Shown piece after piece: positions 1 through 64,000 of a stretch of DNA of 64,000 nucleotides. Both the position numbers and the translations under genes were made by a program. The notes beneath the pieces were generated by a model. It had not been told where the DNA came from. It worked only from the letters and a program-made list of their open reading frames with translations, and did not search any database. The stretch spans positions 186,001 to 250,000 of the forward strand of contig NZ_JAMCCQ010000004.1 in assembly GCF_023370775.1 (NCBI RefSeq), written 5' to 3'. This DNA is from Marivita sp. GX14005. GTDB taxonomy: Bacteria > Pseudomonadota > Alphaproteobacteria > Rhodobacterales > Rhodobacteraceae. The stretch's first letter is position 1, and the number at the start of each line of letters is the position of its first letter.

Positions 1-334
1 CGCCTTCGATGAACTCCGTTTGCAGCCCGAGCCGGGTTGCCATCTTCTTCCAGAGCGTTGCGAAATGGCCGGTCTCGAACATCAGCACCTTATCGCCGGG
101 CGAACAGGTATTGACCAGGGCGGCCTCCCACGCACCGGTGCCGGAGGATGGGTAGATGAAGACGTTCTGATCCGTCTTGAAGATCGTCTTCATCCCGTCA
201 AGCGCGGCCTTGCCCACCTTGGCGAAATCGGGACCGCGATGGTCGATGGTCTGTTGTCCGATCGCCTTCAGGATACGGTCCGGCACGGCGCTCGGCCCCG
301 GTATCTGCAAGAAATGTCTGCCAGCCTGGCGCAT
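1..334 (-). CDS. Serine-glyoxylate aminotransferase-like protein (N-terminal part)
   Basis: Reverse-strand reading gives an N-terminus typical of class V PLP aminotransferases of the alanine/serine-glyoxylate group: 'GRHFLQIPGPSAVPDRIL' at the start, then 'IDHRGPDFAKVG' and 'FIYPSSGTGAWEAALVNT', the substrate and cofactor phosphate-binding stretch of the family. About 111 residues are visible; the remainder, including the PLP lysine, lies beyond base 1. The ATG at 334 was chosen because family members begin a few residues before the G-R-x-F-L motif. The family transfers amino groups between serine or alanine and glyoxylate in the cytoplasm. The gene is divergent from the FAD/Fe-S dehydrogenase cluster and shares an AT-rich regulatory gap with it, so the two are probably co-regulated. 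The exact substrate is unknown. Confidence 0.85.
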   Translation of the reverse strand, partial: MRQAGRHFLQIPGPSAVPDRILKAIGQQTIDHRGPDFAKVGKAALDGMKTIFKTDQNVFIYPSSGTGAWEAALVNTCSPGDKVLMFETGHFATLWKKMATRLGLQTEFIEG

Positions 335-381
335 CGCGTCGGTCCCCCCACCCTGCGCCGTAGCGTCGGCGCGATTAGATA

Positions 382-411
382 TTGTCAAAAGTTAATTATG
401 AATTCATAATT
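382..411 (+). promoter_or_regulatory. Sigma-70-type promoter overlapped by an 18-bp palindrome
   Basis: TTGTCA (382-387), a 17-bp spacer and CATAAT (405-410) form a good -35/-10 pair facing the 468 gene. A perfect 18-bp palindrome, AATTATGAATTCATAATT (394-411), covers the -10 box. This is a classic repressor position. The GntR regulator encoded at 3351 in the same operon is the natural candidate to bind it, and the site is also placed to control the divergent aminotransferase. Promoter and palindrome are seen directly; the regulator assignment is inference. Confidence 0.65.
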
Positions 412-467
412 CAGTCAACAGAATTTTGCTCCACCCGCCCAGCACGATCCGCACGAAGAGCCGCCCC

Positions 468-3350
468 ATGCGAAAGAATTCCCGCTTATCAAGCCGCTTG
501 ACCGCCGAACTGTCCGGCGAGGTGCTGAACGATCGTGCGTCGCGCGCGCGTTATGCGACCGACGCATCGATCTACCAGATGATGCCCGAGGCCGTGGTGA
601 TTCCGCGCAGCGAAGAAGACGTCATGGTTGCGATGCAGGTGGCCCGCGAAGAAGAAGTGCCGATCCTGCCGCGCGGCGGCGGTACCTCGCAATGCGGCCA
701 AACGGTGAACCGGGCGGTGGTGCTCGACAACACCCGGCATTTGAACGGCATACTCGATATCGACACCGAAAACCTGACCGCGCGCGTGCAGCCCGGTCTG
801 GTGCTGGACGAGCTGAACCGCGCGCTGGAGCCGTACGGGCTCTGGTTCCCCGTCGATCCCTCCACCGCATCGCGCTGCACGCTCGGCGGAATGGCGGCGA
901 ACAATTCCTCGGGCGGCAAATCGCTGCGCTACGGCATCACGCGCGACAACGTGCGATCTATAACGGCCATCCTGCCGGACGGCGCAAAGGCGCGGTTCAA
1001 CGGCAGCGATCCCGAACCGGGGCCCTACGCTGATCTGGTGTCCGACATGCGCGCCCTTGGGCGGAGCGAGGCAGACGAGATCGAAGCGCGCTTTCCCAAG
1101 GTGCAGCGCCGCGTCGGCGGCTACAATATCGACGCGCTCATCGGCAACGATGTGAACATGGCGCATCTGCTGGTTGGCTCCGAAGGCACGTTGGCCTATT
1201 TCACCGAACTGGAGTTGAGCCTTGCGCATCTGCCGGGCGAGAAGGTCACGGGCGTGTGCCACTTCCCCACATTCTACGCCGCGATGGACGCGGCGCAGCA
1301 TCTGGTCACGCTGAATCCTCAAGCGGTCGAACTGATCGACGATACGATGATCGCCTTGGGACGCGACATCCCTTTGTTCCGCAGAACCATCGAGAGCTTC
1401 GTCGAGGGCGCTCCGGCGGCGCTCTTGCTCGTGGAGTTCGCCGAGGGCAGCGCGGAGGCGAACGCCGCCAAGCTGGCGGAGCTTTCCGATCTGATGGGCG
1501 ATCTCGGGTTCGCCTTCACCGGCACCGGCCAGCGCTGGGGCGGCGTCGTGCCCGTCACGGACAAAGGCTTGCAAGGCGCGATCGCCGAATACCGCAAGGC
1601 GGGTCTCAACGTGATGATGTCGATGAAGGAGGCAGGCAAACCCATCTCCTTCGTCGAGGATTGTGCCGTCGCCCTTCCCGATCTTGCCGAATACACCCAA
1701 GGCGTCACCGACGTGTTCGCCAAACACGGCAAAAAGGGAACGTGGTATGCCCACGCCTCGGTCGGCTGCCTGCATGTGCGGCCCGTGCTGAACATGCGGC
1801 AGGATGCCGACGTCAAAACCATGCGCGCCATGGCCGAGGAAATCTTCGACCTCGTCAAGCACTACAAGGGGTCGCATTCGGGCGAACATGGCGACGGGAT
1901 CGTGCGGTCGGAATTTCACGAAAAGATGTTCGGCAAACGGATCGTGTCGGCGTTCGAAGAGGTCAAGGCGCGGTTCGATCCCAACGGCCTCATGAACCCC
2001 GGCAGGATCGTGCACGCCCCCGCGATGGATGACCGCCGCGTGTTCCGCTATGGCCCGAATTACGAGGTGCCGGAATTCGAGACCGCGCTTGACTGGTCGG
2101 CCTGGCCGGGATCGGGCGGCGGCTTTCAGGGCGCGGTCGAGATGTGCAACAACAACGGCGCGTGTCGCAAGCTCAAGGGCGGCGTCATGTGCCCGTCCTT
2201 CCGCGCCACCCGCAACGAACGCGACGCGACGCGCGGCCGAGCCAACACCTTGCGCTTTGCCATCAGCGGGCAGATGCCGGGCGGCCTGACCTCGGATGCG
2301 ATGGCCGAGACGATGAAATACTGCGTGTCGTGCAAGGGCTGCCGCCGCGAGTGCCCGACCGGCGTGGACATGGCGAAGATGAAGATCGAGGTGCTGGCCG
2401 CGCGCCGCCGCGAGAACGGCCTCACGCTGGCGGACAAGCTGGTCGGCTACCTGCCGCGCTACGCCCCCAAGGCCGCGAAAGTCGCTTGGCTGATGAACCT
2501 GCGCAACAGGATCGGCCCGGTCCGCAAGCTGACGGAAAAGCTGACCGGCGTGTCGCACAAGCGTGACTTGCCCGTATGGTCTTCCAACCCGTTCGACGAT
2601 GCCGAGGCGCAGGACGCGAACCCCGATCTGCTGCTCTTCGCCGATGTGTTCAACCGCTATTTCGAACCGGAAAACCTGCGCGCCGCGATCCGTGTTCTGC
2701 GCGCCAGCGGCCTGCGCGTCGCGGTCGCACGCGATGGCTCGGGCAAGGCGCTGGATTGCGGGCGCACGCTGCTGGCGATCGGCTGCGTCGAGGAGGCGCG
2801 CGCCGAAGCGCAGCGCGTGATCGATGCGACGCGCAGCGCTGTCTCCAACGGCATCCCCATTGTCGGGCTCGAACCCTCCTCGATCCTGACCTTCCGCGAC
2901 GAATTCCTCGCCCTCTGCCCCGGCCCCGATGCCGAAGCGCTGGCGCAGGCCACCCATACCTTCGAGGAATTTCTCGCCGAACGCCCCGATCTGCCCCTGA
3001 ACCCTATGGGCAAGCCGATCTACGTGCATGGCCATTGCCACCAGAAGGCACAGGATGCGGTCACGCCGATGCTCGATTTGCTGAATCGCATACCGGATGC
3101 CGAGGTTGTCATGATCGAAAGCTCCTGCTGCGGCATGGCAGGCGCTTTCGGCTATGCGCCCGGCACCATCGACATCTCGTTGAAGATGGCAAATCTTGAT
3201 CTGTTCCCGGCGCTGGAGGCCGCGCCGCAGGATGCCATTGTCGTCGCCGACGGAACCTCCTGCCGGCACCAGATCGCGGATGGAACCCCGCGCCGCGCGA
3301 TACACATGGCGCGCCTGATGGATCGGGCGCTTCAGAAACAGGACATCTGA
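468..3350 (+). CDS. FAD-linked oxidase fused to Fe-S domain (YdiJ/D-2-hydroxyacid dehydrogenase type)
   Basis: About 960 residues. The N-terminal half is a PCMH-type FAD-binding domain ('ILPRGGGTSQCGQTVNR', 'NSSGGKSLRYG', 'LLVGSEGTLAYFTELELSL') followed by the FAD oxidase C-terminal domain with 'HASVGCLHVRPVLNM' and 'GEHGDGIVRSEF'. The C-terminal half carries cysteine clusters for Fe-S centres ('CNNNGACRKL', 'CVSCKGCRRECPTGVDM') and CCG-domain motifs ('HGHCHQKA', 'ESSCCGMAGAFG'). The architecture and size match E. coli YdiJ, a D-2-hydroxyglutarate/2-hydroxyacid dehydrogenase. It would oxidise a 2-hydroxyacid and pass electrons to the respiratory chain. The ATG at 468 is preferred over an upstream GTG-type extension (426) because the domain begins just after it. 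Its stop abuts the GntR gene start. The substrate cannot be read from sequence. Confidence 0.88.
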   Translation: MRKNSRLSSRLTAELSGEVLNDRASRARYATDASIYQMMPEAVVIPRSEEDVMVAMQVAREEEVPILPRGGGTSQCGQTVNRAVVLDNTRHLNGILDIDTENLTARVQPGLVLDELNRALEPYGLWFPVDPSTASRCTLGGMAANNSSGGKSLRYGITRDNVRSITAILPDGAKARFNGSDPEPGPYADLVSDMRALGRSEADEIEARFPKVQRRVGGYNIDALIGNDVNMAHLLVGSEGTLAYFTELELSLAHLPGEKVTGVCHFPTFYAAMDAAQHLVTLNPQAVELIDDTMIALGRDIPLFRRTIESFVEGAPAALLLVEFAEGSAEANAAKLAELSDLMGDLGFAFTGTGQRWGGVVPVTDKGLQGAIAEYRKAGLNVMMSMKEAGKPISFVEDCAVALPDLAEYTQGVTDVFAKHGKKGTWYAHASVGCLHVRPVLNMRQDADVKTMRAMAEEIFDLVKHYKGSHSGEHGDGIVRSEFHEKMFGKRIVSAFEEVKARFDPNGLMNPGRIVHAPAMDDRRVFRYGPNYEVPEFETALDWSAWPGSGGGFQGAVEMCNNNGACRKLKGGVMCPSFRATRNERDATRGRANTLRFAISGQMPGGLTSDAMAETMKYCVSCKGCRRECPTGVDMAKMKIEVLAARRRENGLTLADKLVGYLPRYAPKAAKVAWLMNLRNRIGPVRKLTEKLTGVSHKRDLPVWSSNPFDDAEAQDANPDLLLFADVFNRYFEPENLRAAIRVLRASGLRVAVARDGSGKALDCGRTLLAIGCVEEARAEAQRVIDATRSAVSNGIPIVGLEPSSILTFRDEFLALCPGPDAEALAQATHTFEEFLAERPDLPLNPMGKPIYVHGHCHQKAQDAVTPMLDLLNRIPDAEVVMIESSCCGMAGAFGYAPGTIDISLKMANLDLFPALEAAPQDAIVVADGTSCRHQIADGTPRRAIHMARLMDRALQKQDI

Positions 3351-4034
3351 ATGAGTTTGACAGAAAGCATCAAGCGTCAGTCGCTGCATGAAGAACTGGT
3401 CGAGCGCGTCCGCAACCTCGTGGTCGACAACACGCTCAAGCCCGGCGAAAAGGTGCCGGAAAAAGACCTTTGCGAAGCCTTCGGAGTGTCTCGCACGCCG
3501 CTGCGCGAGGCGCTCAAGGTGCTGGCCTCCGAAGGGCTGATCGTGCTGCAAGCCAATCGCGGCGCGCGGGTTACGCGCGTCACGCGCGAAGAACTGGACA
3601 AGACGTTTCCGGTGATCGCGGCGCTGGAGCAGCTTGCCGGTGAACTCGCATGTCAAAGGCTTGACGATGCGGGCATAGAACGCATCGAAGCCGAACACGC
3701 CGCCATGATGAAGGCATTTCACGCCGGTGATCGGCAAAGCTATTTCCTTGCCAATCAGAACATCCACAACGCGCTGATCGAAGCGGCGGACAACGATATT
3801 CTGGAGATGCACCACCGGATGCTCGCGGTGCGCGTTCGACGTGCGCGCTTCATGGCGAACCTGTCGGATGCGCGATGGGTCCAGGCGATAGAAGAACACG
3901 AGCAGATGATTGCAAGGCTGCGCGACCGGGATGCGGTCGGTCTCGGGCAGTTGATGAAGACCCACATGCTGAACAAACGTCAGGCCCATTTCGCCGCGCT
4001 CGACGCGGGTGCGGGCAATGAGACCGACAACTGA
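3351..4034 (+). CDS. GntR-family transcriptional regulator (FCD subfamily)
   Basis: 227 residues with an N-terminal winged helix: 'LKPGEKVPEKDLCEAFGVSRTPLREALKVL' is split here as LKPGEKVPEKDLCEAF and GVSRTPLREALKVL, the typical GntR recognition helix. An all-helical FCD effector domain with conserved His/Asp positions ('NQNIHNALIEAADND', 'EHEQMIARL') follows. FCD regulators usually bind a small carboxylate and release DNA on binding. The start codon follows the dehydrogenase stop directly with no gap, and the gene is followed by acyl-CoA genes, so it is the local regulator of the catabolic operon. The 18-bp palindrome at 394-411 is the best candidate operator in this cluster. The effector is unknown. 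Confidence 0.92.
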   Translation: MSLTESIKRQSLHEELVERVRNLVVDNTLKPGEKVPEKDLCEAFGVSRTPLREALKVLASEGLIVLQANRGARVTRVTREELDKTFPVIAALEQLAGELACQRLDDAGIERIEAEHAAMMKAFHAGDRQSYFLANQNIHNALIEAADNDILEMHHRMLAVRVRRARFMANLSDARWVQAIEEHEQMIARLRDRDAVGLGQLMKTHMLNKRQAHFAALDAGAGNETDN

Positions 4035-4064
4035 CGCACAGGCAAAGAGCCGGAGATTTCGAAT

Positions 4065-4841
4065 ATGAGCAGCGATATCACTTTTGAACAGCGCGGCTCT
4101 GCCGTGTGGCTGACCTTCAACCGCCCCGAGGCACGCAATGCCCTGACATTCGCAATGTATGAGGAACTCGCCCGGCGATGCGCCGAGATGCCGACCGATG
4201 GCTCGATCCGTGCACTGATCATCTCCGGCGCGGGGGGCAAGGCCTTCGCGTCGGGCACGGACATGGTCCAGTTCCGCGCGTTCGAGACAGCGCAGGATGC
4301 GCTCGATTACGAGGCCGAGATCGACCGCGTGCTGACGGCGGTGGAGCAATGCCCCGTCCCGACGATCGCCGCGATCCACGGCGCCTGCACCGGCGGCGGC
4401 GCGTCGATTGCGGCGGCCTGCGATATCCGCATCGCCAGCGCTGCGCTGAAATTCGGCTTTCCCATCGCCCGCACGCTCGGCAATTGCCTGAACGCCGGAA
4501 ACCTTGCGCGGCTGAGCGAACTGATGGGCGCCGGGCGCGTGCGCGAGATGATCTTCACCGCGCGGCTGATCGGCGCTGACGAGGCGCAGGCGGCGGGGCT
4601 GGTGTCAGAGATCCTGCCGGATGAAGAGGCGCTTATGGCCCGTGCGGGCGAATTGGCCGATCACCTTTCCGGCATGGCGCCGCTGACGCTGCGCGCGACC
4701 AAGGAGGCCATGCGCCGCAATCGCGCGGCGCTCGCCGCCGAGGACACTGACCTGATCGCCATGTGCTACATGAGCCGCGATTTCAAACATGGGCTCGAAG
4801 CCTTTCTCAACAAGACCAAACCGGAGTGGAGCGGAACATGA
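4065..4841 (+). CDS. Enoyl-CoA hydratase/isomerase (crotonase) family protein
   Basis: 258 residues of crotonase fold: 'AVWLTFNRPEARNALTFAM' near the N-terminus, the first oxyanion-hole segment 'GAGGKAFASGTDM', and the second 'IHGACTGGGASIAAACDIRI'. In the usual position of the catalytic glutamates the sequence reads 'FGFPIARTLGNCLNAGN', so the canonical hydratase Glu pair is not evident. It may catalyse another crotonase reaction (isomerase, hydrolase or lyase). It follows the GntR gene by 30 bases with the same orientation. Its stop overlaps the start of the CaiB-type gene (ATGA), indicating translational coupling and a shared CoA-thioester pathway. Confidence 0.9.
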   Translation: MSSDITFEQRGSAVWLTFNRPEARNALTFAMYEELARRCAEMPTDGSIRALIISGAGGKAFASGTDMVQFRAFETAQDALDYEAEIDRVLTAVEQCPVPTIAAIHGACTGGGASIAAACDIRIASAALKFGFPIARTLGNCLNAGNLARLSELMGAGRVREMIFTARLIGADEAQAAGLVSEILPDEEALMARAGELADHLSGMAPLTLRATKEAMRRNRAALAAEDTDLIAMCYMSRDFKHGLEAFLNKTKPEWSGT

Positions 4842-6040
4842 ACGGCGGCGGCCCCCTCTCAGGACTGAAAGTCATCGAACTGGCGCATATCATGGCCGGC
4901 CCGGCCTGCGGTATGATGCTGGCCGATATGGGCGCCGATGTCATCAAGGTCGAAAAGCCAGATGGCGATGACAGCCGCCGGTTTCTGCCGCCCGACATCG
5001 AAGGCGAGAGCGCCGCCTACATGATGATGAACCGCAACAAGCGCGGCATTGCGCTCAACCTCAAGGACGCGGATGCGGTGGAAGTGCTGCGCACGCTGCT
5101 GGACAGCGCCGACGTGGTGATCGAGAATTACCGGCACGACACGATGGAACGTCTCGGGCTGGGATACGAGACCCTGCGGCAGAGCAATCCCCAACTGGTC
5201 TATTGCGCCATCAGCGGCTTCGGCCGAACGGGGCCCTACGCGGAGCGCGGCGGGTTCGATCTGATCGCGCAGGGCATGTCGGGCCTCATGTCGATCACCG
5301 GCGAAGGGCCGGGCCGCCCGCCGGTCAAGCCCGGCGCGCCGATCGCCGATATCACCGCCGGGTTCCTCGCCGCTCTGGGCTGCGTTGCGGCCTATTCCCA
5401 TGCACAGGCGACGGGCGAAGGACAGATGGTTGACACCTCGCTTTTCGAGGCCGGCATCTCCCTGACCTATTGGCAATCGGCCATCGCCTTCGCGACAGGC
5501 ACGGCACCCGGCGCGCTCGGCTCCGCGCATCCGCTCAATGCGCCCTACCAATCGTTCCGCACACGGGACGGCTGGATCAATATCGGTGCCGCCAATCAGC
5601 GCAACTGGCAGCGACTGCTTGACGTCATCGGCGCGCCGGAGCTTCAGAACGATCCGCGCTTCGGCACCAATGCAGACCGGATGACCCACCTCGCCGATCT
5701 CGTGCCGATCCTCGAAGAGCTGCTGCAACGCCGCGATACTCAGGACTGGCTGCGCCGAATGGAAGAGGCCGGCTTGCCCGCCGGACCGGTGCTGAACGTA
5801 TCCGAAATGCACCGCGATCCGCAGGCGCTTGCTCGGGACATGATCGTCGAAACCGAACACCCCGCCGCCGGCCCCGTCAAGACCATCGGATTGCCGATCA
5901 AATTTGGCGATACACCCGGCGGCATCACCCGCCCTGCCCCGACGCTGGGTCAGCACGGTCGCGAGGTTCTGGGCGAATACGGTTATTCCGAAGACAGCAT
6001 TGCCGGTCTGATACGGTCCGGCGCCATTATCGTTCGGTGA
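4838..6040 (+). CDS. CaiB/BaiF-family (class III) CoA transferase
   Basis: About 400 residues. The N-terminal Rossmann-like part has the family signature 'LKVIELAHIMAGPACGMMLADMGADVIKVEKP', seen as IMAGPACGMMLADMGADVIK. This is followed by 'NRNKRGIALNLK', 'SGFGRTGPYAERGGFDLI', 'PVKPGAPIADITAGF' and the acidic active-site stretch 'VDTSLFEAGISL'. These enzymes move CoA between carboxylic acids through a covalent aspartyl/glutamyl-CoA intermediate. The ATG at 4838 is chosen because it overlaps the upstream stop (ATGA) and starts directly before the conserved domain. The in-frame extension back to 4763 lies wholly inside the crotonase gene. With the crotonase it probably activates and processes an organic acid; which one is not clear. 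Confidence 0.9.
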   Translation: MNGGGPLSGLKVIELAHIMAGPACGMMLADMGADVIKVEKPDGDDSRRFLPPDIEGESAAYMMMNRNKRGIALNLKDADAVEVLRTLLDSADVVIENYRHDTMERLGLGYETLRQSNPQLVYCAISGFGRTGPYAERGGFDLIAQGMSGLMSITGEGPGRPPVKPGAPIADITAGFLAALGCVAAYSHAQATGEGQMVDTSLFEAGISLTYWQSAIAFATGTAPGALGSAHPLNAPYQSFRTRDGWINIGAANQRNWQRLLDVIGAPELQNDPRFGTNADRMTHLADLVPILEELLQRRDTQDWLRRMEEAGLPAGPVLNVSEMHRDPQALARDMIVETEHPAAGPVKTIGLPIKFGDTPGGITRPAPTLGQHGREVLGEYGYSEDSIAGLIRSGAIIVR

Positions 6041-6112
6041 CGAGGATTTGACGAACACGCAGTTCACGATCAAGCCGGTGGAGCGGCACCGGACCAGTGC
6101 CGCCCCGTCTTG

Positions 6113-6265
6113 TCAGTCCTCGATATCGACACCGTAGAAGATATGCGTGCCCATCGGATGGATCTTGTATCCTTTCACCGCCCGCGACATCGGCATGAAA
6201 TCGATCGAATGGGCGATGTTCATCATCGGCGCCTGTTCCTTGCCGATGGCCTGCGCTTCGCGGTA
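6113..6265 (-). pseudogene. C-terminal remnant of a peptide ABC transporter substrate-binding protein
   Basis: Read on the minus strand, the last ~50 codons before the TGA at 6113-6115 give 'EAQAIGKEQAPMMNIAHSID', then 'FMPMSRAVKGYKIHPMGTHI' and 'FYGVDIED'. This matches the C-terminal end of DppA/OppA-type (SBP_bac_5) proteins, where helix-final 'IAHS', 'P(M)R..VKGY.I.P.G.H.F.GVD' is a family hallmark. The rest of a ~500-residue protein is absent: sequence upstream of ~6265 has no matching reading frame. It is therefore a deletion scar of a former transporter gene, not an expressed protein. Its downstream position to the SDR genes suggests the lost gene once belonged to this cluster. Confidence 0.7.
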
Positions 6266-6523
6266 GCAGGATCGGCCGGAGCGACATTCGTGACGACGTC
6301 GTTTGCCGATTGCCAAAAGGCGGGGCATACAGCCAAAGCGCTTGATGATCGGACCGCGCCGCTGAAAGCGGCGCGTCCTGTGCCTTGGCTCTGCCGGAAA
6401 TGTCCATCCTTACAATAAAAGAAAGCTTTTTTGCAAAGAAGCCAGTCTTTGCTTATCGAACGCCGACCAACGGCTTCTTCTTCCGAGGGCTGCCGCAAGG
6501 ACTTCCCGGCATGTCCGATGCGC
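6266..6523. other. Gene-free stretch with a strong hairpin
   Basis: No credible gene on either strand. It contains a perfect 9-bp stem with a GAA loop at 6355-6375 (arms CGCGCCGCT and AGCGGCGCG), extendable by GGA/TCC with one bulge. A local A/T-rich patch lies around 6412-6435. The hairpin lacks a following T-run on either strand, so it is not a clear intrinsic terminator. It sits between convergent operons. Confidence 0.4.
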
Positions 6524-7324
6524 TTATTCCCCGAAAAGCCGCACGACAGAGCCGCCGCCATGGACCTTGACGATCTGACCACTGACCCAACCGGCGGCGG
6601 GCGAGGCGAGCCAGAGCATCGCGTTGGCGATATCCTGCGGCTTGCCGGTGCGTCCGATCAGGTTATCGGGGTGCTTCAGGCGTTCCTGCGTCGCCTCGTC
6701 AAGCCCCGCGTCGCCGTAACCTTCTGTCATCACGGTGCCGATCAGCACTGTGTTCACCCGGACCTGTTGCGCCAGCATATGCGCGAGCGAGATCATCATC
6801 TGGTTCAACGCCGCCTTGGCCGTGCCGTAGCCCAGAATGTCATAGGCCGGCACCGCAGACGAGAACGAGCCGGAATTGGTGATGCTGCCGTTTTCGGCCT
6901 CTTTCAGATAGGGCAGGCAGGCCATCGACATGCGATAGGCGCTGATGGTGTTCAGCTTGTAGGCGTCCACCAGTTCCTCTTCGGTGATCTCGGTCGGATC
7001 GTCGTGGCGCGGGCCCCAGCCCACGTTGTTCACCAGGGTCGAGATGCCGCCGAACGCGTCGACGGTTGCCTTGACCAGCGTGTCGATGTCTTCGGCCTTG
7101 GTCACGTCGCAGGCCATGCCGAGGCAGCGGTTGCCGGTTTCCTTTTCAATCTCGGACGCCGTTTGCTGGGCCTTGTCGCCCTGCAGGTCGGCGATCATCA
7201 CATTGGCCCCGGCCCCTGAAAGCGTCTTGGCGATGCCCGCGCCGATGTTTTGCGCGCCGCCGGTGATGAGGACGTTGTGGCCCTCCATGCTGAAATCTGC
7301 AAATGCGTTGAATGTGTCAGCCAT
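6524..7324 (-). CDS. SDR-family NAD(P)-dependent oxidoreductase
   Basis: 266 residues of classical short-chain dehydrogenase. The glycine-rich cofactor loop 'TGGAQNIGAGIA' is near residue 21, an acidic 'MACDVT' adenine-pocket motif near 70, and 'NNVG' near 99. The catalytic serine lies in 'SGSFSS' (~151-156), with Tyr166 and Lys170 in 'YGTAK'. These enzymes oxidise an alcohol or reduce a ketone with NAD(P). The ribosome site GAAAGGAG precedes the ATG. It lies ~55 bases downstream of a second SDR gene on the same strand, so both are probably co-transcribed. The substrate is not identifiable. Confidence 0.93.
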   Translation of the reverse strand: MADTFNAFADFSMEGHNVLITGGAQNIGAGIAKTLSGAGANVMIADLQGDKAQQTASEIEKETGNRCLGMACDVTKAEDIDTLVKATVDAFGGISTLVNNVGWGPRHDDPTEITEEELVDAYKLNTISAYRMSMACLPYLKEAENGSITNSGSFSSAVPAYDILGYGTAKAALNQMMISLAHMLAQQVRVNTVLIGTVMTEGYGDAGLDEATQERLKHPDNLIGRTGKPQDIANAMLWLASPAAGWVSGQIVKVHGGGSVVRLFGE

Positions 7325-7378
7325 GATCTGGCTCCTTTCCTAGGGGGTCGCCCGCTGTGGCAGGCGTTGAAATTCACG

Positions 7379-8146
7379 TCAGTCGAGTTCCTGCACGCCG
7401 CCGCCAGACACGGTCAGGATCTGCCCGCTGACCCAGCTGGCCGCCGGAGAGCAGAGGAACAGCGCTGCGTTGGCCATGTCTTCGGGCTCGCCCAGCCGGT
7501 TGATCGGCGTGTGCTTGAGCATCGTCTTCTCGATATCGTCGTTCAGCACCGATTTCAGCGCATCGGTGCGCGTCGCACCCGGCGCGACCGCGTTCACACG
7601 GATGCCCTTGGGCCCTAGGTCAAACGCGATGTTGCGCACCAGATGGCTGGTCGCGGCCTTGGACGAGGCATAGGACGCCATGCGCTTGTTCTTGTTCTCT
7701 GCCGACATCGAGGTGATGGCAAGGATCGCGCCGCCGCCCGCCTTTTCCATCTCGGGCGCGGCAAGCTGCGCCAGACGGAAGAGGGAAAATACGTTCAACT
7801 CGAACGCCCGGCGAAAATCCTCCATCGGCATGTCGAAGGGCTTGGGCCCACCGCCGCCCGCATTGGCCACCACATGCGTCAGCTTGCCGAATTCCTTGAC
7901 CGTGTCGCTGACCAGCGCGGTCAGATCGTCCTCGTTGGTGACGTCGCAGGCCATGCCGGCCGCCTTGCCGCCATTCGCCTTTATCGCATCGGCCACATCC
8001 TGGGCCGTTTCGATCTTCAGATCGCTGACCATCACCGCCGCACCCGCGGCGGCAAAGGTTTCCGCGATGGCCCGCCCGATCCCGGCGCCCGCGCCGGTGA
8101 CAATGGCAACCGCGCCATCGAGCGCGAAATCTTTTGGATCATACAT
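7379..8146 (-). CDS. SDR-family NAD(P)-dependent oxidoreductase
   Basis: 255 residues when started at the ATG at 8146, which follows a good ribosome site (AAAGGAAC); an upstream in-frame start adds an uninformative tail. Classical SDR layout: 'TGAGAGIGRAIA' cofactor loop at ~17-28, 'MACDVTNEDD' at ~65, 'ANAGGGG' at ~94, catalytic serine in 'ITSMSAE' (~144-150), Tyr159 and Lys163 in 'YASSK'. It is similar in size and motif pattern to the downstream SDR; the pair may carry out successive or stereochemically opposite steps. It is divergent from the small winged-helix gene at 8365. Confidence 0.93.
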   Translation of the reverse strand: MYDPKDFALDGAVAIVTGAGAGIGRAIAETFAAAGAAVMVSDLKIETAQDVADAIKANGGKAAGMACDVTNEDDLTALVSDTVKEFGKLTHVVANAGGGGPKPFDMPMEDFRRAFELNVFSLFRLAQLAAPEMEKAGGGAILAITSMSAENKNKRMASYASSKAATSHLVRNIAFDLGPKGIRVNAVAPGATRTDALKSVLNDDIEKTMLKHTPINRLGEPEDMANAALFLCSPAASWVSGQILTVSGGGVQELD

Positions 8147-8364
8147 AAGCCAGTTCCTTTCAAATATGGTTCGGCACATCCGGCGAACGCTCGCCGCAGC
8201 CCGAAGCTTCTTTGCGCCTTTCGGGTTCGGGGCAAATCATTCGCCTGCCGAAGATGTCGTGAGCATTTGGCGGCGAAACAACAGGCCGCGCTGACTCCGT
8301 TCCCCATTTTGGGTAGGGTTCGGCCAAAGCGCCAATGCCGGCGGCACTCGAACAAGGGAAAAGT

Positions 8365-8739
8365 ATGAAGATCCAATCAGATGCATATCCAGCGCATGTG
8401 CGGGCATTTTCCCGATTATTGATCCGGCTTCGCGCCGAACTGGGCAACGATCTCGATCAGGTTCTCATCCTTGCCGTGGTGGCCGAACGCTATTACGCCG
8501 CCATCGAAGCGGCGCCCTGCACCGACCCGCCCGAGACGAGGGGGATCAACGCGTATTCCGTTGCGCTTTATACCGATATTCCGCGTGAGACCGTTCGGCG
8601 GAAGGTGAAGCTTCTGGTCGAGAAAGGCTGGCTCGATTGTGACGGGCGCGGGCATCTGACCCCGACGGAGCAGGCCGCGCGCGATCTGCAGGACGGAACC
8701 GCCGCGACGCTGGACTACATCCGCGCCATCGCACGCTGA
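8365..8739 (+). CDS. Small winged-helix DNA-binding protein (MarR-like)
   Basis: 124 residues from the ATG at 8365, which has GGGAAA eight bases upstream; an in-frame extension to 8335 lacks a site. A helical N-terminus 'LDQVLILAVVAERYYAAIE' is followed by a winged-helix segment, 'YTDIPRETVRRKVKLLVEKG', and a wing 'WLDCDGRGHLTPTEQAARD'. This fits a MarR/ArsR-type regulator fold, but no close family name can be given. It is divergent from the SDR pair across a 218-base gap that would hold both promoters, so it may regulate them. It could equally act on the PQQ dehydrogenase gene downstream. Confidence 0.6.
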   Translation: MKIQSDAYPAHVRAFSRLLIRLRAELGNDLDQVLILAVVAERYYAAIEAAPCTDPPETRGINAYSVALYTDIPRETVRRKVKLLVEKGWLDCDGRGHLTPTEQAARDLQDGTAATLDYIRAIAR

Positions 8740-8899
8740 ACGCAGCGGCACGTCCCGCAAGCCGAAACGGGCCGCACCTGACCGTCTTCGGACGTCGCTA
8801 TCGGGGGGAACGTTATCCCCTCGGGATCGTTGAACTTCGAATTGACGGGAAAGGGGCGTTGTCGCGACCCGATCCGCCACCTTTCGAAGGAATATTGCC

Positions 8900-11470
8900 A
8901 TGTTTCGCACGATCCTCTCCATCGTCACACTCGCGCTCGGCGCCGCCCTTTTCGGCGGAGGCATAAGGCTGGCAACCCTTGGGGGGACGTGGGGCTATAT
9001 CGCGCTCGGGGCGCTTTTGGCGCTGTCGGGGCTGCTGTTGCTGATGCACCGCAAGGGCGGTCTTGTCGTCTACGGCGCGGCATTGCTCTTTGCGCTGGTC
9101 TGGGGGCTTTGGGAGGTCGGTCTTTACTGGTGGGGCCTTGCGCCGCGCGGCGGGGTTCTGGTGCTTCTCGCACTGCTGCTGTTGCTGCCGCCGGTCGTGC
9201 GGTCGCTCACACGCGGCACCAACGGCTTTCGCGGCTACGGGATCGAGGGCGTCATTCTGGCGGGGGTCGTCGCCGTCACGATCGTTGTCGCGGGGGTGTC
9301 GATGATCACCCAGCCCTTCGATCTGGACGGGCGGTTCGCCCCCGAACGCATGGCGCAGGCGCCCGTTTCCGCGCCGGATGTGCCGGACGGCGAATGGTCG
9401 GCCTACGGGCGCACTCTTGCCGGTCAACGCTATTCGCCGCTGGACCAGATCACGCCGGCCAATGTCGACCAGCTGGAACTCGCCTGGGAATATCACGCGG
9501 GCGACGTGCATGTAGACCTTCCCGGCACGGCGCTGGAATCCACCCCGCTGATCGTGGACGACACCCTGTATCTTTGCACGCCGAAAAGCGAGGTCATCGC
9601 CCTCGATCCGGTCACGGGGGAAGAGCGCTGGCGATTTTCACCCGTTCTGGCCGGTCTGACGCAGGAACTGTCGACCTATGCCACCTGCCGGGGTCTGGCC
9701 TATCACGATGGCACCGACCTTGGCTGGGAGGTCTCGGACGATCCGGTTCCCACGCAGCAAGAGCAGGCCGAACTGATCGAGGCCAGCATGGACGGCGTGA
9801 CCATCGAGGCGTCCGGCGCGCCGCAGAACGTCGTGGCCGGCACCGCCGCGCCGGGCGCGCCCAATCCCGTCATCTCCGACGATGCCCCGACCGATCCGTC
9901 GCCCATCCGTGCCGATTGTCTGCGCCGCATTTTCCTGCCGACGCGAGATGCGCGCCTGATCGCTGTAAGTGCCGAGACAGGCACAATCTGCCCCGGCTTC
10001 GGCGGTGCGGACGGCACTGTGAACCTTTGGATCGGCATGCCGAACGTGTCGCCGACGGCGTATTACTCCACCTCGCCGCCGCTGGTGACGGACGAGGTCG
10101 TGATCGTTGGCGGCAGCGTGAATGACAACCTCTCGACCGAACTGCCCTCCGGCGCGATCCGCGCCTTCGATCTGCGCACGGGGCGCATGGTCTGGAACTT
10201 CGATCCGGGCAACCCGGATGGCCCCTCCCCCTTGCCCGAAGGCGAAACCTTTACCCAGAACGTGCCCAACAGCTGGAGCGTGGCCAGCTACGATCCCGAA
10301 CTGAACCTTGCCTATTTTCCAATGGGGATCGGCTCGCCCGACCAATATGGCGGCTTTCGCACCGAAAACGACGAGAAATTCGGGAACTCGGTGCTCGCTC
10401 TGGATGCCTCCACAGGGGAGGTCGCATGGGTCTATCAGACCGTCCACCACGACATCTGGGATTACGATGTGCCCGCGCAGCCAAGCCTTGTGGACCTGAC
10501 GGTTGATGGGCAAACCGTTCGCGCACTCGTTCAGCCAACCAAGCAGGGCGAGATCTTTGTCCTCAACCGCGAGACGGGAGAGCCGGTGCTTCCGGTGAGC
10601 GAAGTGCCGGTATCCCAGAACGCCGTTCCCGGCGAACGCCCGGCGCCGACACAGCCGGTCTCGGCCATCTCCTTCGAGCCGCCCTATGTCACCGGCGCGC
10701 AGATGTGGGGGCTGTCGCCATTCGACCAGATGCTCTGCCGCATCTCGTTTCACGAACTCAACTATGAGGGCCGTTTTACCCCGCCCAGCGTTCAGGGCAC
10801 GCTGACCCATCCTGGCAGCTTCGGGATCTTCAACTGGGGCGGCGTCGCGGTCGATCCGGCGCGGCAACTGGCCTTTGCCATGCCGGTCTATCTGGCCTTC
10901 ACCTCGACCCTAAAACCCCGCCCCGACACGCTGGACAAGATCGTCTCGCGCGAAGGCGCGCCGATGGGCAACGAGAATTTCGGCGCGCCCTATGCGGCGG
11001 TGCTCAAACCCTTCATGTCGCCGCTTGGCCTGCCGTGTCAGCAGCCGCCATGGGGGTATATCGCCGGTGTCGATCTGACGAATGGCGAAACGGTCTATCA
11101 ACGTGTCAACGGCACCGTGCGCGATATGTCGCCCGTTCCCCTGCCCTTCGAGACGGGAATTCCCGGCATAGGCGGACCGATCGTCACCGGCGGCGGGCTC
11201 GCGTTCCTGTCAGGTCAGGCTGATTACTACGTGCGCGGCTATGATCTGGCCACAGGCGAGACGCTCTGGCGCGCGCGTCTGCCTGCTGGGGGCCAGGCAA
11301 CGCCGTCGACCTATATGGGCCGCGACGGGCGGCAATATCTCGTCGTCGTGGCGGGCGGGCACAACTACATCGGCACGAAGCTTGGCGATGCGGTTATGGC
11401 CTACGCGCTTCCCGAAATCGCTACCAGCGCCGAGGAGGAGCTGTCCGATACAGTATCGACCGAGCCATGA
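8900..11470 (+). CDS. Membrane-bound PQQ-dependent dehydrogenase (glucose/quinate/shikimate family)
   Basis: 856 residues. The first ~150 residues hold four to five hydrophobic helices, characteristic of membrane glucose and quinate dehydrogenases that donate electrons to ubiquinone. The rest is an eight-bladed PQQ propeller in the periplasm, with 'WSAYGRTLAGQRYSPLDQIT', 'TPLIVDDTLYLCTPKSEVIA', 'LDPVTGEERW', 'YQTVHHDIWDYDVPAQPSLV' and 'GGPIVTGGGLAFLSGQ'. The HHDIWDYD-type motif is conserved in the family. The length is near the ~800 residues usual for Gcd/QuiA. It oxidises a sugar or cyclic polyol in the periplasm without import. No PQQ synthesis genes are visible in this window. Glucose versus quinate cannot be separated here. 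Confidence 0.9.
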   Translation: MFRTILSIVTLALGAALFGGGIRLATLGGTWGYIALGALLALSGLLLLMHRKGGLVVYGAALLFALVWGLWEVGLYWWGLAPRGGVLVLLALLLLLPPVVRSLTRGTNGFRGYGIEGVILAGVVAVTIVVAGVSMITQPFDLDGRFAPERMAQAPVSAPDVPDGEWSAYGRTLAGQRYSPLDQITPANVDQLELAWEYHAGDVHVDLPGTALESTPLIVDDTLYLCTPKSEVIALDPVTGEERWRFSPVLAGLTQELSTYATCRGLAYHDGTDLGWEVSDDPVPTQQEQAELIEASMDGVTIEASGAPQNVVAGTAAPGAPNPVISDDAPTDPSPIRADCLRRIFLPTRDARLIAVSAETGTICPGFGGADGTVNLWIGMPNVSPTAYYSTSPPLVTDEVVIVGGSVNDNLSTELPSGAIRAFDLRTGRMVWNFDPGNPDGPSPLPEGETFTQNVPNSWSVASYDPELNLAYFPMGIGSPDQYGGFRTENDEKFGNSVLALDASTGEVAWVYQTVHHDIWDYDVPAQPSLVDLTVDGQTVRALVQPTKQGEIFVLNRETGEPVLPVSEVPVSQNAVPGERPAPTQPVSAISFEPPYVTGAQMWGLSPFDQMLCRISFHELNYEGRFTPPSVQGTLTHPGSFGIFNWGGVAVDPARQLAFAMPVYLAFTSTLKPRPDTLDKIVSREGAPMGNENFGAPYAAVLKPFMSPLGLPCQQPPWGYIAGVDLTNGETVYQRVNGTVRDMSPVPLPFETGIPGIGGPIVTGGGLAFLSGQADYYVRGYDLATGETLWRARLPAGGQATPSTYMGRDGRQYLVVVAGGHNYIGTKLGDAVMAYALPEIATSAEEELSDTVSTEP

Positions 11471-11785
11471 GCGGCATGGCGGCAATCCTTGATCTACGAT
11501 GGCGATCGCGGCCATCAGCACAGTAGTCGCGGCGATACAGAGGCAACCCTGGAACGCCCGTCACCGGCCGCCGGACGGGCGCTTCCACATCCGCGCATCA
11601 GGCTACTTTCGAGAAGAACCCCCTATGGCGTAACTGGCCAGTTGTCCGGTCGGACAGGTTGCCGGTCCGGGATAAGCTGCTGGATGAGCCTTGCATCCTC
11701 GTCATGTTTGTTCGCCGCTGCCTCATGGTGGCCTTTATGTTCCGGTCTTGGCACCCGTTCCGCCATCCGGCGCAGCCGACGTGCG
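11471..11785. other. Intergenic gap between convergent genes, no gene seen
   Basis: 315 bases between the PQQ dehydrogenase stop and the phoB stop. Neither strand carries a plausible coding region. There are short inverted repeats, for example around 11646-11656 (TGTCCG and CGGACA), but no stem followed by a T-run, so no intrinsic terminator can be assigned for either operon. Confidence 0.5.
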
Positions 11786-12478
11786 TCAGCCCAGGGCATA
11801 GCCGACGCCGCGCACGGTGCGCAGCGGGTCGTCGCCGCCATGCCGGCACAGCGCCTTGCGCAAGCGGCCGACATGGACATCGACGGTGCGGGTTTCGACG
11901 TGGATGCCGCGGCCCCAGACCCGATCCAGCAGCTGCTCGCGGCTGAGCACCCGTCCGGGCTTTTCCATCAGGCTCGCCAGCAGGCGGAATTCGGTCGGGC
12001 CGAGGGTCACTTCCTTGCCTGCGCGGGTGACGCGGTGGGTTTCGCCATCGAGCCGGATATCCCCGAACTCCATAACAGCCCCGGCCGCCAAAGGGCGCAC
12101 CCGCCGCAGGCCCGCGCGAACGCGGGCCATGAGCTCGGCGACGGAATAGGGTTTGACCACATAGTCGTCGGCACCGGTTTCCAGCCCGCGGACGAGGTCT
12201 GGCTCGTCCGAGCGGGCCGAAAGCATGATAACGGGGATGTCCTGCGTCTCGCGCCGAACCTTCAGGCGTCGGCAGACTTCGATCCCCGACAGCCTCGGCA
12301 TCATCCAGTCAAGGATGATGAGGTCGGGCGGATCCTCATCCACCAGCAACATCGCTTCTTCGCCGTCATGCGCCTCGCGCACGCGATAGCCTTCGGCGGC
12401 GAGGTTGTAGCTGATTACCTCGCGCTGTGCGGCCTCGTCCTCAACCAGCAGGATCAAGGGGCGGTCCATGGCGGTCAC
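11786..12478 (-). CDS. phoB: Phosphate regulon response regulator PhoB
   Basis: 230 residues in OmpR/PhoB format. The receiver domain has acidic pocket 'LLVEDEAAQREV' and phospho-acceptor Asp in 'LIILDWMMPRLSG' (~residue 57), conserved 'VIMLSARS' and 'ADDYVVKPYS'. The C-terminal winged helix has 'TLGPTEFRLLASLMEKPGRV' and 'RTVDVHVGRLRKAL'. Phosphorylated PhoB binds Pho boxes and activates phosphate-starvation genes. The GTG at 12478 overlaps the phoU stop; an ATG three codons later is an alternative. It is the last gene of phoR-pstSCAB-phoU-phoB, the arrangement common in alphaproteobacteria. Confidence 0.95.
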   Translation of the reverse strand: MTAMDRPLILLVEDEAAQREVISYNLAAEGYRVREAHDGEEAMLLVDEDPPDLIILDWMMPRLSGIEVCRRLKVRRETQDIPVIMLSARSDEPDLVRGLETGADDYVVKPYSVAELMARVRAGLRRVRPLAAGAVMEFGDIRLDGETHRVTRAGKEVTLGPTEFRLLASLMEKPGRVLSREQLLDRVWGRGIHVETRTVDVHVGRLRKALCRHGGDDPLRTVRGVGYALG

Positions 12479-13197
12479 GCGGCCCCGCCCTTGCTGGCTG
12501 CACTGGCGGTATAGTCGGCTTTCGGGCGCTCACCATCCGGCATCGCGCCGGTCGCGAGATAGATCACCTGCTCGGCAATGCCGGTGGCGTGATCGCCGAC
12601 GCGTTCGATATTCTTGGCGATGAAATGAAGGTGCATGCAGGCCGAGATGTTGCGCGGATCCTCCATCATGTGGGTCAGGAACTCGCGGAAAAGGGTGTTG
12701 TACATCTGGTCCACATCGTGATCGCCCTGCCGCACCTCCTCGGCCAGCTCCGCGTCGCGGTGGATATAGGCGTCGAGCACCTGTTTCAACTGCAGCTGCA
12801 CTGCCTTGCCCATGCGGCGGATCGAGCCTGTCGCGCCCTCGACCGGCGGCATGCGCGACAGCACGTCCGAGCGTTTGGCGAGGTTCTTGGCATAATCGCC
12901 GCAGCGTTCCAGCGCGGCGGCGATCTTCATCGCGCTCAGCACCGTGCGCAGATCGGCCGCGGTGGGCGCGCGCAACGCGATCACGCGGGCGGCCTCGATA
13001 TTGATCCGCTCTTCCAGCGCGTCGATCTCGGCGTCGCCGCGGCGCACCTGGCCCGCAAGTTCATTGTCGCGGGTCTCCAAGGCGCGAACGGCGTCCAGAA
13101 TAGCGGCCTCGACCAGCCCGCCCATGCGGGTGATCATGGCCTCGATCGCCTCAAGGTCGCGGTCGAAGGCCGTAGCGATGTGATGTTTGCTGGTCAT
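12475..13197 (-). CDS. phoU: Phosphate signalling protein PhoU
   Basis: 240 residues, two PhoU helical repeats: 'HHIATAFDRDLEAIEAMITR' with 'MGGLVEAAILDAVRAL', and later 'HLHFIAKNIERVGDHATGIA' with 'EQVIYL'. The E/DxxxD-type metal-binding pattern is kept ('ALERCGDYAKNLA', 'NIERVGDHATGIA'). PhoU connects the Pst transporter with the PhoR kinase and dampens Pho signalling when phosphate is sufficient. It lies 11 bases after pstB and overlaps phoB by four bases, consistent with one transcript. Confidence 0.95.
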   Translation of the reverse strand: MTSKHHIATAFDRDLEAIEAMITRMGGLVEAAILDAVRALETRDNELAGQVRRGDAEIDALEERINIEAARVIALRAPTAADLRTVLSAMKIAAALERCGDYAKNLAKRSDVLSRMPPVEGATGSIRRMGKAVQLQLKQVLDAYIHRDAELAEEVRQGDHDVDQMYNTLFREFLTHMMEDPRNISACMHLHFIAKNIERVGDHATGIAEQVIYLATGAMPDGERPKADYTASAASKGGAA

Positions 13198-13208
13198 CTC
13201 GTCTTCCT

Positions 13209-14003
13209 TCAGCCGATGCGGCCGCTGATATAGCTTTCCGTGCGCGGGTCGGCGGGGTTTGTAAAGAGCTCACCCGTATCGCCATATTCCACCATGCGGC
13301 CCAAATGAAAAAACGCCGTGCGCTGGCTGACGCGGGCGGCCTGCTGCATGGAATGGGTGACGATCACGACCGCGAATCGATTGCGCAATTCGTCGATCAG
13401 TTCCTCGATCTGCGCGGTGGCAATCGGGTCAAGCGCCGAGCACGGCTCGTCCATCAACAGGATCTCGGGCGCGGTGGCGATGGCCCGCGCGATGCAGAGG
13501 CGCTGCTGCTGCCCGCCCGAAAGCCCGGTGCCGGGGGCATTGAGCCGATCCTTGACCTCGTCCCAGAGCGCGGCGCGGCGCAGGGACTTTTCCACCACCT
13601 CGTCCAGCTCGGCCCGCGTGCGGGTCAGGCCGTGGATTTTCGGCCCGTAGGCGACGTTGTCGCGGATCGACTTGGGGAAGGGGTTTGGCTTCTGGAAAAC
13701 CATGCCGACCTTGGCGCGCAATTGCACCGGGTCAACGCGCGGGTCGTGGATGTCTTCGCCGTCGATGCGGACCTCGCCCGTGACGCGGGCGGCCGGGATC
13801 GTGTCGTTCATGCGGTTGAGGCAGCGCAGGAAGGTGGATTTCCCGCAGCCCGACGGCCCGATGAGGGCGGTGACGGCCTTATCGGGGATATCGACATCGA
13901 CGTCGCGGACCGCGTGTGTATCGGCGTAATGCACCTGCAGGCCGCGAACGGCGATCTTGGCGGTGTCGGTGGTGGCGGGCGTTTCTGTCAGCGTGTCTTT
14001 CAT
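13209..14003 (-). CDS. pstB: Phosphate ABC transporter ATP-binding protein PstB
   Basis: 264 residues. Walker A 'GPSGCGKST' near residue 49-57, Q-loop region '[15 protein letters not shown]' (the NPFPKSI string is diagnostic for PstB), signature '[16 protein letters not shown]', Walker B '[13 protein letters not shown]' and H-loop 'VIVTHSM'. It powers high-affinity phosphate import with PstA and PstC at the inner membrane. It is in line with pstA upstream (10-base gap) and phoU downstream. It is regulated through the Pho box before pstS. Confidence 0.97.
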
Positions 14004-14013
14004 GGCGGTTCCT

Positions 14014-15351
14014 TTACCAACGGCGTTCGAAACGGCGGCGCAGCAGGATGGCCGCGGCGTTCATGACAAGTAGAAAGGCAAGCAGCACGATGATCGCGCC
14101 CGACGCGCGTTCGACAAAGGCCGGGTCGGCGCGCTGGGTCCAGTTGTAAATCTGCACTGGCAGGGCCGAGGCGGGATCGAAAAGCCCTTCGGGCGGCGCG
14201 GCGGGATATTCGCGCACGAAGGCGACCATGCCGATCAGCAAGAGCGGCGCGGTCTCCCCCAGCGCCTGCGCCAGTCCGAGGATCGTGCCGGTCAGGATGC
14301 CGGGCGCGGCCAGCGGCAGGACATGGTGAAACACCGCCTGCATCCGCGACGCGCCCAGCCCGAGCGCCGCTTCGCGGATCGAGGGCGGCACCGCCTTGAG
14401 GCTGGCGCGGGTGGCGATGATGATCGTCGGCAGGGTCATCAATGTCAGGACCAGCCCGCCCACCACGGGCGCCGATTGCGGCAGGCCCGCGAAATTGATG
14501 AAGATGGCCAGGCCCAGGATGCCGAAGACGATCGACGGGACGGCGGCGAGGTTGGCGATATTTACCTCGATCAGATCGGTCAGCCGGTTCTTCGGCGCAA
14601 ATTCTTCCAGATAGATCGAAGCCGCCACGCCGATGGGCAGCGCCAGCGCCAGCACGATCAGCATCATGTAGGCCGAGCCGAGGATGGCGACCCCCAGCCC
14701 CGCCGCCTCGGGCCTCTGGTCGGACGCATCCGGCGCGGTCAGAAACGCGGCGTTGAAATCGAGCGACAGGAGGCCCCGTTCCATCATCGCATCGGCCAGC
14801 TGCAGTTGCGCGGGGGATACATTGCTGTCGAGCGCGGCCGATTCCGCCGTGACCCGGCCTTTCAGATAGCCGTCGATCCGGCCGTTGGCGAGAACCGACA
14901 GATCGATTGTCTCGCCGATCAGATCGGGGTTGGACAGCACCATGTCGCGCACCTGCGCGGCCGCCTCGCGTGAGATGATGCCGGATATGTCGTCGTCGGT
15001 CAGCCCGTCGATGGCGATGCCCGCCTGAGCCACGGCCTCGGCGAGGGCCTTGTCGATCACCTTGCCGTAGCCGATGGTCGTGACCTTCTTCATCACCTCG
15101 GTGTCGCGGGTGCCGGATTGGTCCAGCTCCGCTTCGCTCAGATGAATAGGAAGATGGATGTAGCTCTGGCGAAACGCGCCGAGGCCGGAGGTCAGGACCG
15201 AGGCCAGCAGCACCGCCAGCGCGGCGAGGCCGATCAGGATCGCGCCGAGGCCACAGGCGCGGAACCGGGCTTCGGCAGCATGGCGCCGCGCGGTGCGGTC
15301 GCCGCGTTTCAGCAGCGATTGCGCCGGTGCGGGACAGGAGATGTCGCTCAT
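14014..15351 (-). CDS. pstA: Phosphate ABC transporter permease PstA
   Basis: 445 residues from the ATG that overlaps the pstC stop (ATGA). There is a hydrophobic first helix (~35-60), then a long periplasmic-type domain of ~150 residues containing '[20 protein letters not shown]', and the permease core with '[20 protein letters not shown]' and the coupling-helix region '[20 protein letters not shown]'. The large N-terminal insertion makes it longer than the ~296-residue E. coli protein; this DUF3333-containing form is usual in alphaproteobacteria. An in-frame extension back to 15405 lies in pstC and was rejected. Confidence 0.93.
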
Positions 15352-16532
15352 TCGTATTGCTCCCGGTATTTGCGCACGATGGCCAGCGCCAGCACGTTCA
15401 GGCAAAGCGTGATGGCGAACAACGTCAGCCCGAGGGCGAAGGCCACGAGGGTCTCGGGCGCGGCGAAATCGCTGTCGCCGGTCAACTGGCTGACGATCTT
15501 GACGGTGATGGTGGTCATCGCCTCGAACGGGTTGAGGCTGAGCTTCGCGGCGGCCCCGGCGCCAAGCACGACGATCATGGTCTCGCCGATGGCGCGGCTT
15601 GCGGCCAGCAGCACCGCGCCGACGATGCCGGGCAGCGCGGCGGGCAGGATCACCTGGCAGATCGTCTCGGAGCGCGTCGCGCCAAGGCCGAGCGAGCCGT
15701 CGCGCAGCGATTGCGGCACCTGGGCGATGATGTCGTCCGACAGCGACGACACGAACGGGATCAACATGATCCCCATGACGAGCCCCGCGGTCATCACCGA
15801 CGAGCCGCTCGACCCCACCCCGAGCGGCTGCGCGAAGTAGTCACGCAAGAGCGGGCCGACGGTGATCAGCGCGAACAGGCCGTAGACGATGGTGGGGATG
15901 CCCGCGAGCACCTCGATGCCCGGCTTGACGATGGCGCGGAAGCGGCGGCTGGCATATTCGGCCATGTAGATCGCGGCGAAAAGCCCGACCGGCACCGCGA
16001 AGACGAGCGCGATGAAGCTGACATAGAGCGTACCCCAAAGCAGCGGCAGTATTCCCAGGTCGGAATTGCCCTGGAACCGCGGTGCCCAGGTGGTGGAGAG
16101 AAAGAAATCCCGCCAGCCGTACTGGGCAAAGAAATTCTGCGTCTCGAACAGCATCGACAGCACGATGCCCGCCGTGGTGGCGATGGCGACGCAGGCGGCG
16201 AGGACGAGCAGCACCAGCACACCGCGCTCCACCGTCCGGCGGGCGCGGAAATCGGGGGCGATCCGGCGCAGCGACCAGGCAAGGGCCGCCAGCGCCAATG
16301 CCACCACGGCGACGGTGCCCGCAGGCGTCAGCGGGGCCGCCATCGTCAGCAGGGCAAGCAGCGAAAGCGCGGGGACCAGCGTGAAAAGAACCGTGGCCCA
16401 GCCGTAGTGGCCTGGTAGGGAATGCAGCGCACGGATGTCGCCGCCGGCGCTGGCAAGGGCGCGCGCGCGGCCGAGCGCAAAGCCCAGGGCGGCGAGGATG
16501 AGCAGGGTCAACAGGGTCCAGATTGCGGACAT
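15348..16532 (-). CDS. pstC: Phosphate ABC transporter permease PstC
   Basis: 394 residues with an extended N-terminus (several hydrophobic segments before residue 130) and the permease core with 'AIYMAEYASRRFRAIVKPGI', 'EVLAGIPTIVYGLFALI' and coupling motif 'DGSLGLGATRSETICQVILP'. It forms the transmembrane channel with PstA. Like PstA, the protein is longer than the enterobacterial version. It is separated from pstS by 67 bases and overlaps pstA by four bases. Confidence 0.95.
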   Translation of the reverse strand: MSAIWTLLTLLILAALGFALGRARALASAGGDIRALHSLPGHYGWATVLFTLVPALSLLALLTMAAPLTPAGTVAVVALALAALAWSLRRIAPDFRARRTVERGVLVLLVLAACVAIATTAGIVLSMLFETQNFFAQYGWRDFFLSTTWAPRFQGNSDLGILPLLWGTLYVSFIALVFAVPVGLFAAIYMAEYASRRFRAIVKPGIEVLAGIPTIVYGLFALITVGPLLRDYFAQPLGVGSSGSSVMTAGLVMGIMLIPFVSSLSDDIIAQVPQSLRDGSLGLGATRSETICQVILPAALPGIVGAVLLAASRAIGETMIVVLGAGAAAKLSLNPFEAMTTITVKIVSQLTGDSDFAAPETLVAFALGLTLFAITLCLNVLALAIVRKYREQYE

Positions 16533-16599
16533 GAGGCCTCCGGTGCGGCGGGTGCGGGCGACCCGGCCGGAACCGAGCCGCCCGGATTGGCGCGGCGGA

Positions 16600-17619
16600 T
16601 CAGTTCATCAGCGCTTCATCGGCCAGCCCGGCCTGTGTGTCGGCCAGCTCCGGGTCGGGCACCAGCCCGTAATCGGCCAGCGGCCCGCCCGGCCCGGCGA
16701 TATCGTCCGACACGAAGAATTCGGCATAGTCTTTCAGGCCGGGAACCATGCCGAGATGCGCCTGTTTCACGTAGAAATAGAGCGGCCGCGAGACCGGGTA
16801 CTCGCCCGACGCGATGGTCTCGGTCGAGGGGACGACATCGTTCATGGTCGCAACCTGCAGTTTCGCGGTGTTGTTCTCGTAGAAGGACAGGCCGAACACG
16901 CCGATCCCGTCTGCGTTGCTGCCGATCCGGGCCAGCGTCTCGGTATAGTCGCCGTCGATCTCGACCGCGCGGCCATCGGTGCGCAGCGATGTGCAGAGCT
17001 TGCCCGCATCCGCGCCAAGGTTTTCCAGCGCGGCCGCGGCACCGCTGTCCTCGCAACCCTGTTCGATCACGCGCTCGTCGAAAACCTCGCGCGTGCCATG
17101 CTTGGTGCCGGGAACGAAGGCCATGATCTCCTGCGCGGGCAGATCGGGGTTCACGTCGCTCCACTTGGTCGCGGTGTTCGGAACCAGCTTGCCATCCACG
17201 ACGACCTCGGCCGCCAGTGCCTTGTACCAATCGGCGGGGGTGAAGGCGAAGGAGGCGCTACCAATGTCGGAGGCGAACACGATGCCGTCATAGCCGATCC
17301 GCACCTCGATGATCTCCGTGACACCGGCAGCCGCGCAGACCGCCTTCTCGCTGTCCTTGATGCGGCGCGAGGCATTGGCGATATCGATGCTGTTCTCGCC
17401 CACGCCCTCGCAGAACCTCTTGAGGCCGGCCGAAGAGCCACCGGATTCGATCACCGGTGTGGGAAAGTCGGTGTTTTCGCCGAACAGTTCGGCGACGATG
17501 GTGGCATAGGGCAGCACGGTGGACGAACCGGCCACCTGCACCTGGTCGCGCGCAGCGGCGGCGGTGGCCGAGACGGCCAGGATGGCAAGGGCAGAGGTCG
17601 CAGGCGTCATGCGGGACAT
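16600..17619 (-). CDS. pstS: Phosphate-binding periplasmic protein PstS
   Basis: 339 residues. A Sec signal peptide ('SALAILAVSATAAAARD', cleavage around residue 23) is followed by 'QVQVAGSSTVLPYATIVAEL', the N-terminal phosphate-binding segment; 'ESGGSSAGLKRFCEG'; and 'GTREVFDE', which supplies further ligand residues. It captures phosphate in the periplasm for PstCAB. It is the first gene after phoR and is preceded by a three-unit Pho box (17700-17728), so it heads its own PhoB-activated transcript. Confidence 0.94.
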   Translation of the reverse strand: MSRMTPATSALAILAVSATAAAARDQVQVAGSSTVLPYATIVAELFGENTDFPTPVIESGGSSAGLKRFCEGVGENSIDIANASRRIKDSEKAVCAAAGVTEIIEVRIGYDGIVFASDIGSASFAFTPADWYKALAAEVVVDGKLVPNTATKWSDVNPDLPAQEIMAFVPGTKHGTREVFDERVIEQGCEDSGAAAALENLGADAGKLCTSLRTDGRAVEIDGDYTETLARIGSNADGIGVFGLSFYENNTAKLQVATMNDVVPSTETIASGEYPVSRPLYFYVKQAHLGMVPGLKDYAEFFVSDDIAGPGGPLADYGLVPDPELADTQAGLADEALMN

Positions 17620-17699
17620 GGATCTTCTCCTGTTGTGTCGCGGCGGCTCGTCCGGGAACGATCCGCACCGCCGCTATAAGCGCCGGCTGCTACGGTTTT

Positions 17700-17728
17700 G
17701 CGACACTCATGTAACAGTTCCATGAAAC
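17700..17728 (-). promoter_or_regulatory. Pho box (PhoB binding site) upstream of pstS
   Basis: On the minus strand, three 7-base units recur with exact 11-base period: GTTTCAT (17722-17728), CTGTTAC (17711-17717) and GTGTCGC (17700-17706), each separated by four bases. The Pho box consensus is tandem CTGTCAT-like heptamers with four-base spacers, each spanning one helical turn. The middle unit is closest to it. The site lies ~80 bases before the pstS start, in the phoR-pstS gap, the expected place for PhoB activation. Confidence 0.7.
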
Positions 17729-17741
17729 CCGCCCGCGCAGG

Positions 17742-18800
17742 TCAGTTTCTCGGCAGGAAAACCGAGAAGCGCGCGCCCGTGCCCGGCGCGCTGCCGATGT
17801 CGAGCCGGCCGCGATGGCGGCTGACGATATGCTTGACGATGGCAAGGCCCAGCCCCGTGCCGCCCTTATCGCGCGAGCGGTGATCGTCGACGCGGTAGAA
17901 CCGTTCGGTCAGGCGCGGCAGGTGCATCGGCTCGATCCCGTCGCCATCGTCGGTCACGTCGATGCGCAGCATCGCCTCATCGTTCGGGGCGTGGAGGGCG
18001 AGCGTGACACGGCTGCCCGCCGCGCCGTACTTGATCGCGTTCTCGATCAGGTTCTGCAATACCTGCATCAACTGGTCGGCATCGCCGGGGATGCGCGCCT
18101 GACGGTCCGTTCCCAGGATCTCGAGTTCAAGCCCCGCATCCACAGCGGCTGGTCGAAAACTGGCGGCAGCGGCATTAACCAACTCGGCCACATTGACAAG
18201 CGCGGTAGGCCGCTGCCGTTCCTGCGCCTCGACCTTCGACAGAGACAACAGATCGTCGACCAGCCGGCTCATCCGGCCTGCCTCACGCTCCATGATCGAT
18301 AGAAAGCGGTCGCGGGCGGCCGGATCATCCCTCGCTGCGCCTTTCAGGGTCTCGATGAAGCCGACGAGCGTGGTCAGCGGCGTGCGCAATTCATGGCTGA
18401 CATTGGCGACGAAATCGCGGCGGAACTGGCCGACAAGCTCCTGCTCGGTGATATCCTCGAAGGCACAAAGCGCGCCGCGCGCCTCACCCAATGGGACCGG
18501 CGAGACCGTGACCCGGTAGCTCACCTCGTGCGAGTGGCCGGGAATCACGTAAGGCGCCTCCGCGCGGGTGCCCGCCCGGAGCGCCGCCTCGATCGTAGCC
18601 AGAAGCGCGGGCTGGCGTAGGGCCAGGGCGTGATGGCGCCCGACCTGCCCGGGCCCCAGGATCGCCTCGCCCGCCGCGTTGGCGGCCAAAATCCTGTCAT
18701 CCGCACCGACGAGGATAACGGGCAGCGGAATGCCGGACAGGATTGTCTGGATCAACCGGGCATCCAATTTATCCGCCTCCAACGCGGTTTCCGCCCACAT
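17742..18800 (-). CDS. phoR: Phosphate regulon sensor histidine kinase PhoR
   Basis: 352 residues. A PAS-like domain (~15-115, 'ILSGIPLPVILVGADDRIL', 'NAAGEAILG') precedes the dimerisation domain with H-box 'FVANVSHELRTPLTTLVGFI' (His ~136). The catalytic domain has N-box 'LMQVLQNLIENAIKYG', G1 'DVTDDGDGIEP' and G2 'KGGTGLGLAIVKHIV'. It autophosphorylates and passes phosphate to PhoB under phosphate limitation. Unlike E. coli PhoR, there are no clear transmembrane helices at the N-terminus, so it would depend on PhoU/Pst for membrane contact or start further upstream. It opens the pho-pst cluster. Confidence 0.92.
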   Translation of the reverse strand: MWAETALEADKLDARLIQTILSGIPLPVILVGADDRILAANAAGEAILGPGQVGRHHALALRQPALLATIEAALRAGTRAEAPYVIPGHSHEVSYRVTVSPVPLGEARGALCAFEDITEQELVGQFRRDFVANVSHELRTPLTTLVGFIETLKGAARDDPAARDRFLSIMEREAGRMSRLVDDLLSLSKVEAQERQRPTALVNVAELVNAAAASFRPAAVDAGLELEILGTDRQARIPGDADQLMQVLQNLIENAIKYGAAGSRVTLALHAPNDEAMLRIDVTDDGDGIEPMHLPRLTERFYRVDDHRSRDKGGTGLGLAIVKHIVSRHRGRLDIGSAPGTGARFSVFLPRN

Positions 18801-18866
18801 CGATCAGCGGTGTGCCGTCCTCTTTCGCCATCGGACCGGGCGGGAGGCGCTCGAGCGGGTTCAGCA

Positions 18867-19085
18867 TCATCTCGCTCGGACGGCAGAGCCGGATGAGATA
18901 TCGCCGTAACCAAACGTCGCTGCGGCTTCGAACTGGCGCTCATCAAGTGCCGGGCGGATGGCATCCAAGGCTTCGCGCAGGTGATCCGATGCTTGCGCCA
19001 CGCCGGCCGCGTCGCCGAGGATCATGTCATCGATCGCGCGCAGGTCTTCGGCGCGCGCATCCAGGATTGCTTCGACGTCGCTCAT
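18867..19085 (-). CDS. Small hypothetical protein, third gene of the toxin-antitoxin operon
   Basis: 72 residues, mostly helical and acidic in the first two thirds ('VEAILDARAEDLRAIDDMIL', then 'GDAAGVAQASDHLREAL'). The ATG overlaps the antitoxin stop (ATGA), so it is translationally coupled to it. No family is recognised. Small helical proteins trailing TA pairs sometimes act as chaperones or extra regulators, but nothing here proves that. Confidence 0.5.
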   Translation of the reverse strand: MSDVEAILDARAEDLRAIDDMILGDAAGVAQASDHLREALDAIRPALDERQFEAAATFGYGDISSGSAVRAR

Positions 19086-19309
19086 GATTGGCGCGCATCT
19101 TCCTGGTCGAGTCGATCCAGAAGACGCAGCCCCGCCTCGGGATCGCCTCTGGCGGCACGCGTCCGGAACCGCGTTTCAAGATCGAACTCGGTCAGGGCGC
19201 GGGTCGTCAGCTCCTCGATCACCTTGTTGACGCTCACGCCCCGCGTCTTGGCGAGCTGGCGCAGCCGTTCGTGCTGCGCATCGGGCAATCTGATGGTCAT
19301 GACGCTCAT
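19082..19309 (-). CDS. Ribbon-helix-helix antitoxin
   Basis: 75 residues from the ATG at 19309, which overlaps the upstream PIN gene stop as ATGA; a start five codons earlier is possible but would lie deeper in the toxin gene. The N-terminal 'VMTIRLPDAQHERLRQLAKT', then 'RGVSVNKVIEELTTRAL', is a CopG/Arc-type ribbon-helix-helix. The C-terminal 'ETRFRTRAARGDPEAGLRLL' is the toxin-binding tail seen in antitoxins of PIN toxins. It would neutralise the toxin and repress the operon by binding the palindrome at 19742-19765. Confidence 0.8.
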   Translation of the reverse strand: MSVMTIRLPDAQHERLRQLAKTRGVSVNKVIEELTTRALTEFDLETRFRTRAARGDPEAGLRLLDRLDQEDARQS

Positions 19310-19737
19310 GTTCGTGTCTCCCATGCTTTCAAGAAGTCTCCCGCCGTCCCGGTCTCTATATCGTCGAAAGGCAGCTCCGCGCGCCGCAGATCGCGCAGGA
19401 TGGTTGTGACGATCCAGTCCGCGCCTCCGGCGACCGCCAGTTCGATCAGATGATCGTTGCCCGGATCGGGCAGGTTTTGCCGCCAGAGGTAATAGACCGG
19501 CGTCCAGGTGCTGACCGACATCAGGGCGTCGAACAGAGCCTCGCGCTCGGCGGCATCGAGCGCGGAACGCTGGAACAGTTCGTTGCGGGCCAGAACGCTC
19601 TCGTATTCCGCGAACAGGGCCGCACCGACAAGCGGCGACACCTGTCGTTCGAGGCAGAGGCGCAAGATGCGCCGTGATGCTCCGCCGTCCGACAAAAGAG
19701 CCGCAACGAGGATATTGGTGTCCAGAACAACGCGCAT
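19306..19737 (-). CDS. PIN-domain toxin (putative ribonuclease)
   Basis: 143 residues from the ATG at 19737; a GTG five codons earlier falls inside the operator palindrome. A PIN-domain start, 'MRVVLDTNILVAALLSDGGA', carries the first catalytic Asp. Glu in 'FAEYESVLARNEL' and Asp in 'LPDPGNDHLIELAVAGGADW' with 'IVTTILRDL' complete the acidic active site. This belongs to the COG1569-like 'putative toxin-antitoxin system toxin component, PIN family'. Such toxins are metal-dependent RNases. The toxin precedes the antitoxin, reversed from most PIN TA operons. It lies beside the CRISPR relic and the replication genes, which fits a plasmid-maintenance role. Confidence 0.82.
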   Translation of the reverse strand: MRVVLDTNILVAALLSDGGASRRILRLCLERQVSPLVGAALFAEYESVLARNELFQRSALDAAEREALFDALMSVSTWTPVYYLWRQNLPDPGNDHLIELAVAGGADWIVTTILRDLRRAELPFDDIETGTAGDFLKAWETRT

Positions 19738-19741
19738 GATT

Positions 19742-19765
19742 TTAGATAGCACATATGCTATCTAA
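19742..19765. promoter_or_regulatory. 24-bp palindromic operator of the TA operon
   Basis: Perfect inverted repeat with 10-base arms TTAGATAGCA and TGCTATCTAA around a CATA centre, a few bases upstream of the PIN start. Its size and symmetry suit a tetrameric ribbon-helix-helix repressor. It is the only such palindrome near the operon, so autoregulation by the RHH antitoxin is the simplest reading. Confidence 0.7.
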
Positions 19766-19885
19766 TTTCTAGCGTACTCCTGTGTTCCGCGTCAGGCCCA
19801 CATCCTGACCGCGATGTCCTGCTCTTCGCGGCCCTTGGCCCCTCGGCGCTTAACATTATGACCAATAGTGTTAGGACCGCGCGTT

Positions 19886-19982
19886 CCATAAACGAAACGA
19901 GGCGGGCCTCGGCCCGCCTCAACGTCGTGGATATTTCACCTTATCGCGGGAAAGACCACGAGGCTTCTTCTGCTAGAAGATG
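19886..19982 (-). ncRNA. tracrRNA of a type II-C CRISPR system
   Basis: Read on the minus strand, the segment starts with an anti-repeat (19959-19979). Twenty of its bases can pair with the 3' part of the CRISPR repeats at 23.6 kb, with one G-U pair. After it comes 'GCGATAAGGTGAAATATCC', carrying the ATAAGG nexus seen in Cas9 tracrRNAs, enclosed by CGTGG/CCACG. A 10-bp GC hairpin (19899-19920) with a T-rich tail ends it. A weak promoter, TTGACC-17 bases-GAGGAT (complement of 20011-20016 and 19988-19993), would start the RNA just before the anti-repeat. It lies directly upstream of the cas9 remnant and is transcribed away from it. Boundaries are estimated. Confidence 0.8.
19899..19920 (-). terminator. 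Intrinsic terminator of the tracrRNA
   Basis: Perfect 10-bp stem (arms GAGGCGGGCC and GGCCCGCCTC on the plus strand) with a two-base centre. On the minus strand it is followed by GTTTCGTTTATGG, a T-rich tail. It is positioned as the 3' end of the tracrRNA. Confidence 0.7.
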
Positions 19983-20036
19983 TACCGATCCTCCTCTACT
20001 CTCCACAAAGGGTCAAGGGGTTGAAGAGGTTGTGAC

Positions 20037-22230
20037 ATGCCCGTCCGGTTTACATTCGATCTGGGAACGACATCCATCGGTTGGGCGGTCTACGACCTCG
20101 ACCCTGTGCTTTGGAAGACCGTTCACAAGGCCAGGGTGACCGGCCTGCGTCGGCCTCATCAAATCTGCCGCGCGCGCCCTTGTTGAAACGCTCACCGAAA
20201 CCGGCCACGCCACCTATGGCGCCTATCTCTGGTCCCGTCTGAAGGCCGGAGAAGGCGTGCGGGTGCGTCCGCATGGTGACGGAGCCGAGAAACATTATGA
20301 GTTCTACCCGACGCGCGGAATGCTGGAGAACGAGTTCGATGCGATCTGGAATGAGCAGGCCCGGCATCACCCGGAGTTGACCGATGCGGTCCGCGACCGA
20401 CTGCGCGAAACGATCTTCTACCAACGCCCACTCCGCCCCGTCGATCCCGGCCGCTGCACCTTCTTTCCCCAAAAGCCCCGCCTGCCCCGCTGGCATCCGG
20501 CGGCACAGGCCTTCCTGATCCTGCAACAGCTCGGCCACCTGCGGATCATCCGCGAAACCCACGAGGAACGTCTCGACCCCGACAAGCATCGCGTCCTGTT
20601 CGACGCGCTGAACGGCGGGCAGAAAATGACCTGGACGCAGGTCCGCAAGACGCTTGGCCTGACATCGCAGGACGACACCGCCGCCGCCGAAAAGGTGCGC
20701 CTGCCCGACGGCCATCTCCGCTTCTGCCGCGAGGCGACCGATGCGATGGTCGCCGAAATGCGCGCGGACGTCATCACCTACAACGAAGCCGTCGACCGCG
20801 CCCCGCTCCTCTCCGGCATCGATTTCACCGACAGTCGCCCGGAAAAAGGCGTCTGCATCTTACCCTACGACAACGAGCTGGATCATATGCTGTCACCCGG
20901 CGAGGCCGCCGAGCTTGGCATCTTCGATCAGGAGGCCATGATCGAGCGGACAAAACACCTGCCCCGCAACAAGGCCTGGCGCTTCCTGCCCGACGCGATG
21001 GAGGTCTTCGAGGAACAGAAAAGCTTCGAGGACCGGCAGCTCCACGCCACCGGCTATCTGGCCAAGGTCGTGCGGGGCTACGCCGAAACCCTCTTCGACA
21101 AACAGGACGTCGATGGGACGGAACGCCGCCATGTCTGGATGCTGCCGGGCCGCATGACCGCCCTGCTGCGCCACCGCTGGGGCCTGAACCTGGGCGATCA
21201 CAACCGCAAAAATCGCGATGATCACCGCCACCACGCCATCGACGCCGCGGCGGTCGGCGTGATCGACCGCGGCATGATCGCCCGGTTGCAGAAGGCCGCC
21301 AAACAGCACGGCGCCAACGCCCTGCCCCGCGTCCTGCCCGCCCCGCCCGAACCGTTCCCGGGTTTTCGTGACGTCGTGATGGACGCCATCCGCGATGTCC
21401 GCGTCAGCCATCGTCCGCGGCATTCTTCGACGACCGCGAATGGGTCGAGGCCTTCAAGTCAGAACACGCCCGGTGCATTGCAGAAGGCGGGTCGCTATGG
21501 CCTTATCCGTGACCTGCCGGAAAATCAGGAGGCTCTGCTACACGCGAAAAAGGGCAAGACCGCCTATGTGAAGCGTGCCAACGTAGTCGACCTTTCGGCT
21601 TCGCAGATCCCTGTGGTGCGCGACCTTGCTCTACGGGCGCAGCTCAAAGAGGTTGCAGGAAAGGATGGCACGCTCGCAACCAACCTCGCCGAGTGGAGCA
21701 CCGAAACCGGCGTCAAACGCGTTCGCCTGATCGAACCTTTATCGGGTCTTCGACCGCTCCACGACAGCTCAGGTCAGGTGTTCACCCATCTTCGCCGTGC
21801 CGAAATCGCCTATCTGGACATCCTGGAGGCACCGGACGGAAAGTGGTTCGCACATGATGTGGATGTCTGGGGGCTTTATCTCGATACGGTTCGGGATTGG
21901 CGCACCGCTTATCCCGATGCCAAATTCATCATGCGTCTATATAAGGGCGATACCATCCAACTGTTCGACTGGGACAAGGAACGGAAAGAGATTGTTTTCG
22001 GCGCCAACTCTATCAAAGTCGTCCGAAAGCTGAATAATTCTCCGGATAACAAGAACGTCGTCCTCTTCGGCTCGAATGAAGCCGGAGACTTGGAGAAGCG
22101 GCATAAAGACCCGGAGGACGATTTCGAATGGGATTGGCCGCCATTCAATAGGCTCAAGCTCCGGCGCGCCCGGCGCGTGCGGATCGACGAATTGGGGAAG
22201 GTGCACACCATACCGCATGGCAAGGTGTGA
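20037..22230 (+). pseudogene. cas9: Degraded type II-C Cas9
   Basis: The ATG at 20037 starts a canonical RuvC-I segment ('MPVRFTFDLGTTSIGWAVYD'), but the frame drifts into a stop at 20184. From ~20138 another frame resumes Cas9 sequence without stop to 22230: REC lobe ('YEFYPTRGMLENEFDAIW', 'QRPLRPVDPGRCTFFPQ', 'LQQLGHLRIIRE'), 'LPRNKAWRFLPDAMEVFE', RuvC-III ('NRDDHRHHAIDAAAVGVID', ~21217-21270), and the complete C-terminal PAM-interacting domain ('DAKFIMRLYKGDTIQLFDW', 'SNEAGDLEKRHKDPEDDF'). The arginine-rich bridge helix, RuvC-II and nearly all of HNH are missing; only an 'ELDHML' trace near 20875 hints at HNH. Roughly 700 of the usual 1000-1100 codons remain. It cannot be a standard DNA-cutting Cas9. 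The later deletions keep one reading frame. Confidence 0.88.
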
Positions 22231-22270
22231 CGTTTGCAGGTGACCTGTCGGGCCCGGTTCGGAGGGTTCG

Positions 22271-23177
22271 ATGGTTGGACGGATACTGGAACTGGCGCGG
22301 GACAACACCGCCATTCACAAGTCACGCGGATTTTTGTCGGTGCGCCACGACGGCGCGGAAATCGGTAAGGCGGAGCTTGACGACATCGACGCCGTGCTGG
22401 TCTCGGGCCAGGGCCTGACCTGGTCCAACACCGCTTGCCCATCTCGCCGCGCAGAACGTGCCCGTCACCATCCTGGGGCCGAACTTCGCCCCGGTCGCCG
22501 TCGTCCTGCCGCTGAACGGCCATGGCGAACAGGGCTACCGCATGGCAGATCAGGCCGCCGCCCCCAAACCGCTCCGCAAACAGGTCTGGGCGCGGCTCGT
22601 CCGCCACAAGATCGCCGCCCAGGCCGCCGTGCTCGACCGCCTCGACCTGCCCTCGGAACGGCTGCACCGGCTGACCGCCGCCGTCCACTCCGGCGACCCC
22701 GCCAACCGCGAGGCGCAGGCCGCACAGGCCTACTGGCCGCTGCTGCTGGGCAAGGGCTCTCGCCGCGATACCAGGGCGGAAGGCACCAATGCCCTTCTCA
22801 ACTATGGATATGCCGTCCTGCGCGCCGCGACCGCCCGCGCCATCGTCTCCGCCGGCCTGCACCCCTCGCTCTCGGTCCATCACCGCAGCGGCGGCGATGC
22901 GCTCGCCTTGGCCGATGACCTGATGGAACCCTTTCGACCAACCATCGACTTGACCGTCCACGCCCTGCTTCAGTCCGGCGTCACCTCCGCCGAAGACGGC
23001 CGCGCCGACCTCGTCGAAACTCTCATCGCGCCCTTTTCAACCGATCAGGGTCGCTCGCCACTCTCCCAGGTGCTGTTCCGGCTGGCCCAGGGCGTCGCCG
23101 CAAGTTTCACCGCCCGAAAGGCCGACCTCGCCTTCCCGCGACAGCCGATCCCCGAAGACGACCCCGCCGATGCCTGA
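22271..23177 (+). pseudogene. cas1: Cas1 with a frameshift
   Basis: Type II Cas1. The first frame gives 'MVGRILELARDNTAIHKSRG' and 'IDAVLVSGQGLTWSNTA'; after ~22428 the homology moves to another frame, 'HLAAQNVPVTILGPNFAPVA' onward to 23177. Comparing with the expected 'NTALAHLA' shows two bases missing (or one extra) near 22427-22431. The catalytic parts are otherwise present: Glu in 'AEGTNALLNYGYAVLRAA', His and acidic residues in 'GLHPSLSVHHRSGGDALALA' and 'DDLMEPFRP'. Cas1 is the spacer integrase with Cas2. A ribosome site GGAGG precedes the ATG, and the stop overlaps cas2. A sequencing error would restore it, but the cas9 state suggests real decay. Confidence 0.88.
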
Positions 23178-23514
23178 CCTTCCTGCCCTCTCGAAGTACA
23201 AGATCATGTGGATTTGGACCCTGTTCGACCTCCCCGTCCTGACGAAAACGGAGCGCCGCCGCGCCACGAGATTCCGGAACGGCTTGCTCGATCTCGGTTT
23301 CGGAATGGTGCAGTTTTCGGTATATCTGCGCCATGCCTACTCCAAGGAAAAAGCTGATGTTATCGCCGCCAAGGTCGGCGAGCTGGTCCCCCCGGCCGGT
23401 CACGTCCAGATACTGTTCTTCACGGACAGGCAATATCAGCTCACACAGAGTTTCCACGGTCGCGCCCGTAGCGGCCCCGAGCAAAAGAAACCCGATCAAC
23501 TCACGTTATTTTAA
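23170..23514 (+). CDS. cas2: CRISPR-associated endoribonuclease-like protein Cas2
   Basis: 114 residues, intact. Ferredoxin-like Cas2 fold: 'MWIWTLFDLPVLTKTERRRA' with the conserved Asp of strand 1, 'FRNGLLDLGFGMVQFSVYLR' and 'VQILFFTDRQYQLTQSFHG'. It is the structural partner of Cas1 in spacer acquisition; type II Cas2 of this length is normal. It overlaps the cas1 stop by eight bases. It is the only undamaged cas gene here, so it is probably a leftover. Confidence 0.93.
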   Translation: MPDLPALSKYKIMWIWTLFDLPVLTKTERRRATRFRNGLLDLGFGMVQFSVYLRHAYSKEKADVIAAKVGELVPPAGHVQILFFTDRQYQLTQSFHGRARSGPEQKKPDQLTLF

Positions 23515-23555
23515 CAGATCGTGGCCCGTTTTTTCGACACGCCCGACAAGGAAAT

Positions 23556-23584
23556 GCCCTGCGAACCAAGAGGTTACGCAGGGC
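23556..23584. repeat. Strong hairpin between cas2 and the CRISPR repeats
   Basis: Arms GCCCTGCGAACC and GGTTACGCAGGGC pair over 12 bp with one bulged A and an AAGA loop. It ends three bases before the first repeat. On the minus strand, the direction in which the crRNA would run, it would lie just after the last repeat and might stop or stabilise the transcript, but no T-run follows it. Confidence 0.55.
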
Positions 23585-23586
23585 CA

Positions 23587-23688
23587 GTTCTAGCAGAAAA
23601 AGCCTCGCAGCCAAACCCGGACATTTTTTCCTGCCACACCTCGATTGCCTCGGTTCTAGCAGAAAAAGCCTCGCGGCCCTGTGTTCCT
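23587..23688 (-). CRISPR. Two-repeat remnant CRISPR array
   Basis: Two copies of a repeat start at 23587 and 23653, exactly 66 bases apart, which equals 36 + 30 as in type II arrays. The 26 bases starting at each point are the same except one A/G change. On the minus strand they end with GAGGCTTTTTCTGCTAGAAC. Beyond those 26 bases the copies differ, so one or both repeats are degenerate at the 5' (minus-strand) end. The repeat 3' end TGCTAGAAC resembles the extended -10 promoter found at the end of II-C repeats (as in Neisseria). One spacer (~23623-23652) can be defined. The minus-strand repeat pairs with the tracrRNA anti-repeat. Confidence 0.8.
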
Positions 23689-23883
23689 GAGGTTTTCGCT
23701 ATAAGTATGGTCGCGGCGCGATGCCGATCAGATCGGCTTGCAGATCGACGACAAGCTGCACCCCGTCCGGCCGAGTAAGATAGAATTTGTCAATTATATC
23801 AGTGCTTTAGAAGCGTAGACCTCGCGGTGTCGTCCACATCGGCATCGAGCTTGAGATCGTCCTTTCCGGCACAAGCGCCCTGC

Positions 23884-23901
23884 CCTTCCCCACGGGGAAG
23901 G
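23884..23901. repeat. par palindrome copy 1
   Basis: CCTTCCCCACGGGGAAGG: perfect 8-base arms, just downstream of the parB stop. One of five copies between 23.9 and 26.2 kb; a likely ParB binding (centromere) site. Confidence 0.65.
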
Positions 23902-23908
23902 TCGCCGC

Positions 23909-25024
23909 TTACGAGATGGCGTTCAGCAGCTTCACGATCCCCGCTTCCAGCTTGCGCCGCTCCACGCGGCTCAGATCGCGGTCGAGCTTCAGCGTCAACT
24001 GACCCACCCCGGCGGTGCATTTCACCCGCTCGCCCTCGTGCGAAAGATCGAACGTGGTGCGCGGACGGCGCGGCGGGGTGGTGGGCTGGCTGCCCCCCTG
24101 CCCTGCCCCGGCGGCCGGCCTGGGCGCGTTCGGCGCTTCCGGTGTGTCCGGGGCAGTGAAGGCGCGCAGGATCGCCAGTTCCTCACCGGCGCTGCGCGGC
24201 GCGCCGTCTTGCAATCGCGCCCTGAGCTCTGCGACGAGCGATGCATCTTCCTCCAGCCGCTTGAGAACCGCGAGACCTAGATTGCGCGGAATATCCTGCG
24301 AGAATTTCAGCGCCGGACCGAGCAGATCGAGCAGGCGCGAGAAGGCGCGGATATAGCTGCGCTTGTTGTAGGCGGCAGAGCGGAAAAGTTCCGTGACCGC
24401 ATCGTCAACACTCGTCGGCGCGGTGTCGGGATCGGCGGCGTAGGCGCGCGCGACCGTCGCCATTTCGGCGAAGGACAGATCCCTGCGGACGAGGTTTTCA
24501 TCGACCATGCGGCGATACATTCCGGCCAGGCCTTCCCCGTGGGGAAGGATGCCCGCCGGGATCGCGGCCCACTCATCAGACCCTGTTTCGGCGTATAGAG
24601 CCTTATATGCGCTCAGCCGCCGCCAACCCTGGATCAACTCGTAGCGGCCATCCTCGCGCTCCTCCACGCGGATCGGATTCGACAGCCCGACCTCCCGGAT
24701 CGATGCGATCAACTCGCCCATGTCCGGGTCCGCGCCGGGCGCGCGATCGCGCACAAGGGCTTCGGTGACGACATCGCCCAACGGGATCAGACGGGACACC
24801 AGCCCCGCCCTCTTGAGCCCGACATATTCATGCGCCAGCGCGTCGTTCTCGGCGCGGATGCGAGCCTCGGCCTCGGCCCGACTGCTGAGCGCGCCCGCGT
24901 TTTCGGCGATCGCGCTGGCCATCGGAGACCGGCGCTGCGGCGCGGTGTCGGGCGCTTTGGGTGCCTCTGCGGGGGCCGGTTCCTCCGGCATCTCGATATC
25001 GAAAATGCGTCTTTTGCGGCTCAT
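23909..25024 (-). CDS. parB: ParB-type plasmid partition protein
   Basis: 371 residues. A basic/Pro-Ala-rich N-terminus is followed by a ParB nuclease-like domain ('LIPLGDVVTEALVRDR', 'DMGELIASIREVGLSNPIRV', 'GRYELIQGWRRLSAYKAL'), then 'MVDENLVRRDLSFAEMATVA' and the helix-turn-helix region 'AAYNKRSYIRAFSRLLDLLG'. The C-terminus holds a Pro/Gly-rich linker and a dimerisation-like segment 'RVERRKLEAGIVKLLNAIS'. It binds centromere sites and works with ParA to partition the replicon. It lies 46 bases downstream of parA. The region between them, and parB itself, each contain a copy of the 18-bp palindrome. Confidence 0.9.
   Translation of the reverse strand: MSRKRRIFDIEMPEEPAPAEAPKAPDTAPQRRSPMASAIAENAGALSSRAEAEARIRAENDALAHEYVGLKRAGLVSRLIPLGDVVTEALVRDRAPGADPDMGELIASIREVGLSNPIRVEEREDGRYELIQGWRRLSAYKALYAETGSDEWAAIPAGILPHGEGLAGMYRRMVDENLVRRDLSFAEMATVARAYAADPDTAPTSVDDAVTELFRSAAYNKRSYIRAFSRLLDLLGPALKFSQDIPRNLGLAVLKRLEEDASLVAELRARLQDGAPRSAGEELAILRAFTAPDTPEAPNAPRPAAGAGQGGSQPTTPPRRPRTTFDLSHEGERVKCTAGVGQLTLKLDRDLSRVERRKLEAGIVKLLNAIS
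24531..24548. repeat. par palindrome copy 2
   Basis: CCTTCCCCGTGGGGAAGG, perfect 8-base arms, inside the parB coding region, where it reads as 'PHGEG'. Confidence 0.65.
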
Positions 25025-25045
25025 GCCTGCCTCCTCGTTTTCGGA

Positions 25046-25063
25046 CCTTCCCCGCGGGGAAGA
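25046..25063. repeat. par palindrome copy 3
   Basis: CCTTCCCCGCGGGGAAGA, one arm base changed, in the parA-parB intergenic space just before the parB start. Confidence 0.65.
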
Positions 25064-25070
25064 TCGTGTC

Positions 25071-26399
25071 TCATGCTGCCGGGCTGTTGCCCTGCGCCTC
25101 TTCCTCGGACAGCGTGCGCCAGGCCGGCAGGAGCGTTGCGTGATACTCCGCCCAGGCCTGATCGAAGGTCGCCCGCGCCCGCCGCCATGTCTCGCGCGTC
25201 ATGTCGCGATAGTCGATTTCGTAGACCGAACTCAGGAAGCGGTTGGATTGCTCGACCGCCCGTGTGGATTCGATCGGATGTTTGGCCAGCTTGTCGCCGA
25301 ACACCTTTCCAAAGGCTTCATACATCGCGCGGTGCAGATCGTTGCCGCTCTCGAAGCGGGTGAGCAGGAAGCGGATGTCCTGGAACGTCTTGGGCAGCGT
25401 CATCTTCCCCGTGGGGAAGGCCCCCTCGAACCCGGCGGACAGATCCTCCAGCGCCTCGGAGAGCTGACCGATGAAGGAGGTGGTGCTGTCATATTCCCAG
25501 TAACCCGGCCCCGACGGGATGCAGAGCATGTCGGCGGCGAAGACTGCGTTCATGGACTGGTAACCGATGGCCGGCGGGCAATCGAAGAAGATCAGGTCCC
25601 ATTCATCGTCCGGCAGCTGGTCGAGGTAACGCGACACGGCGGCGAAGAAGGACCATTCGGGATTGAGGTGCCGATACTGCGCGGAAGCGAATTCGACGAA
25701 GGCGGCATTGGCGCAGGAGGGGATGATGTCGATGGTCGGCCAGTTGGTCGGGCGGATGAAATCGAGGATGCGCAATTCCTGCAGGCCCAGGCCGCGCACG
25801 CTGTCGGGGATCGAGCGGCGGGGCAGGGCGGTGCCCGATTCGGCGGCGACGGGCGCGGCATTCATCCGGTCCGTCTCGCGCACCAGATCGCGGGCCATGA
25901 TGCCCCAGACGGTCTGCTCCTCGCTCACATCGGTGAGGCCCATGGAATGCGACAGCGTTGCCTGAGGGTCGAAATCGACGACGAGAACGCGGTAGCCGTC
26001 GAGCGCGGCGGCATGGGCGAAATGCAGCGCGACGGTGGATTTGCCGGCGCCGCCCTTGAAATTCGCGATGGCGGAGCGGAAGGCGCGGCCCTTGGGGCGG
26101 GCGGGCATGAGCGTCTTGCCCTTCACCTTGATCTTGCGGCGCAGCGTGTTCACCTCCTCAAGCGAGAACCAGCGCTGCCGCCCCTCGGGTTCGACCTTCC
26201 CCGCGGGTAAGGTCGGATCGGCGACGAGCCGGCCGCGAAAGGTGGACTGGTTCATGCCCAGGATCAGCTCGCTCACCTCCCAAGAGGAAAAGCGGCGCAG
26301 GCTCTTCACCTTCTCGGGCGAAAAGGTCTGCTCCCTGATCCAGCCCTGCATCTTGAGCGAGCGTGCCTGTATCTCCCGAAGGTCTTCATGCGTAATCAT
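25071..26399 (-). CDS. parA: ParA-family partition ATPase
   Basis: 442 residues. A MerR/HTH-like N-terminal DNA-binding part (~1-100, 'RFSSWEVSELILGMNQSTFR') precedes the ATPase: deviant Walker A 'FKGGAGKSTVALHFAHAA' (115-121), 'VLVVDFDPQATLSHSMGL', and 'DLIFFDCPPAIGYQSMNAVF'. This P1/RepA-type layout, large ParA with its own HTH, is typical of plasmid partition and self-regulation. It is divergent from the replication initiator across the origin region. Two palindrome copies are embedded in the coding sequence, encoding 'FPTGK' and 'LPAGK'. Confidence 0.93.
   Translation of the reverse strand: MITHEDLREIQARSLKMQGWIREQTFSPEKVKSLRRFSSWEVSELILGMNQSTFRGRLVADPTLPAGKVEPEGRQRWFSLEEVNTLRRKIKVKGKTLMPARPKGRAFRSAIANFKGGAGKSTVALHFAHAAALDGYRVLVVDFDPQATLSHSMGLTDVSEEQTVWGIMARDLVRETDRMNAAPVAAESGTALPRRSIPDSVRGLGLQELRILDFIRPTNWPTIDIIPSCANAAFVEFASAQYRHLNPEWSFFAAVSRYLDQLPDDEWDLIFFDCPPAIGYQSMNAVFAADMLCIPSGPGYWEYDSTTSFIGQLSEALEDLSAGFEGAFPTGKMTLPKTFQDIRFLLTRFESGNDLHRAMYEAFGKVFGDKLAKHPIESTRAVEQSNRFLSSVYEIDYRDMTRETWRRARATFDQAWAEYHATLLPAWRTLSEEEAQGNSPAA
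25403..25420. repeat. par palindrome copy 4
   Basis: TCTTCCCCGTGGGGAAGG, one outer arm base changed, inside parA (codes for 'FPTGK'). Confidence 0.65.
26195..26212. repeat. par palindrome copy 5
   Basis: CCTTCCCCGCGGGTAAGG, one arm base changed, inside parA (codes for 'LPAGK'). Confidence 0.6.
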
Positions 26400-26598
26400 C
26401 TAAATCACCGGACGCTATTTCTGTGCTTTTTCTCAATTACGCCGAATTTGGCGTGTCTGTCCAGTGATGATACACTCGGGGCAAGGACGCACGAGCGGGG
26501 CCATGCGCAAGCGATACAAGGCCCGGCGGCGCGCTCTGGGCGGCACTGCCCGCGAATCGGACGCAGAGGACGGCACCGTGTTTCAGAGCCGCATTTGG

Positions 26599-26660
26599 GG
26601 GGACATCCGCCGACGCCCCACAAGCCGTTGAGGGGACATCACCCTCCGATAGGGGGACAT
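26599..26660 (+). repeat. GGGGACAT iterons
   Basis: Three direct copies of GGGGACAT at 26599-26606, 26632-26639 and 26653-26660, spaced 33 and 21 bases, close to three and two helical turns. Direct repeats in phase beside an initiator gene are the usual binding sites of plasmid initiators. Confidence 0.5.
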
Positions 26661-26741
26661 GCAGGATGACCCCCAATACCATCTCCATACCGGTTTTCTT
26701 TTCGGGAATGGGACGGGAGATGGCTCCGGCGGCGCGAATCC

Positions 26742-26770
26742 TTGACAGAGGGGCGGTTTTCAACGCTAAT
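26742..26770 (+). promoter_or_regulatory. Promoter of the replication initiator gene
   Basis: Perfect -35 TTGACA (26742-26747), 17-base spacer and -10 GCTAAT (26765-26770), facing the initiator. It implies a ~120-base untranslated leader before the start at 26897. Confidence 0.6.
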
Positions 26771-26896
26771 CCGGGCAGGGCTCGGAAGAGCGTTGTGAAA
26801 AGATGAATCGGGCGACCGCAACAACAGCCCGAGCGCAACACCTCCGCACCCTGAGGTAGAGTGACCGCCGCGAGGCGAATCGTCGAGGTGGAGAGG

Positions 26897-27583
26897 ATGC
26901 AACAGGCCAGACCGGTGGGCAGGACGGGTGCCGCCGTCAAATATGATATTCTGACCGCGCTCATGGCGCTGGCCTGCAACGACCGCGATGTCGATGGGCG
27001 GCTGGCGGCGCGACTGGTTCTGCTCATCACGGCGCGGTTCAACTGGCAACGCGGCAGTTTCGCCTGCGGCCAGCGCGAGATCGCGCGGATGTGGGGCGTG
27101 ACCGAACGCACGGCGAAACGCGAACTGGCGGCGATGCGCGCGCGCGGCTGGATCACGCTGCGCCGTCCGGCGGCGCGGGGCCGGGTGGCCGAACATGCCA
27201 TCGACCTCGATGAGGTTCTGCGCGCCACGCGGGCGCATTGGGCCGCTGTCGGCCCGGATTTCGTCGCCCGGATGGGCGCGGGGCGCGAGGAAACCCCCGC
27301 GGAGCCTGCGCCGGGCAATGTCGTGCCGTTCCGCGCGGGCGCGGCAGGGCAGGGGGGCGGTCTCTGGGCCTCGGCCTCTGCCCGGCTCGGCCGGTCCGAT
27401 CCCGCGCTGCACGCCGCCTGGTTCGCGCCGCTCGTCGAAACCGGCTGTGAGGGCGGCAAGCTGACGCTCAAGGCGCCGAGCAAATTCGCCGCAAGCTACA
27501 TCCAGACGCATCTGGCCGGTCGCCTGTTGGCGGCGGTGTCCTCGGAGAATTCGGGCATCACATGGGTCGATGTGACGGGGTAG
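26897..27583 (+). CDS. DnaA-like plasmid replication initiator
   Basis: 228 residues from the ATG at 26897, preceded by GGTGGAGAGG; a GTG twelve codons earlier is an alternative. The N-terminal half is a winged-helix DNA-binding domain ('FACGQREIARMWGVTERTAK', 'RELAAMRARGWITL'). The C-terminal ~70 residues resemble DnaA domain I: 'LWASASARLGRSDPALHAAW', 'FAPLVETGCEGGKLTLKAPS', 'KFAASYIQTHLAGRLL'. No AAA+ ATPase or DnaA domain IV is present. This matches the small 'DnaA-like' replicases of Rhodobacterales plasmids, which occur with divergent parAB as here. The DnaA-I-like end may contact the helicase. The family call rests on remembered architecture. Confidence 0.75.
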   Translation: MQQARPVGRTGAAVKYDILTALMALACNDRDVDGRLAARLVLLITARFNWQRGSFACGQREIARMWGVTERTAKRELAAMRARGWITLRRPAARGRVAEHAIDLDEVLRATRAHWAAVGPDFVARMGAGREETPAEPAPGNVVPFRAGAAGQGGGLWASASARLGRSDPALHAAWFAPLVETGCEGGKLTLKAPSKFAASYIQTHLAGRLLAAVSSENSGITWVDVTG

Positions 27584-27762
27584 GGGCCGCCTGCGGCGTG
27601 CGGCGCGCCGCCGCGGGAATATCATCTGCGGGTTTCGGCTGGCCGTCCGGCCCGGCTCCATCGGCCCGATCTCCTGATACGTTGTCAATGGAACAAACTT
27701 TGCTACGTTCGGTTTCATTCCGAAGCAAAGCCGCCCCGGCCATTCAAGGAGCTTGATCCGCT

Positions 27763-28677
27763 ATGACATTTCGTATTCCCCTTGCCGCATTGGCCCTCGG
27801 TCTCGGCTCTTTCCTGTCTTCGGCGGCCTCTGCCGAGATAACCGTATCCTCCAAGATCGACACCGAAGGCGGTTTGCTCGGCAATATCATCGCGCTGGCG
27901 CTCGAGGATGCCGGCCTGCCGGTGGAGCGGCGCTTGCAACTGGGCGGCACGCAGGTCGTCCGCGAAGCGCTGCTGTCCGGGCAGATCGACATTTACCCCG
28001 AATATACCGGCAACGCCGCCTTCTTCTTCAACGAGGCCGACAGCGACACCTGGAAGGACGCCGAAGCGGCACATGCCCGCGCGGCCGAACTCGATTTCGA
28101 GCAGAACAACGTGGCGTGGCTCAAATCCGCGCCGGCCAACAACACCTGGGCGATCGCCGTGACCGGCCCGGTGGCGGAGGAGAACGGCCTTTCCACGATG
28201 TCCGATTTCGGTGCCTGGATCGCGGGTGGGGGCGATGTGACACTGGCGGCCTCGACGGAATTCGTCTCCTCGCCAGCGGTGCTTCCCGCGATGCAGGAAA
28301 CCTACGGCTTCGAATTGTCACCCGATCAGACGGTGATCCTTTCGGGCGGCGACACCGCCGCGACGATCCAGGCGGCGGCGCGTGGCACGTCGGGCGTGAA
28401 TGCCGCGATGGTCTATGGCACCGATGGCGGTGTCGGGGCCACCGGCCTCGTCGTGATGGAGGACGACAAGGGCGTGCAGCCGGTCTATGAGCCGGCCCCC
28501 ATCGTCCGCGCCGAGGTTCTTGAGCAATACCCCTCGATCCCCGATGTGCTGAACCCGATCTTCGGCAATCTCGATATGGCGACGCTGCAAAAGCTCAACG
28601 GGCGCATCCAGGTGGGCGGTGAGCCGGCCGAAGCGGTGGCGCGCGATTACCTGACGCAAGCCGGGGTTCTGGACTGA
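27763..28677 (+). CDS. Osmoprotectant ABC transporter substrate-binding protein (OpuC/YehZ type)
   Basis: 304 residues with a Sec signal ('LAALALGLGSFLSSAASA', cleavage ~25). The OpuAC-type domain starts 'EITVSSKIDTEGGLLGNIIA' and contains 'DIYPEYTGNAAFFF', a stretch conserved in glycine betaine/choline/carnitine binding proteins, and 'VLNPIFGNLDMATLQKLNGR'. It captures compatible solutes in the periplasm for the three following genes. The ribosome site AAGGAG precedes the ATG. A possible promoter (TTGTCA, ~16 bases, TACGTT) lies near 27688. It sits immediately after the replication module. Confidence 0.9.
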   Translation: MTFRIPLAALALGLGSFLSSAASAEITVSSKIDTEGGLLGNIIALALEDAGLPVERRLQLGGTQVVREALLSGQIDIYPEYTGNAAFFFNEADSDTWKDAEAAHARAAELDFEQNNVAWLKSAPANNTWAIAVTGPVAEENGLSTMSDFGAWIAGGGDVTLAASTEFVSSPAVLPAMQETYGFELSPDQTVILSGGDTAATIQAAARGTSGVNAAMVYGTDGGVGATGLVVMEDDKGVQPVYEPAPIVRAEVLEQYPSIPDVLNPIFGNLDMATLQKLNGRIQVGGEPAEAVARDYLTQAGVLD

Positions 28678-28694
28678 TCGCGGATACGGCATCC

Positions 28695-29858
28695 GTGACA
28701 GGTTGGGCGCGCGCCGGGGCCGGTCTATCGGCGCCGGGCGTGCTTTTCGCGCTGCTCGGTTGCGGGGCGCTTCTCGTGCCGTTCATGACGCTGGCGGCGA
28801 ACCGGATCGTCGCGGGCGAGGGGGTCATGGTCTGGTCGCTCGATGGCCGGGCCGGGGCTTTGGCGGTGATCGCCGGGCTCGCGCTCGGCTTGCCGCTGCG
28901 CCCCGCGTGGCTCCGGCTCATCGGCGCGATGCTGGGACTTGCGGGGCTGCTCTGGCTGCTGGTGCAGGGGGCGCCCGGTTTGCTGGACGGGGCAGGGGAG
29001 TATGCGCGCGTCTCCCCGGCGGCGGGGTTCTGGTGCCTTCTGGTGGTGCTGATGCTGCTGATGGCCGATGCGCTGGCGCAAATGTCCCCCGGCGCGGCGA
29101 TGCGCGGCGTGCTGCTTCTTGCGGTGGGCGGCGCGCTGGCGCTCATCCTCGGGTCGGGCGCTTTGTCGGACCTGTCGGTCATGCAGGAACATGCCGCGCG
29201 CCGCGATGCGTTCATGCGCGAGGCGGTCCGCCATCTGGGCCTCGCCTTCGGCTCGCTTGCCGCGGCGGCGCTGATCGGCTTTCCCCTGGGCGTCCTGTGC
29301 CATCGCCGCCCGGAGCTGCGCGGCACGGTCCTGCCGGTTCTGAGCTTTCTGCAGACGATCCCCTCGCTGGCGATGTTCGGGCTGATGATCCCGCTTCTCG
29401 GCTGGGTCGGCGATGCCGTTCCGGGCGCGCAGGCCATCGGGATCGCCGGGATCGGCTTTGCCCCGGCCTTTCTGGCGCTGGTGCTCTATTCGCTTCTGCC
29501 GGTGGTCGGGAACACCGTGGCCGGGCTTGCCGCCACGCCGCCCGCCGCGCTGGAGGCGGCGCGGGGGATGGGCATGACCGCCGGGCAGCGCCTCATCCGG
29601 GTCGAGCTTCCGCTGGGTCTGCCTGTCATCCTGACGGGTCTGCGGATCGTGCTGGTGCAGAATATCGGGCTGGCGGTGATCGCCGGGCTGATCGGGGGCG
29701 GCGGCTTTGGCACCTTCGTCTTTCAGGGGCTGAACCAGACGGCGACCGATCTGATCCTGCTCGGCGCCTTGCCGACCGTCGCGCTGGCGCTGTCGGCGGC
29801 CATCGCGATGGATATCCTCGTCGATCTGACACGCCGCACACCAAGGGATAGCCGATGA
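28695..29858 (+). CDS. Osmoprotectant ABC transporter permease (YehY type)
   Basis: 387 residues from a GTG 17 bases after the binding-protein stop. An N-terminal block of five to six hydrophobic helices (~15-165) precedes a standard permease domain with 'LGLAFGSLAAAALIGFPLGV', 'SFLQTIPSLAMFGLMIPLLG' and coupling motif 'EAARGMGMTAGQRLIRVELP'. The long N-terminal membrane extension is characteristic of the YehY partner in yehWXYZ-type systems. It overlaps the ATPase gene (ATGA). Confidence 0.88.
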   Translation: MTGWARAGAGLSAPGVLFALLGCGALLVPFMTLAANRIVAGEGVMVWSLDGRAGALAVIAGLALGLPLRPAWLRLIGAMLGLAGLLWLLVQGAPGLLDGAGEYARVSPAAGFWCLLVVLMLLMADALAQMSPGAAMRGVLLLAVGGALALILGSGALSDLSVMQEHAARRDAFMREAVRHLGLAFGSLAAAALIGFPLGVLCHRRPELRGTVLPVLSFLQTIPSLAMFGLMIPLLGWVGDAVPGAQAIGIAGIGFAPAFLALVLYSLLPVVGNTVAGLAATPPAALEAARGMGMTAGQRLIRVELPLGLPVILTGLRIVLVQNIGLAVIAGLIGGGGFGTFVFQGLNQTATDLILLGALPTVALALSAAIAMDILVDLTRRTPRDSR

Positions 29859-30790
29859 TCGAGATCGACAGCATCACCAAGGTTTATAACGGGGAAAAGG
29901 CCGTCGATTCCGTTTCCATGACGGCCGAGACCGGGACGATCACCGTCATCGTCGGCACGTCCGGGTCAGGCAAGACGACGCTCTTGCGCATGATAAACCG
30001 GCTGGAGGAGCCAAGCTCCGGCGAGGTGCGGATTAACGGCGATTCCACGGCCGATGTAAAGCCGCATATCCTGCGCCGGCGGATCGGCTACGCCATTCAG
30101 GGGCATGGGCTTTTCCCCCATCACACGGTCGCGCGCAACATCGCTGCGGTGCCGGAGCTTCTGGATTGGCCGAAGGACAAGATACGCGAGCGCGTCGATG
30201 AATTGCTCGATCTCTTTTCGATGGAGCCGGATCAGTTCCGCGGCCGCTATCCGGCGGAATTGTCTGGCGGGCAGGCGCAGCGCGTCGGCGTGGCGCGGGC
30301 GCTGGCCTCGCGGCCCGATCTTCTGCTGATGGACGAGCCTTTCGGCGCGCTCGATCCGATCATCCGCACGCGCGCGCAGGAAGATTTGCGGCGCATCCAG
30401 AGGCGGCTGGGATCGACGATCATGCTGGTCACGCATGACATGGAAGAGGCGATCCGCCTTGGCGACCGCGTGGCGGTGATGGATGCGGGCAGGCTGGTGC
30501 AACATGCCAGCCCGGCCGAGATCATCGCCAACCCGGCGACGGAGTTCGTGGCCGACATGGTGGGCAATGTGGAACGCCCGCTGCGGCTCCTGTCGCTCAT
30601 TCCGCTGTCGGAGATCGTCGAGGACGGCGCGGCGGAGGGCGAGGCGCTGCCCGCCGATGCCAGCCTGCGCGATGCGCTTTCGGCCTGTCTCTGGACGGGG
30701 CGCGAGGCAGTGCCGGTGGTGCAGGATGGCAGCGCTGTGGGATGCGCCACGCTCGCCGCGATCCGCGCGCGGGCGGAGGCGCATCGGTGA
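29855..30790 (+). CDS. Osmoprotectant ABC transporter ATP-binding protein (YehX/OpuCA type)
   Basis: 311 residues. Walker A 'GTSGSGKTTLLRMINRLEEP' , Q-loop 'IGYAIQGHGLFPHHTVARNI', signature 'LSGGQAQRVGVARALA', Walker B 'LLLMDEPFGALDP', H-loop 'LVTHDMEEA'. A C-terminal extension (~220-311) ends in a single CBS-like segment ('SACLWTGREAVPVVQDGSAV'), the region used in this family for ionic-strength sensing. It overlaps neighbours on both sides, so the four genes are one operon. Confidence 0.9.
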   Translation: MIEIDSITKVYNGEKAVDSVSMTAETGTITVIVGTSGSGKTTLLRMINRLEEPSSGEVRINGDSTADVKPHILRRRIGYAIQGHGLFPHHTVARNIAAVPELLDWPKDKIRERVDELLDLFSMEPDQFRGRYPAELSGGQAQRVGVARALASRPDLLLMDEPFGALDPIIRTRAQEDLRRIQRRLGSTIMLVTHDMEEAIRLGDRVAVMDAGRLVQHASPAEIIANPATEFVADMVGNVERPLRLLSLIPLSEIVEDGAAEGEALPADASLRDALSACLWTGREAVPVVQDGSAVGCATLAAIRARAEAHR

Positions 30791-31521
30791 GCGTGGGGCG
30801 GGTTCTGCGCCCGGCGCTGATCGCGCTGCTGCTGGCGCTCGTGCTGCGCCCCGGTTGGTTCGAGCCGGTCTTCGCGCCGCTCGCGCCCGAGGGCGGGCCG
30901 GTGATCTACGAGCGCGCCTCGCTGCTGTCGCTCTCGCTCAGCCATCTGGGGCTTGTCGCCGCCGCGTCGCTGGTGGCCACCATCGTTGCCGTGGGGCTGG
31001 CGATCTTCGTTACGCGCCCGGCGGGGGCCGCCTTTCGCCCGCTCTCGCGCACCATCGCCAATATCGGCCAGACCTTCCCGCCCGTCGCGGTTCTGGCGCT
31101 CGCTGTGCCGGCGCTTGGCTTCGGGGCGGGGCCGACGCTGGTCGCGCTCTTTCTCTACGGGCTGCTGCCGATCTTCGAGAACGCGCTCACCGGCCTCTCG
31201 ACCCTGCCGCCTGCCGTCACCGAAGCGGCGCGCGGCATCGGGCTGAGCCGCTGGCAACGGCTGTTGCGGGTGGAGCTTCCGCTTGCCCTGCCAGTGACGC
31301 TGACCGGCATCCGCCTTTCGGTGGTGATCGCGCTCGGCACGGCAACCATCGGCTCGACCGTCGCGGCGCGCACGCTGGGAGAGGTCATCATCGCGGGGCT
31401 TTTGACCAACAACACCGCCTATGTGCTGCAAGGCGGGCTGATTGTCGGGCTGTTCGCGGTGCTGATCTATGACGGGATGGTCCAGATCGAACAGCGGCTT
31501 GCCCGGCGGATGGGGGCGTGA
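30787..31521 (+). CDS. Osmoprotectant ABC transporter permease (YehW type)
   Basis: 244 residues from a GTG overlapping the ATPase stop (GTGA); a longer frame from 30742 lies inside the ATPase gene. Five to six membrane helices, with 'ANIGQTFPPVAVLALAVPAL' and coupling loop 'EAARGIGLSRWQRLLRVELP'. It is the second permease subunit of the importer and the last gene of the operon. The metallophosphoesterase gene converges on it with a three-base gap. Confidence 0.9.
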   Translation: MSVGRVLRPALIALLLALVLRPGWFEPVFAPLAPEGGPVIYERASLLSLSLSHLGLVAAASLVATIVAVGLAIFVTRPAGAAFRPLSRTIANIGQTFPPVAVLALAVPALGFGAGPTLVALFLYGLLPIFENALTGLSTLPPAVTEAARGIGLSRWQRLLRVELPLALPVTLTGIRLSVVIALGTATIGSTVAARTLGEVIIAGLLTNNTAYVLQGGLIVGLFAVLIYDGMVQIEQRLARRMGA

Positions 31522-31524
31522 GGC

Positions 31525-32331
31525 TCACTCGGCATGCTCCGACCAACCGGAGGCATCGGCGCGGAAGGTTCGCGCGTCGATGGCGGTGAAATCGGTGCCA
31601 TCCTCGGTCGCGGCATAACGCGTGACCCGGATCGTGCCGCGTTCGATCTCTAGAAGGTTGAAATCGTTGGGCTCCCCCCGCTGGCGGGTGGAAAGCCCCG
31701 TTCCGGCATGCACCTGCAACACCGCCAGCCGGCCCGCCTTTTCCGCGAAAGGCTCCGCGCGCCAGCTGTGCAGATGGCCCGAGAGGATCGCATCGGTTTC
31801 CAGCAGCGCCAGCTCGGTCATCGCGCGCTCGGCGCCCCGCATCGGCTTCTTGCTATCGTTCGGCCCATGCTCCAGCGGGTGATGGGCCACGACGATCCGC
31901 GTGCGTTCGTCATCCGCCCCGGCAAAGGCCAGCTTGACGCGCGCCAGCGCCGCCGCGCCGAACTTGCCCGATTGATGCGCCAGCGGATTGACGGTGTTGA
32001 CCCCCTGAACGACGATCTCGTCATCGGCGAATTGCGGGTTCAGATCGCGCCCGATCGCGCGCTTGTATTGCCGAAAGGGCCAGAGCAGCCGCGCGGCGAG
32101 GTTTTCCAGCGGCACGTCGTGATTGCCGGGCACGGCAAGCTGCGGCGCCTCGATCCGGGCGAGGAAATCGCGCGCTTCGGCGAATTGCGAGCGGCGCGCA
32201 CGCTGCGTCAGATCGCCGGAAATCGCCACCAGATCGGGCGCCAGCGCGTTGACGCGCGAGACGAGCGGGGCCAGCAATTCGGGCCGGGCGCGGCCGAAAT
32301 GCAGATCGGACAGGTGCACAAGTCGTCTCAT
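31525..32331 (-). CDS. Metallophosphoesterase (calcineurin-like)
   Basis: 268 residues with all five motif blocks of the family: 'HLSDLHFG' (D-x-H), 'LVAISGDLTQRA' (GD), 'VPGNHDVP' (GNHD), 'VVAHHPLEH' and 'ILSGHLHSW' (GHxH). These bind two metals and cleave phosphoesters. It is closest in pattern to CpdA-like/UDP-diacylglucosamine-type cytosolic enzymes, but the substrate is not decided by sequence. The start overlaps the stop of the lipid kinase gene (ATGA), suggesting a joint role in lipid phosphate turnover. Confidence 0.9.
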   Translation of the reverse strand: MRRLVHLSDLHFGRARPELLAPLVSRVNALAPDLVAISGDLTQRARRSQFAEARDFLARIEAPQLAVPGNHDVPLENLAARLLWPFRQYKRAIGRDLNPQFADDEIVVQGVNTVNPLAHQSGKFGAAALARVKLAFAGADDERTRIVVAHHPLEHGPNDSKKPMRGAERAMTELALLETDAILSGHLHSWRAEPFAEKAGRLAVLQVHAGTGLSTRQRGEPNDFNLLEIERGTIRVTRYAATEDGTDFTAIDARTFRADASGWSEHAE

Positions 32332-33266
32332 CGCGTATCCCCCTGACGGTCATGCGGCACGATGACCTGAAGGGCATCCTCCACGACCTTCAGATCGAAG
32401 GGCGGCTGCATCCGCGTGCGTTCGCCGTCCCCGGCGACGTCATGCACCCGGCCTTGCGTTTCGATGGTGATGTGCCGCGCCGCGATCATTTTGAAGTCGA
32501 CCTCGCGCTGCGCGCGCCCCATCGCCAGTTCGAGCGCATCGCGGATGATGCCCCAGCGCCCGTGATCGGGCGCCGCGAAAAGCGCGAGCCGCCCGGATGC
32601 GATCTCCTGCGCGCCTTGCAGGCCGATCCGGTCGAGCTGGAAGGCGTTGTTCAGGGCAAAGACGAGCGGTGTGCGGATGTCGTGGCGCGTGCCGTCGGCG
32701 GTGATGCGAAGCCGCATCGGGCGGCGCAGGCGCATCAGGGTGAGCAGCACCGACCAATAGGCCGCGAGCCGGCTGCGCCCCCACCGCGCATAGGTGTCCT
32801 CGCGCGTCTTGAGGATCGCCGGGTAGGCGCCGAGGCTGGCATTGTTGAGAAACACCCGGTCATTGATCGTGCCGACGCGCACCGGGCGGCGGACGCCATC
32901 GGCCAGAAGCCGCACCGCGCCGGGAATCTCCGTTGGAATGTCGAGCGAGCGGGCGAAATAGTTGAACGTGCCGAGCGGCAGGATGCCGAGCGGCGTGCCT
33001 TGCCCGCGCAACACCCCGGCGACGGCGGAAATCGTGCCATCCCCGCCCGCCGCGACGATCATCTCGAACCCGCCCCGCAAGGCACGCCTGGTCTCCGGGG
33101 CGATCTGCGATCCTTTCTCGATCACACGGATCTCGGCGGCAAGGCCGGTGTCGTCCATCGCCTCGCGGATGGCGCGCGCTTCGTCGTCGCCCTGCTTGCC
33201 CGATCCGGCATTGAACAGCACGCAGATGCGCGCCGCGCCCATGCCGGTTGAGGTGTGACTGTCCAT
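32328..33266 (-). CDS. Diacylglycerol kinase-family lipid kinase
   Basis: 312 residues from the ATG at 33266; a TTG 13 codons upstream was not preferred. The DAGK catalytic domain begins 'RICVLFNAGSGKQGDDE', with nucleotide loop 'MIVAAGGDGTISAVAGVL' and 'LGILPLGTFNYFARSLDIP'. The C-terminal part contains 'RVFLNNASLGAYPAIL'. The GGDGT motif is the diagnostic ATP/substrate loop. It phosphorylates a lipid such as diacylglycerol or a sphingoid base. It is co-transcribed with the metallophosphoesterase. Confidence 0.9.
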   Translation of the reverse strand: MDSHTSTGMGAARICVLFNAGSGKQGDDEARAIREAMDDTGLAAEIRVIEKGSQIAPETRRALRGGFEMIVAAGGDGTISAVAGVLRGQGTPLGILPLGTFNYFARSLDIPTEIPGAVRLLADGVRRPVRVGTINDRVFLNNASLGAYPAILKTREDTYARWGRSRLAAYWSVLLTLMRLRRPMRLRITADGTRHDIRTPLVFALNNAFQLDRIGLQGAQEIASGRLALFAAPDHGRWGIIRDALELAMGRAQREVDFKMIAARHITIETQGRVHDVAGDGERTRMQPPFDLKVVEDALQVIVPHDRQGDTR

Positions 33267-33344
33267 CGCTGTCCTGCGCCTTGAGGTTGCCGTCTCATCG
33301 TCCAACGTGGCAGCGGGCGGGCCGTTCCAAGACGCGGGCGGCGC

Positions 33345-34619
33345 TCATCGGAACCGGCTCGGGCGATAGGGCGCAAGATCGACATTCACGGGCTGCCCGG
33401 TGACCAGATCGGCGACGATCCGCCCGGTCTTCGGGGCCATCATCAACCCGTGATGGCTATGCCCGAAGGCGGCGGTGAGTCCGGGAAACCCATCGAACCT
33501 ACCGAGACAGGGCAGGCTGTCAGGCAGGCTGGGCCGCTGGCCGGACCATGTGGAATATGCCTGCCGGTTCAGCCCCGGCGCCAGCCTGCCGGCCAGCGTG
33601 ACCAGACCGGCAAGGCGTTTGTCGTTGACCGGCGCATCGAGCCCGGCGAACTCCGCCGTGCCGGCGACGCGCAGCCCCTCTGCCATCGAGGAGGCGACGA
33701 ATTTCATGTCCATATCCATGACCGAGTTGTGCAGTGTCACCCCCGGATCGGTGAAGCTGACGTGATAGCCGTGTTCGGCCTCAAGCGGCAGGCGGATGCC
33801 GAGCGGGCGCAAAAGCGCGGCGGACCAGACGCCCATCGCCAGAACGAGCTGCGGCGCGGCATGTGGGCCGCTTTCCGTGAGATAGGCCCAGCCGCCTTCC
33901 TCTTGCGGGCGGATGCTGCGCACCGTGCCGCGTTCGATCTCGCCGCCCATGCGGAGGAACTTTTTCGCCAGCACCTGACCGAGCCGCCCCGGCGAGAGCG
34001 TGCGCGCCTGCCCATGCAGGACGATGGCCGCTTCGAACTCGGGCGAGAGCGCGGGCTCCATCGCGCGCAGGGCCGCGCCGTCGATCCGTTCGATATCGGC
34101 CCCGGCGGCGCGGGGCAGGGCGGTGTCGAGCCCGTCCATCCGCGCATCGCGCGCGCGCCGGAAGGCGTGGATGAAACTGGCGTCCCGGATCAGCCCCTCA
34201 TGCCCCGTGCCGGCGAGATGCTGGCGGTAGAGGGTGATGCCGTCGCGCGTAAGATGCTCCATTGCCGCCGAGATGGCGCGCACGCGGCTTTCGCGCCCGG
34301 CGGCCAGAAAGCGCAGCCCCCAGCCGGCAAGGCGCGGCAGATGGCCGGGGCGCACCGACACCGGCCCCAGCGGATCGATGAGCCAGCCCGGCACCTTCTT
34401 CCACAGCCCCGGCATGGAGTTGGGCAGGATCGAACCCGGAGAGATCACCCCTGCATTGCCGAAAGAGGTGGCCTGCGCCGGATCGCCCCGATCCACCAGC
34501 CGCACGCGCATGCCCCGTTCGGCCAGCGACAGCGCCGCGCAGATCCCCACGATCCCCGCGCCGAGCACGGCCACATCGACGGGCGCGGCACTGGTTGAGG
34601 ATCGGTCTTTGCGAGCCAT
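33345..34619 (-). CDS. D-amino-acid dehydrogenase-like FAD oxidoreductase (DadA type)
   Basis: 424 residues. N-terminal FAD dinucleotide fold 'VAVLGAGIVGICAALSLAER', then 'RGDPAQATSFGNAGVISPGS' style motif (as 'TSFGNAGVISPGSILPNS'), a DadA hallmark, and C-terminal 'WSGQRPSLPDSLPCLGRFDG' plus 'AFGHSHHGLMMAPKTGRIVA'. These enzymes oxidise D-amino acids (or similar imino/amino acids) at the membrane and feed quinones. It follows an EamA exporter by 27 bases on the same strand, so amino acid metabolism plus export is plausible. Confidence 0.9.
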   Translation of the reverse strand: MARKDRSSTSAAPVDVAVLGAGIVGICAALSLAERGMRVRLVDRGDPAQATSFGNAGVISPGSILPNSMPGLWKKVPGWLIDPLGPVSVRPGHLPRLAGWGLRFLAAGRESRVRAISAAMEHLTRDGITLYRQHLAGTGHEGLIRDASFIHAFRRARDARMDGLDTALPRAAGADIERIDGAALRAMEPALSPEFEAAIVLHGQARTLSPGRLGQVLAKKFLRMGGEIERGTVRSIRPQEEGGWAYLTESGPHAAPQLVLAMGVWSAALLRPLGIRLPLEAEHGYHVSFTDPGVTLHNSVMDMDMKFVASSMAEGLRVAGTAEFAGLDAPVNDKRLAGLVTLAGRLAPGLNRQAYSTWSGQRPSLPDSLPCLGRFDGFPGLTAAFGHSHHGLMMAPKTGRIVADLVTGQPVNVDLAPYRPSRFR

Positions 34620-34646
34620 GCGAGAACTGCTCCCCTGACTGTCGGG

Positions 34647-35525
34647 CTACCGCACCCGGCTTTCGCGCCAGATGATGTAGATGCCGCTGCCGATGATGAT
34701 CGCAGCGCCGACCCATGTCAGCGCGTCGGGCACCTCGTTCCAGACCAGATAGCCCAGCAACGTGGCCCAGATCAGCGCGGTATAATCGAAAGGCGCGACG
34801 ACCACCGCTTCGGAAAAGCGGAACGCCTCGGTGATGAGCGTGATGCCGAGCGTGCCGGCGGCGGCGATGCCGATGAAGAGCCACAGATCGCCGGGCGCGA
34901 CAGGCACCCAGATCCACACACTCGCGATCCCGGCAAGCACGCCCGCGGTGGCGGTCTGGAAGAACATCGTCGTCCAGACGCTTTCCTCCCTCGGAATCCA
35001 GCGCGCTGAGATCATCAGGATCGCGTAGAGAACCGCCGTTGCCACCGGAAAGAGCGAAGCGGGCTGGAACGTGCCGGTGCCGGGGCGCACGACGACGATG
35101 ACGCCCATCAGCCCGATCAGCACCGCCGCCCATCGGCGCGGGCCGACCCGTTCGCGCAGAAAGAGCGCGGAGATCGCGGTGATGATGACGGGGGCGGCGA
35201 AGACCAGAACCGTGGCTTCGGCGAGGCCAAGGAATTTCAGCCCGGTGAAAAAGAGGACCGCCGCCAGCAGCCAGAGCGCGCCGCGCGCGAAATGGATGCC
35301 GGGCCTGCGCGTTCTGAGCGCGCCGCGCCCGCCGAGCCGAACCGCCATTGCGGCGGCGAAGGGCATGGCGATGAGGTTTCGCAGGAAGAGGATCTGCACC
35401 GGGGAATAATCGTCGGTCAGGTATTTGGCGAAGGCATCGTTGATCGCCAGAAAGGACGCGCCCGCGCACATCAGCGCGATCCCGCGCAGCGCGTTCGGGC
35501 CGGTCTCGATCTGGGGCATCGTCAT
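34647..35525 (-). CDS. EamA/DMT-family transporter
   Basis: 292 residues, ten predicted hydrophobic helices in two EamA repeats: 'GIALMCAGASFLAINDAFAK' at the start and the second repeat from ~150 ('VATAVLYAILMISARWIP'). Repeat-end motif 'RERVGPRRWAAVLIGLMGVI' is typical. It exports amino acids or metabolites in many bacteria. GGGAGGA precedes the ATG. It is divergent from the 35624 gene. The substrate is unknown. Confidence 0.9.
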   Translation of the reverse strand: MTMPQIETGPNALRGIALMCAGASFLAINDAFAKYLTDDYSPVQILFLRNLIAMPFAAAMAVRLGGRGALRTRRPGIHFARGALWLLAAVLFFTGLKFLGLAEATVLVFAAPVIITAISALFLRERVGPRRWAAVLIGLMGVIVVVRPGTGTFQPASLFPVATAVLYAILMISARWIPREESVWTTMFFQTATAGVLAGIASVWIWVPVAPGDLWLFIGIAAAGTLGITLITEAFRFSEAVVVAPFDYTALIWATLLGYLVWNEVPDALTWVGAAIIIGSGIYIIWRESRVR

Positions 35526-35623
35526 GCGTTGCGTCCTCCCTCGTCTTGCTCAGATCACCCGGCGCGCCGAAAGGCAAGCGCGGGCCGGTTGCCTGCGCCG
35601 GGCCATGCGTTAGCTTGGCGGGA

Positions 35624-36352
35624 ATGATCGAACTGTCCTGCATAAGCTGGAACATTCATCGCGGGCGGGGCGAGGACGGGCGGATCGATCCGGCGCGCAC
35701 GGCGGATGTGCTTATCCGCGAGGTGCTGAGGCCCGGCACCGATCTGCTGATCCTGCAGGAAGCCGACGAGGAACAACCCCCGCATCGCGGCCTGCTCGAT
35801 CTCGGGCGCATCGAGGCGCAAACGGGCCTGCGGCATCTGCATGGCGCGGATGGGCGCTGGGGCGGCGAAAGCCACGGGTTTCTCGGCACGGTGATGCTGG
35901 CCGCGCCGGGGCTGGAGATGGAGCGCATGGCGCTGGTGGACATGCCGGGCCATTGCCATCGCGGCGCGGTGGTGGCCGATCTTCGCAAGGCGGGCGCGCC
36001 GGTGCGGGTGATCGGCACGCATCTGTCGCTGGCGCAATGGCTTCGGGCGGCGCAGACGCGCACGCTGGGGCAGTATCTTTTCCGTTGTGCGGCGCGCCCG
36101 TTGGTGCTGTGCGGCGATCTCAACGAATGGCGGCCCTGGGGCGGGCTGGCCTTTTCGCGCGCGGTGACGGGGCAGGCGTTCAGCGGCCCGGCGCGGGCCA
36201 CCTTCCCGGTGCGCTGGCCGGTCCTGCCGCTCGACCGGGTGCTGGGCGCGGGCGGCGCGCGGGTGCGCGAGACGCGCGTGCTGGACGGGACGGGCATCCG
36301 CATCGCCTCCGATCACCGGCCCCTTGCGGCGGTCGTCGAATTGCCGGGCTAG
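35624..36352 (+). CDS. Endonuclease/exonuclease/phosphatase-family protein
   Basis: 242 residues from the ATG at 35624; an in-frame extension overlaps the promoter of the divergent gene. EEP fold: 'CISWNIHRGRGEDGRID', Glu in 'LLILQEADEE', 'VIGTHLSLAQWLRAAQTRTL', 'LVLCGDLNEWRPWGG', and terminal 'ASDHRPLAAVVEL'. These residues form the metal-dependent phosphodiesterase site. Relatives hydrolyse DNA, lipids or phosphoinositides; no signal peptide is seen. It converges with the glucan gene (four-base overlap). Confidence 0.88.
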   Translation: MIELSCISWNIHRGRGEDGRIDPARTADVLIREVLRPGTDLLILQEADEEQPPHRGLLDLGRIEAQTGLRHLHGADGRWGGESHGFLGTVMLAAPGLEMERMALVDMPGHCHRGAVVADLRKAGAPVRVIGTHLSLAQWLRAAQTRTLGQYLFRCAARPLVLCGDLNEWRPWGGLAFSRAVTGQAFSGPARATFPVRWPVLPLDRVLGAGGARVRETRVLDGTGIRIASDHRPLAAVVELPG

Positions 36353-37836
36353 ACGCCGCCATCGCGCGCCCGCGTCCAGCGGTGCAGCCAGACGGGGCTA
36401 ACGGGCGTGCCATCATCGCCCCGTAGCTGCGCGCGCAGCTCGGTGCTCTCTGCGCCATCGGGGGTCAGCAGGAAACTGAGCCGCGTGCCGCGCCCCTCGG
36501 GCAGGGCGAAGAGGCTCGCGCCGGTGATCCGCGCGTCCGTGGCCGAGATCTCGGGCCGCATGTCCTGCGCCGCGCCGGCATAGTCGATCACGTAGCGGCG
36601 CGTTCCGGGGCGATGATGCTCGCGCCCGCTGCGGGTTTGCAGGATCGGGTGCGGCCCTGTCTCTGGCACCTCCAGCGTGAAGGTCAGCTCATAGGCGAAG
36701 CGGTATTCGCCGCCAGCGGAGAGCGGCGCGTCAGGACGCCAGAAGGCAACGATATTGTCCATGAATTCATCGCCCGTCGGGATCTCCACCAGCATCACCG
36801 CGCCGTGCCCCCAGTCGCCCTTGGGCCGCACGATGGCGTTCGGGCGGGCGTGGTAGAGCGCTTCGGGATCCTCGTAATCGGCAAAGCGCCGTGCGCTCTG
36901 GAGCAGGCCGAAACCCGACGGGCCGTCATCGACGAAGGCCGACTGTTGCAGCCGCGCCGGATTGCCGATCGGCCGCCAGAGCGTCTCGCCCGCGCCGTTG
37001 CGGATCATCAGCACGTCGCTGTCATGCACGCGGGGGCGGAAATCATCGCTCACCGAGGCGCGCAGCGGGCCGCGCAGATACATCGAGGTCAGCGGCGCGA
37101 TGCCGATATCGGCGATCTCGCGGCGCGGCAGGATCGTTACGGTGACGTCACAGACCGTGTTCGCGCCGGGGTGCAGCACCATGTCGAGATGCCCGGCGAG
37201 CGACGCGCTGTCGATCACCGCCTCGATCCGCAGGCGGTCGCCCTCGGGCGGGTGCAGGCGGAGGCGGGTGAAGCGGGGAAATTCCTCGGGCTTCGCCCCG
37301 CCGGTGCCAAGCGCGACGGCGCGGGCCGATAGCCCGTAGGTCATTGCCTGTCCGATGGCGCGGAAATAGCTTGCGCCCTGCATCACCAGCACCTCGTCCA
37401 TCCGCTCCGGGGCGTTCAGCGCATGGCGCAGGCGCAGCCCGGAAAACCCCGCGCCGGGGGCGGTTCGAGGCACAGCGTTGAAATAGCGCGGATCGAAGGC
37501 GAAAAGCGCCGGATCGAACGCGGTGGTGACGGGGCCGTTGCCGGTATCGCGTTCGATGATGACGGGATCGGGGAAGTAGAGCCCCGGCGGCAGCAGATCG
37601 ACGGCAAAGCGCGCGCCATGCGGCAGCATCGCGGCGCGGCCGGGGATCGGGCGGATGCCGCGATAGGCGTTGTAGCTCAGCCCGGCAAAGGGCGGCGGCA
37701 GCGGGGCGGAGGCTTGCGCGTAGGGCGCGGCGGCCAGCGCGCGCGCCTCTTGCAGCAGCGTGGGCGTTTCGGCGCGCGCAGTGCGGGGCAGGGCGGCGAG
37801 CGCTGCCGCACCGGCCAGGAACCCGCGCCGCCGCAT
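36349..37836 (-). CDS. Periplasmic glucan biosynthesis protein (OpgG/OpgD)
   Basis: 495 residues. A Tat-type signal 'MRRRGFLAGAAALAALPRTA' (twin Arg followed by F-L) precedes the MdoG domain: 'AGLSYNAYRGIRPIPGRAAM', 'GFSGLRLRHALNAPERMDEV', 'SYFRAIGQAMTYGLSARAVA', 'PIGNPARLQQSAFVDDGPSG' and 'WGHGAVMLVEIPTGDEFMDN'. In E. coli OpgD is Tat-exported while OpgG uses Sec, so the signal points to OpgD-like export, although G and D cannot be separated further. It processes periplasmic osmoregulated glucans. Its ATG overlaps the opgH stop by one base. A long in-frame extension upstream lies within opgH. Confidence 0.9.
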   Translation of the reverse strand: MRRRGFLAGAAALAALPRTARAETPTLLQEARALAAAPYAQASAPLPPPFAGLSYNAYRGIRPIPGRAAMLPHGARFAVDLLPPGLYFPDPVIIERDTGNGPVTTAFDPALFAFDPRYFNAVPRTAPGAGFSGLRLRHALNAPERMDEVLVMQGASYFRAIGQAMTYGLSARAVALGTGGAKPEEFPRFTRLRLHPPEGDRLRIEAVIDSASLAGHLDMVLHPGANTVCDVTVTILPRREIADIGIAPLTSMYLRGPLRASVSDDFRPRVHDSDVLMIRNGAGETLWRPIGNPARLQQSAFVDDGPSGFGLLQSARRFADYEDPEALYHARPNAIVRPKGDWGHGAVMLVEIPTGDEFMDNIVAFWRPDAPLSAGGEYRFAYELTFTLEVPETGPHPILQTRSGREHHRPGTRRYVIDYAGAAQDMRPEISATDARITGASLFALPEGRGTRLSFLLTPDGAESTELRAQLRGDDGTPVSPVWLHRWTRARDGGV

Positions 37837-39395
37837 CACGCAGGCGCGTCCAGCGCGCCGATCAGCCAGGGCGCGGCGCAAAGCGGCACGGCCAAGGGCA
37901 GCGTCCAGAGCGCCGCCGCGCCGCCGGAACCGAAGGCGGCGAGCGCCAGAAGCGCGCCGCCTGCCGCCGCCTCGGGCAAGCCGCGCGGCAGCGCCCGGCG
38001 CGGGGCGCTTGCGCGTTTCCAGCCGCAATCGCGCCCAAGGCAGACCGCTGCCACCGCACCGGCCTGCCGCAGCATCACCAGCGGCGCGATCACGCTCGAC
38101 AACGCCAATTCGCCCGCCGCCGCCCGCATCACGCGCACCCTGCGCCGCCATGTCCGCGCGCGCGGCAGCCAGAAGGCCAGCGCGCAGAACTTGGGCAGAA
38201 GCAGAACAAACGCGACCAGCGCCAGCGGCCAGAGGCTCGCCGTCTGCACCGCGCCGCTGGCCATCAGCGCCACCAGCGCCAGCCAGACCGGCGCGGCGAG
38301 ATAGCCGAGGATGCCGGAGGCGAGGTGCAGACGGCTGAGCGGATGCAGACCCGGCTCGGCGATGAGGCGCAGATGTTGAAGGTTGCCCTGACACCAGCGC
38401 CGGTCGCGCTTGTGAAAGGCGGCGAGCGTTTGCGGCGCGTCCTCGGCGCTGCCCGCCGGGTCGGGATCGAGCCTGACATCCCACCCGGCGCGGCGTATCC
38501 ACGCGGCTTCGATGAAATCATGACTGAGCGGCGCGCCGCCAAAGGGGGCAGGGCCGGAGAGCTTCGGTAGATCGGCGGCGCTGCGGAAGGCGGCGGTGCG
38601 CAGCAGCGCGTTATGCCCCCAGTAATTGCCGCTCCGGCCCGACCACGCGGCGAACCCGCGCCCGAAATTGCGCCCCATCAGCCGCGCGGAGAGGCGCTGG
38701 TGCCGCCCGAGACGGCTTTGCCCCGGCCGGAGCGCGATTCCGGCTTGCAAAAGCCCGAGCGCGGGGCGCTGTTCCATCGTCCAGATCATCTGCCGGATGC
38801 GCCGCGCCGACATGCGGCTGTCGGCGTCGAGCACGAGCATGTAGCGGAACGCATCGCCGTGCTCGGCCAGCCAATCGGCGATATTGCCCGGCTTGCGCCC
38901 GGCGTTGCGCGCCCGCCTGCGATAGGTCAGCCCATCGCCCGCAAGCGGGGCGAAGGCGGCCTCTTCGGCGGCGACATGCGGGCCGGACGTGTCCGACAGG
39001 ACGAAGATATGCGTTCGCGCGCCCAGCCCGGCGGCGCGGAGGCGTTCGCCAAGCCGGGGAAGCCATGCCGCCAGCGGCTCGGGCGGCTCGTTGCAGAGCG
39101 TGACGAGGATCGCCGCCCGGCCTTGGGGGCGCCATGCGGCGGGGGGCGTTTCGCGCGCGGCGGGCGGCGCGAGCAGCCCGACAAGCGCCGTCGCCGCGCC
39201 GCCAGAGATCCAGAGCGCGGCCAAGCCGACGAGCGCCAGCGCGGCCAGCGCGGGCAGGCTCCAGGCTGTCACGGACGCGGCGAAAGCCAGCGTGAGCGCG
39301 AGCGCGATTGCGGCGGTCAGCGCCAGAAAGCCCAGCCGCGCCGCGTGGCGCGGACGGGCAATGGCGCGTGGCTGGAGCGTTTCGGCAAGCGTCAT
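37836..39395 (-). CDS. opgH: Glucan biosynthesis glucosyltransferase OpgH
   Basis: 519 residues, short compared with ~850 in E. coli. Two N-terminal helices are followed by a GT2 catalytic domain: 'ILVTLCNEPPEPLAAWLPRL', 'GRKPGNIADWLAEHG', 'MLVLDADSRMSARRIRQMIW' (DAD), 'SHDFIEAAWIRRAGWDVRLD' and the Q-x-x-R-W equivalent 'KRDRRWCQGNLQHLRL'; C-terminal helices complete the channel. It polymerises glucose from UDP-glucose and extrudes it to the periplasm. It lacks the long N- and C-terminal cytoplasmic parts that in E. coli also affect cell division. It forms a two-gene operon with opgG/D. Confidence 0.88.
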   Translation of the reverse strand: MTLAETLQPRAIARPRHAARLGFLALTAAIALALTLAFAASVTAWSLPALAALALVGLAALWISGGAATALVGLLAPPAARETPPAAWRPQGRAAILVTLCNEPPEPLAAWLPRLGERLRAAGLGARTHIFVLSDTSGPHVAAEEAAFAPLAGDGLTYRRRARNAGRKPGNIADWLAEHGDAFRYMLVLDADSRMSARRIRQMIWTMEQRPALGLLQAGIALRPGQSRLGRHQRLSARLMGRNFGRGFAAWSGRSGNYWGHNALLRTAAFRSAADLPKLSGPAPFGGAPLSHDFIEAAWIRRAGWDVRLDPDPAGSAEDAPQTLAAFHKRDRRWCQGNLQHLRLIAEPGLHPLSRLHLASGILGYLAAPVWLALVALMASGAVQTASLWPLALVAFVLLLPKFCALAFWLPRARTWRRRVRVMRAAAGELALSSVIAPLVMLRQAGAVAAVCLGRDCGWKRASAPRRALPRGLPEAAAGGALLALAAFGSGGAAALWTLPLAVPLCAAPWLIGALDAPA

Positions 39396-39467
39396 TTCGG
39401 GCAGGCGGCCTTTTTTGCGGAACGGATGCGCCAGCAGCTATGGCAAACCCGGCGCGATGCAACAGAA

Positions 39468-40025
39468 TCAGCGCGTTCGGGCGCCGAAGGGGGGCCACAT
39501 GCGCGAAAAGACGCCGTCGCGGCGCAGCAGCCCGTGCTGCGCGGCGGCACCGATATGCACAGCGAGCAGCGCGGCGATGGCGATGCCGCCGTAGTAATGC
39601 AGCGTCTTCGCGGTCTCCGCCAGCGGATCGGAGCGCGGCACGAGCGGCGGCAGGCCGAGCGCGTCGAGGCTTTCGATCGGAAACCCGCCGGCCTTCACGC
39701 GGATATAGCCCGCGATCGGCATGAGGATCAGCAGCGCGTAGAGCGCGACGTGAGACAGGCTTGCGGCCATGCGCTGCCAGCCGGGAATATTTGCGGGCAG
39801 CGGGGCGGGTGGATGGCGCAATCGGTAGGCGGCGCGGATCAGGACCAGCAGCAGAAGCAACACGCCGACATTCTTGTGAAAGAGGAAGAGCGCGTTCTGA
39901 AGCGGGCGGCCGATGCCGTCCTGTATCATCACGAATCCGGCCGGGATCGTCGCAAGCACCAAAAGCGCCATGCCCCAATGCAGCAGGCGCGCGGGCAGCC
40001 GATACTGAAAACTGGCCCCGGTCAT
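39468..40025 (-). CDS. Cytochrome b561-type membrane protein
   Basis: 185 residues from the ATG at 40025. Four transmembrane helices with histidines in haem-ligand positions: 'RLLHWGMALLVLATIP', 'LFLFHKNVGVLLLLLVLIRA', 'SLSHVALYALLILMPIAGYI', and 'TLHYYGGIAIAALLAVHIGA'. The YodB/CybB-type superoxide:ubiquinone oxidoreductase family has this size and pattern. The in-frame extension upstream (to 40241) crosses the divergent gene and is rejected. Confidence 0.9.
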   Translation of the reverse strand: MTGASFQYRLPARLLHWGMALLVLATIPAGFVMIQDGIGRPLQNALFLFHKNVGVLLLLLVLIRAAYRLRHPPAPLPANIPGWQRMAASLSHVALYALLILMPIAGYIRVKAGGFPIESLDALGLPPLVPRSDPLAETAKTLHYYGGIAIAALLAVHIGAAAQHGLLRRDGVFSRMWPPFGARTR

Positions 40026-40116
40026 GCCATGCAGGATAGCCCCGCCCCGCCGCAAATCAAGCCATGGCGCATGGCCGGCACCTTGACTCCGCCGCCGCAG
40101 GGCTAAACTCAGAGGA

Positions 40117-40857
40117 ATGACGGATGTGCAACATAACGCGGTGATGCGCCGGGTCCGCCGGGGGCATCTGCCAGCGCCGGAGCGGGCCTTCGCGCTCGCC
40201 GTGCCGAATTTTGCGGCCGGGGTGTTGGCGCTTGCCGTCATCCTGCCGGGCGGCGGGTTCTGGACCGCGCTCGGTGCGCTGGCCGGGTTTGCCCTGGGTG
40301 CCGCGCTGACATGGCACGGGCTGCATCGCGGCTATCCTCACGCCCGCCTCGGCGGCGGCAATCTCGTCACCTTCGCGCGGCTCGCCATGACCTCTGCGCT
40401 GATCGCGCCGATGCTGGCGGGGGTCGGCGCAAGCTGGCCGGTCTTCGCGCTCGCGGTGATCGCGCTGTCGCTCGACGGGGTCGATGGCTGGCTGGCGCGG
40501 CGGCAGGGGCTTGTCTCGCGCTTCGGTGCGCGGTTCGACATGGAGGTCGATTCGGCGCTGGCGCTGGTGCTGGCGCTCAACGCGTTTACCGGCGGCGCGG
40601 CGGGATGGGCGGTGCTGGTGCTGGGCCTGCCGCGCTATCTCTTCATCGCTGCCGGGGCCGTTCTGCCGTGGATGCGCCGCGATCTGCCGGAACGGTTCAG
40701 CCGCAAGGCAATTTGCGTGGCGCAGCTCGGCGCGCTGATCGCGCTTCAGGCGCCGATCCTGCCGCAGGCTCTTGCCTGGGCGCTCGAAAGCGCGGTGGCG
40801 CTGGCGCTGCTCTTGTCCTTCGGGCGCGATATCCTCTGGCTCTGGCGGCGCGCATGA
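40117..40857 (+). CDS. CDP-alcohol phosphatidyltransferase-family protein
   Basis: 246 residues with multiple membrane helices and the family signature D-G-x2-A-R-x8-G-x3-D-x3-D, seen here as 'LDGVDGWLARRQGLVSRFGA' followed by 'RFDMEVDSAL'. It would transfer a phosphatidyl group from CDP-diacylglycerol to an alcohol, or use a similar CDP-alcohol. Its stop overlaps the alkaline-phosphatase-superfamily gene (ATGA), and a flippase-like gene follows, so the three probably make or modify an envelope lipid or glucan head group. Confidence 0.85.
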   Translation: MTDVQHNAVMRRVRRGHLPAPERAFALAVPNFAAGVLALAVILPGGGFWTALGALAGFALGAALTWHGLHRGYPHARLGGGNLVTFARLAMTSALIAPMLAGVGASWPVFALAVIALSLDGVDGWLARRQGLVSRFGARFDMEVDSALALVLALNAFTGGAAGWAVLVLGLPRYLFIAAGAVLPWMRRDLPERFSRKAICVAQLGALIALQAPILPQALAWALESAVALALLLSFGRDILWLWRRA

Positions 40858-42464
40858 TCCGGCTGGCGCTGGCCGCTTCGGTGTTTCATCTCGTCCTCGT
40901 GCAGCCGAACCATCCGGCGGCGATGACATGGGGCGCGCTGGCGCTTTTTCCGCTTGAATTGCCGGTGATCCTGCTGGGCCTCGCAGCGCTGCCGCCGGGT
41001 CGCGCGGCGCTCTGGCTGCGCGCTGCGCTGACGGCGGTGCTTTTGCTCCTGTCGGTGCTCAAGGCCGCCGATTACGCGATGTTCACCGCGCTGGCGCGGG
41101 GGTTCAACCCGGTGGCCGATCTGGCGCTGATCGAGGCAGGGCTGCGGCTCGCCACCGGCGCGGTCGGCCCGGTGCTTACCGTGCTTGCGGTTCTGACCGC
41201 GCTCGCCGCGATCGTCGCCGTGGGCGCGGCGCTCTGGTGGGCGAGCGGGGTCTGGGCCGGGCTGCGCCTCGCGCCGCGCATGGCCGTGACGAGCACGGCG
41301 CTGGCGCTTGCCGGAGCGGGCGCGGCGGCGCTGGAGGCCGGGCAGGCGATGGGGCGCTGGACGCTGCCGGTCTCGCCGCCGGGCGCGGCCTTCACCGCGC
41401 GGGTCGGGCTGGAGCGGATCGCCATGGCGCGCGAGACATGGGCCGATCTGCGCGCCTTCGAGGCGGCGGCGGCGCGCGACGCCTATGCCGGGCGAGCCGG
41501 GCTGCTGCGCGGGATCGACCGCGATGTGCTGGTGGTGTTCGTCGAAAGCTATGGCCGCGCGAGCCTCGATGTGCCGTTCTATGCGCAGATCCATCGCGCC
41601 ACGCTGGCTGAGGCCGAGACGCGGTTGGCGAAGGCGGGGCTCTCCATGCGCTCCGGCTTGCTCGTCGCGCCGACGCGGGGCGGGCAAAGCTGGCTCAGCC
41701 ATGCGAGTTTCGCCAACGGGCTCTGGATCGCCGATCAGGCGAGCCACGGCGCGGCGCTTGCGAGCGGGCGGCAGACGCTCTTTCACATCGCGCAGGAGGC
41801 GGGGTTTCGCAGCGCGGCGGTCATGCCGCAGATCACGCTCGATTGGCCGGAGGCCGATCTGATGGGGTTCGAGACCGTGCTGGCCGCGCGCGATCTGGGC
41901 TACGAGGGCAAGCCCTTCAACTGGGTGACGATGCCAGACCAGTTCACCTTCGCCGCGCTCGACCGGCTGCTGCGCGCGCCGAGCGACAGGCCGGTGTTCG
42001 CGCAGATCGCGCTCGGTTCCTCCCACGCGCCCTGGGTGCCGGTGCCGGAGCTGGTGCCCTGGGAGCAGATCGGCGACGGGCATGTGTTTGACGAGATGGC
42101 CGTTGCGGGCGATCCGCCCGATGTCGTCTGGCGCGATACCGAACGGGTGCGCTTGCAATATCGCGAGGCGGTCGATTACGCGCTGCGCGTGGTGACAGGC
42201 TATGCCGCGCGCCATGCCGCCGATCCGCCGCTGATTTTCATGATCGGCGATCATCAGGCGGCGGAGTTCGTCGCGATGGACGAGCGCCCCGATGTGCCGG
42301 TGCATGTGATCGGGCCGGAGCGGCTTGTCGCGAAGGTGGCGGCCTGGGGCTGGGGCGAGGGGCTTTTGCCCGGAGGCGGCACCGTGCCGATCCCGATGGA
42401 CCGGATGCGCGATTTGATCCTGGAGGCGTATTCGGATACCGCGCCGGACGGAGGCGCGAGTTGA
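40854..42464 (+). CDS. Membrane-anchored alkaline-phosphatase-superfamily (sulfatase-like) protein
   Basis: 536 residues from the ATG that overlaps the previous stop. Four to five N-terminal membrane helices (~1-160) are followed by a periplasmic sulfatase/LTA-synthase-like domain: 'DVLVVFVESYGRASLDVPFY' with the first metal site, 'LLVAPTRGGQSWLSHASFAN' holding the nucleophile region, 'QIALGSSHAPWVPVPEL' and 'PPLIFMIGDHQAAEF' with the D-H metal pair. Members include phosphoglycerol and phosphoethanolamine transferases, OpgB among them. Close to opgGH, a role in decorating glucans with a phospho-head group is plausible but unproven. Confidence 0.82.
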   Translation: MIRLALAASVFHLVLVQPNHPAAMTWGALALFPLELPVILLGLAALPPGRAALWLRAALTAVLLLLSVLKAADYAMFTALARGFNPVADLALIEAGLRLATGAVGPVLTVLAVLTALAAIVAVGAALWWASGVWAGLRLAPRMAVTSTALALAGAGAAALEAGQAMGRWTLPVSPPGAAFTARVGLERIAMARETWADLRAFEAAAARDAYAGRAGLLRGIDRDVLVVFVESYGRASLDVPFYAQIHRATLAEAETRLAKAGLSMRSGLLVAPTRGGQSWLSHASFANGLWIADQASHGAALASGRQTLFHIAQEAGFRSAAVMPQITLDWPEADLMGFETVLAARDLGYEGKPFNWVTMPDQFTFAALDRLLRAPSDRPVFAQIALGSSHAPWVPVPELVPWEQIGDGHVFDEMAVAGDPPDVVWRDTERVRLQYREAVDYALRVVTGYAARHAADPPLIFMIGDHQAAEFVAMDERPDVPVHVIGPERLVAKVAAWGWGEGLLPGGGTVPIPMDRMRDLILEAYSDTAPDGGAS

Positions 42465-43435
42465 TGCAGGTTCTGGACACGGTTCCCAAATGGGCGAAGC
42501 GGCTGGCGCAGATCGCGGTGGCTGCCGGGCTCATGGCGCTGCTCTGGCACGCGGCGGACGGGCCGGAGGCGGCGCGCGCGCTGGCGGCGGCGCATTGGGG
42601 CTGGCTTGGCCTCGCCTTTCTGGCGCTCAGCCTGCAGACGGTGCTGTCGGCGCTGCGCTGGCGGCTGACCGCGCGGCAGCTTGGCATCACGCTTGGGGCG
42701 GGCCATGCGATTGCCGAATATTACCTCGCGCAGATCGTCAACCAATCGCTGCCGGGCGGCATGGTGGGCGATGCGGGCCGCGCGGTGCGCGCGCGCGGGC
42801 AAGCGGGGCTGATCGCCTCGGGGCAGGCGGTGGTGTTCGAACGGCTGGCCGGGCAGATCGCGATGTTCGCCGCGCTGGCGCTGGGGTTCGGCGCGACGCT
42901 GCTGCTGCCGGGCGGGTTCGACTGGCCGCGCTGGCTGGCCGTGCCGGTGGCGCTGCTGCTTGCGGGCGGGGCGGCCTTGCCGTTTGTCTTTTACGCCGCA
43001 ACGCGTCTTCCCGGCGGTGCGGGCCGTGCCGCGGGGCGGCTTTGGCAGGCGCTGCGCGTCGCGCTGGCCTCGCGGCGCGCCTTGCCGGGGCAGGTCGGGC
43101 TGAGCATCGGCACGGCGATGTGCAACCTTGCGGCCTTTGCCTTTTGCGCGCGTGCGGTGGGCATATCGCTCGATCCGGCGGCGATTGCGGCGCTGGTGCC
43201 GCTCATTCTCTTTACCATGCTGATCCCGATCTCGATCTCCGGCTGGGGTCTGCGCGAAGGCGCTGCGGCGGCGCTCTTGCCGCTGGCGGGGGCGAGCGCG
43301 AGCGCGGCGCTGGCGGCCAGCGTGGCCTTCGGTCTGGTCTTCATCGCCGCCGTTCTGCCGGGGCTCGTTTTCCTGTTGCGGGCGAGGCCGAACCAAGGGG
43401 CGGACATGCGCGGCGCGGTGCAGGGCGAAAGTTGA
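42464..43435 (+). CDS. Lysylphosphatidylglycerol synthase transmembrane/flippase-like protein (UPF0104)
   Basis: 323 residues, eight or so membrane helices, with family motifs 'LALSLQTVLSALRWRLTARQ', 'YYLAQIVNQSLPGGMVGDAG' and C-terminal 'IPISISGWGLREGAAAALLP'. The family (AglD/MprF N-domain) moves lipids or lipid-linked groups across the membrane. The ATG at 42464 overlaps the previous stop by one base; a TTG one codon earlier is possible. It is the third gene of the lipid/envelope operon. Confidence 0.85.
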   Translation: MQVLDTVPKWAKRLAQIAVAAGLMALLWHAADGPEAARALAAAHWGWLGLAFLALSLQTVLSALRWRLTARQLGITLGAGHAIAEYYLAQIVNQSLPGGMVGDAGRAVRARGQAGLIASGQAVVFERLAGQIAMFAALALGFGATLLLPGGFDWPRWLAVPVALLLAGGAALPFVFYAATRLPGGAGRAAGRLWQALRVALASRRALPGQVGLSIGTAMCNLAAFAFCARAVGISLDPAAIAALVPLILFTMLIPISISGWGLREGAAAALLPLAGASASAALAASVAFGLVFIAAVLPGLVFLLRARPNQGADMRGAVQGES

Positions 43436-43506
43436 GCGTGGAATTTCCGCTTGTTTTGGGGAACGCAGGGACTAGCCTTTGAGTTGAACCGAAAAAGGAT
43501 GCTCCC

Positions 43507-44502
43507 ATGCAATCAGATCTGACACGGCGCGGTTTCCTCGGCACTGGCGCGGCGGCGCTCGGCGCGGCCGGTCTGGGGCTGACGCCCCGGCACGCGGCGG
43601 CGCAAACTGCGGCGGCGCTGCACCTCTCCTGGCTTCATTCGGCGCAATTCGCCGGCAGCTACATCGCGCAGGAGCGCGGCTTCTGGCGCGATGCGGGGCT
43701 CGATGTGTCGCTGCTGCCCGGCGGGCCGAACGCGCCGGTGGAGCCGCCCGTCGTCTCCGGCACGGCGCTGGTGGGCATCTCTGCCGCCGATTACACCGCC
43801 GCCGCCGTCGAGCAGGGCGCGCCGTTCCGTATCCTTGGCGTTGCGATGCAGAAAAACCCGTTCGTGATCGCGTCCTTGCTGAAGAACCCGGTGAACGCGC
43901 CCGCCGATCTGGAGGGCAAGCGGATCGGCATGGCGCTCGCCAATACGCCGGTGCTGCAGGCGCTCTGCACGCTCAACGATGTGGATATCGACGCCATCAC
44001 CATCGTGCCGACGCAATATTCCGCGCAGCCGCTTCTGGCCGGGGAGGTCGATTGCCTGCTCTGCTGGGAAACCGATCTGCCGGTCGCGATGACGATGCAG
44101 GGGGTCGAGAGCCTGACCATGCTGCTGGCCGATCACGGCTATTCGGTCCATTCGCAGACCTATATCGCGACCGAGGACAGCCTTGCCAATCGCCGCGCCG
44201 ATCTGGTCGCGTTGCTGCGCGGCGAGGTGCAGGGGTGGGACATCTACCGTCAGGACACCGATGCAGCGGCCGAACTGACGCTGCGGATGCATCCCGATGC
44301 CGGGCTCGATCTGGAGACGCAGAAATTGCAGGCGGCGCGGCAGGTGCCGCTGATGTTCTCGGATCTGACCGAGGCCGAGGGCTTCGGATGGTGGACGGAC
44401 GAGGCCGTCGAGGCGAATATCGAAACCCTCGCGCTTCTGGGCCGGACGGTGACGCCCGATCTCTGGGACCGCTCGGTCCTGGAAGAGGTCCATGGCGGCT
44501 GA
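43507..44502 (+). CDS. NMT1/THI5-like ABC transporter substrate-binding protein
   Basis: 331 residues with a Tat signal ('TRRGFLGTGAAALGAAGLGL', cleavage ~32). Domain: 'LHLSWLHSAQFAGSYIAQER', 'GFWRDAGLDVSLLPGG', 'VGISAADYTAAAVEQGAPF', 'KRIGMALANTPVLQALC', 'VDCLLCWETDLPVAM' and 'GWWTDEAVEANIETLALL'. Family members bind nitrate, sulfonates, or thiamine pyrimidine precursors; no riboswitch precedes it, so the ligand is open. AAAGGA precedes the ATG. The stop overlaps the ATPase gene by eleven bases. Confidence 0.87.
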   Translation: MQSDLTRRGFLGTGAAALGAAGLGLTPRHAAAQTAAALHLSWLHSAQFAGSYIAQERGFWRDAGLDVSLLPGGPNAPVEPPVVSGTALVGISAADYTAAAVEQGAPFRILGVAMQKNPFVIASLLKNPVNAPADLEGKRIGMALANTPVLQALCTLNDVDIDAITIVPTQYSAQPLLAGEVDCLLCWETDLPVAMTMQGVESLTMLLADHGYSVHSQTYIATEDSLANRRADLVALLRGEVQGWDIYRQDTDAAAELTLRMHPDAGLDLETQKLQAARQVPLMFSDLTEAEGFGWWTDEAVEANIETLALLGRTVTPDLWDRSVLEEVHGG

Positions 44503-45292
44503 CCCGACACCCCCGCCCCGCATCGTCTGCGACGCTGTGGGCAAGGTTTTCGACGGCGGCACGGAGGCCGTGCGGGACGTGAGCCTGACCTTTGCGGCGG
44601 GGCAGACCACGGCGCTGGTCGGCCCGTCGGGATGCGGCAAGTCCACGCTTTTGCGCATGATCGCCGGGCTGGAAAGCCCGAGCGCCGGGCGGATCGAAAT
44701 CGCCGGTGCGCCGCCTTCGGAGACCTTGCGGCAGGCGGGACTGTCGATTGCGTTTCAGGATCCCTCGTTGCTGCCCTGGCGCAGTGTGCGGGGCAATATC
44801 GAACTGGCGCTGAGCCTTGCGCGTCGGCCCGCGCGCGGCTCCGAGGTGGACGAATTGATCGCGCTGGTCGGGCTTGACGGGTTCGCCGATACGCGCCCGG
44901 CGGAGCTGTCGGGCGGGATGCGCCAGCGCGCGGCCATCGCGCGGGCGCTGGCGACGCAGCCGGGGCTTTTGCTGCTCGATGAGCCGTTCGGCGCGGTCGA
45001 TGAGCTGACGCGGCGGCAGTTGGCGCAGGATCTGCCGCGCATCTGGGAAGCGCGCGGCACGACGACGCTGCTTGTCACCCATTCGGTGACCGAGGCGGTC
45101 ACGCTGTCGGACCGGGTGATCGTGCTGACGCCGCGCCCCGCGCAGGTGGCGGCCGATATCGAGATCGACCTGCCGCGCCCGCGCCCCGAAGGGATCGGCC
45201 GGAGCGAGGCGGCGAAGGTGCTGATCGAACGGGTCTTTGCCGAACTGACCGAGGCGATGGCGGCGCAGGACAGGCCGCTGGCCGCGCAGTGA
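44492..45292 (+). CDS. ABC transporter ATP-binding protein (SsuB/TauB/ThiZ type)
   Basis: 266 residues: Walker A '[20 protein letters not shown]', Q-loop 'LSIAFQDPSLLPWRSVRGNI', signature '[16 protein letters not shown]', Walker B 'LLLLDEPFGAVDELTRRQL', H-loop 'LLVTHSVTEAV'. The 'F-Q-x-P-x-L-L-P-W' string is typical for nitrate/sulfonate/pyrimidine importers. It drives the upstream binding protein and downstream double permease. Its stop overlaps the GTG of the permease. Confidence 0.93.
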   Translation: MAADPTPPPRIVCDAVGKVFDGGTEAVRDVSLTFAAGQTTALVGPSGCGKSTLLRMIAGLESPSAGRIEIAGAPPSETLRQAGLSIAFQDPSLLPWRSVRGNIELALSLARRPARGSEVDELIALVGLDGFADTRPAELSGGMRQRAAIARALATQPGLLLLDEPFGAVDELTRRQLAQDLPRIWEARGTTTLLVTHSVTEAVTLSDRVIVLTPRPAQVAADIEIDLPRPRPEGIGRSEAAKVLIERVFAELTEAMAAQDRPLAAQ

Positions 45293-46857
45293 CCGACGCC
45301 GCGAGTCCCGCCCCGCGCCGGGGCCGCGCCCATGGCGCGTGGATCGGCGTTGCCGTCATCATCGCGCTTTGGGAACTGGCGGGGCGAGGCCTCACCGAGG
45401 CGTTCGTTCTTGCCGCGCCGAGCGAGGTTCTGGCCTATCTGGCCGAGGATTGGCGGCTCATGGCGCGCGCGCTTGGCGTGACGCTGGCCAATGCCGCCGC
45501 CGGGTTCGTGATCGGCAATCTCGCCGCCGTGGCGCTCGCCGGCATCGCGCTGCTCTGGCCGCGCTCGCAACGGATCGTGACGGGGCTTGCGCTGCTGGTC
45601 TTTTGCCTGCCGCTGGTCGCCACCGGGCCGATCCTGCGGGTGTTCTTCGGGCCCGGCCCCGGCCCTCAGATCACGCTGGCGGCGCTGGCGGTTTACTACA
45701 CGACGCTGATCCCGTTGCTCGTGGGCCTGCGCGCCGCGCCCGACAGCTGGTTCGATCTGGTGCGCAGCTACGGGCGCGGGCGGATCGCGGCGCTGGTGCA
45801 TGTGCGGCTGATGGCGGCGCTGCCTTACCTGTTCGCGGGCCTGCAAATCGCCGCGCCCGCCGCGTTCCTTGGCGCGATGGTGGGCGAGTTCACCGGCGCG
45901 GAGCGCGGCATGGGCGTTCTGACGGTCCGCGCGATACGGGCGCTCGATGTGGAGATGACATGGGGGCTGGCGACTGTGGCGACGGCGGTGGCGATCCTCG
46001 CCTATCTCGCCATCGGCGCGCTGGCGCGGCGCGTCCTGCTCGATGCGCCGCCCGTGATCCTCGCCGCACCGGCGGCAGCGAACCGGGGTCGGGGATGGGT
46101 CGATGCGCTTGTCGTGCTGGCGCTGGCAATCGGGCTCTGGGGCTGGACGATCTGGGCCTTCGGGCTCAACCCGTTCTTTGCCAAGGGGCCGGGGGATGTC
46201 TGGGCCGCGCTTGTCACCGCGCCGGATGCCGCCGCCACGCGCGGGGTCATCGGCGCGGCGCTGGCGGAGACGGCGGTGTTCCTGCTGCCGGGATACCTCG
46301 CCGGGCTGGCCGCCGGGGCGGGGCTGGCGATCCTGCTGGTTCTGGTGCCTGCGCTTGCAGGCACCGCGATGCCGCTGGCCATCGCGCTGCGCTCGGTGCC
46401 CATCGTGACGACCGCGCCGCTGGTGGTGCTGATCCTCGGCCGCGGAGCGGCGGGGACCATCGTTCTGGTGGCGGTCATGGTGTTCTTCCCGACATTCGTG
46501 GCCTGCCTGCACGGGTTGCGGCAAGCGCCAGGGCAGGTGATGGACGTGCTCGACAGCTACGCCGCCGGGCCGCTCGCGCGGCTCGTGCGCGTGCGCATCC
46601 CGGCGATGCTGCCGAGCTTCTTTGCCGCCGCCCGCATGGCGGTGCCCGCGTCGGTTCTGGCCGTGACGGTGGTGGAGTGGCTCGCCACCGGGGCGGGGAT
46701 CGGCAGCCTGATGGCGCTCTCGGCCTCGCTGTCGGATTACGATATCCTGTGGAGTTCGGTCGTCCTCGTCGCCGCGCTGTCGGCGCTTGGCTATGCGCTC
46801 GTCGGCGCGGTGGAGCGGCGGGTGCTGGCGCGCTATGCGCCCGAGCAGCTGGCATGA
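45289..46857 (+). CDS. Double-length ABC transporter permease (two fused permease domains)
   Basis: 522 residues, about twice a normal permease of this class. The first half runs ~15-250 ('LALLVFCLPLVATGPILRVF', 'LVRSYGRGRIAALVHVRLMA') and the second ~265-510 ('LAIALRSVPIVTTAPLVVLI', 'LDSYAAGPLARLVRVRIPAM'). Each has its own coupling loop, so a single chain could replace the usual homodimer. The start is GTG, overlapping the ATPase stop (GTGA). The fusion is seen directly as two tandem domains with no stop between. Confidence 0.9.
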   Translation: MTDAASPAPRRGRAHGAWIGVAVIIALWELAGRGLTEAFVLAAPSEVLAYLAEDWRLMARALGVTLANAAAGFVIGNLAAVALAGIALLWPRSQRIVTGLALLVFCLPLVATGPILRVFFGPGPGPQITLAALAVYYTTLIPLLVGLRAAPDSWFDLVRSYGRGRIAALVHVRLMAALPYLFAGLQIAAPAAFLGAMVGEFTGAERGMGVLTVRAIRALDVEMTWGLATVATAVAILAYLAIGALARRVLLDAPPVILAAPAAANRGRGWVDALVVLALAIGLWGWTIWAFGLNPFFAKGPGDVWAALVTAPDAAATRGVIGAALAETAVFLLPGYLAGLAAGAGLAILLVLVPALAGTAMPLAIALRSVPIVTTAPLVVLILGRGAAGTIVLVAVMVFFPTFVACLHGLRQAPGQVMDVLDSYAAGPLARLVRVRIPAMLPSFFAAARMAVPASVLAVTVVEWLATGAGIGSLMALSASLSDYDILWSSVVLVAALSALGYALVGAVERRVLARYAPEQLA

Positions 46858-47897
46858 GCCCGCGCCGCGCCGCCTTTGCCATTCCGGGCAATATCGCCAC
46901 CCCGACGGGCGGCTATATCTACGAGCGCAAGTTGCTGGAGGGGCTGCGGGCCAAAGGGCGCGATGTGCTGCATCTGAAGCTCGGCGGCTCCTTTCCTGAT
47001 CCGAGCGAGGCGGACATGGCCGATGCCTTGGAGCAGCTGCGCGCGCTGGAGCCGGACCGCGCGGTGATCCTCGACGGGTTCGTTTCGGCCACGCTGGACA
47101 CCGAGGCGCTGGCGCGGCTGCATGTGCCTTGCGTTGCGATGGTGCATCATCCGCTGGCGCTGGAGACCGGGCTGGACGCGGCGCGGCGGGATCGTCTTTA
47201 CCGGCTGGAGCGCGCCAATCTGGTGCATATGGCGCATGTCTTCGTGCCCAGCCCCAGCACCGCGCGCACGCTGCAAAGCCGCTATGGCGTGACACCGGAT
47301 CGCATCACCGTTCTTCGCCCCGGCACGGAACGGCCCGCCCGCGCGGCAGAGCCGGTCACGCCGCCGCTGATCCTGTCGGTCGGGATCCAGCATCCGCGCA
47401 AGGGGCATGACGTGCTTCTGCGCGCGCTGGCGCGGCTTGGGCATCTCGACTGGCAGGCGGTGATCGCGGGCAAGGTGCATGACGAGGCGCACGCCGCCGA
47501 CCTGATGCGATTGCGGGATGATCTGGCGCTCGCCGAACGGGTGGACATCGCCGGATATGTCGCGCCCGAACGGCTGGCCGCGCTCTATGCTCAGGCGTCG
47601 ATCTTCGCGCTGGCAACGCGGTTCGAAGGCTATGGGCTGGTCTTCGACGAGGCGCTGGCGCATGGCCTGCCCATCGTCAGCTGCGCTGCGGGCGCGGTGC
47701 CGGAGACGGTGCCGGACGGGGCGGGGCGACTGGTGCCGCCGGACGACCCCGTGCATTTCGCGACGGCGCTCGAAACCTTGCTGCGCGATCCCGCGTTGCG
47801 CACACGACAGGCCGAAGCGGCACGGCAGGCGGGCGCGGCGCTTCCCGGCTGGTCTAACACGGCGCGGCGGGCCGGAGCGGTGCTGGATCGGCTTTAG
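46854..47897 (+). CDS. Glycosyltransferase family 4 protein
   Basis: 347 residues, ATG overlapping the permease stop (ATGA). GT-B fold: N-terminal 'AAFAIPGNIATPTGGYIYER' donor/acceptor loop, middle 'HVFVPSPSTARTLQSRYGVT', 'ILSVGIQHPRKGHDVLLRAL', and C-terminal E-x7-E motif 'RFEGYGLVFDEALAHGLPIV'. It transfers a sugar from a nucleotide donor. Tight coupling to an NMT1/THI5-type importer operon is unusual and has no obvious metabolic link. Confidence 0.88.
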   Translation: MSPRRAAFAIPGNIATPTGGYIYERKLLEGLRAKGRDVLHLKLGGSFPDPSEADMADALEQLRALEPDRAVILDGFVSATLDTEALARLHVPCVAMVHHPLALETGLDAARRDRLYRLERANLVHMAHVFVPSPSTARTLQSRYGVTPDRITVLRPGTERPARAAEPVTPPLILSVGIQHPRKGHDVLLRALARLGHLDWQAVIAGKVHDEAHAADLMRLRDDLALAERVDIAGYVAPERLAALYAQASIFALATRFEGYGLVFDEALAHGLPIVSCAAGAVPETVPDGAGRLVPPDDPVHFATALETLLRDPALRTRQAEAARQAGAALPGWSNTARRAGAVLDRL

Positions 47898-48190
47898 AAA
47901 GACGAAAACCCGCTATGCAGGGTAAATCGGTGGTTGTATCCGCTGCGATGCAGAATAGACTTGCCGCACGCTTGGCGATGGCGTCGCCGGGTGCGAAGCG
48001 GGGGCTTTGCAGCACATTGTTGGTCATCCTGAACGCCCGGATGTTGACGAGGTGAGGATATGTTTTCGCCCAGGACGTTCCGATCGGAGAGGGCGGTCGC
48101 CCTGAGACCGGGCGCGGGAATTGGTAAGGTGACGCAACCTGCCGGCAGTGCGGGCGGCGGCGTGCAGGAATTGGATTGAGGGATTTTCGA
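47898..48190. other. Intergenic gap, no gene recognised
   Basis: About 290 bases of slightly lower GC between two plus-strand genes. A minus-strand open frame crosses it but overlaps the glycosyltransferase end, and its sequence is not recognisable. No terminator or RNA motif stands out. Confidence 0.4.
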
Positions 48191-49837
48191 ATGAAACAGA
48201 TGTTCGGGGTGATTTTCGCGGCGCTCATGGGCGCGGCAGGCGCGGCTCATGCGCAGGAGACGCCGCTTTCGGCGGTGCAGTCCGATCCCGAGGAAATGGG
48301 TTGGATGCAGGGCTTTCCGCCGCCCGAGGACAAGACGATCCGATTCACCGATCCCGATTACTTCGCCTTTCCCAAGCTGCGCTGGACTGTGTGCCATTTC
48401 CGCGAACTCATGCCCACGACCGCCGTGCGGCAAGGCGCGGGCGCGGCGAGCATCCTGCCTGTCGATCTCGATCCCGGTCTCGATCAGGTGAGCTTCACGC
48501 CGCTCGGCAGCGGCACGGAAATGACATGGGCCGAGGCGTTCGATGCCAATTACACTGACGGGCTGCTTGTCATGCACAAGGGCCGGATCGTCTATGAACG
48601 CTATGACGGCTGCCTTGACGAGCATACCCTGCACGGCGCGATGTCGGTCACGAAAAGCCTGACCGGGCTTCTGGCCGAGATCCTGATCGCCGAAGGCAAG
48701 CTCGATGACACCGCGCTCATGGCGGCGATCATCCCCGAACTCGACGGCAGCGCCTTCTCAGATGCGACCGTGCGGCAGGTGCTCGATATGACGACGGCGC
48801 TCGATTATTCGGAGGATTACTCCGATCCCGAGGCCGAGGTCTGGACCTATGCCGAAGCGGGCAGCCCCCTGCCCAAGCCCGAAGGCTATGACGGGCCGCG
48901 GTCGTATTTCGGTTATCTGCAAACGGTCGAGAAGGACGGCACGCATGGCGAGGCCTTCGGATACAAGACCGTCAATGCCGATGCCGCCGGCTGGCTGATC
49001 GCGCGGATTACCGGCGTGTCGGTCGCCGACTATTTCTCGAACCGCATCTGGCAGCGGCTCGGCACCGACCGGGAGGCGTTCTACACTGTGGATTCCATCG
49101 GCACGCCCTTTGCCGGCGGCGGGTTCAACGCGACGCTGCGCGACATGGCGCGGCTCGGGCAACTGGTGCTCGACAAGGGCCAGTGGCGCGGTGTGCAGGT
49201 GATCCCCGAGGAGGCGATCGCCGCCATCGCGGAGGGCGGCGACAAGGCCGCGTTCGCCAGATCCGGCTATGACAGCCTCGATGGCTGGAGCTATGGCAGC
49301 ATGTGGTGGAACACCCATGACGATCACGGCGCCTTTGCCGCGCGCGGGGTGCATGGGCAGACGATCTGGATCGACCCCGAAGCCGATATGGTCATCGTGC
49401 GCTTCGCCTCGAACCCGATGGCGGCGAATGCGGCGAACGATCCGACATCGCTGCCAGCCTATCGCGCGGTGGCCGATTACCTCATTGCGCAGGACGGCGC
49501 GCCCGAACTGGTGGGCCGCGAATGGTTCATCGAGGATATCGCGGCGCGCGGCGTGATCGACGACAGCGCGCCGTCGCTGCACTTTCTGCCCGATGGCAAG
49601 CTGGCCGGGAACCTGACCTGCAACCGGCTGATCGCGGAATACACCGCCGGGGAGGATGGCAGCCTCGACATCAAGCCGGGCGGCGCGACGATGATGGTCT
49701 GCCCCGAAGCGATGATGACGCAGGAACTCAGCCTTCTGCAGATGCTCCCCCGCCTGACGCGCTACGAGATCGACAAGATGGGCACGCTGTTGCTGTTCGA
49801 CGAGGCGGGGCAGACGATCACGGCCCGGCGGCGATAG
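48191..49837 (+). CDS. Secreted serine hydrolase (beta-lactamase/class C family)
   Basis: 548 residues. Signal peptide 'MKQMFGVIFAALMGAAGAAH' with cleavage near AHA-QE. The beta-lactamase-related domain has the S-x-x-K nucleophile in 'GAMSVTKSLTGLLAEILIAE', a Y-x-N-like motif in 'TALDYSEDYSDPEAEVWTYA', and a late H-x-G element in 'ARGVHGQTIWIDPEADMVIV'. A ~130-residue C-terminal extension follows. Such enzymes hydrolyse esters, amides or oligomers rather than acting as true beta-lactamases. The ATG at 48191 is chosen because the signal starts there. The tail overlaps the convergent membrane gene by 20 bases. Confidence 0.88.
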   Translation: MKQMFGVIFAALMGAAGAAHAQETPLSAVQSDPEEMGWMQGFPPPEDKTIRFTDPDYFAFPKLRWTVCHFRELMPTTAVRQGAGAASILPVDLDPGLDQVSFTPLGSGTEMTWAEAFDANYTDGLLVMHKGRIVYERYDGCLDEHTLHGAMSVTKSLTGLLAEILIAEGKLDDTALMAAIIPELDGSAFSDATVRQVLDMTTALDYSEDYSDPEAEVWTYAEAGSPLPKPEGYDGPRSYFGYLQTVEKDGTHGEAFGYKTVNADAAGWLIARITGVSVADYFSNRIWQRLGTDREAFYTVDSIGTPFAGGGFNATLRDMARLGQLVLDKGQWRGVQVIPEEAIAAIAEGGDKAAFARSGYDSLDGWSYGSMWWNTHDDHGAFAARGVHGQTIWIDPEADMVIVRFASNPMAANAANDPTSLPAYRAVADYLIAQDGAPELVGREWFIEDIAARGVIDDSAPSLHFLPDGKLAGNLTCNRLIAEYTAGEDGSLDIKPGGATMMVCPEAMMTQELSLLQMLPRLTRYEIDKMGTLLLFDEAGQTITARRR

Positions 49838-50495
49838 CGCGCGGCGCATAGGTGCCGCGGATATAGGCCAGCAGCAGGGAGAGGAAGACCATCTCCCCGC
49901 CATCCTCTGCAATGCCGATCAGCCCGGCGCGCAGGCTGCGATCGGCCGCCAGACCGTGCAGTGCGTCGATCACGACCGCACAAATGAGAACCGCGCCGAA
50001 GATGAGAAGCGCCGGGATCATGCGCTCGCGCCGGCGCGGGTCCACGTGCGCCCAGCCTGCAACGAGACCGGCCAGCGCGATCATGCCGAGCGCGGCCCAG
50101 ACGGCGAATTCGCCGAGGATCACGCTGGTTTCAAGATCGAGAAAACGGTAGAGCGCGAGCCCTTCGATCAGCGCGGTCGCACCGCGTTCGTGCAGTTGCA
50201 GCGCATCATCGAGCAGCGCGAGCGCGAAGAGCAGCGCCAGCCCGGCCGCGCCGGGATCGCGGCTTCGCCGGATATGGCCGATGAGGGCGACGAGGATGAG
50301 TGCCCATTTGACGTAGTTGAAGATCTCCCCCGCTCCCCAGTCGCGCGTGATGTTCAGGAGGTCCGGCCAATGCCCGACCGCGCCGCGCATCACCATGAGG
50401 CCGAGGGCGACATGAACCCCGATCAATACCGCGTCGAGGCCAAGCGCAAGGCGCAGGGTCCGCATCTCCAGACGATCAAAACACGTATAACTCAT
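49818..50495 (-). CDS. Hypothetical multi-spanning membrane protein
   Basis: 225 residues, or 215 from the second ATG (50465). Six or so hydrophobic helices, including 'ALGLDAVLIGVHVALGLMVM', 'YVKWALILVALIGHI', 'EFAVWAALGMIALAGLVAGW' and 'RMIPALLIFGAVLICAVVID'. Acidic residues lie inside a helix ('ALALLDDALQLHERGATALI'), possibly metal- or proton-binding. No family is recognised. It converges on the serine hydrolase gene. Confidence 0.65.
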   Translation of the reverse strand: MSYTCFDRLEMRTLRLALGLDAVLIGVHVALGLMVMRGAVGHWPDLLNITRDWGAGEIFNYVKWALILVALIGHIRRSRDPGAAGLALLFALALLDDALQLHERGATALIEGLALYRFLDLETSVILGEFAVWAALGMIALAGLVAGWAHVDPRRRERMIPALLIFGAVLICAVVIDALHGLAADRSLRAGLIGIAEDGGEMVFLSLLLAYIRGTYAPRAIAAGP

Positions 50496-50686
50496 AAAGG
50501 TTTACAATAGCGGCCCCCGACATGCGCGGGGCAATTCGTCGTAGCATTGCAAAGCGCGCCTGTAAACGCGCGGGCGCAAGCGGGGTCAACTCGATGCCTT
50601 GCGCATGGGGCATGGCCGGCTTGCCGCCGGGGGGATTGACCGAACGGGGCAACATGTCCTAGAGGGCGGGCAAGGCACCTGCGCCG

Positions 50687-50791
50687 ATGGCGTCGGCGGA
50701 TTTCGCCTTTTCCGACATAACCCGTCCTGCACGCCCGGATTTCACACCCTTCGCTTTGCGGAGGGTTTTGTTTCGTGAGGTTTCGACATGA
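50687..50791 (+). CDS. 34-residue leader peptide upstream of a DMT exporter
   Basis: ATG at 50687 starts a 34-codon frame ('MASADFAFSDITRPARPDFT', then 'PFALRRVLFREVST') ending in a TGA at 50789-50791 that overlaps the exporter ATG at 50788 (ATGA). An intrinsic-terminator-like hairpin with a T-run (50747-50773) lies inside its last third. The exact coupling to the exporter and the embedded terminator suggest translation-dependent attenuation. Only a weak ribosome site precedes it. Alternative: it is a non-coding leader that happens to be open. Confidence 0.5.
   Translation: MASADFAFSDITRPARPDFTPFALRRVLFREVST
50747..50773 (+). terminator. Hairpin with T-run in the DMT exporter leader (attenuator candidate)
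   Basis: Stem CCCTTCGC/GCGGAGGG (eight pairs, one G-T) around TTT, then TTTTGTTT. It lies only 15 bases before the exporter start and inside the leader-peptide frame, so it would end transcription before the exporter unless prevented, for example by ribosomes. Confidence 0.6.
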
Positions 50792-51738
50792 TGATGCACA
50801 CCGATATTCGCAGCGCCCCCTGGGCCGTGCTGCAGGAGCGTTCCGGCATGATCTTCATGGCGCTGGCGATGCTTCTGCTGCCGGTGGGCGACACGTTCGC
50901 CAAGCTGCTGACCGGCGCGATGGATCCGGTCGCGGTGGCGATGTGGCGGCTGATCGCGCAGAGCCTGTGCCTTCTGCCGGTGGCGTTCGTGCTGCGGCGG
51001 CAGCTGCGCGGGCCGATGTTCTCGCCTGTCGTGGCGCTCTCGGGCGCGCTGCTGTCGGTGTCGCTGACCGGGCTGATCTTCGCCTTTTCGGTGATGCCCA
51101 TCGCCACGGCCATCGCGATCTTCTTTGTCGAGCCGCTGATCCTGACGGTTCTGGCCGGGCCGTTGCTGGGCGAAAAGGCCGGTCCGCGGCGCCTGATCGC
51201 GGTCGGCGTCGGGCTGATCGGCGCGCTCATCGTGATCCGCCCCGGCGGGTCCGCTTATGGCTGGGCGACGCTGCTGCCGCTCATGTCGGCTTTTGCCTAT
51301 GCGCTCAACATGATCGTCCTGAAACGCGGCTCGGCCCGGCGCTCGGCGCTGACGATGCAATGCGGCGCGACGGTATATGCCGCGCTCTTCGTCTGCTTCG
51401 GCGCGGGGGCGCTGGCCCTTGCTGGCGATCTGTTGCTTCTGCCCGCCGAAGGGCAGGGGCACGCATGGGCCATCATCGCCGCGCTCGGCGCCGTCGCGGC
51501 GTTCAGCTTCGTGCTCATCGCCGAAGCGTTCCGCCGCGAGGAGGCAACGGTGCTCGCCCCGTTCCAGTATTTCGAGATCCTGGCGGCCACTGCTCTGGGC
51601 TTCTTCGTCTTCGGAGATTTCCCCGACGCCTTCACCTGGGCCGGGCTGGCGGTGATCCTGGGCTCCGGCATCTACATCTTCCAGCGCGAACAGGTGACCG
51701 AGACATCCGCCCCCCGCCGCAAGCGGGGTGGGCGGTAG
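50788..51738 (+). CDS. EamA/DMT-family transporter
   Basis: 316 residues, ten hydrophobic helices in two EamA repeats. The first starts 'MIFMALAMLLLPVGDTFAKL' and the second around 'ATLLPLMSAFAYALNMIVLK'; repeat-end motif 'EKAGPRRLIAVGVGLIGALI'. It is a distant relative of the 34647 exporter. The ATG overlaps the leader-peptide stop; the start is a run of three ATG codons. Probably exports an amino acid or related metabolite; expression is likely controlled by the upstream attenuator. Confidence 0.9.
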   Translation: MMMHTDIRSAPWAVLQERSGMIFMALAMLLLPVGDTFAKLLTGAMDPVAVAMWRLIAQSLCLLPVAFVLRRQLRGPMFSPVVALSGALLSVSLTGLIFAFSVMPIATAIAIFFVEPLILTVLAGPLLGEKAGPRRLIAVGVGLIGALIVIRPGGSAYGWATLLPLMSAFAYALNMIVLKRGSARRSALTMQCGATVYAALFVCFGAGALALAGDLLLLPAEGQGHAWAIIAALGAVAAFSFVLIAEAFRREEATVLAPFQYFEILAATALGFFVFGDFPDAFTWAGLAVILGSGIYIFQREQVTETSAPRRKRGGR

Positions 51739-51825
51739 GTTTTGACAGGGTCTGGAGCGTATTCAGACCCACGCTCTTGCGCGAGCGATCTGGAAAATCC
51801 AAAGATGTGCAGGAAGCGGAATGGA

Positions 51826-52368
51826 CTAGGGGCCGCTTTGGACGATCCAGTATCTCTCGGCGATCAGACGCGTCGATACCCAAAATAGAGCAAACAACGC
51901 AAAGTCCGAAACGAAGTTGTAGAACACCCATTGATCGTTTGATAACGCCCTTCGCGCCACCTCGTTCGCCACGGCAGATAAAAGGGCCAACGCGATCCAC
52001 GCGATGTGTAGTGAAAGCCAACCTGACGTTTCGATGCGAAGCCTGTAGCCAAGCGTTCGTTCCAGTAGGCTCGGCTTCGCAACCGTGCCGACAGCGAGAA
52101 TAGTGGCGAAGGCAATCGCTCCTACGGTAGGACGGACAAGAACGTAACTCGGATCATCCAGCAGGATACCGAAACCCGTCAGAATGAGAGCAAGGACAAG
52201 GGTTGAGACTGCAAGCCACGGAAGGCAACCGTCCCAGCGCCAGCGAACAGCGACGGACAGAGTGGTCGCCACCAGTGCCGCGCCGGCACCTACGAATAAA
52301 CCGCCAGCGGCGTTTCCAAACAGGAAAGCTATCGCGGGCAGAAACTCGAGTAGAAGACGACGATCCAT
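51826..52368 (-). CDS. YciB/IspZ-like membrane protein
   Basis: 180 residues with five hydrophobic helices. 'LLLEFLPAIAFLFGNAAGG' at the N-terminus, 'DDPSYVLVRPTVGAIAFATI', 'AKPSLLERTLGYRLRI', 'GWLSLHIAWIALALLSAVAN' and 'DQWVFYNFVSDFALFALFWV' follow the YciB (septation protein A) pattern, in particular K-P-x-x-x-R-x-L-G and W-x-x-x-x-x-A-W. Similarity is moderate. Base composition is visibly lower in GC than both neighbours, and the gene stands alone, which suggests acquisition from elsewhere. Confidence 0.65.
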   Translation of the reverse strand: MDRRLLLEFLPAIAFLFGNAAGGLFVGAGAALVATTLSVAVRWRWDGCLPWLAVSTLVLALILTGFGILLDDPSYVLVRPTVGAIAFATILAVGTVAKPSLLERTLGYRLRIETSGWLSLHIAWIALALLSAVANEVARRALSNDQWVFYNFVSDFALFALFWVSTRLIAERYWIVQSGP

Positions 52369-52441
52369 GCGTTCAATAAGACGTCGCTACGATCGCTTTG
52401 CAAGTCCGCTGTTTGGCTTCATCCGCTGCCGGCAAGCCCCC

Positions 52442-53116
52442 TCAAACCCGCGGCCGGCGCAGGAGCGTCTGGTTCACGTCGAGCAGATGCAGTTCCATGC
52501 GCCGGGCGGCTTCGGTGCTGTCGCGGGAGGCGATGGCGTCGAAGAGGGCGCGGTGCTGGTCTCCGAAGCGGGTCATGACGCCGGGGGTGTGGCTTTCCTC
52601 GCGCACGCTTTCCCAGGCGTTCAGCTTACGCACGGTGCGGATTTCGTCGTAGATCTGCAAAAAAAGCGGGTTTCGGGCCAGAACGGCGATCTGGTAATGG
52701 AACGTGTCGTCGGCCATCTCGTAGGCCGCGCGTTCGGTGTGATCGAGCGTGGCCTGCATGAAGCCTTCGAGCCGCTGCACATCCTCGCGCCGGGCGCGGC
52801 GGGCGGCATGGGCGGCGAGCGCGGGTTCGATCTGAAGCCGGACCTCCATCATGTCCTGCGGCGTCGTCTCGCGCGCGAGGCGCGTCAGCGCGGGCTGGCC
52901 GCTCATCACCGGGGGGGCGGCGAAGGTGCCGCGCCCTTGCCGGCGGTAGATCACGCCGCGATCCTCCAGCACATCGAGCGCGCCGCGCAGGCGGGTGCGG
53001 GTGACGTTGAACCGCTCGGCCAGTTCGCGTTCGCTCGGCAGGCGGCCATCGGCGGCGATGGCACCGGAGGAGACGAAATCGGCGAGCTGGTCGGTCAGCG
53101 CGTCGGGCTGGGTCAT
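52442..53116 (-). CDS. GntR-family transcriptional regulator (FCD subfamily)
   Basis: 224 residues. Winged helix 'AIAADGRLPSERELAERFNV' and 'TRTRLRGALDVLEDRGVIYR', then an FCD helical domain ('EVRLQIEPALAAHAARRARR', 'DTFHYQIAVLARNPLFLQIY', 'EEHRAL'-type end as 'DQHRALFDAIASRDS') with the metal-binding Asp/His positions. It is the last gene of the peptide/gamma-glutamyl operon and overlaps the TauE gene by four bases. It probably represses the operon through the palindrome at 62076-62100, whose A-T-T-G-G-T core matches GntR-type half-sites. Confidence 0.9.
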   Translation of the reverse strand: MTQPDALTDQLADFVSSGAIAADGRLPSERELAERFNVTRTRLRGALDVLEDRGVIYRRQGRGTFAAPPVMSGQPALTRLARETTPQDMMEVRLQIEPALAAHAARRARREDVQRLEGFMQATLDHTERAAYEMADDTFHYQIAVLARNPLFLQIYDEIRTVRKLNAWESVREESHTPGVMTRFGDQHRALFDAIASRDSTEAARRMELHLLDVNQTLLRRPRV

Positions 53117-53949
53117 GTCAGGGCTCCGTAGAGATCGGCGAACATCCGCAGCGAGGTTATCAGCAGAAACGCCCCGAACAGAAGGCGCAAGGTGCGCCGT
53201 TCGATCCGGTGCGCGATGGCCACCCCGACGCGGGCGAAGACGACGGTGAGCGGAATGATGATCGCGGCGGCCACGAGGTTGACATAGCCGAGCGAGAGCG
53301 GCGGCAGGTTCTCCTGCCCCAGCCCGGTGATCATGTAGGTGATCGCCCCCGGCACGCCGATGATGAAGCCGATGGCCGCCGATGTGCCGACCGCGCGGCG
53401 GATGTCATAGCCGAGGAAGTTCAGCAGCGGCACGCAGACCGTGCCGCCGCCGATGCCCATCATGGCAGAGATCGTGCCGGCCAGAACGCCGAGCCCCGCC
53501 CAGACGGGTTTGGAGAAACTGCGCTGCGTCTCCACCTCTGCCTTGCGGCGCAGGATCATGTCGGCGGCCACGATCAGGGCGACCGTGGCGAAAACGGCGA
53601 TCAGCGCAAAGCCCGACACGACGCCGCCGAGGATGCCGCCGAGCACCACGCCGACAAGGATCGACGGCCCCCAGAGCTTGAGCAGGGCGAAATCGATGGC
53701 CCCCTTGCGGTGATGCCCCCAGGCGGAGCTGAGCGCGGTGAAGACGATGGTGGCGAGCGACGTGCCGACGGCGACCTGCATCATCAGCGCCGGGTTCGCA
53801 TCGGTCAGCGAGAGCGCGAAATAGAGCGCCGGAACGATGACGATGCCGCCGCCGACGCCCAGCAGTCCGGCGAGGATGCCGCCGAAGATGCCGGCGGCGA
53901 TCGCCGGGGCGGCGATGCTGACGAGCAGTTCCTGAACCAGACCGTCCAC
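53113..53949 (-). CDS. TauE/SafE-family sulfite/anion exporter
   Basis: 278 residues with about eight hydrophobic helices and the glycine-rich motifs of the family: 'GGILAGLLGVGGGIVIVPAL' and, in the second repeat, 'GTISAMMGIGGGTVCVPLLN'. The family exports sulfite, sulfoacetate or other organosulfur anions. Located behind a gamma-glutamyltransferase, it could remove sulfite or a sulfur product arising from cysteine-containing gamma-glutamyl peptides. It overlaps the GntR gene and follows DUF1028 by three bases. Confidence 0.9.
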   Translation of the reverse strand: MDGLVQELLVSIAAPAIAAGIFGGILAGLLGVGGGIVIVPALYFALSLTDANPALMMQVAVGTSLATIVFTALSSAWGHHRKGAIDFALLKLWGPSILVGVVLGGILGGVVSGFALIAVFATVALIVAADMILRRKAEVETQRSFSKPVWAGLGVLAGTISAMMGIGGGTVCVPLLNFLGYDIRRAVGTSAAIGFIIGVPGAITYMITGLGQENLPPLSLGYVNLVAAAIIIPLTVVFARVGVAIAHRIERRTLRLLFGAFLLITSLRMFADLYGALT

Positions 53950-53952
53950 GCC

Positions 53953-54705
53953 CTAGCCCCCGGATGTCGTGGCGTGGGAGCGGCTCACGATGCCCTCGCG
54001 TTCGCGCCGCGCTTCCTCTGTGGCGATGGCGAGGTCGATGGGGCCGCGATCGGCGGTGCCGGAGAAATTGCCTGTAGTGGCGAAGGTTTGCGCGACATGC
54101 GCGTAGCGTTCGCGCGACACGTCCAGCAGGCGCTCCAGCTCGGTGAGCGGATCGGCATGGTCGTCGGCGCGCAGATCGAGGATCGCGTAGGCCTCGCCGC
54201 GATGGATTTTCAGCCCCGCCGCCTGTTTGCCGCGCTTGTCGCCGCCCGCCTCCTCGCCCGCGCGCATGGCGCGGAGCATCCGGTCGGGAAGGGGCAGATC
54301 GGCGTCTTTCTCGAAGGCTTGAAAGGTCGCGCGCAGCACCGCTTCGCCCGCCAGCATATTGCCCGCGACGGAATGGGCGGCGCCGGTGATATGGCCGCAC
54401 CATTCGGTGCACTCCGTGCCGGTATGGGCTGCAAAATTGCCCGCCGCGTCCATCATGTGGCATTGTCTGAGATGCCGGCCGTCATCGCGGGCGGTGATAT
54501 CGGCCAGCACATCCGCCGCCGCTTCGCCCGCCTCCAGCCGCGCGAGCCCCTCAACACCCCAGAGCGGGTTGACGAAGGCTTGCGTCGCCACCGCCGCGCG
54601 CCGCCCGACATGGGGGACCAGCGCGCCGCAGGCGAAGAAGCGCGAGGCAACGGCGATGCCGATCTCTCCGGTCGTTTCGTCGCGGGCGATAAGCGAATAG
54701 GTCAT
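53953..54705 (-). CDS. DUF1028 (Ntn-hydrolase-like) protein
   Basis: 250 residues beginning 'MTYSLIARDETTGEIGIAVA', with 'ATQAFVNPLWGVEGLARLEA' and 'EWCGHITGAAHSVAGNMLAG', the standard DUF1028 pattern. The 'N-M-L' and 'SRFFACGALVPHV' blocks form the putative active centre. The family shares the Ntn-hydrolase fold and is often encoded beside gamma-glutamyltransferases and peptide importers, as here. It is assumed to hydrolyse or cyclise small gamma-glutamyl or peptide substrates; the reaction is not established. Confidence 0.88.
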   Translation of the reverse strand: MTYSLIARDETTGEIGIAVASRFFACGALVPHVGRRAAVATQAFVNPLWGVEGLARLEAGEAAADVLADITARDDGRHLRQCHMMDAAGNFAAHTGTECTEWCGHITGAAHSVAGNMLAGEAVLRATFQAFEKDADLPLPDRMLRAMRAGEEAGGDKRGKQAAGLKIHRGEAYAILDLRADDHADPLTELERLLDVSRERYAHVAQTFATTGNFSGTADRGPIDLAIATEEARREREGIVSRSHATTSGG

Positions 54706-54706
54706 G

Positions 54707-56494
54707 TCAGCGCCCCACCGCGTAGGCCTGCATCAGGCGCGGGGTTGCCGCCGCCGACAGAACGCCGCCCGCATCGCGCATCGCCGCCGTCAGGCGCCCA
54801 ACGGTCCAGGGATCGGCCACGGTGACCTTGTGGCCCTTGGCCTCCAGCGCCGCGATGGTGCCGTCTGTCACGTTCGGCTCGATCATCATCGCGCCCGGCA
54901 TGACCGCGCGGGGGAAGAAAGACCCCTGGAAATGCATCGAATGAAAGAGCGGCGCGTCGATGCCTTCCTGAAGGCCCATGCCGTGATGCACGAAGCGCAG
55001 GAACCAGACGAGTTGCCACTGGTCTTGCTGATCGCCGCCCGGCGTGCCGAAGACCAGCGTCGCGCCGTCCTTTTCGGCCAGCGTCGGGGTCAGCGTCGTG
55101 CGCGGGCGGCGGCCCGGTGCGAGCGATGTGGGCAGCCCCTCTTCGAGCCAGAACATCTGCGCGCGGCTGTTGAGCGGGAAGCCGAGGCCGGGGATCACCG
55201 GGTTCGATTGCAGCCAGCCGCCCGAGGGCGTGGCCGCGACGCAATTGCCCCAGCGGTCGATCACGTCAAGATGGACGGTATCGCCCTTGCGGTCGGTCAG
55301 GTGCGCCATCGTCGGCTCTTGCGCGCCCACCCCGGCCACGCCGAAATCGCGCGCGGCGCGGTCGATATAGGCATCGGCCAGATGCTCGAAGCCCGGAACG
55401 CGGCCTGGTCGTTGGTCGAGCGATGCGGTCTCATCGATCAGCTTGGCGCGCTCGGCGTTGTAGGCGTCCGAGAGCAGATGCTCCATCGGGATCTCGCTAT
55501 GGTCGGGATCGCCGTAATAGGCCTCGCGGTCGGCATAGGCGAGTTTCATCGCCTCGATCACGGTATGCACGAACTCCGCGCCCATCGGGTCCATCGCGGC
55601 GAGGTCGAAATGCTTGAGGATCGCGAGCGCCTGTAGCAGCACCGGACCTTGCCCCCATGGTCCGGTCTTGTAGAGCGTCCAGCCGTGATAATCGTAGCTT
55701 AGCGGCGCTTCGATCCGGGCGCGCCAATCGGCCATATCCTCGGGCGCCAGAACCGCGCGGTTGCGGCGTTCGGAGACATCATGCACCTCGGCATCCTTGA
55801 GATAGTCGAAGATCGCCTCGGCCACGAAGCCCGACGCCCATTCATCGCGCGCCGCGTCGATCTGGGCGATGCGGTCCTCGCCTGCGGCCTCGCCCGCCTC
55901 GACCAAACGGCGATAGGTGTCTGCCAGCGCTGGGTTGCGGAAGAGCGCCTGCGCCTTGGGAGTATCGCCGCCCGGTGTCCAGACCTCGGCGGAGCTGGGC
56001 CATTCGCGGGCGAAATACTCGGCCAGCCCGGCAATCTGATCGGCGACGCGGGGCAGCATCGGGTGGCCTTCACCTGCGTAGTAGATCGCCGGTTCCATCA
56101 CCTCGCGCAGGCGCATCGTGCCGTGTTCGCGCAGCATCAGCATCCAGCCGTCGAACGCGCCGGGGATGACAGTGGCAAGAAGGCCGGAGCCGGGGATGAG
56201 GTCCAGCCCCTGCGCGCGGTAATGTTCGATCGTCGCACCAGCCGGGGCCGGGCCTTGGGCGGCGATCACGCCCTTGCCCGATTTCACCGAATGATAAACC
56301 GCCGGAAGATCGCCCGCCGGACCGTTCAGATGCGGCTCCACCACTTGCAGGACAAGGCCGGTGGCGACGGCGGCATCGAAGGCGTTGCCCACCTTCTCGA
56401 GGATCGCCATGCCGACGCTGGAGGCGATCCAATGCGTCGAGGTGACGACGCCGAACGTGCCGCGAATGTCTGGACGGGTGGTGAAAGCGGTCAT
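54707..56494 (-). CDS. Gamma-glutamyltransferase family protein
   Basis: 595 residues from the ATG at 56494; the in-frame extension is inside dppC. N-terminal 'HWIASSVGMAILEKVGNAFD', 'VVEPHLNGPAGDLPAVYHS', and the autocleavage/catalytic Thr region 'RKGDTVHLDVIDRWGNCVAA' followed by 'TPSGGW', 'NSRAQMFWLEEG', 'FGTPGGDQQDQWQLVWFLRF'. The size and motifs fit a GGT/acylase-type Ntn hydrolase that cuts gamma-glutamyl bonds, e.g. in glutathione. There is no clear signal peptide, so it would act in the cytoplasm on imported substrate. It stops one base before the DUF1028 start. Confidence 0.92.
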   Translation of the reverse strand: MTAFTTRPDIRGTFGVVTSTHWIASSVGMAILEKVGNAFDAAVATGLVLQVVEPHLNGPAGDLPAVYHSVKSGKGVIAAQGPAPAGATIEHYRAQGLDLIPGSGLLATVIPGAFDGWMLMLREHGTMRLREVMEPAIYYAGEGHPMLPRVADQIAGLAEYFAREWPSSAEVWTPGGDTPKAQALFRNPALADTYRRLVEAGEAAGEDRIAQIDAARDEWASGFVAEAIFDYLKDAEVHDVSERRNRAVLAPEDMADWRARIEAPLSYDYHGWTLYKTGPWGQGPVLLQALAILKHFDLAAMDPMGAEFVHTVIEAMKLAYADREAYYGDPDHSEIPMEHLLSDAYNAERAKLIDETASLDQRPGRVPGFEHLADAYIDRAARDFGVAGVGAQEPTMAHLTDRKGDTVHLDVIDRWGNCVAATPSGGWLQSNPVIPGLGFPLNSRAQMFWLEEGLPTSLAPGRRPRTTLTPTLAEKDGATLVFGTPGGDQQDQWQLVWFLRFVHHGMGLQEGIDAPLFHSMHFQGSFFPRAVMPGAMMIEPNVTDGTIAALEAKGHKVTVADPWTVGRLTAAMRDAGGVLSAAATPRLMQAYAVGR

Positions 56495-56504
56495 GTGCGG
56501 TTCC

Positions 56505-57404
56505 TTACTGCTCGCGCGGGTCGAGCGCATCGCGCAGCCCGTCGCCCAAAAGGTTGAAGCCAAGCACCACGAGGAAGATCGCGATGCCGGGCCAGAGCGC
56601 CATCCAGGGCGCCTGGTTGAGAAAGTTCTTCGCCGTGTTCAGCATCGAACCCCAGCTTGGCGCGGGCGGCTGCTGGCCAAGGCCAAGGAAAGAGAGCGAG
56701 GCTTCGGCGATGATCGCGGTGGCGATGGTCAGCGTGGCCTGCACCAGCACCGGGGGCAGCACGTTGGGCAGGATGTAGCGCGACAGGATCTTGCGCGTCG
56801 GCAATCCGATGGCGCGGGCGCTGTCCACGTAGTCCTCGGCGGCGACGGACAGCACCTGCCCGCGCGTCAGCCGCACGAAAAGCGGCGTGGCCGAAATGCC
56901 GATGGCGATCATCGCATTGGTCAGCGATGGGCCGAGGAAGGCCGCGAGCGCGATGGCGAGGATCAGGAAGGGCGCGGCCAGCAGCGCTTCGGTGCAGCGG
57001 GAGATCACCGCATCGGTCCAGCCGCCGAAATAGCCCGCCATGATGCCGAACGGCACGCCGAGCGCCACGGCGATCAGCACCGAGACGACACCGGCCAAAA
57101 GCGACGCCTGCGCGCCCCAGATCATGCGCGAGAGCACATCGCGCCCGATCTCGTCGGTGCCGAGCCAATGCGCGGCAGAGGGGGCTTGCCGCACCGCGCC
57201 CCAATCGGTCGCCGCCGGATCGGGGATCGGCAGGAGCGGCGCAAGGATGGCGACCGCGACGAAGAACGCTACCAGCACACCGCCCAGCATAGCGCTGCGA
57301 TGGGCGCGAAACTTCTTCCAGACGCGGTTTTCCGGGCGGTGGTCGAGCACCGGATCGTTCATGCTTTGCGCGTCGATGGTGATGGGGGTGGCAGGTTGGC
57401 TCAT
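56505..57404 (-). CDS. Peptide ABC transporter permease (DppC type)
   Basis: 299 residues, N-terminal cytoplasmic tail and six helices. OppC-N segment 'FRAHRSAMLGGVLVAFFVAV', 'HWLGTDEIGRDVLSRMIWGA' (strongly conserved in DppC/OppC) and coupling motif 'SARAIGLPTRKILSRYILPN'. It pairs with the upstream DppB-type permease, which it overlaps by four bases. Part of the importer that supplies the gamma-glutamyltransferase. Confidence 0.94.
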   Translation of the reverse strand: MSQPATPITIDAQSMNDPVLDHRPENRVWKKFRAHRSAMLGGVLVAFFVAVAILAPLLPIPDPAATDWGAVRQAPSAAHWLGTDEIGRDVLSRMIWGAQASLLAGVVSVLIAVALGVPFGIMAGYFGGWTDAVISRCTEALLAAPFLILAIALAAFLGPSLTNAMIAIGISATPLFVRLTRGQVLSVAAEDYVDSARAIGLPTRKILSRYILPNVLPPVLVQATLTIATAIIAEASLSFLGLGQQPPAPSWGSMLNTAKNFLNQAPWMALWPGIAIFLVVLGFNLLGDGLRDALDPREQ

Positions 57405-58348
57405 GCCTCATTCCTCAGACGGGGGTTCAGCAGCACATAGGCCACATCGGCCAGCAGGTTCATCACGATGAAGCCCACGGCAGTGACGAGCACGATGCCC
57501 TGAACCACGGCGTAATCGCGGTTGAAGACGGCATCGACGACCATCTTGCCGAAACCGGGAATGGTGAAGATCTGCTCGGTCAGCACCGCGCCGGCAATGA
57601 GTTCGCCAAAGAGCAGCGCCGACAGCGTGACGATGGGCGTCAGCGCGTTGCGGAAGGCGTGTTTGAGGATCACCTTGCGCTCGCTCAGCCCCTTGGCGCG
57701 CGCGGTGCGCACATAGTCCGAGGTCAGCACGGTGAGCATGGCCGAGCGGGTGTGCCGCATCAGCGTCGCCGCGAGCGCGGTGCCTAGCACGAAGGCGGGC
57801 ATGAGCATGACCTGGATGGAGCGCCACGGGTCTTCGGCAAAGGGCACATAGCCCGAGGCGGGCAGCAGTTGCCATTTCACCGACACCAGAAGGATCAGCA
57901 TGATGCCGAGCCAGAAATTCGGAATCGAAAGGCCGGACAATGCCACGATATTGGCGATGTAATCGGTCATCGTGCCCTTGCGCACCGCCGACAAGATCCC
58001 GGCGGGGATGCCGATGCCCATCGCGAAGATCATCGCCATCGCGGCAAGCTGGATGGTGACGGGCAGTTTTTCCCCGATCAGTTCCAGCACCGGCTGGTTG
58101 GTGCGCAGCGATATGCCCAGATCGCCCTGCAGCGCATTGCCGACCCAGTTGAGATATTGCACCGGCACCGGATCGTTCAGGCGGTATTTCTCGCGCAGGA
58201 ATTCGATGACTTCGGGGTCGCGCTCTTCGCCCGCCATGGCGAGGATCGGATCGCCCGGCAGCAGCTTTTGCAGCGAGAAGACGAAGACCGAGATCAGCAG
58301 GATCGTCGGTATCGCGATCAGGACACGGCGCAGGATGAAAGAGAGCAT
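57401..58348 (-). CDS. Peptide ABC transporter permease (DppB type)
   Basis: 315 residues with six helices. N-terminal 'FILRRVLIAIPTILLISVFV', 'LPGDPILAMAGEERDPEVIE', and coupling motif 'TARAKGLSERKVILKHAFRN', then 'LTEQIFTIPGFGKMVVDAVF' (conserved at the end of DppB). It forms the channel with DppC. It lies between the binding protein and DppC genes. Confidence 0.95.
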   Translation of the reverse strand: MLSFILRRVLIAIPTILLISVFVFSLQKLLPGDPILAMAGEERDPEVIEFLREKYRLNDPVPVQYLNWVGNALQGDLGISLRTNQPVLELIGEKLPVTIQLAAMAMIFAMGIGIPAGILSAVRKGTMTDYIANIVALSGLSIPNFWLGIMLILLVSVKWQLLPASGYVPFAEDPWRSIQVMLMPAFVLGTALAATLMRHTRSAMLTVLTSDYVRTARAKGLSERKVILKHAFRNALTPIVTLSALLFGELIAGAVLTEQIFTIPGFGKMVVDAVFNRDYAVVQGIVLVTAVGFIVMNLLADVAYVLLNPRLRNEA

Positions 58349-58411
58349 GGGCGTGCTTTCGGCCTAGGGCAGGGTCGGCCGCGCGGGGAGCGCCCGCGCG
58401 GCCCGGTGGCG

Positions 58412-59923
58412 TTATTCGGCGTTCAGCGTGACGCCTTCGAGGCGCATCATGCCGTCGGGATAGGCGACGAACCCGTCCACCCCATCGGCCAGCGCGGTCA
58501 GCCAGGTCTGGTGATAGAGGTAAACGATGGGCAATTCGTCGTTCAGGATCGCGCGCGCCTCGTCATAGAGCTTCTTGCGCTCGGCGGTATCGCTGATGGT
58601 GCGCGCCTCGTTCAGAAGGCGGTCCACCTCGGCATTGGAATAGCCCGCATCGTTCAGCCCCGCGCCGGTGGTGACGAACTGGTGCAGGTTGCCGTCCGGG
58701 TCGATCCGGCCGGACCAGCCGACCTGGCTGCCGGTGAACTTGCCCGCCGATTGATCGTCGAGCATCGTGGCGAATTCCTTGGAGGTGATCTTGACGTTGA
58801 TCCCCGCCTCGGAGGCCATCGACTGGATCACCTGCATCAGTTGCAGGTTCTCGGGCCGGTTCGGCACCTGCACTTCGAGATCGAGCCCGTTCTCGTAACC
58901 CGCTTCGGCCAGCAGCGCCTTGGCCGCTTCGACATCGCGTTCCGGCATGGGGAATTCGCTGTCATACCACGGGGATTCGGTGGAATAGGGCTGGTTCGCG
59001 GGGCGGAAATTGCCGTCGAACACCACCTGGTTGATGATGTCGCGCCCGATGGCGAGGCTGAACGCCTGGCGCAGCCGCTTGTCGTTGCCCCACGGGTTGT
59101 CGCCGCGCTCGCCATTACCGACGTTGAAGGTGATGCCCTGATAGCCAAGGGAGACCGCCTCTTTCACGTCGATCGACGGATCGTCGCTGATCTGTTTCAG
59201 GTCTGTCGCGGCAAGGCGGTCGAGGATGTGAATGTCGCCCGATTGCAGGTTGGCAAGCCGCACCGTCGTGTCGGGGATCGGCAGATAGGTCACGCTATCG
59301 AGGTTGATTTCGTCCGCGTTCCAGTAGCCGTCGAACTTGCTCAGGACGATCCGGTCCTGCGCGACGCGCTCTTCGAATTTGAACGGGCCGGAGCAGACGG
59401 GGTTGAGGCCGAAATCCGCGCCCGCCTCATCGGCGGCATCGGGCGAGATCATCATGCCCGCGCGGTCGGCAAGCTGCGCGAGGATGGTGGCATCGGGCTG
59501 CGCGAGGTTGATCTTGATCTCATACTCGCCCAGCACCTCGGTGCCGGAGACAGAGGACAGCTCGGACTTGCGGCGGCTTTCCTCCAGCGTGCGGCTGCGT
59601 TCGATATTGCGCGCGACCGCTTCGGCGTTGAAGGGGGTGCCGTCATGGAAGGTCACGCCTTCGCGCAGTTGCATGGTCAGGGCGGTGTTGTCGTCCGAAA
59701 AGCTCCAATCCGTCGCCAGTTGCGGGATGATTTCAAGTTCGGGCGTGATATCCACCAGCTTGTCGCAGAGCGCGGCGTAGACGATGCGGCCGACGAAGGT
59801 GCGCGACTGGTCCGGGTCGAGCACGTCGGCGTCGGATGCAAGGCCGATGCGCAGATCCTGTGCCTGTGCGCCCAGGGCCGTGGCGCCCAGAAGGGCGGCG
59901 GCGAGGGTGATGCGAAGTTTCAT
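58412..59923 (-). CDS. Peptide ABC transporter substrate-binding protein (SBP_bac_5)
   Basis: 503 residues. Signal peptide 'MKLRITLAAALLGATALGAQ' (AQA cleavage), then 'DLRIGLASDADVLDPDQSRT', 'LREGVTFHDGTPFNAEAVAR', the family hallmark, and 'NPWGNDKRLRQAFSLAIGRD'. It binds peptides or glutathione-like compounds in the periplasm. In the context of a GGT gene, the GsiB-type glutathione binding role is likely. It starts after a 56-base gap from the ATPase genes, allowing an internal stem-loop or re-initiation. The start was set at the signal peptide ATG. Confidence 0.93.
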   Translation of the reverse strand: MKLRITLAAALLGATALGAQAQDLRIGLASDADVLDPDQSRTFVGRIVYAALCDKLVDITPELEIIPQLATDWSFSDDNTALTMQLREGVTFHDGTPFNAEAVARNIERSRTLEESRRKSELSSVSGTEVLGEYEIKINLAQPDATILAQLADRAGMMISPDAADEAGADFGLNPVCSGPFKFEERVAQDRIVLSKFDGYWNADEINLDSVTYLPIPDTTVRLANLQSGDIHILDRLAATDLKQISDDPSIDVKEAVSLGYQGITFNVGNGERGDNPWGNDKRLRQAFSLAIGRDIINQVVFDGNFRPANQPYSTESPWYDSEFPMPERDVEAAKALLAEAGYENGLDLEVQVPNRPENLQLMQVIQSMASEAGINVKITSKEFATMLDDQSAGKFTGSQVGWSGRIDPDGNLHQFVTTGAGLNDAGYSNAEVDRLLNEARTISDTAERKKLYDEARAILNDELPIVYLYHQTWLTALADGVDGFVAYPDGMMRLEGVTLNAE

Positions 59924-59979
59924 GTTGTCTCTCTCCTTTGTTGATGCGCCGGCCGCTTTCACGCGGCCTTGTTCGTGGT

Positions 59980-61077
59980 TTACGTCTCGGGCTCGCGCGG
60001 GCGGACCGGCGCACCGGCCAGAGCGTCCGCGTAAAGCGAAAAGCGGCTTTCGGCCGCGGCGCTGCGCGGCTCGGGCAGGCGGGCCGGGGCGCCGGTCTCG
60101 CTGGCGATCTCTTCGAAGAAATGGCACGCGGCGCGGTGATGCGGCCCCGCATCGCGCAAGGCCGGCACCTCGGTTCGGCAACGCTCGCGCGCGAAGGGGC
60201 AGCGGGTGTGAAACCGGCAGCCGGGGGGCGGATCGATGGGCGAAGGGGTTTCGCCGCTCAGCTCGATCTGCTGGCGTTCGATGCCGTATTCCGCTTCGGG
60301 AATCGCGGAGAGGAGCGCCATCGTATAGGGGTGCTGCGGCGTCTCGAAGATGCGGTCGCAGGGGCCTTCCTCGACAATGCCGCCGAGATACATCACCGCC
60401 ACGCGGTCGCTCATGTGGCGGATGACGGCCAGATCATGCGCGATCACCACCAGCGTCAGGCCCAGCTGTTCCTTCAGGTCGGCCAGCAGGTTCACCACCT
60501 GCGCCTGCACGCTCACATCGAGCGCGGAGACCGGCTCGTCGCCAATGATGAGTTTCGGCCCGGAGGCAAGCGCGCGGGCGATGCCGATGCGCTGGCGCTG
60601 GCCGCCGGAAAATTCGTGCGGATAGCGGTTCGCGTGTTCCGGGCGCAGCCCGACCTGCGCCAAAAGCTCGGATACCTTGGCGCGGCGGTCCTTGGCGGAC
60701 AGATCGGGGCGTTGCGTCTCAAGCGGCTCACCGACCAGCTTGCCGACGCTCATGCGCGGGTTGAGCGAGGAAAAGGGGTCTTGAAAGATGAACTGCATCT
60801 CGCCGCGCAGTTTGGTCAGATCGTCGCCGGAGATGCTTTCGATATGGCGGCCTTCGAAGAACAGCTCGCCGCTGGTGGGGGTGATGAGCCGCATGAGCAT
60901 CCGCGCCAGCGTGGATTTCCCGCAGCCCGATTCGCCGACGATGGCCAGCGTTTCGCCCGGCTGGACGGAAAGCGACACGTCCTGCACCGCGCGCAGCGTG
61001 TCGGGTTTGCGAAAAAGCGTGCCGCCGACGCTGAAATGGCGGGACACGTTGCGCGCTTCGAGAATGGGATCGCTCAT
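59980..61077 (-). CDS. Peptide ABC transporter ATP-binding protein (OppF/DppF type)
   Basis: 365 residues from the ATG overlapping the OppD-type stop (ATGA). Walker A '[20 protein letters not shown]', Q-loop 'MQFIFQDPFSSLNPRMSVGK', signature 'FSGGQRQRIGIARALA', Walker B 'LIIGDEPVSALDVSVQAQVV'. The C-terminal 'PPPGCRFHTRCPFARERC' Cys motif is the OppDF Fe-S/structural tail. It is longer at the C-terminus than usual (~35 extra residues). Confidence 0.94.
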   Translation of the reverse strand: MSDPILEARNVSRHFSVGGTLFRKPDTLRAVQDVSLSVQPGETLAIVGESGCGKSTLARMLMRLITPTSGELFFEGRHIESISGDDLTKLRGEMQFIFQDPFSSLNPRMSVGKLVGEPLETQRPDLSAKDRRAKVSELLAQVGLRPEHANRYPHEFSGGQRQRIGIARALASGPKLIIGDEPVSALDVSVQAQVVNLLADLKEQLGLTLVVIAHDLAVIRHMSDRVAVMYLGGIVEEGPCDRIFETPQHPYTMALLSAIPEAEYGIERQQIELSGETPSPIDPPPGCRFHTRCPFARERCRTEVPALRDAGPHHRAACHFFEEIASETGAPARLPEPRSAAAESRFSLYADALAGAPVRPREPET

Positions 61078-62084
61078 GCGGGGATCTCCAGCATCCGGTC
61101 GAGCGGCGCGAAATGGCACAGGGCGCTGTGGCCCATCCCGAACGTGCGCTCGGGCGGGGCGGTGGCGCAGACGGGTTGCGCAAAGGGGCAGCGGGTGGAA
61201 AAGCGGCAGCCTTCGGGCATCGTCTCGACCGTGGGCACTGTGCCGGGAACGGTCGTCAACCGCCGGCGCGGCCCGGTCAGGCGCGGCACGGACGACATGA
61301 GCCCGATCGTGTAGGGATGTTGCGGGTCGTTGAAGATACGCTCCACCGGGCCGGATTCGATGATCGTGCCGGCATACATCACCGCCACATCGGTCGCGAT
61401 TTCGGCCACGACGCCCAGATCATGCGTGATCATGATGGTCGCCATGCGCGCCTCTGCCTGCAACTCGCGGATCAGATCGAGGATCTGCGCCTGAATGGTC
61501 ACGTCGAGCGCGGTTGTCGGCTCGTCCGCGATGAGCAGCGCGGGATCGTTGACCAGCGCCATCGCGATCATCACGCGCTGGCGCATCCCGCCCGAAAGCT
61601 GATGCGGGTATTCCTTCATCCGCGCTTCGGGCGCCGGGATGCCGACCTTGCGCAACATTGCCAAAGCGCGGCCCTGCGCCTCGGACTTGGTGACGTTGTT
61701 ATGGGCGATCACGGTCTCCGCGATCTGGTCGCCGATGCGGAAGGCCGGGTTGAGAGAGGTCATCGGTTCCTGAAAGATCATCGCCATCGAGGCGCCGCGC
61801 AAGTCGCGTAGCCGCTCGCGGTCCTCCAGATCGAGCGGTGCGCCCCGGAAGGTGATCGCCTCCGCCCGCGTTTCTGCCAGATGCGGCGGCAGAAGCCCCA
61901 TCAGCGCAAGCGAGCTGACGCTCTTGCCGCAGCCCGATTCTCCGACGATGCACAGCGTTTCGCCCGGACGGACGGAATAGCTCACGTCCTTCAGCAGGTC
62001 GCGTTCGGTGCCCCGGAACCGCAGGCTCAGCCGCCGGACATCGAGAAGCGGGGATGTGTCGTTTTCAACCAATAGTCCAACCAA
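61074..62084 (-). CDS. Peptide ABC transporter ATP-binding protein (OppD/DppD type)
   Basis: 336 residues if started at a TTG at 62084; no ATG lies in frame before the domain, and a second TTG at 62072 is equally possible. Domain: '[20 protein letters not shown]' (Walker A), '[20 protein letters not shown]', '[16 protein letters not shown]', '[20 protein letters not shown]', and the Cys-containing tail '[17 protein letters not shown]'. It is the first gene of the nine-gene minus-strand operon. Its start region overlaps the operator palindrome, which is unusual, so the true start and promoter need care. Confidence 0.9.
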
Positions 62085-62100
62085 TCGTGAATTGGTTGGA
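62076..62100. promoter_or_regulatory. Palindromic operator before the peptide/GGT operon
   Basis: Perfect 10-base arms TCCAACCAAT and ATTGGTTGGA around CGTGA, with a further ACCAAT copy at 62068-62073. It sits at the very start of the operon and in the gap shared with the divergent HlyD gene. The TTGGT/ACCAA half-site is common for GntR-type repressors; the GntR gene at the far end of the operon is the likely binder. Confidence 0.68.
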
Positions 62101-62212
62101 CGTTAGGGAAGCCTGAATCGCACGTCAAGGCCGGTTTTGTGACGTGCCGGGCTTTCAGGATTGGCCGGTTTCTGTAAGTTGAGCCGGTGGGATAAGCGAA
62201 AAAGAGGGCCAG

Positions 62213-63310
62213 ATGAGCGATTTGCAGACCGACACGGGAAAGACGCCGCGCAACCCTGCCGGGCCGGTGGCCCTTTTCGTGATCGCGCTGCTCGTGATCG
62301 GGGTCGTGCTTTATGCGCTGGCCGACCGTCGCGCGCCGGCCTCCTCGCGTGGGATCGTGTCGGCGCATGTCGTGCAGATCGCGCCGCGCGTGTCGGGCGA
62401 GGTGATCGCGGTGCATGTCGAAGATGACGCGCTTGTCGAGGCGGGCGATCCGCTCTTCTCGCTCGATCCGCGCCCGTTCGAGCTGTCCGTGGCGCAGGCG
62501 GAAGCGAACCTGACGACGACGGTGCAGAATATCGACGCCTCGGGTGCCTCGCTTCTGGCGGCGCAGGCGGCGGTGACGCAGGCGCGCACCGCACTGGAGA
62601 CAACGCGCGCGCAGGCCGAGCGCACCTTGCGGCTCGAGGAACGCGGCATCGCGTCTTCAGCGCAGGGCGATACCGCGCGCCAGCAGGTCGCGGAGGCCGA
62701 GGCGCGGCTGGCGACGGCGGAGGCGAATCTGGAAAGCGCGCGCAAGCAGCTTGGCGCGCAGGGCGAGGATAACCCGGCCATCGAGGCCGCGCAGACGCAG
62801 CTGGAGCGTGCGCAATACGATCTGGCGTCCACCACCGTCACCGCGCCGCATCGCGGGGTGGTCACGAATGTCATGTTGTCCGAAGGCCAGTTCCTCGGGG
62901 CGGGGCAGGCGGCGCTGACCTTCATCGACGCCGATGCCGCGTGGGTTACCGTCGATCTGCGCGAGAACCAGTTGCAGCTGGTCGAGCCGGGCGATCCGGT
63001 GAAACTTCTATTCGATGCCGCGCCGGGCCGGATTTACGACGGGCGCGTGCAGAGCATCGCCTGGGGCATCAATCCGGGTCGCAATGTGCAGGGCGGGCTG
63101 GTGGTGAACCAGCCGACGAACCGCTGGTTCGAGCCGGCGCGGCGGATTCCCGTCAGGGTCGAGCTGGCCGGCGGGCTGGATGCGTGGCCGGAGCAGGCGC
63201 GCGTCGGCGGCAAGGTTCACGCGCTCATCCTCGCGGGCGGCGGCGGGCCGATCGCGTGGATCGGGCAGGCGCTGCAACGGCTGCGCGCCTACACCAGTTT
63301 CCTGCATTAG
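62213..63310 (+). CDS. HlyD/EmrA-family membrane fusion protein
   Basis: 365 residues. One N-terminal anchor ('PVALFVIALLVIGVVLYAL'), then biotinyl-lipoyl halves 'APRVSGEVIAVHVEDDALVE' and 'TVTAPHRGVVTNVMLSEGQF' flanking a long coiled-coil with repeated 'AEARLATAEANLESARKQL'-like heptads, and a beta-barrel end 'AWVTVDLRENQLQLVEPGDP'. It bridges an inner membrane pump to the outer membrane. It is followed nine bases later by the DUF2955 transporter, its likely partner. It is divergent from the peptide operon. Confidence 0.92.
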   Translation: MSDLQTDTGKTPRNPAGPVALFVIALLVIGVVLYALADRRAPASSRGIVSAHVVQIAPRVSGEVIAVHVEDDALVEAGDPLFSLDPRPFELSVAQAEANLTTTVQNIDASGASLLAAQAAVTQARTALETTRAQAERTLRLEERGIASSAQGDTARQQVAEAEARLATAEANLESARKQLGAQGEDNPAIEAAQTQLERAQYDLASTTVTAPHRGVVTNVMLSEGQFLGAGQAALTFIDADAAWVTVDLRENQLQLVEPGDPVKLLFDAAPGRIYDGRVQSIAWGINPGRNVQGGLVVNQPTNRWFEPARRIPVRVELAGGLDAWPEQARVGGKVHALILAGGGGPIAWIGQALQRLRAYTSFLH

Positions 63311-63319
63311 GGCCGCGCC

Positions 63320-64000
63320 ATGTATGTCACGCCGCGCCCCAGCCCTGTTGACGATCCGCTCTATGCGATGCGGCTCGGTCTGACCGGGACGCTGGCCTAT
63401 CTGGCGATCCCGATCCTCAACCCGGCGCTGCCGCCGATCATCGCTGCGCTGCCCGTGGGTCTGATCGCGGCGCAGCGCAAGGCGTTCAACCCGGCCAAGA
63501 TGATCGCCGCGCCCATCGTGATGATCGTGTTGACGGCGCTCATGACCTGGCTGGTCGAGCAGATGCGCCCGATGCCCGCCGTCTATGTCGGGGCGATGTG
63601 GCTGATCTATTTCATGGCCTTCCGCGAGATCCTGCGCACCGGCGCGCCGCTGGGGATGCTCATCATCATCGTGGCGGTGCTGATGTCGGTGATGGGAATG
63701 CATGGCAGCGCCACGGTCGAGGCGATGCGCGACAATTTCATGATGGCCGCCATCGTCGCTTTCGTGGTGGGGCCGATCGTCTATCTGGTGTTGCCCGCGC
63801 GCACGGCGGAGAAGCACATCGATGAGCCTGTGCCGAGCCCCGGCAACATCAATATCGGCGCGGGCATCCGTGCCAGCGTGCTGCTATTGCTGAGCTTCTG
63901 GCTTTATGCCGTGATGCAGCCGGCTGACATGATGATGGCGATGGTGGCCGCGATGGTGATCGTCTTTCCCACCCGCACCCGCGTCTGGGACGAGGCGATG
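63320..64000 (+). CDS. DUF2955/FUSC-like transporter (3' end beyond window)
   Basis: 227 codons visible, open at the right edge. N-terminal 'MYVTPRPSPVDDPLYAMRLG' and at least six hydrophobic helices ('LAIPILNPALPPIIAALPVG', 'IIIVAVLMSVMGMHGSATVE', 'AAIVAFVVGPIVYLVLPART'). This pattern is that of DUF2955 proteins, related to aromatic acid exporters (AaeB/FUSC), which work with an HlyD-type protein such as the one just upstream. The substrate is likely an aromatic or hydrophobic acid; not proven. Confidence 0.82.
   Translation, partial: MYVTPRPSPVDDPLYAMRLGLTGTLAYLAIPILNPALPPIIAALPVGLIAAQRKAFNPAKMIAAPIVMIVLTALMTWLVEQMRPMPAVYVGAMWLIYFMAFREILRTGAPLGMLIIIVAVLMSVMGMHGSATVEAMRDNFMMAAIVAFVVGPIVYLVLPARTAEKHIDEPVPSPGNINIGAGIRASVLLLLSFWLYAVMQPADMMMAMVAAMVIVFPTRTRVWDEAM

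Follow-up and report, generated by a model that had tools for sequence, protein, structure and literature searches.

Decayed CRISPR-Cas loci are a known kind of locus, in which the system has been lost while traces of it remain; Mycoplasma gallisepticum, for example, has reportedly lost CRISPR. Our analysis supports reading positions 19886-23688 of the window (the whole 64,000-nt stretch of DNA analyzed here) as a genuine type II-C relic that is ordinary in kind, its RNA parts nearly intact and its protein genes broken. An earlier note on this DNA had proposed such a relic and had recognized a tracrRNA, cas9, cas1, cas2 and a small array; each part is present at its coordinates, and the reading holds up in comparison with the Palleronia locus and the other relatives discussed below. 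The type II-C features found are: (i) a cas9-type gene, now a broken remnant; (ii) a tracrRNA on the minus strand that is complementary to the repeat; (iii) type II cas1 and cas2 genes, matched by the cas1_NMENI and Cas2_II models and (iv) an array of 36-nt repeats, here with one spacer. Gaps along cas9-cas1-cas2-array do not exceed 72 nt. What a working system would have and this locus lacks is a complete one-frame Cas9 (bridge helix, RuvC-I, -II and -III, HNH) and a complete Cas1. A fourth cas gene (csn2 or cas4) was not found at the locus, the scanned flanking ORFs matching PIN, RHH, ParB- and RepA-like models, and Rfam gave no match within the window at gathering scores. No paper on this locus was found in the literature, as judged by title or opening of abstract.

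Lesions were measured against the locus of Palleronia sediminis SS33 (NZ_SNAA01000032.1; L003), which has open frames and a Cas9 of 1,098 aa. It has the gene order, the RHH/PIN neighbors and the tracrRNA antirepeat-to-terminator stem of the window, and DNA identity is approximately 90% across what survives of cas9, the PAM-interacting (PI) region excluded, and 93.5% across cas1-cas2-array. Unlike the window, it has full cas9 and cas1 frames, at least 17 full repeats and a retained integrase gene, and in the PI block identity drops to 45%. The Thalassovita taeanensis locus (NZ_FOEP01000004.1; L004) belongs to the same Cas9 and tracrRNA group and also has a broken cas9, split between a 653-aa and a 510-aa frame, although here the cause is a frame break and not large deletions. 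Matches were found in 30 of 394 sampled family genomes and, by frame length only, 22 of these have a full Cas9 (1,073-1,179 aa), five are broken and three are cut by contig ends. The earlier note had allowed that the missing Cas9 segments might be absent from a whole family of functional relatives; they are not a family trait, because the Palleronia Cas9 carries them and 22 of the 30 matching genomes have full-length frames.

Aligned with the full-length Palleronia Cas9, the window cas9 is missing segments of 380, 213 and 510 nt. A 5' stub carrying the RuvC-I motif (MPVRFTFDLGTTSIGW...; 20037..20186, plus strand) is a 49-codon frame that comes to a stop shortly past the first deletion. This 380-nt deletion (junction 20149..20151) shifts the frame and removes residues ~39-165 of the Palleronia protein, i.e., the rest of RuvC-I, the bridge helix and the start of REC. 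The other two are in frame: the 213-nt deletion (junction 20676..20678) removes residues ~341-411 of the REC lobe and the 510-nt deletion (junction 20888..20891) removes residues ~483-653, with RuvC-II and the HNH motif. The remnant frame (20140..22230, plus strand) runs for 696 aa without stops and holds part of REC, the rest of the HNH region, RuvC-III and the PI region; its first listed start, GTG at 20257, gives 657 aa. It scores 180.8 bits against TIGR01865 (cut-off 100), exceeds the Pfam cut-offs for RuvC_III and Cas9_a and is called Cas9 by PADLOC. In the Palleronia Cas9, residues 59-85, 536-542 and 622-653, which we take to be the arginine-rich bridge helix, the RuvC-II motif and the HNH motif stretches, all lie inside the missing segments, and residues 8-16 and 767-772 (HHAIDA), presumably the RuvC-I and RuvC-III motifs, lie outside them. 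The earlier note had named the bridge-helix, RuvC-II and HNH losses, and these motifs fall within the 380- and 510-nt deletions; to them we add the 213-nt REC-lobe loss and the shift in frame that separates the RuvC-I stub from the remainder of the gene. A search of the host assembly for a second intact cas9 with the same repeat, a possibility raised in the earlier note, found none, and RuvC_III occurs there at one place only.

The suspected frameshift in cas1 (22271..23177, plus strand) traces to 2 nt missing near 22431 relative to the Palleronia cas1, which is a single frame and whose product matches L004 and a further relative, L038, in one frame each; the Palleronia Cas2 likewise matches L004 in one frame. 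The window cas2 (23170..23514, plus strand) is a complete frame of 114 aa, 96% identical to the Palleronia Cas2. On the other side of the locus a fourth deletion, of 635 nt as measured against Palleronia, took nearly all of the neighboring integrase gene, a tyrosine-recombinase gene of which only the final 14 codons remain beside the junction (19798..19848, minus strand); the integrase gene retained in Palleronia scores over the Pfam Phage_integrase cut-off. An RHH antitoxin-like and PIN toxin-like pair (19082..19752, minus strand) adjoins the Palleronia locus as well. The suggestion of a plasmid-type replicon stands in a weaker form: a putative plasmid-like replicon, to which adjoining RepA/RepB-like partition genes and plasmid matches of the flanks point.

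The tracrRNA (19888..19981, minus strand, ends approximate) consists of an antirepeat (~19981-19943), a nexus, a terminator hairpin (19921-19898) and a T-rich tail, and in an alignment of seven loci, the window included, it does not differ from the Palleronia tracrRNA at any position from the antirepeat through the terminator stem. The repeat:antirepeat duplex covers nearly the full 36-nt repeat at -54.3 kcal/mol, and the pairing is not a product of chance, because 500 shuffled repeats averaged -19.2 kcal/mol and reached -32.4 kcal/mol at best. One terminator-like site was found on the minus strand, at 19921-19898, where 0.2 would be expected, and the minus-strand fold of 19870-19985 gave a z of -3.0 versus shuffles. 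A plus-strand tracrRNA was also considered; a repeat-complementary stretch exists on that strand, but shuffled sequences fold equally well (z of -0.2 and 0.1 for two stretches), and the terminator and the near-whole-repeat duplex are on the minus strand. A sigma-70-type promoter, sought in 19850-20100, gave no match. The array has one full 36-nt repeat (23587..23622), a sole 30-nt spacer (23623..23652) and a distal repeat (23653..23688) in which only the first 26 nt, in plus-strand order, are conserved, all placed on the minus strand from the pairing with the tracrRNA. It is thus only in part that Cas2, the tracrRNA and two repeats look functional, as had been stated: Cas2 is complete, the tracrRNA equals that of Palleronia up to the terminator stem and one repeat is full, but the other is partial. 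In Palleronia the at least 17 full repeats are separated by spacers of 29-31 nt and the contig ends shortly after the array. The host assembly holds no further repeat copies beyond the locus's own.

Searches for spacer targets gave little. None of 45 matching phage records covers 80% of the window spacer; five of 15 plasmid records do, the best (92% over 26 nt, E 0.04, Haladaptatus) being unconvincing, and IMG/VR has no exact match to the central 20-mer. No target of the Palleronia spacers was convincing either, with E at best 0.1 among phages and 0.09 among plasmids, and a 17-nt match of one of these spacers to window 7093-7109 (E 3e-4 in a small sequence set) was taken as chance. Self-targeting as the cause of loss was set aside, there being no other copy of the window spacer in the host at up to three mismatches. 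The host also carries type I-E effector genes with 45 spacers, a Cas2e confirmed by Pfam and a type I-E cas1 that is interrupted too. Against the window and the compared loci, these 45 spacers have, outside their own array, only 14-15-nt matches, as chance predicts; one is in the window at 45541-45554, outside the II-C locus.

The PI block (21424..22152, plus strand) appears to have an ancestry differing from that of Palleronia, making the gene a mosaic. Identity to Palleronia falls from 91% in the preceding block to 45%, and it is this jump, and not tree topology, that leads us to propose an exchange, which probably came before the decay. In trees of 13 rows (the window, L003, L004, L038 and nine hand-picked family Cas9s), the PI tree parts the window from Palleronia, although a constraint joining them was not rejected (AU p 0.106); for the RuvC-III block, holding the window and L038 together gave p 0.019. 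A donor was not found, the best PI match being 47% (L038). Nme1Cas9 and NcCas9 of Neisseria are described, in passages of PMC9701194, as differing mainly in the PAM-interacting domain, and their 36-bp repeats and 30-bp spacers resemble those of the window. The Neisseria enzymes are intact and active in that account, whereas the mosaic described here lies in a broken gene.

The scenario that we favor, and consider very probable, is that a once-working II-C CRISPR-Cas9 locus was recently inactivated and is decaying by deletions. The PI region would have been exchanged while the system still worked, ahead of the separate deletions that broke cas9 and cas1 and left the RNA parts nearly intact; selection on the system may have relaxed in a host also holding type I-E. 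The crRNA and tracrRNA may still be transcribed and form their duplex; interference would not follow, because there is no working Cas9 to load, nor would spacer uptake, because Cas1 is broken. Compared with the divergence from Palleronia, the loss appears to be recent: the remnant frame has no stops, and the window branch has accumulated only slightly more amino-acid changes than the Palleronia branch (12 versus 10 in cas9, 9 versus 5 in cas1 and 2 versus 1 in cas2, with L004 as outgroup). dN/dS versus Palleronia is 0.14 for cas9 (437 codons, with the PI block and gap-adjoining codons left out), 0.21 for cas1 and 0.15 for cas2, and the cas9 value would mostly reflect the time before the deletions.

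The cas9 remnant might still yield a product, since two of the three deletions leave the frame unshifted and the remnant reads through 696 aa without a stop. Together with the well-preserved RNA parts and the low overall dN/dS, this could suggest that the shortened frame encodes a Cas9-derived protein which has been retained without its nuclease and acts with the surviving tracrRNA and crRNA, e.g., as a binder or regulator. We regard this as very unlikely, as the frame begins past a frameshifting deletion that severs RuvC-I and removes the bridge helix, the dN/dS predates the deletions for the most part, Cas1 is broken and a single spacer is left. The remnant is also unseen elsewhere: it is in no other genome among 17 of the genus (host included), and its deletion set is in none of the 30 matching family genomes, among which the broken loci and group members were inspected by region. 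We give as little weight to the related idea that the locus has been reshaped and is not dead, an internal start giving a nuclease-less Cas9 that works with the tracrRNA and the single crRNA, its nuclease loss having been selected. A second family genome (G069), in which an independent central loss spans RuvC-II and extends to where the HNH motif begins, would fit such a trend. The good order of the tracrRNA and one repeat is explained by recent loss, and function would explain it too. Still more improbable is an artefact of assembly or sequencing, in which the strain in fact holds an intact locus; there is a single assembly and the cas1 lesion is just 2 nt, which such an error could explain, but it is unlikely to lie behind the three large cas9 deletions. 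Four deletions in all, of 213-635 nt and each separate from the others, have clean junctions where two otherwise collinear sequences are compared, and the array is reduced as well. That the RNA parts are kept for a Cas9 arriving via another mobile element is just as doubtful: the tracrRNA and one full repeat unit are intact and the duplexes of the window repeat with the tracrRNAs of six relatives come to -44.8 to -54.3 kcal/mol, but no other Cas9 is found in the host assembly, the single spacer has no known target and recent decay accounts for the same facts.

Recent decay by deletion, if correct, makes this locus a clear snapshot of the death of a Cas9 system, caught with separate deletions in its protein genes and its RNA parts still nearly intact. 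Taken with the interrupted type I-E cas1, it is a natural case of a genome whose two CRISPR systems may both have ceased to take up spacers. In contrast to decayed loci in general, such as that of Mycoplasma gallisepticum, this locus offers an intermediate whose individual lesions can be read off by comparison with a close relative, and it is this relative that suggests how recent the loss is and reveals the likely earlier exchange.

The window, which is contig 6 (186001-250000) of the host assembly, holds what is, from its sequence, a type II-C CRISPR-Cas system that was inactivated recently and whose guide-RNA genes survive. An RHH/PIN pair and the tracrRNA gene, both on the reverse strand, are followed by the cas9 remnant, cas1, cas2 and a short CRISPR array, with ParB- and RepA-like partition genes coming after the array; the earlier note had placed the five CRISPR-Cas parts within 19886-23688, and its coordinates for them were correct. 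The 68 nt right after the array (23720-23787) are 79% identical to the start of ccdB on a Qingshengfaniella alkalisoli plasmid and are probably a ccdB fragment adjoining the decayed array. The flank also carries pst phosphate-transport genes (11780-18800) similar to plasmid-borne Paracoccus copies, beside which lies a histidine kinase (17742-18800).

Our reading of the lesions depends on comparison with a locus of Palleronia sediminis (L003, on a 7,923-nt contig), the best of five relatives found by scanning genome contigs with the remnant protein (696-aa open frame, 20140-22230). In L003 the Cas9, Cas1 and Cas2 frames are all open (1,098, 302 and 114 aa), and 17 complete 36-nt repeats precede the contig end; by eye, the array ends (7799-7923) in a repeat-like stretch running into a possible insertion sequence start. 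DNA identity between the two loci is 81% in the common RHH/PIN flank, 93.5% in the stretch that begins at the end of cas9, includes cas1 and cas2 and reaches the array, and about 90% in the cas9 blocks left in the window, the PAM-interacting (PI) region excluded. Relative to L003, the window cas9 lacks 380 nt with a change of frame, and 213 nt and 510 nt with the frame kept; cas1 lacks 2 nt; and, upstream of the locus, 635 nt are absent and a tyrosine-recombinase gene, whose L003 counterpart matches Pfam Phage_integrase, is reduced to its last 14 codons. Sequence shared at the deletion junctions is at most 1-2 nt. The 380-nt loss covers the arginine-rich bridge helix (L003 residues 59-85), and the 510-nt loss covers the RuvC-II motif (residues 536-542) and the HNH motif (622-653); HHAIDA of RuvC-III (residues 767-772) is still present. 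The RuvC-I stub (20037-20186) is out of frame with the remnant, and Cas2 is complete.

Alignable tracrRNAs occur in seven loci of this Cas9 group, the window counted, and between antirepeat and terminator stem those of the window and L003 do not differ. One window repeat is full length, and for the distal one the match spans 26 nt; in both, a G-C pair of the L003 duplex has become a G-U pair. The window repeat and tracrRNA pair at -54.3 kcal/mol (-59.8 in L003); 500 shuffled repeats averaged -19.2, with -32.4 as their lowest value. A search of 19850-20100 gave no promoter match.

With regard to timing, comparison with L003 gives a dN/dS of 0.14 for cas9 (437 surviving codons, PI block and gap-adjacent codons excluded), 0.21 for cas1 and 0.15 for cas2, ratios that reflect mostly the period before the loss. 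When amino-acid changes were assigned to the window or L003 branch by a third relative (unresolved changes in brackets), the window-L003 counts for cas9 were 12-10 (12) with the Thalassovita taeanensis locus L004 and, with the further relatives L038, L005 and L039, 11-6 (14), 11-8 (10) and 6-6 (6). For cas1 they were 9-5 (1) with L004, 8-3 (4) with L038 and 1-0 (5) with L005, whose match is weak and partial; for cas2, 2-1 (0) with L004 and 1-1 (1) with L038. This small surplus on the window branch would fit recent relaxation.

The earlier note proposed a search for a second cas9 sharing the repeat. Any second Cas9 in the host assembly is argued against by a single RuvC_III place, a single match to the remnant protein and the absence of additional repeat copies when up to 3 mismatches are allowed. 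Contig 5 carries a type I-E system whose Cas6, Cas5, Cas7, Cse2 and Cse1 exceed NCBIfam cut-offs; Cas3 passes the core and HD models and falls below the full-length PRK09694 model (369.5 of 569 bits). Its array has 46 repeats (one with 5 mismatches) and 45 spacers, and the Cas2e frame is open. In the type I-E cas1 (8583-9515 of the contig 5 region L047), residue 231 is followed by an in-frame stop, beyond which the frame continues for another 78 codons. Since the 231-aa piece exceeds the Cas1e cut-off, its match reaching profile position 226 of 269, it may retain some activity. Both cas1 genes located in the host are thus interrupted, and the I-E system keeps its effector genes and its 45 spacers. 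Among 17 genus genomes, host counted, only the host matched the II-C remnant, and likewise its Cas1e.

In one draw of 394 family genomes, host counted, the remnant protein matched 30, of which 22 have a Cas9 frame of 1,000 aa or more, judged by open-frame length alone. Contig ends cut the locus in three (G098, G124 and G211), and five are broken away from contig ends: the host (G000); G277, taken as the Thalassovita genome, where cas9 is broken by frame (L004); G291, with a Cas9 tail and partial cas1 and cas2 (L041); G091, with an isolated Cas9 fragment (L042); and G069 (L043). The last has independently suffered a central Cas9 loss (roughly L003 residues 195-628) that removes RuvC-II and extends to where the HNH motif begins.

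The relic is real, well resolved and of an ordinary kind, with the two interrupted cas1 genes and a mosaic in the PI region as the more informative features. Across 21424-22152 the window and L003 share a single DNA match (84 nt, 75%), between flanking blocks with identities of 90.5% and 93.5%. At the protein level, identity in the RuvC-III block is 91% for window and L003 (174 columns) and 79% for L003 and L004; the PI block is 45% identical between window and L003 (234 columns) and 61% between L003 and L004. A tree test on the PI block (AU p 0.106) is not proof of exchange by itself, and no donor was found for the block, its best match being L038 at 47%. The simplest reading of these alignments is that the PI region was swapped while the system was still alive. 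Such an exchange would resemble the situation in some Neisseria Cas9s, whose differences lie mainly in this same region (PMC9701194).
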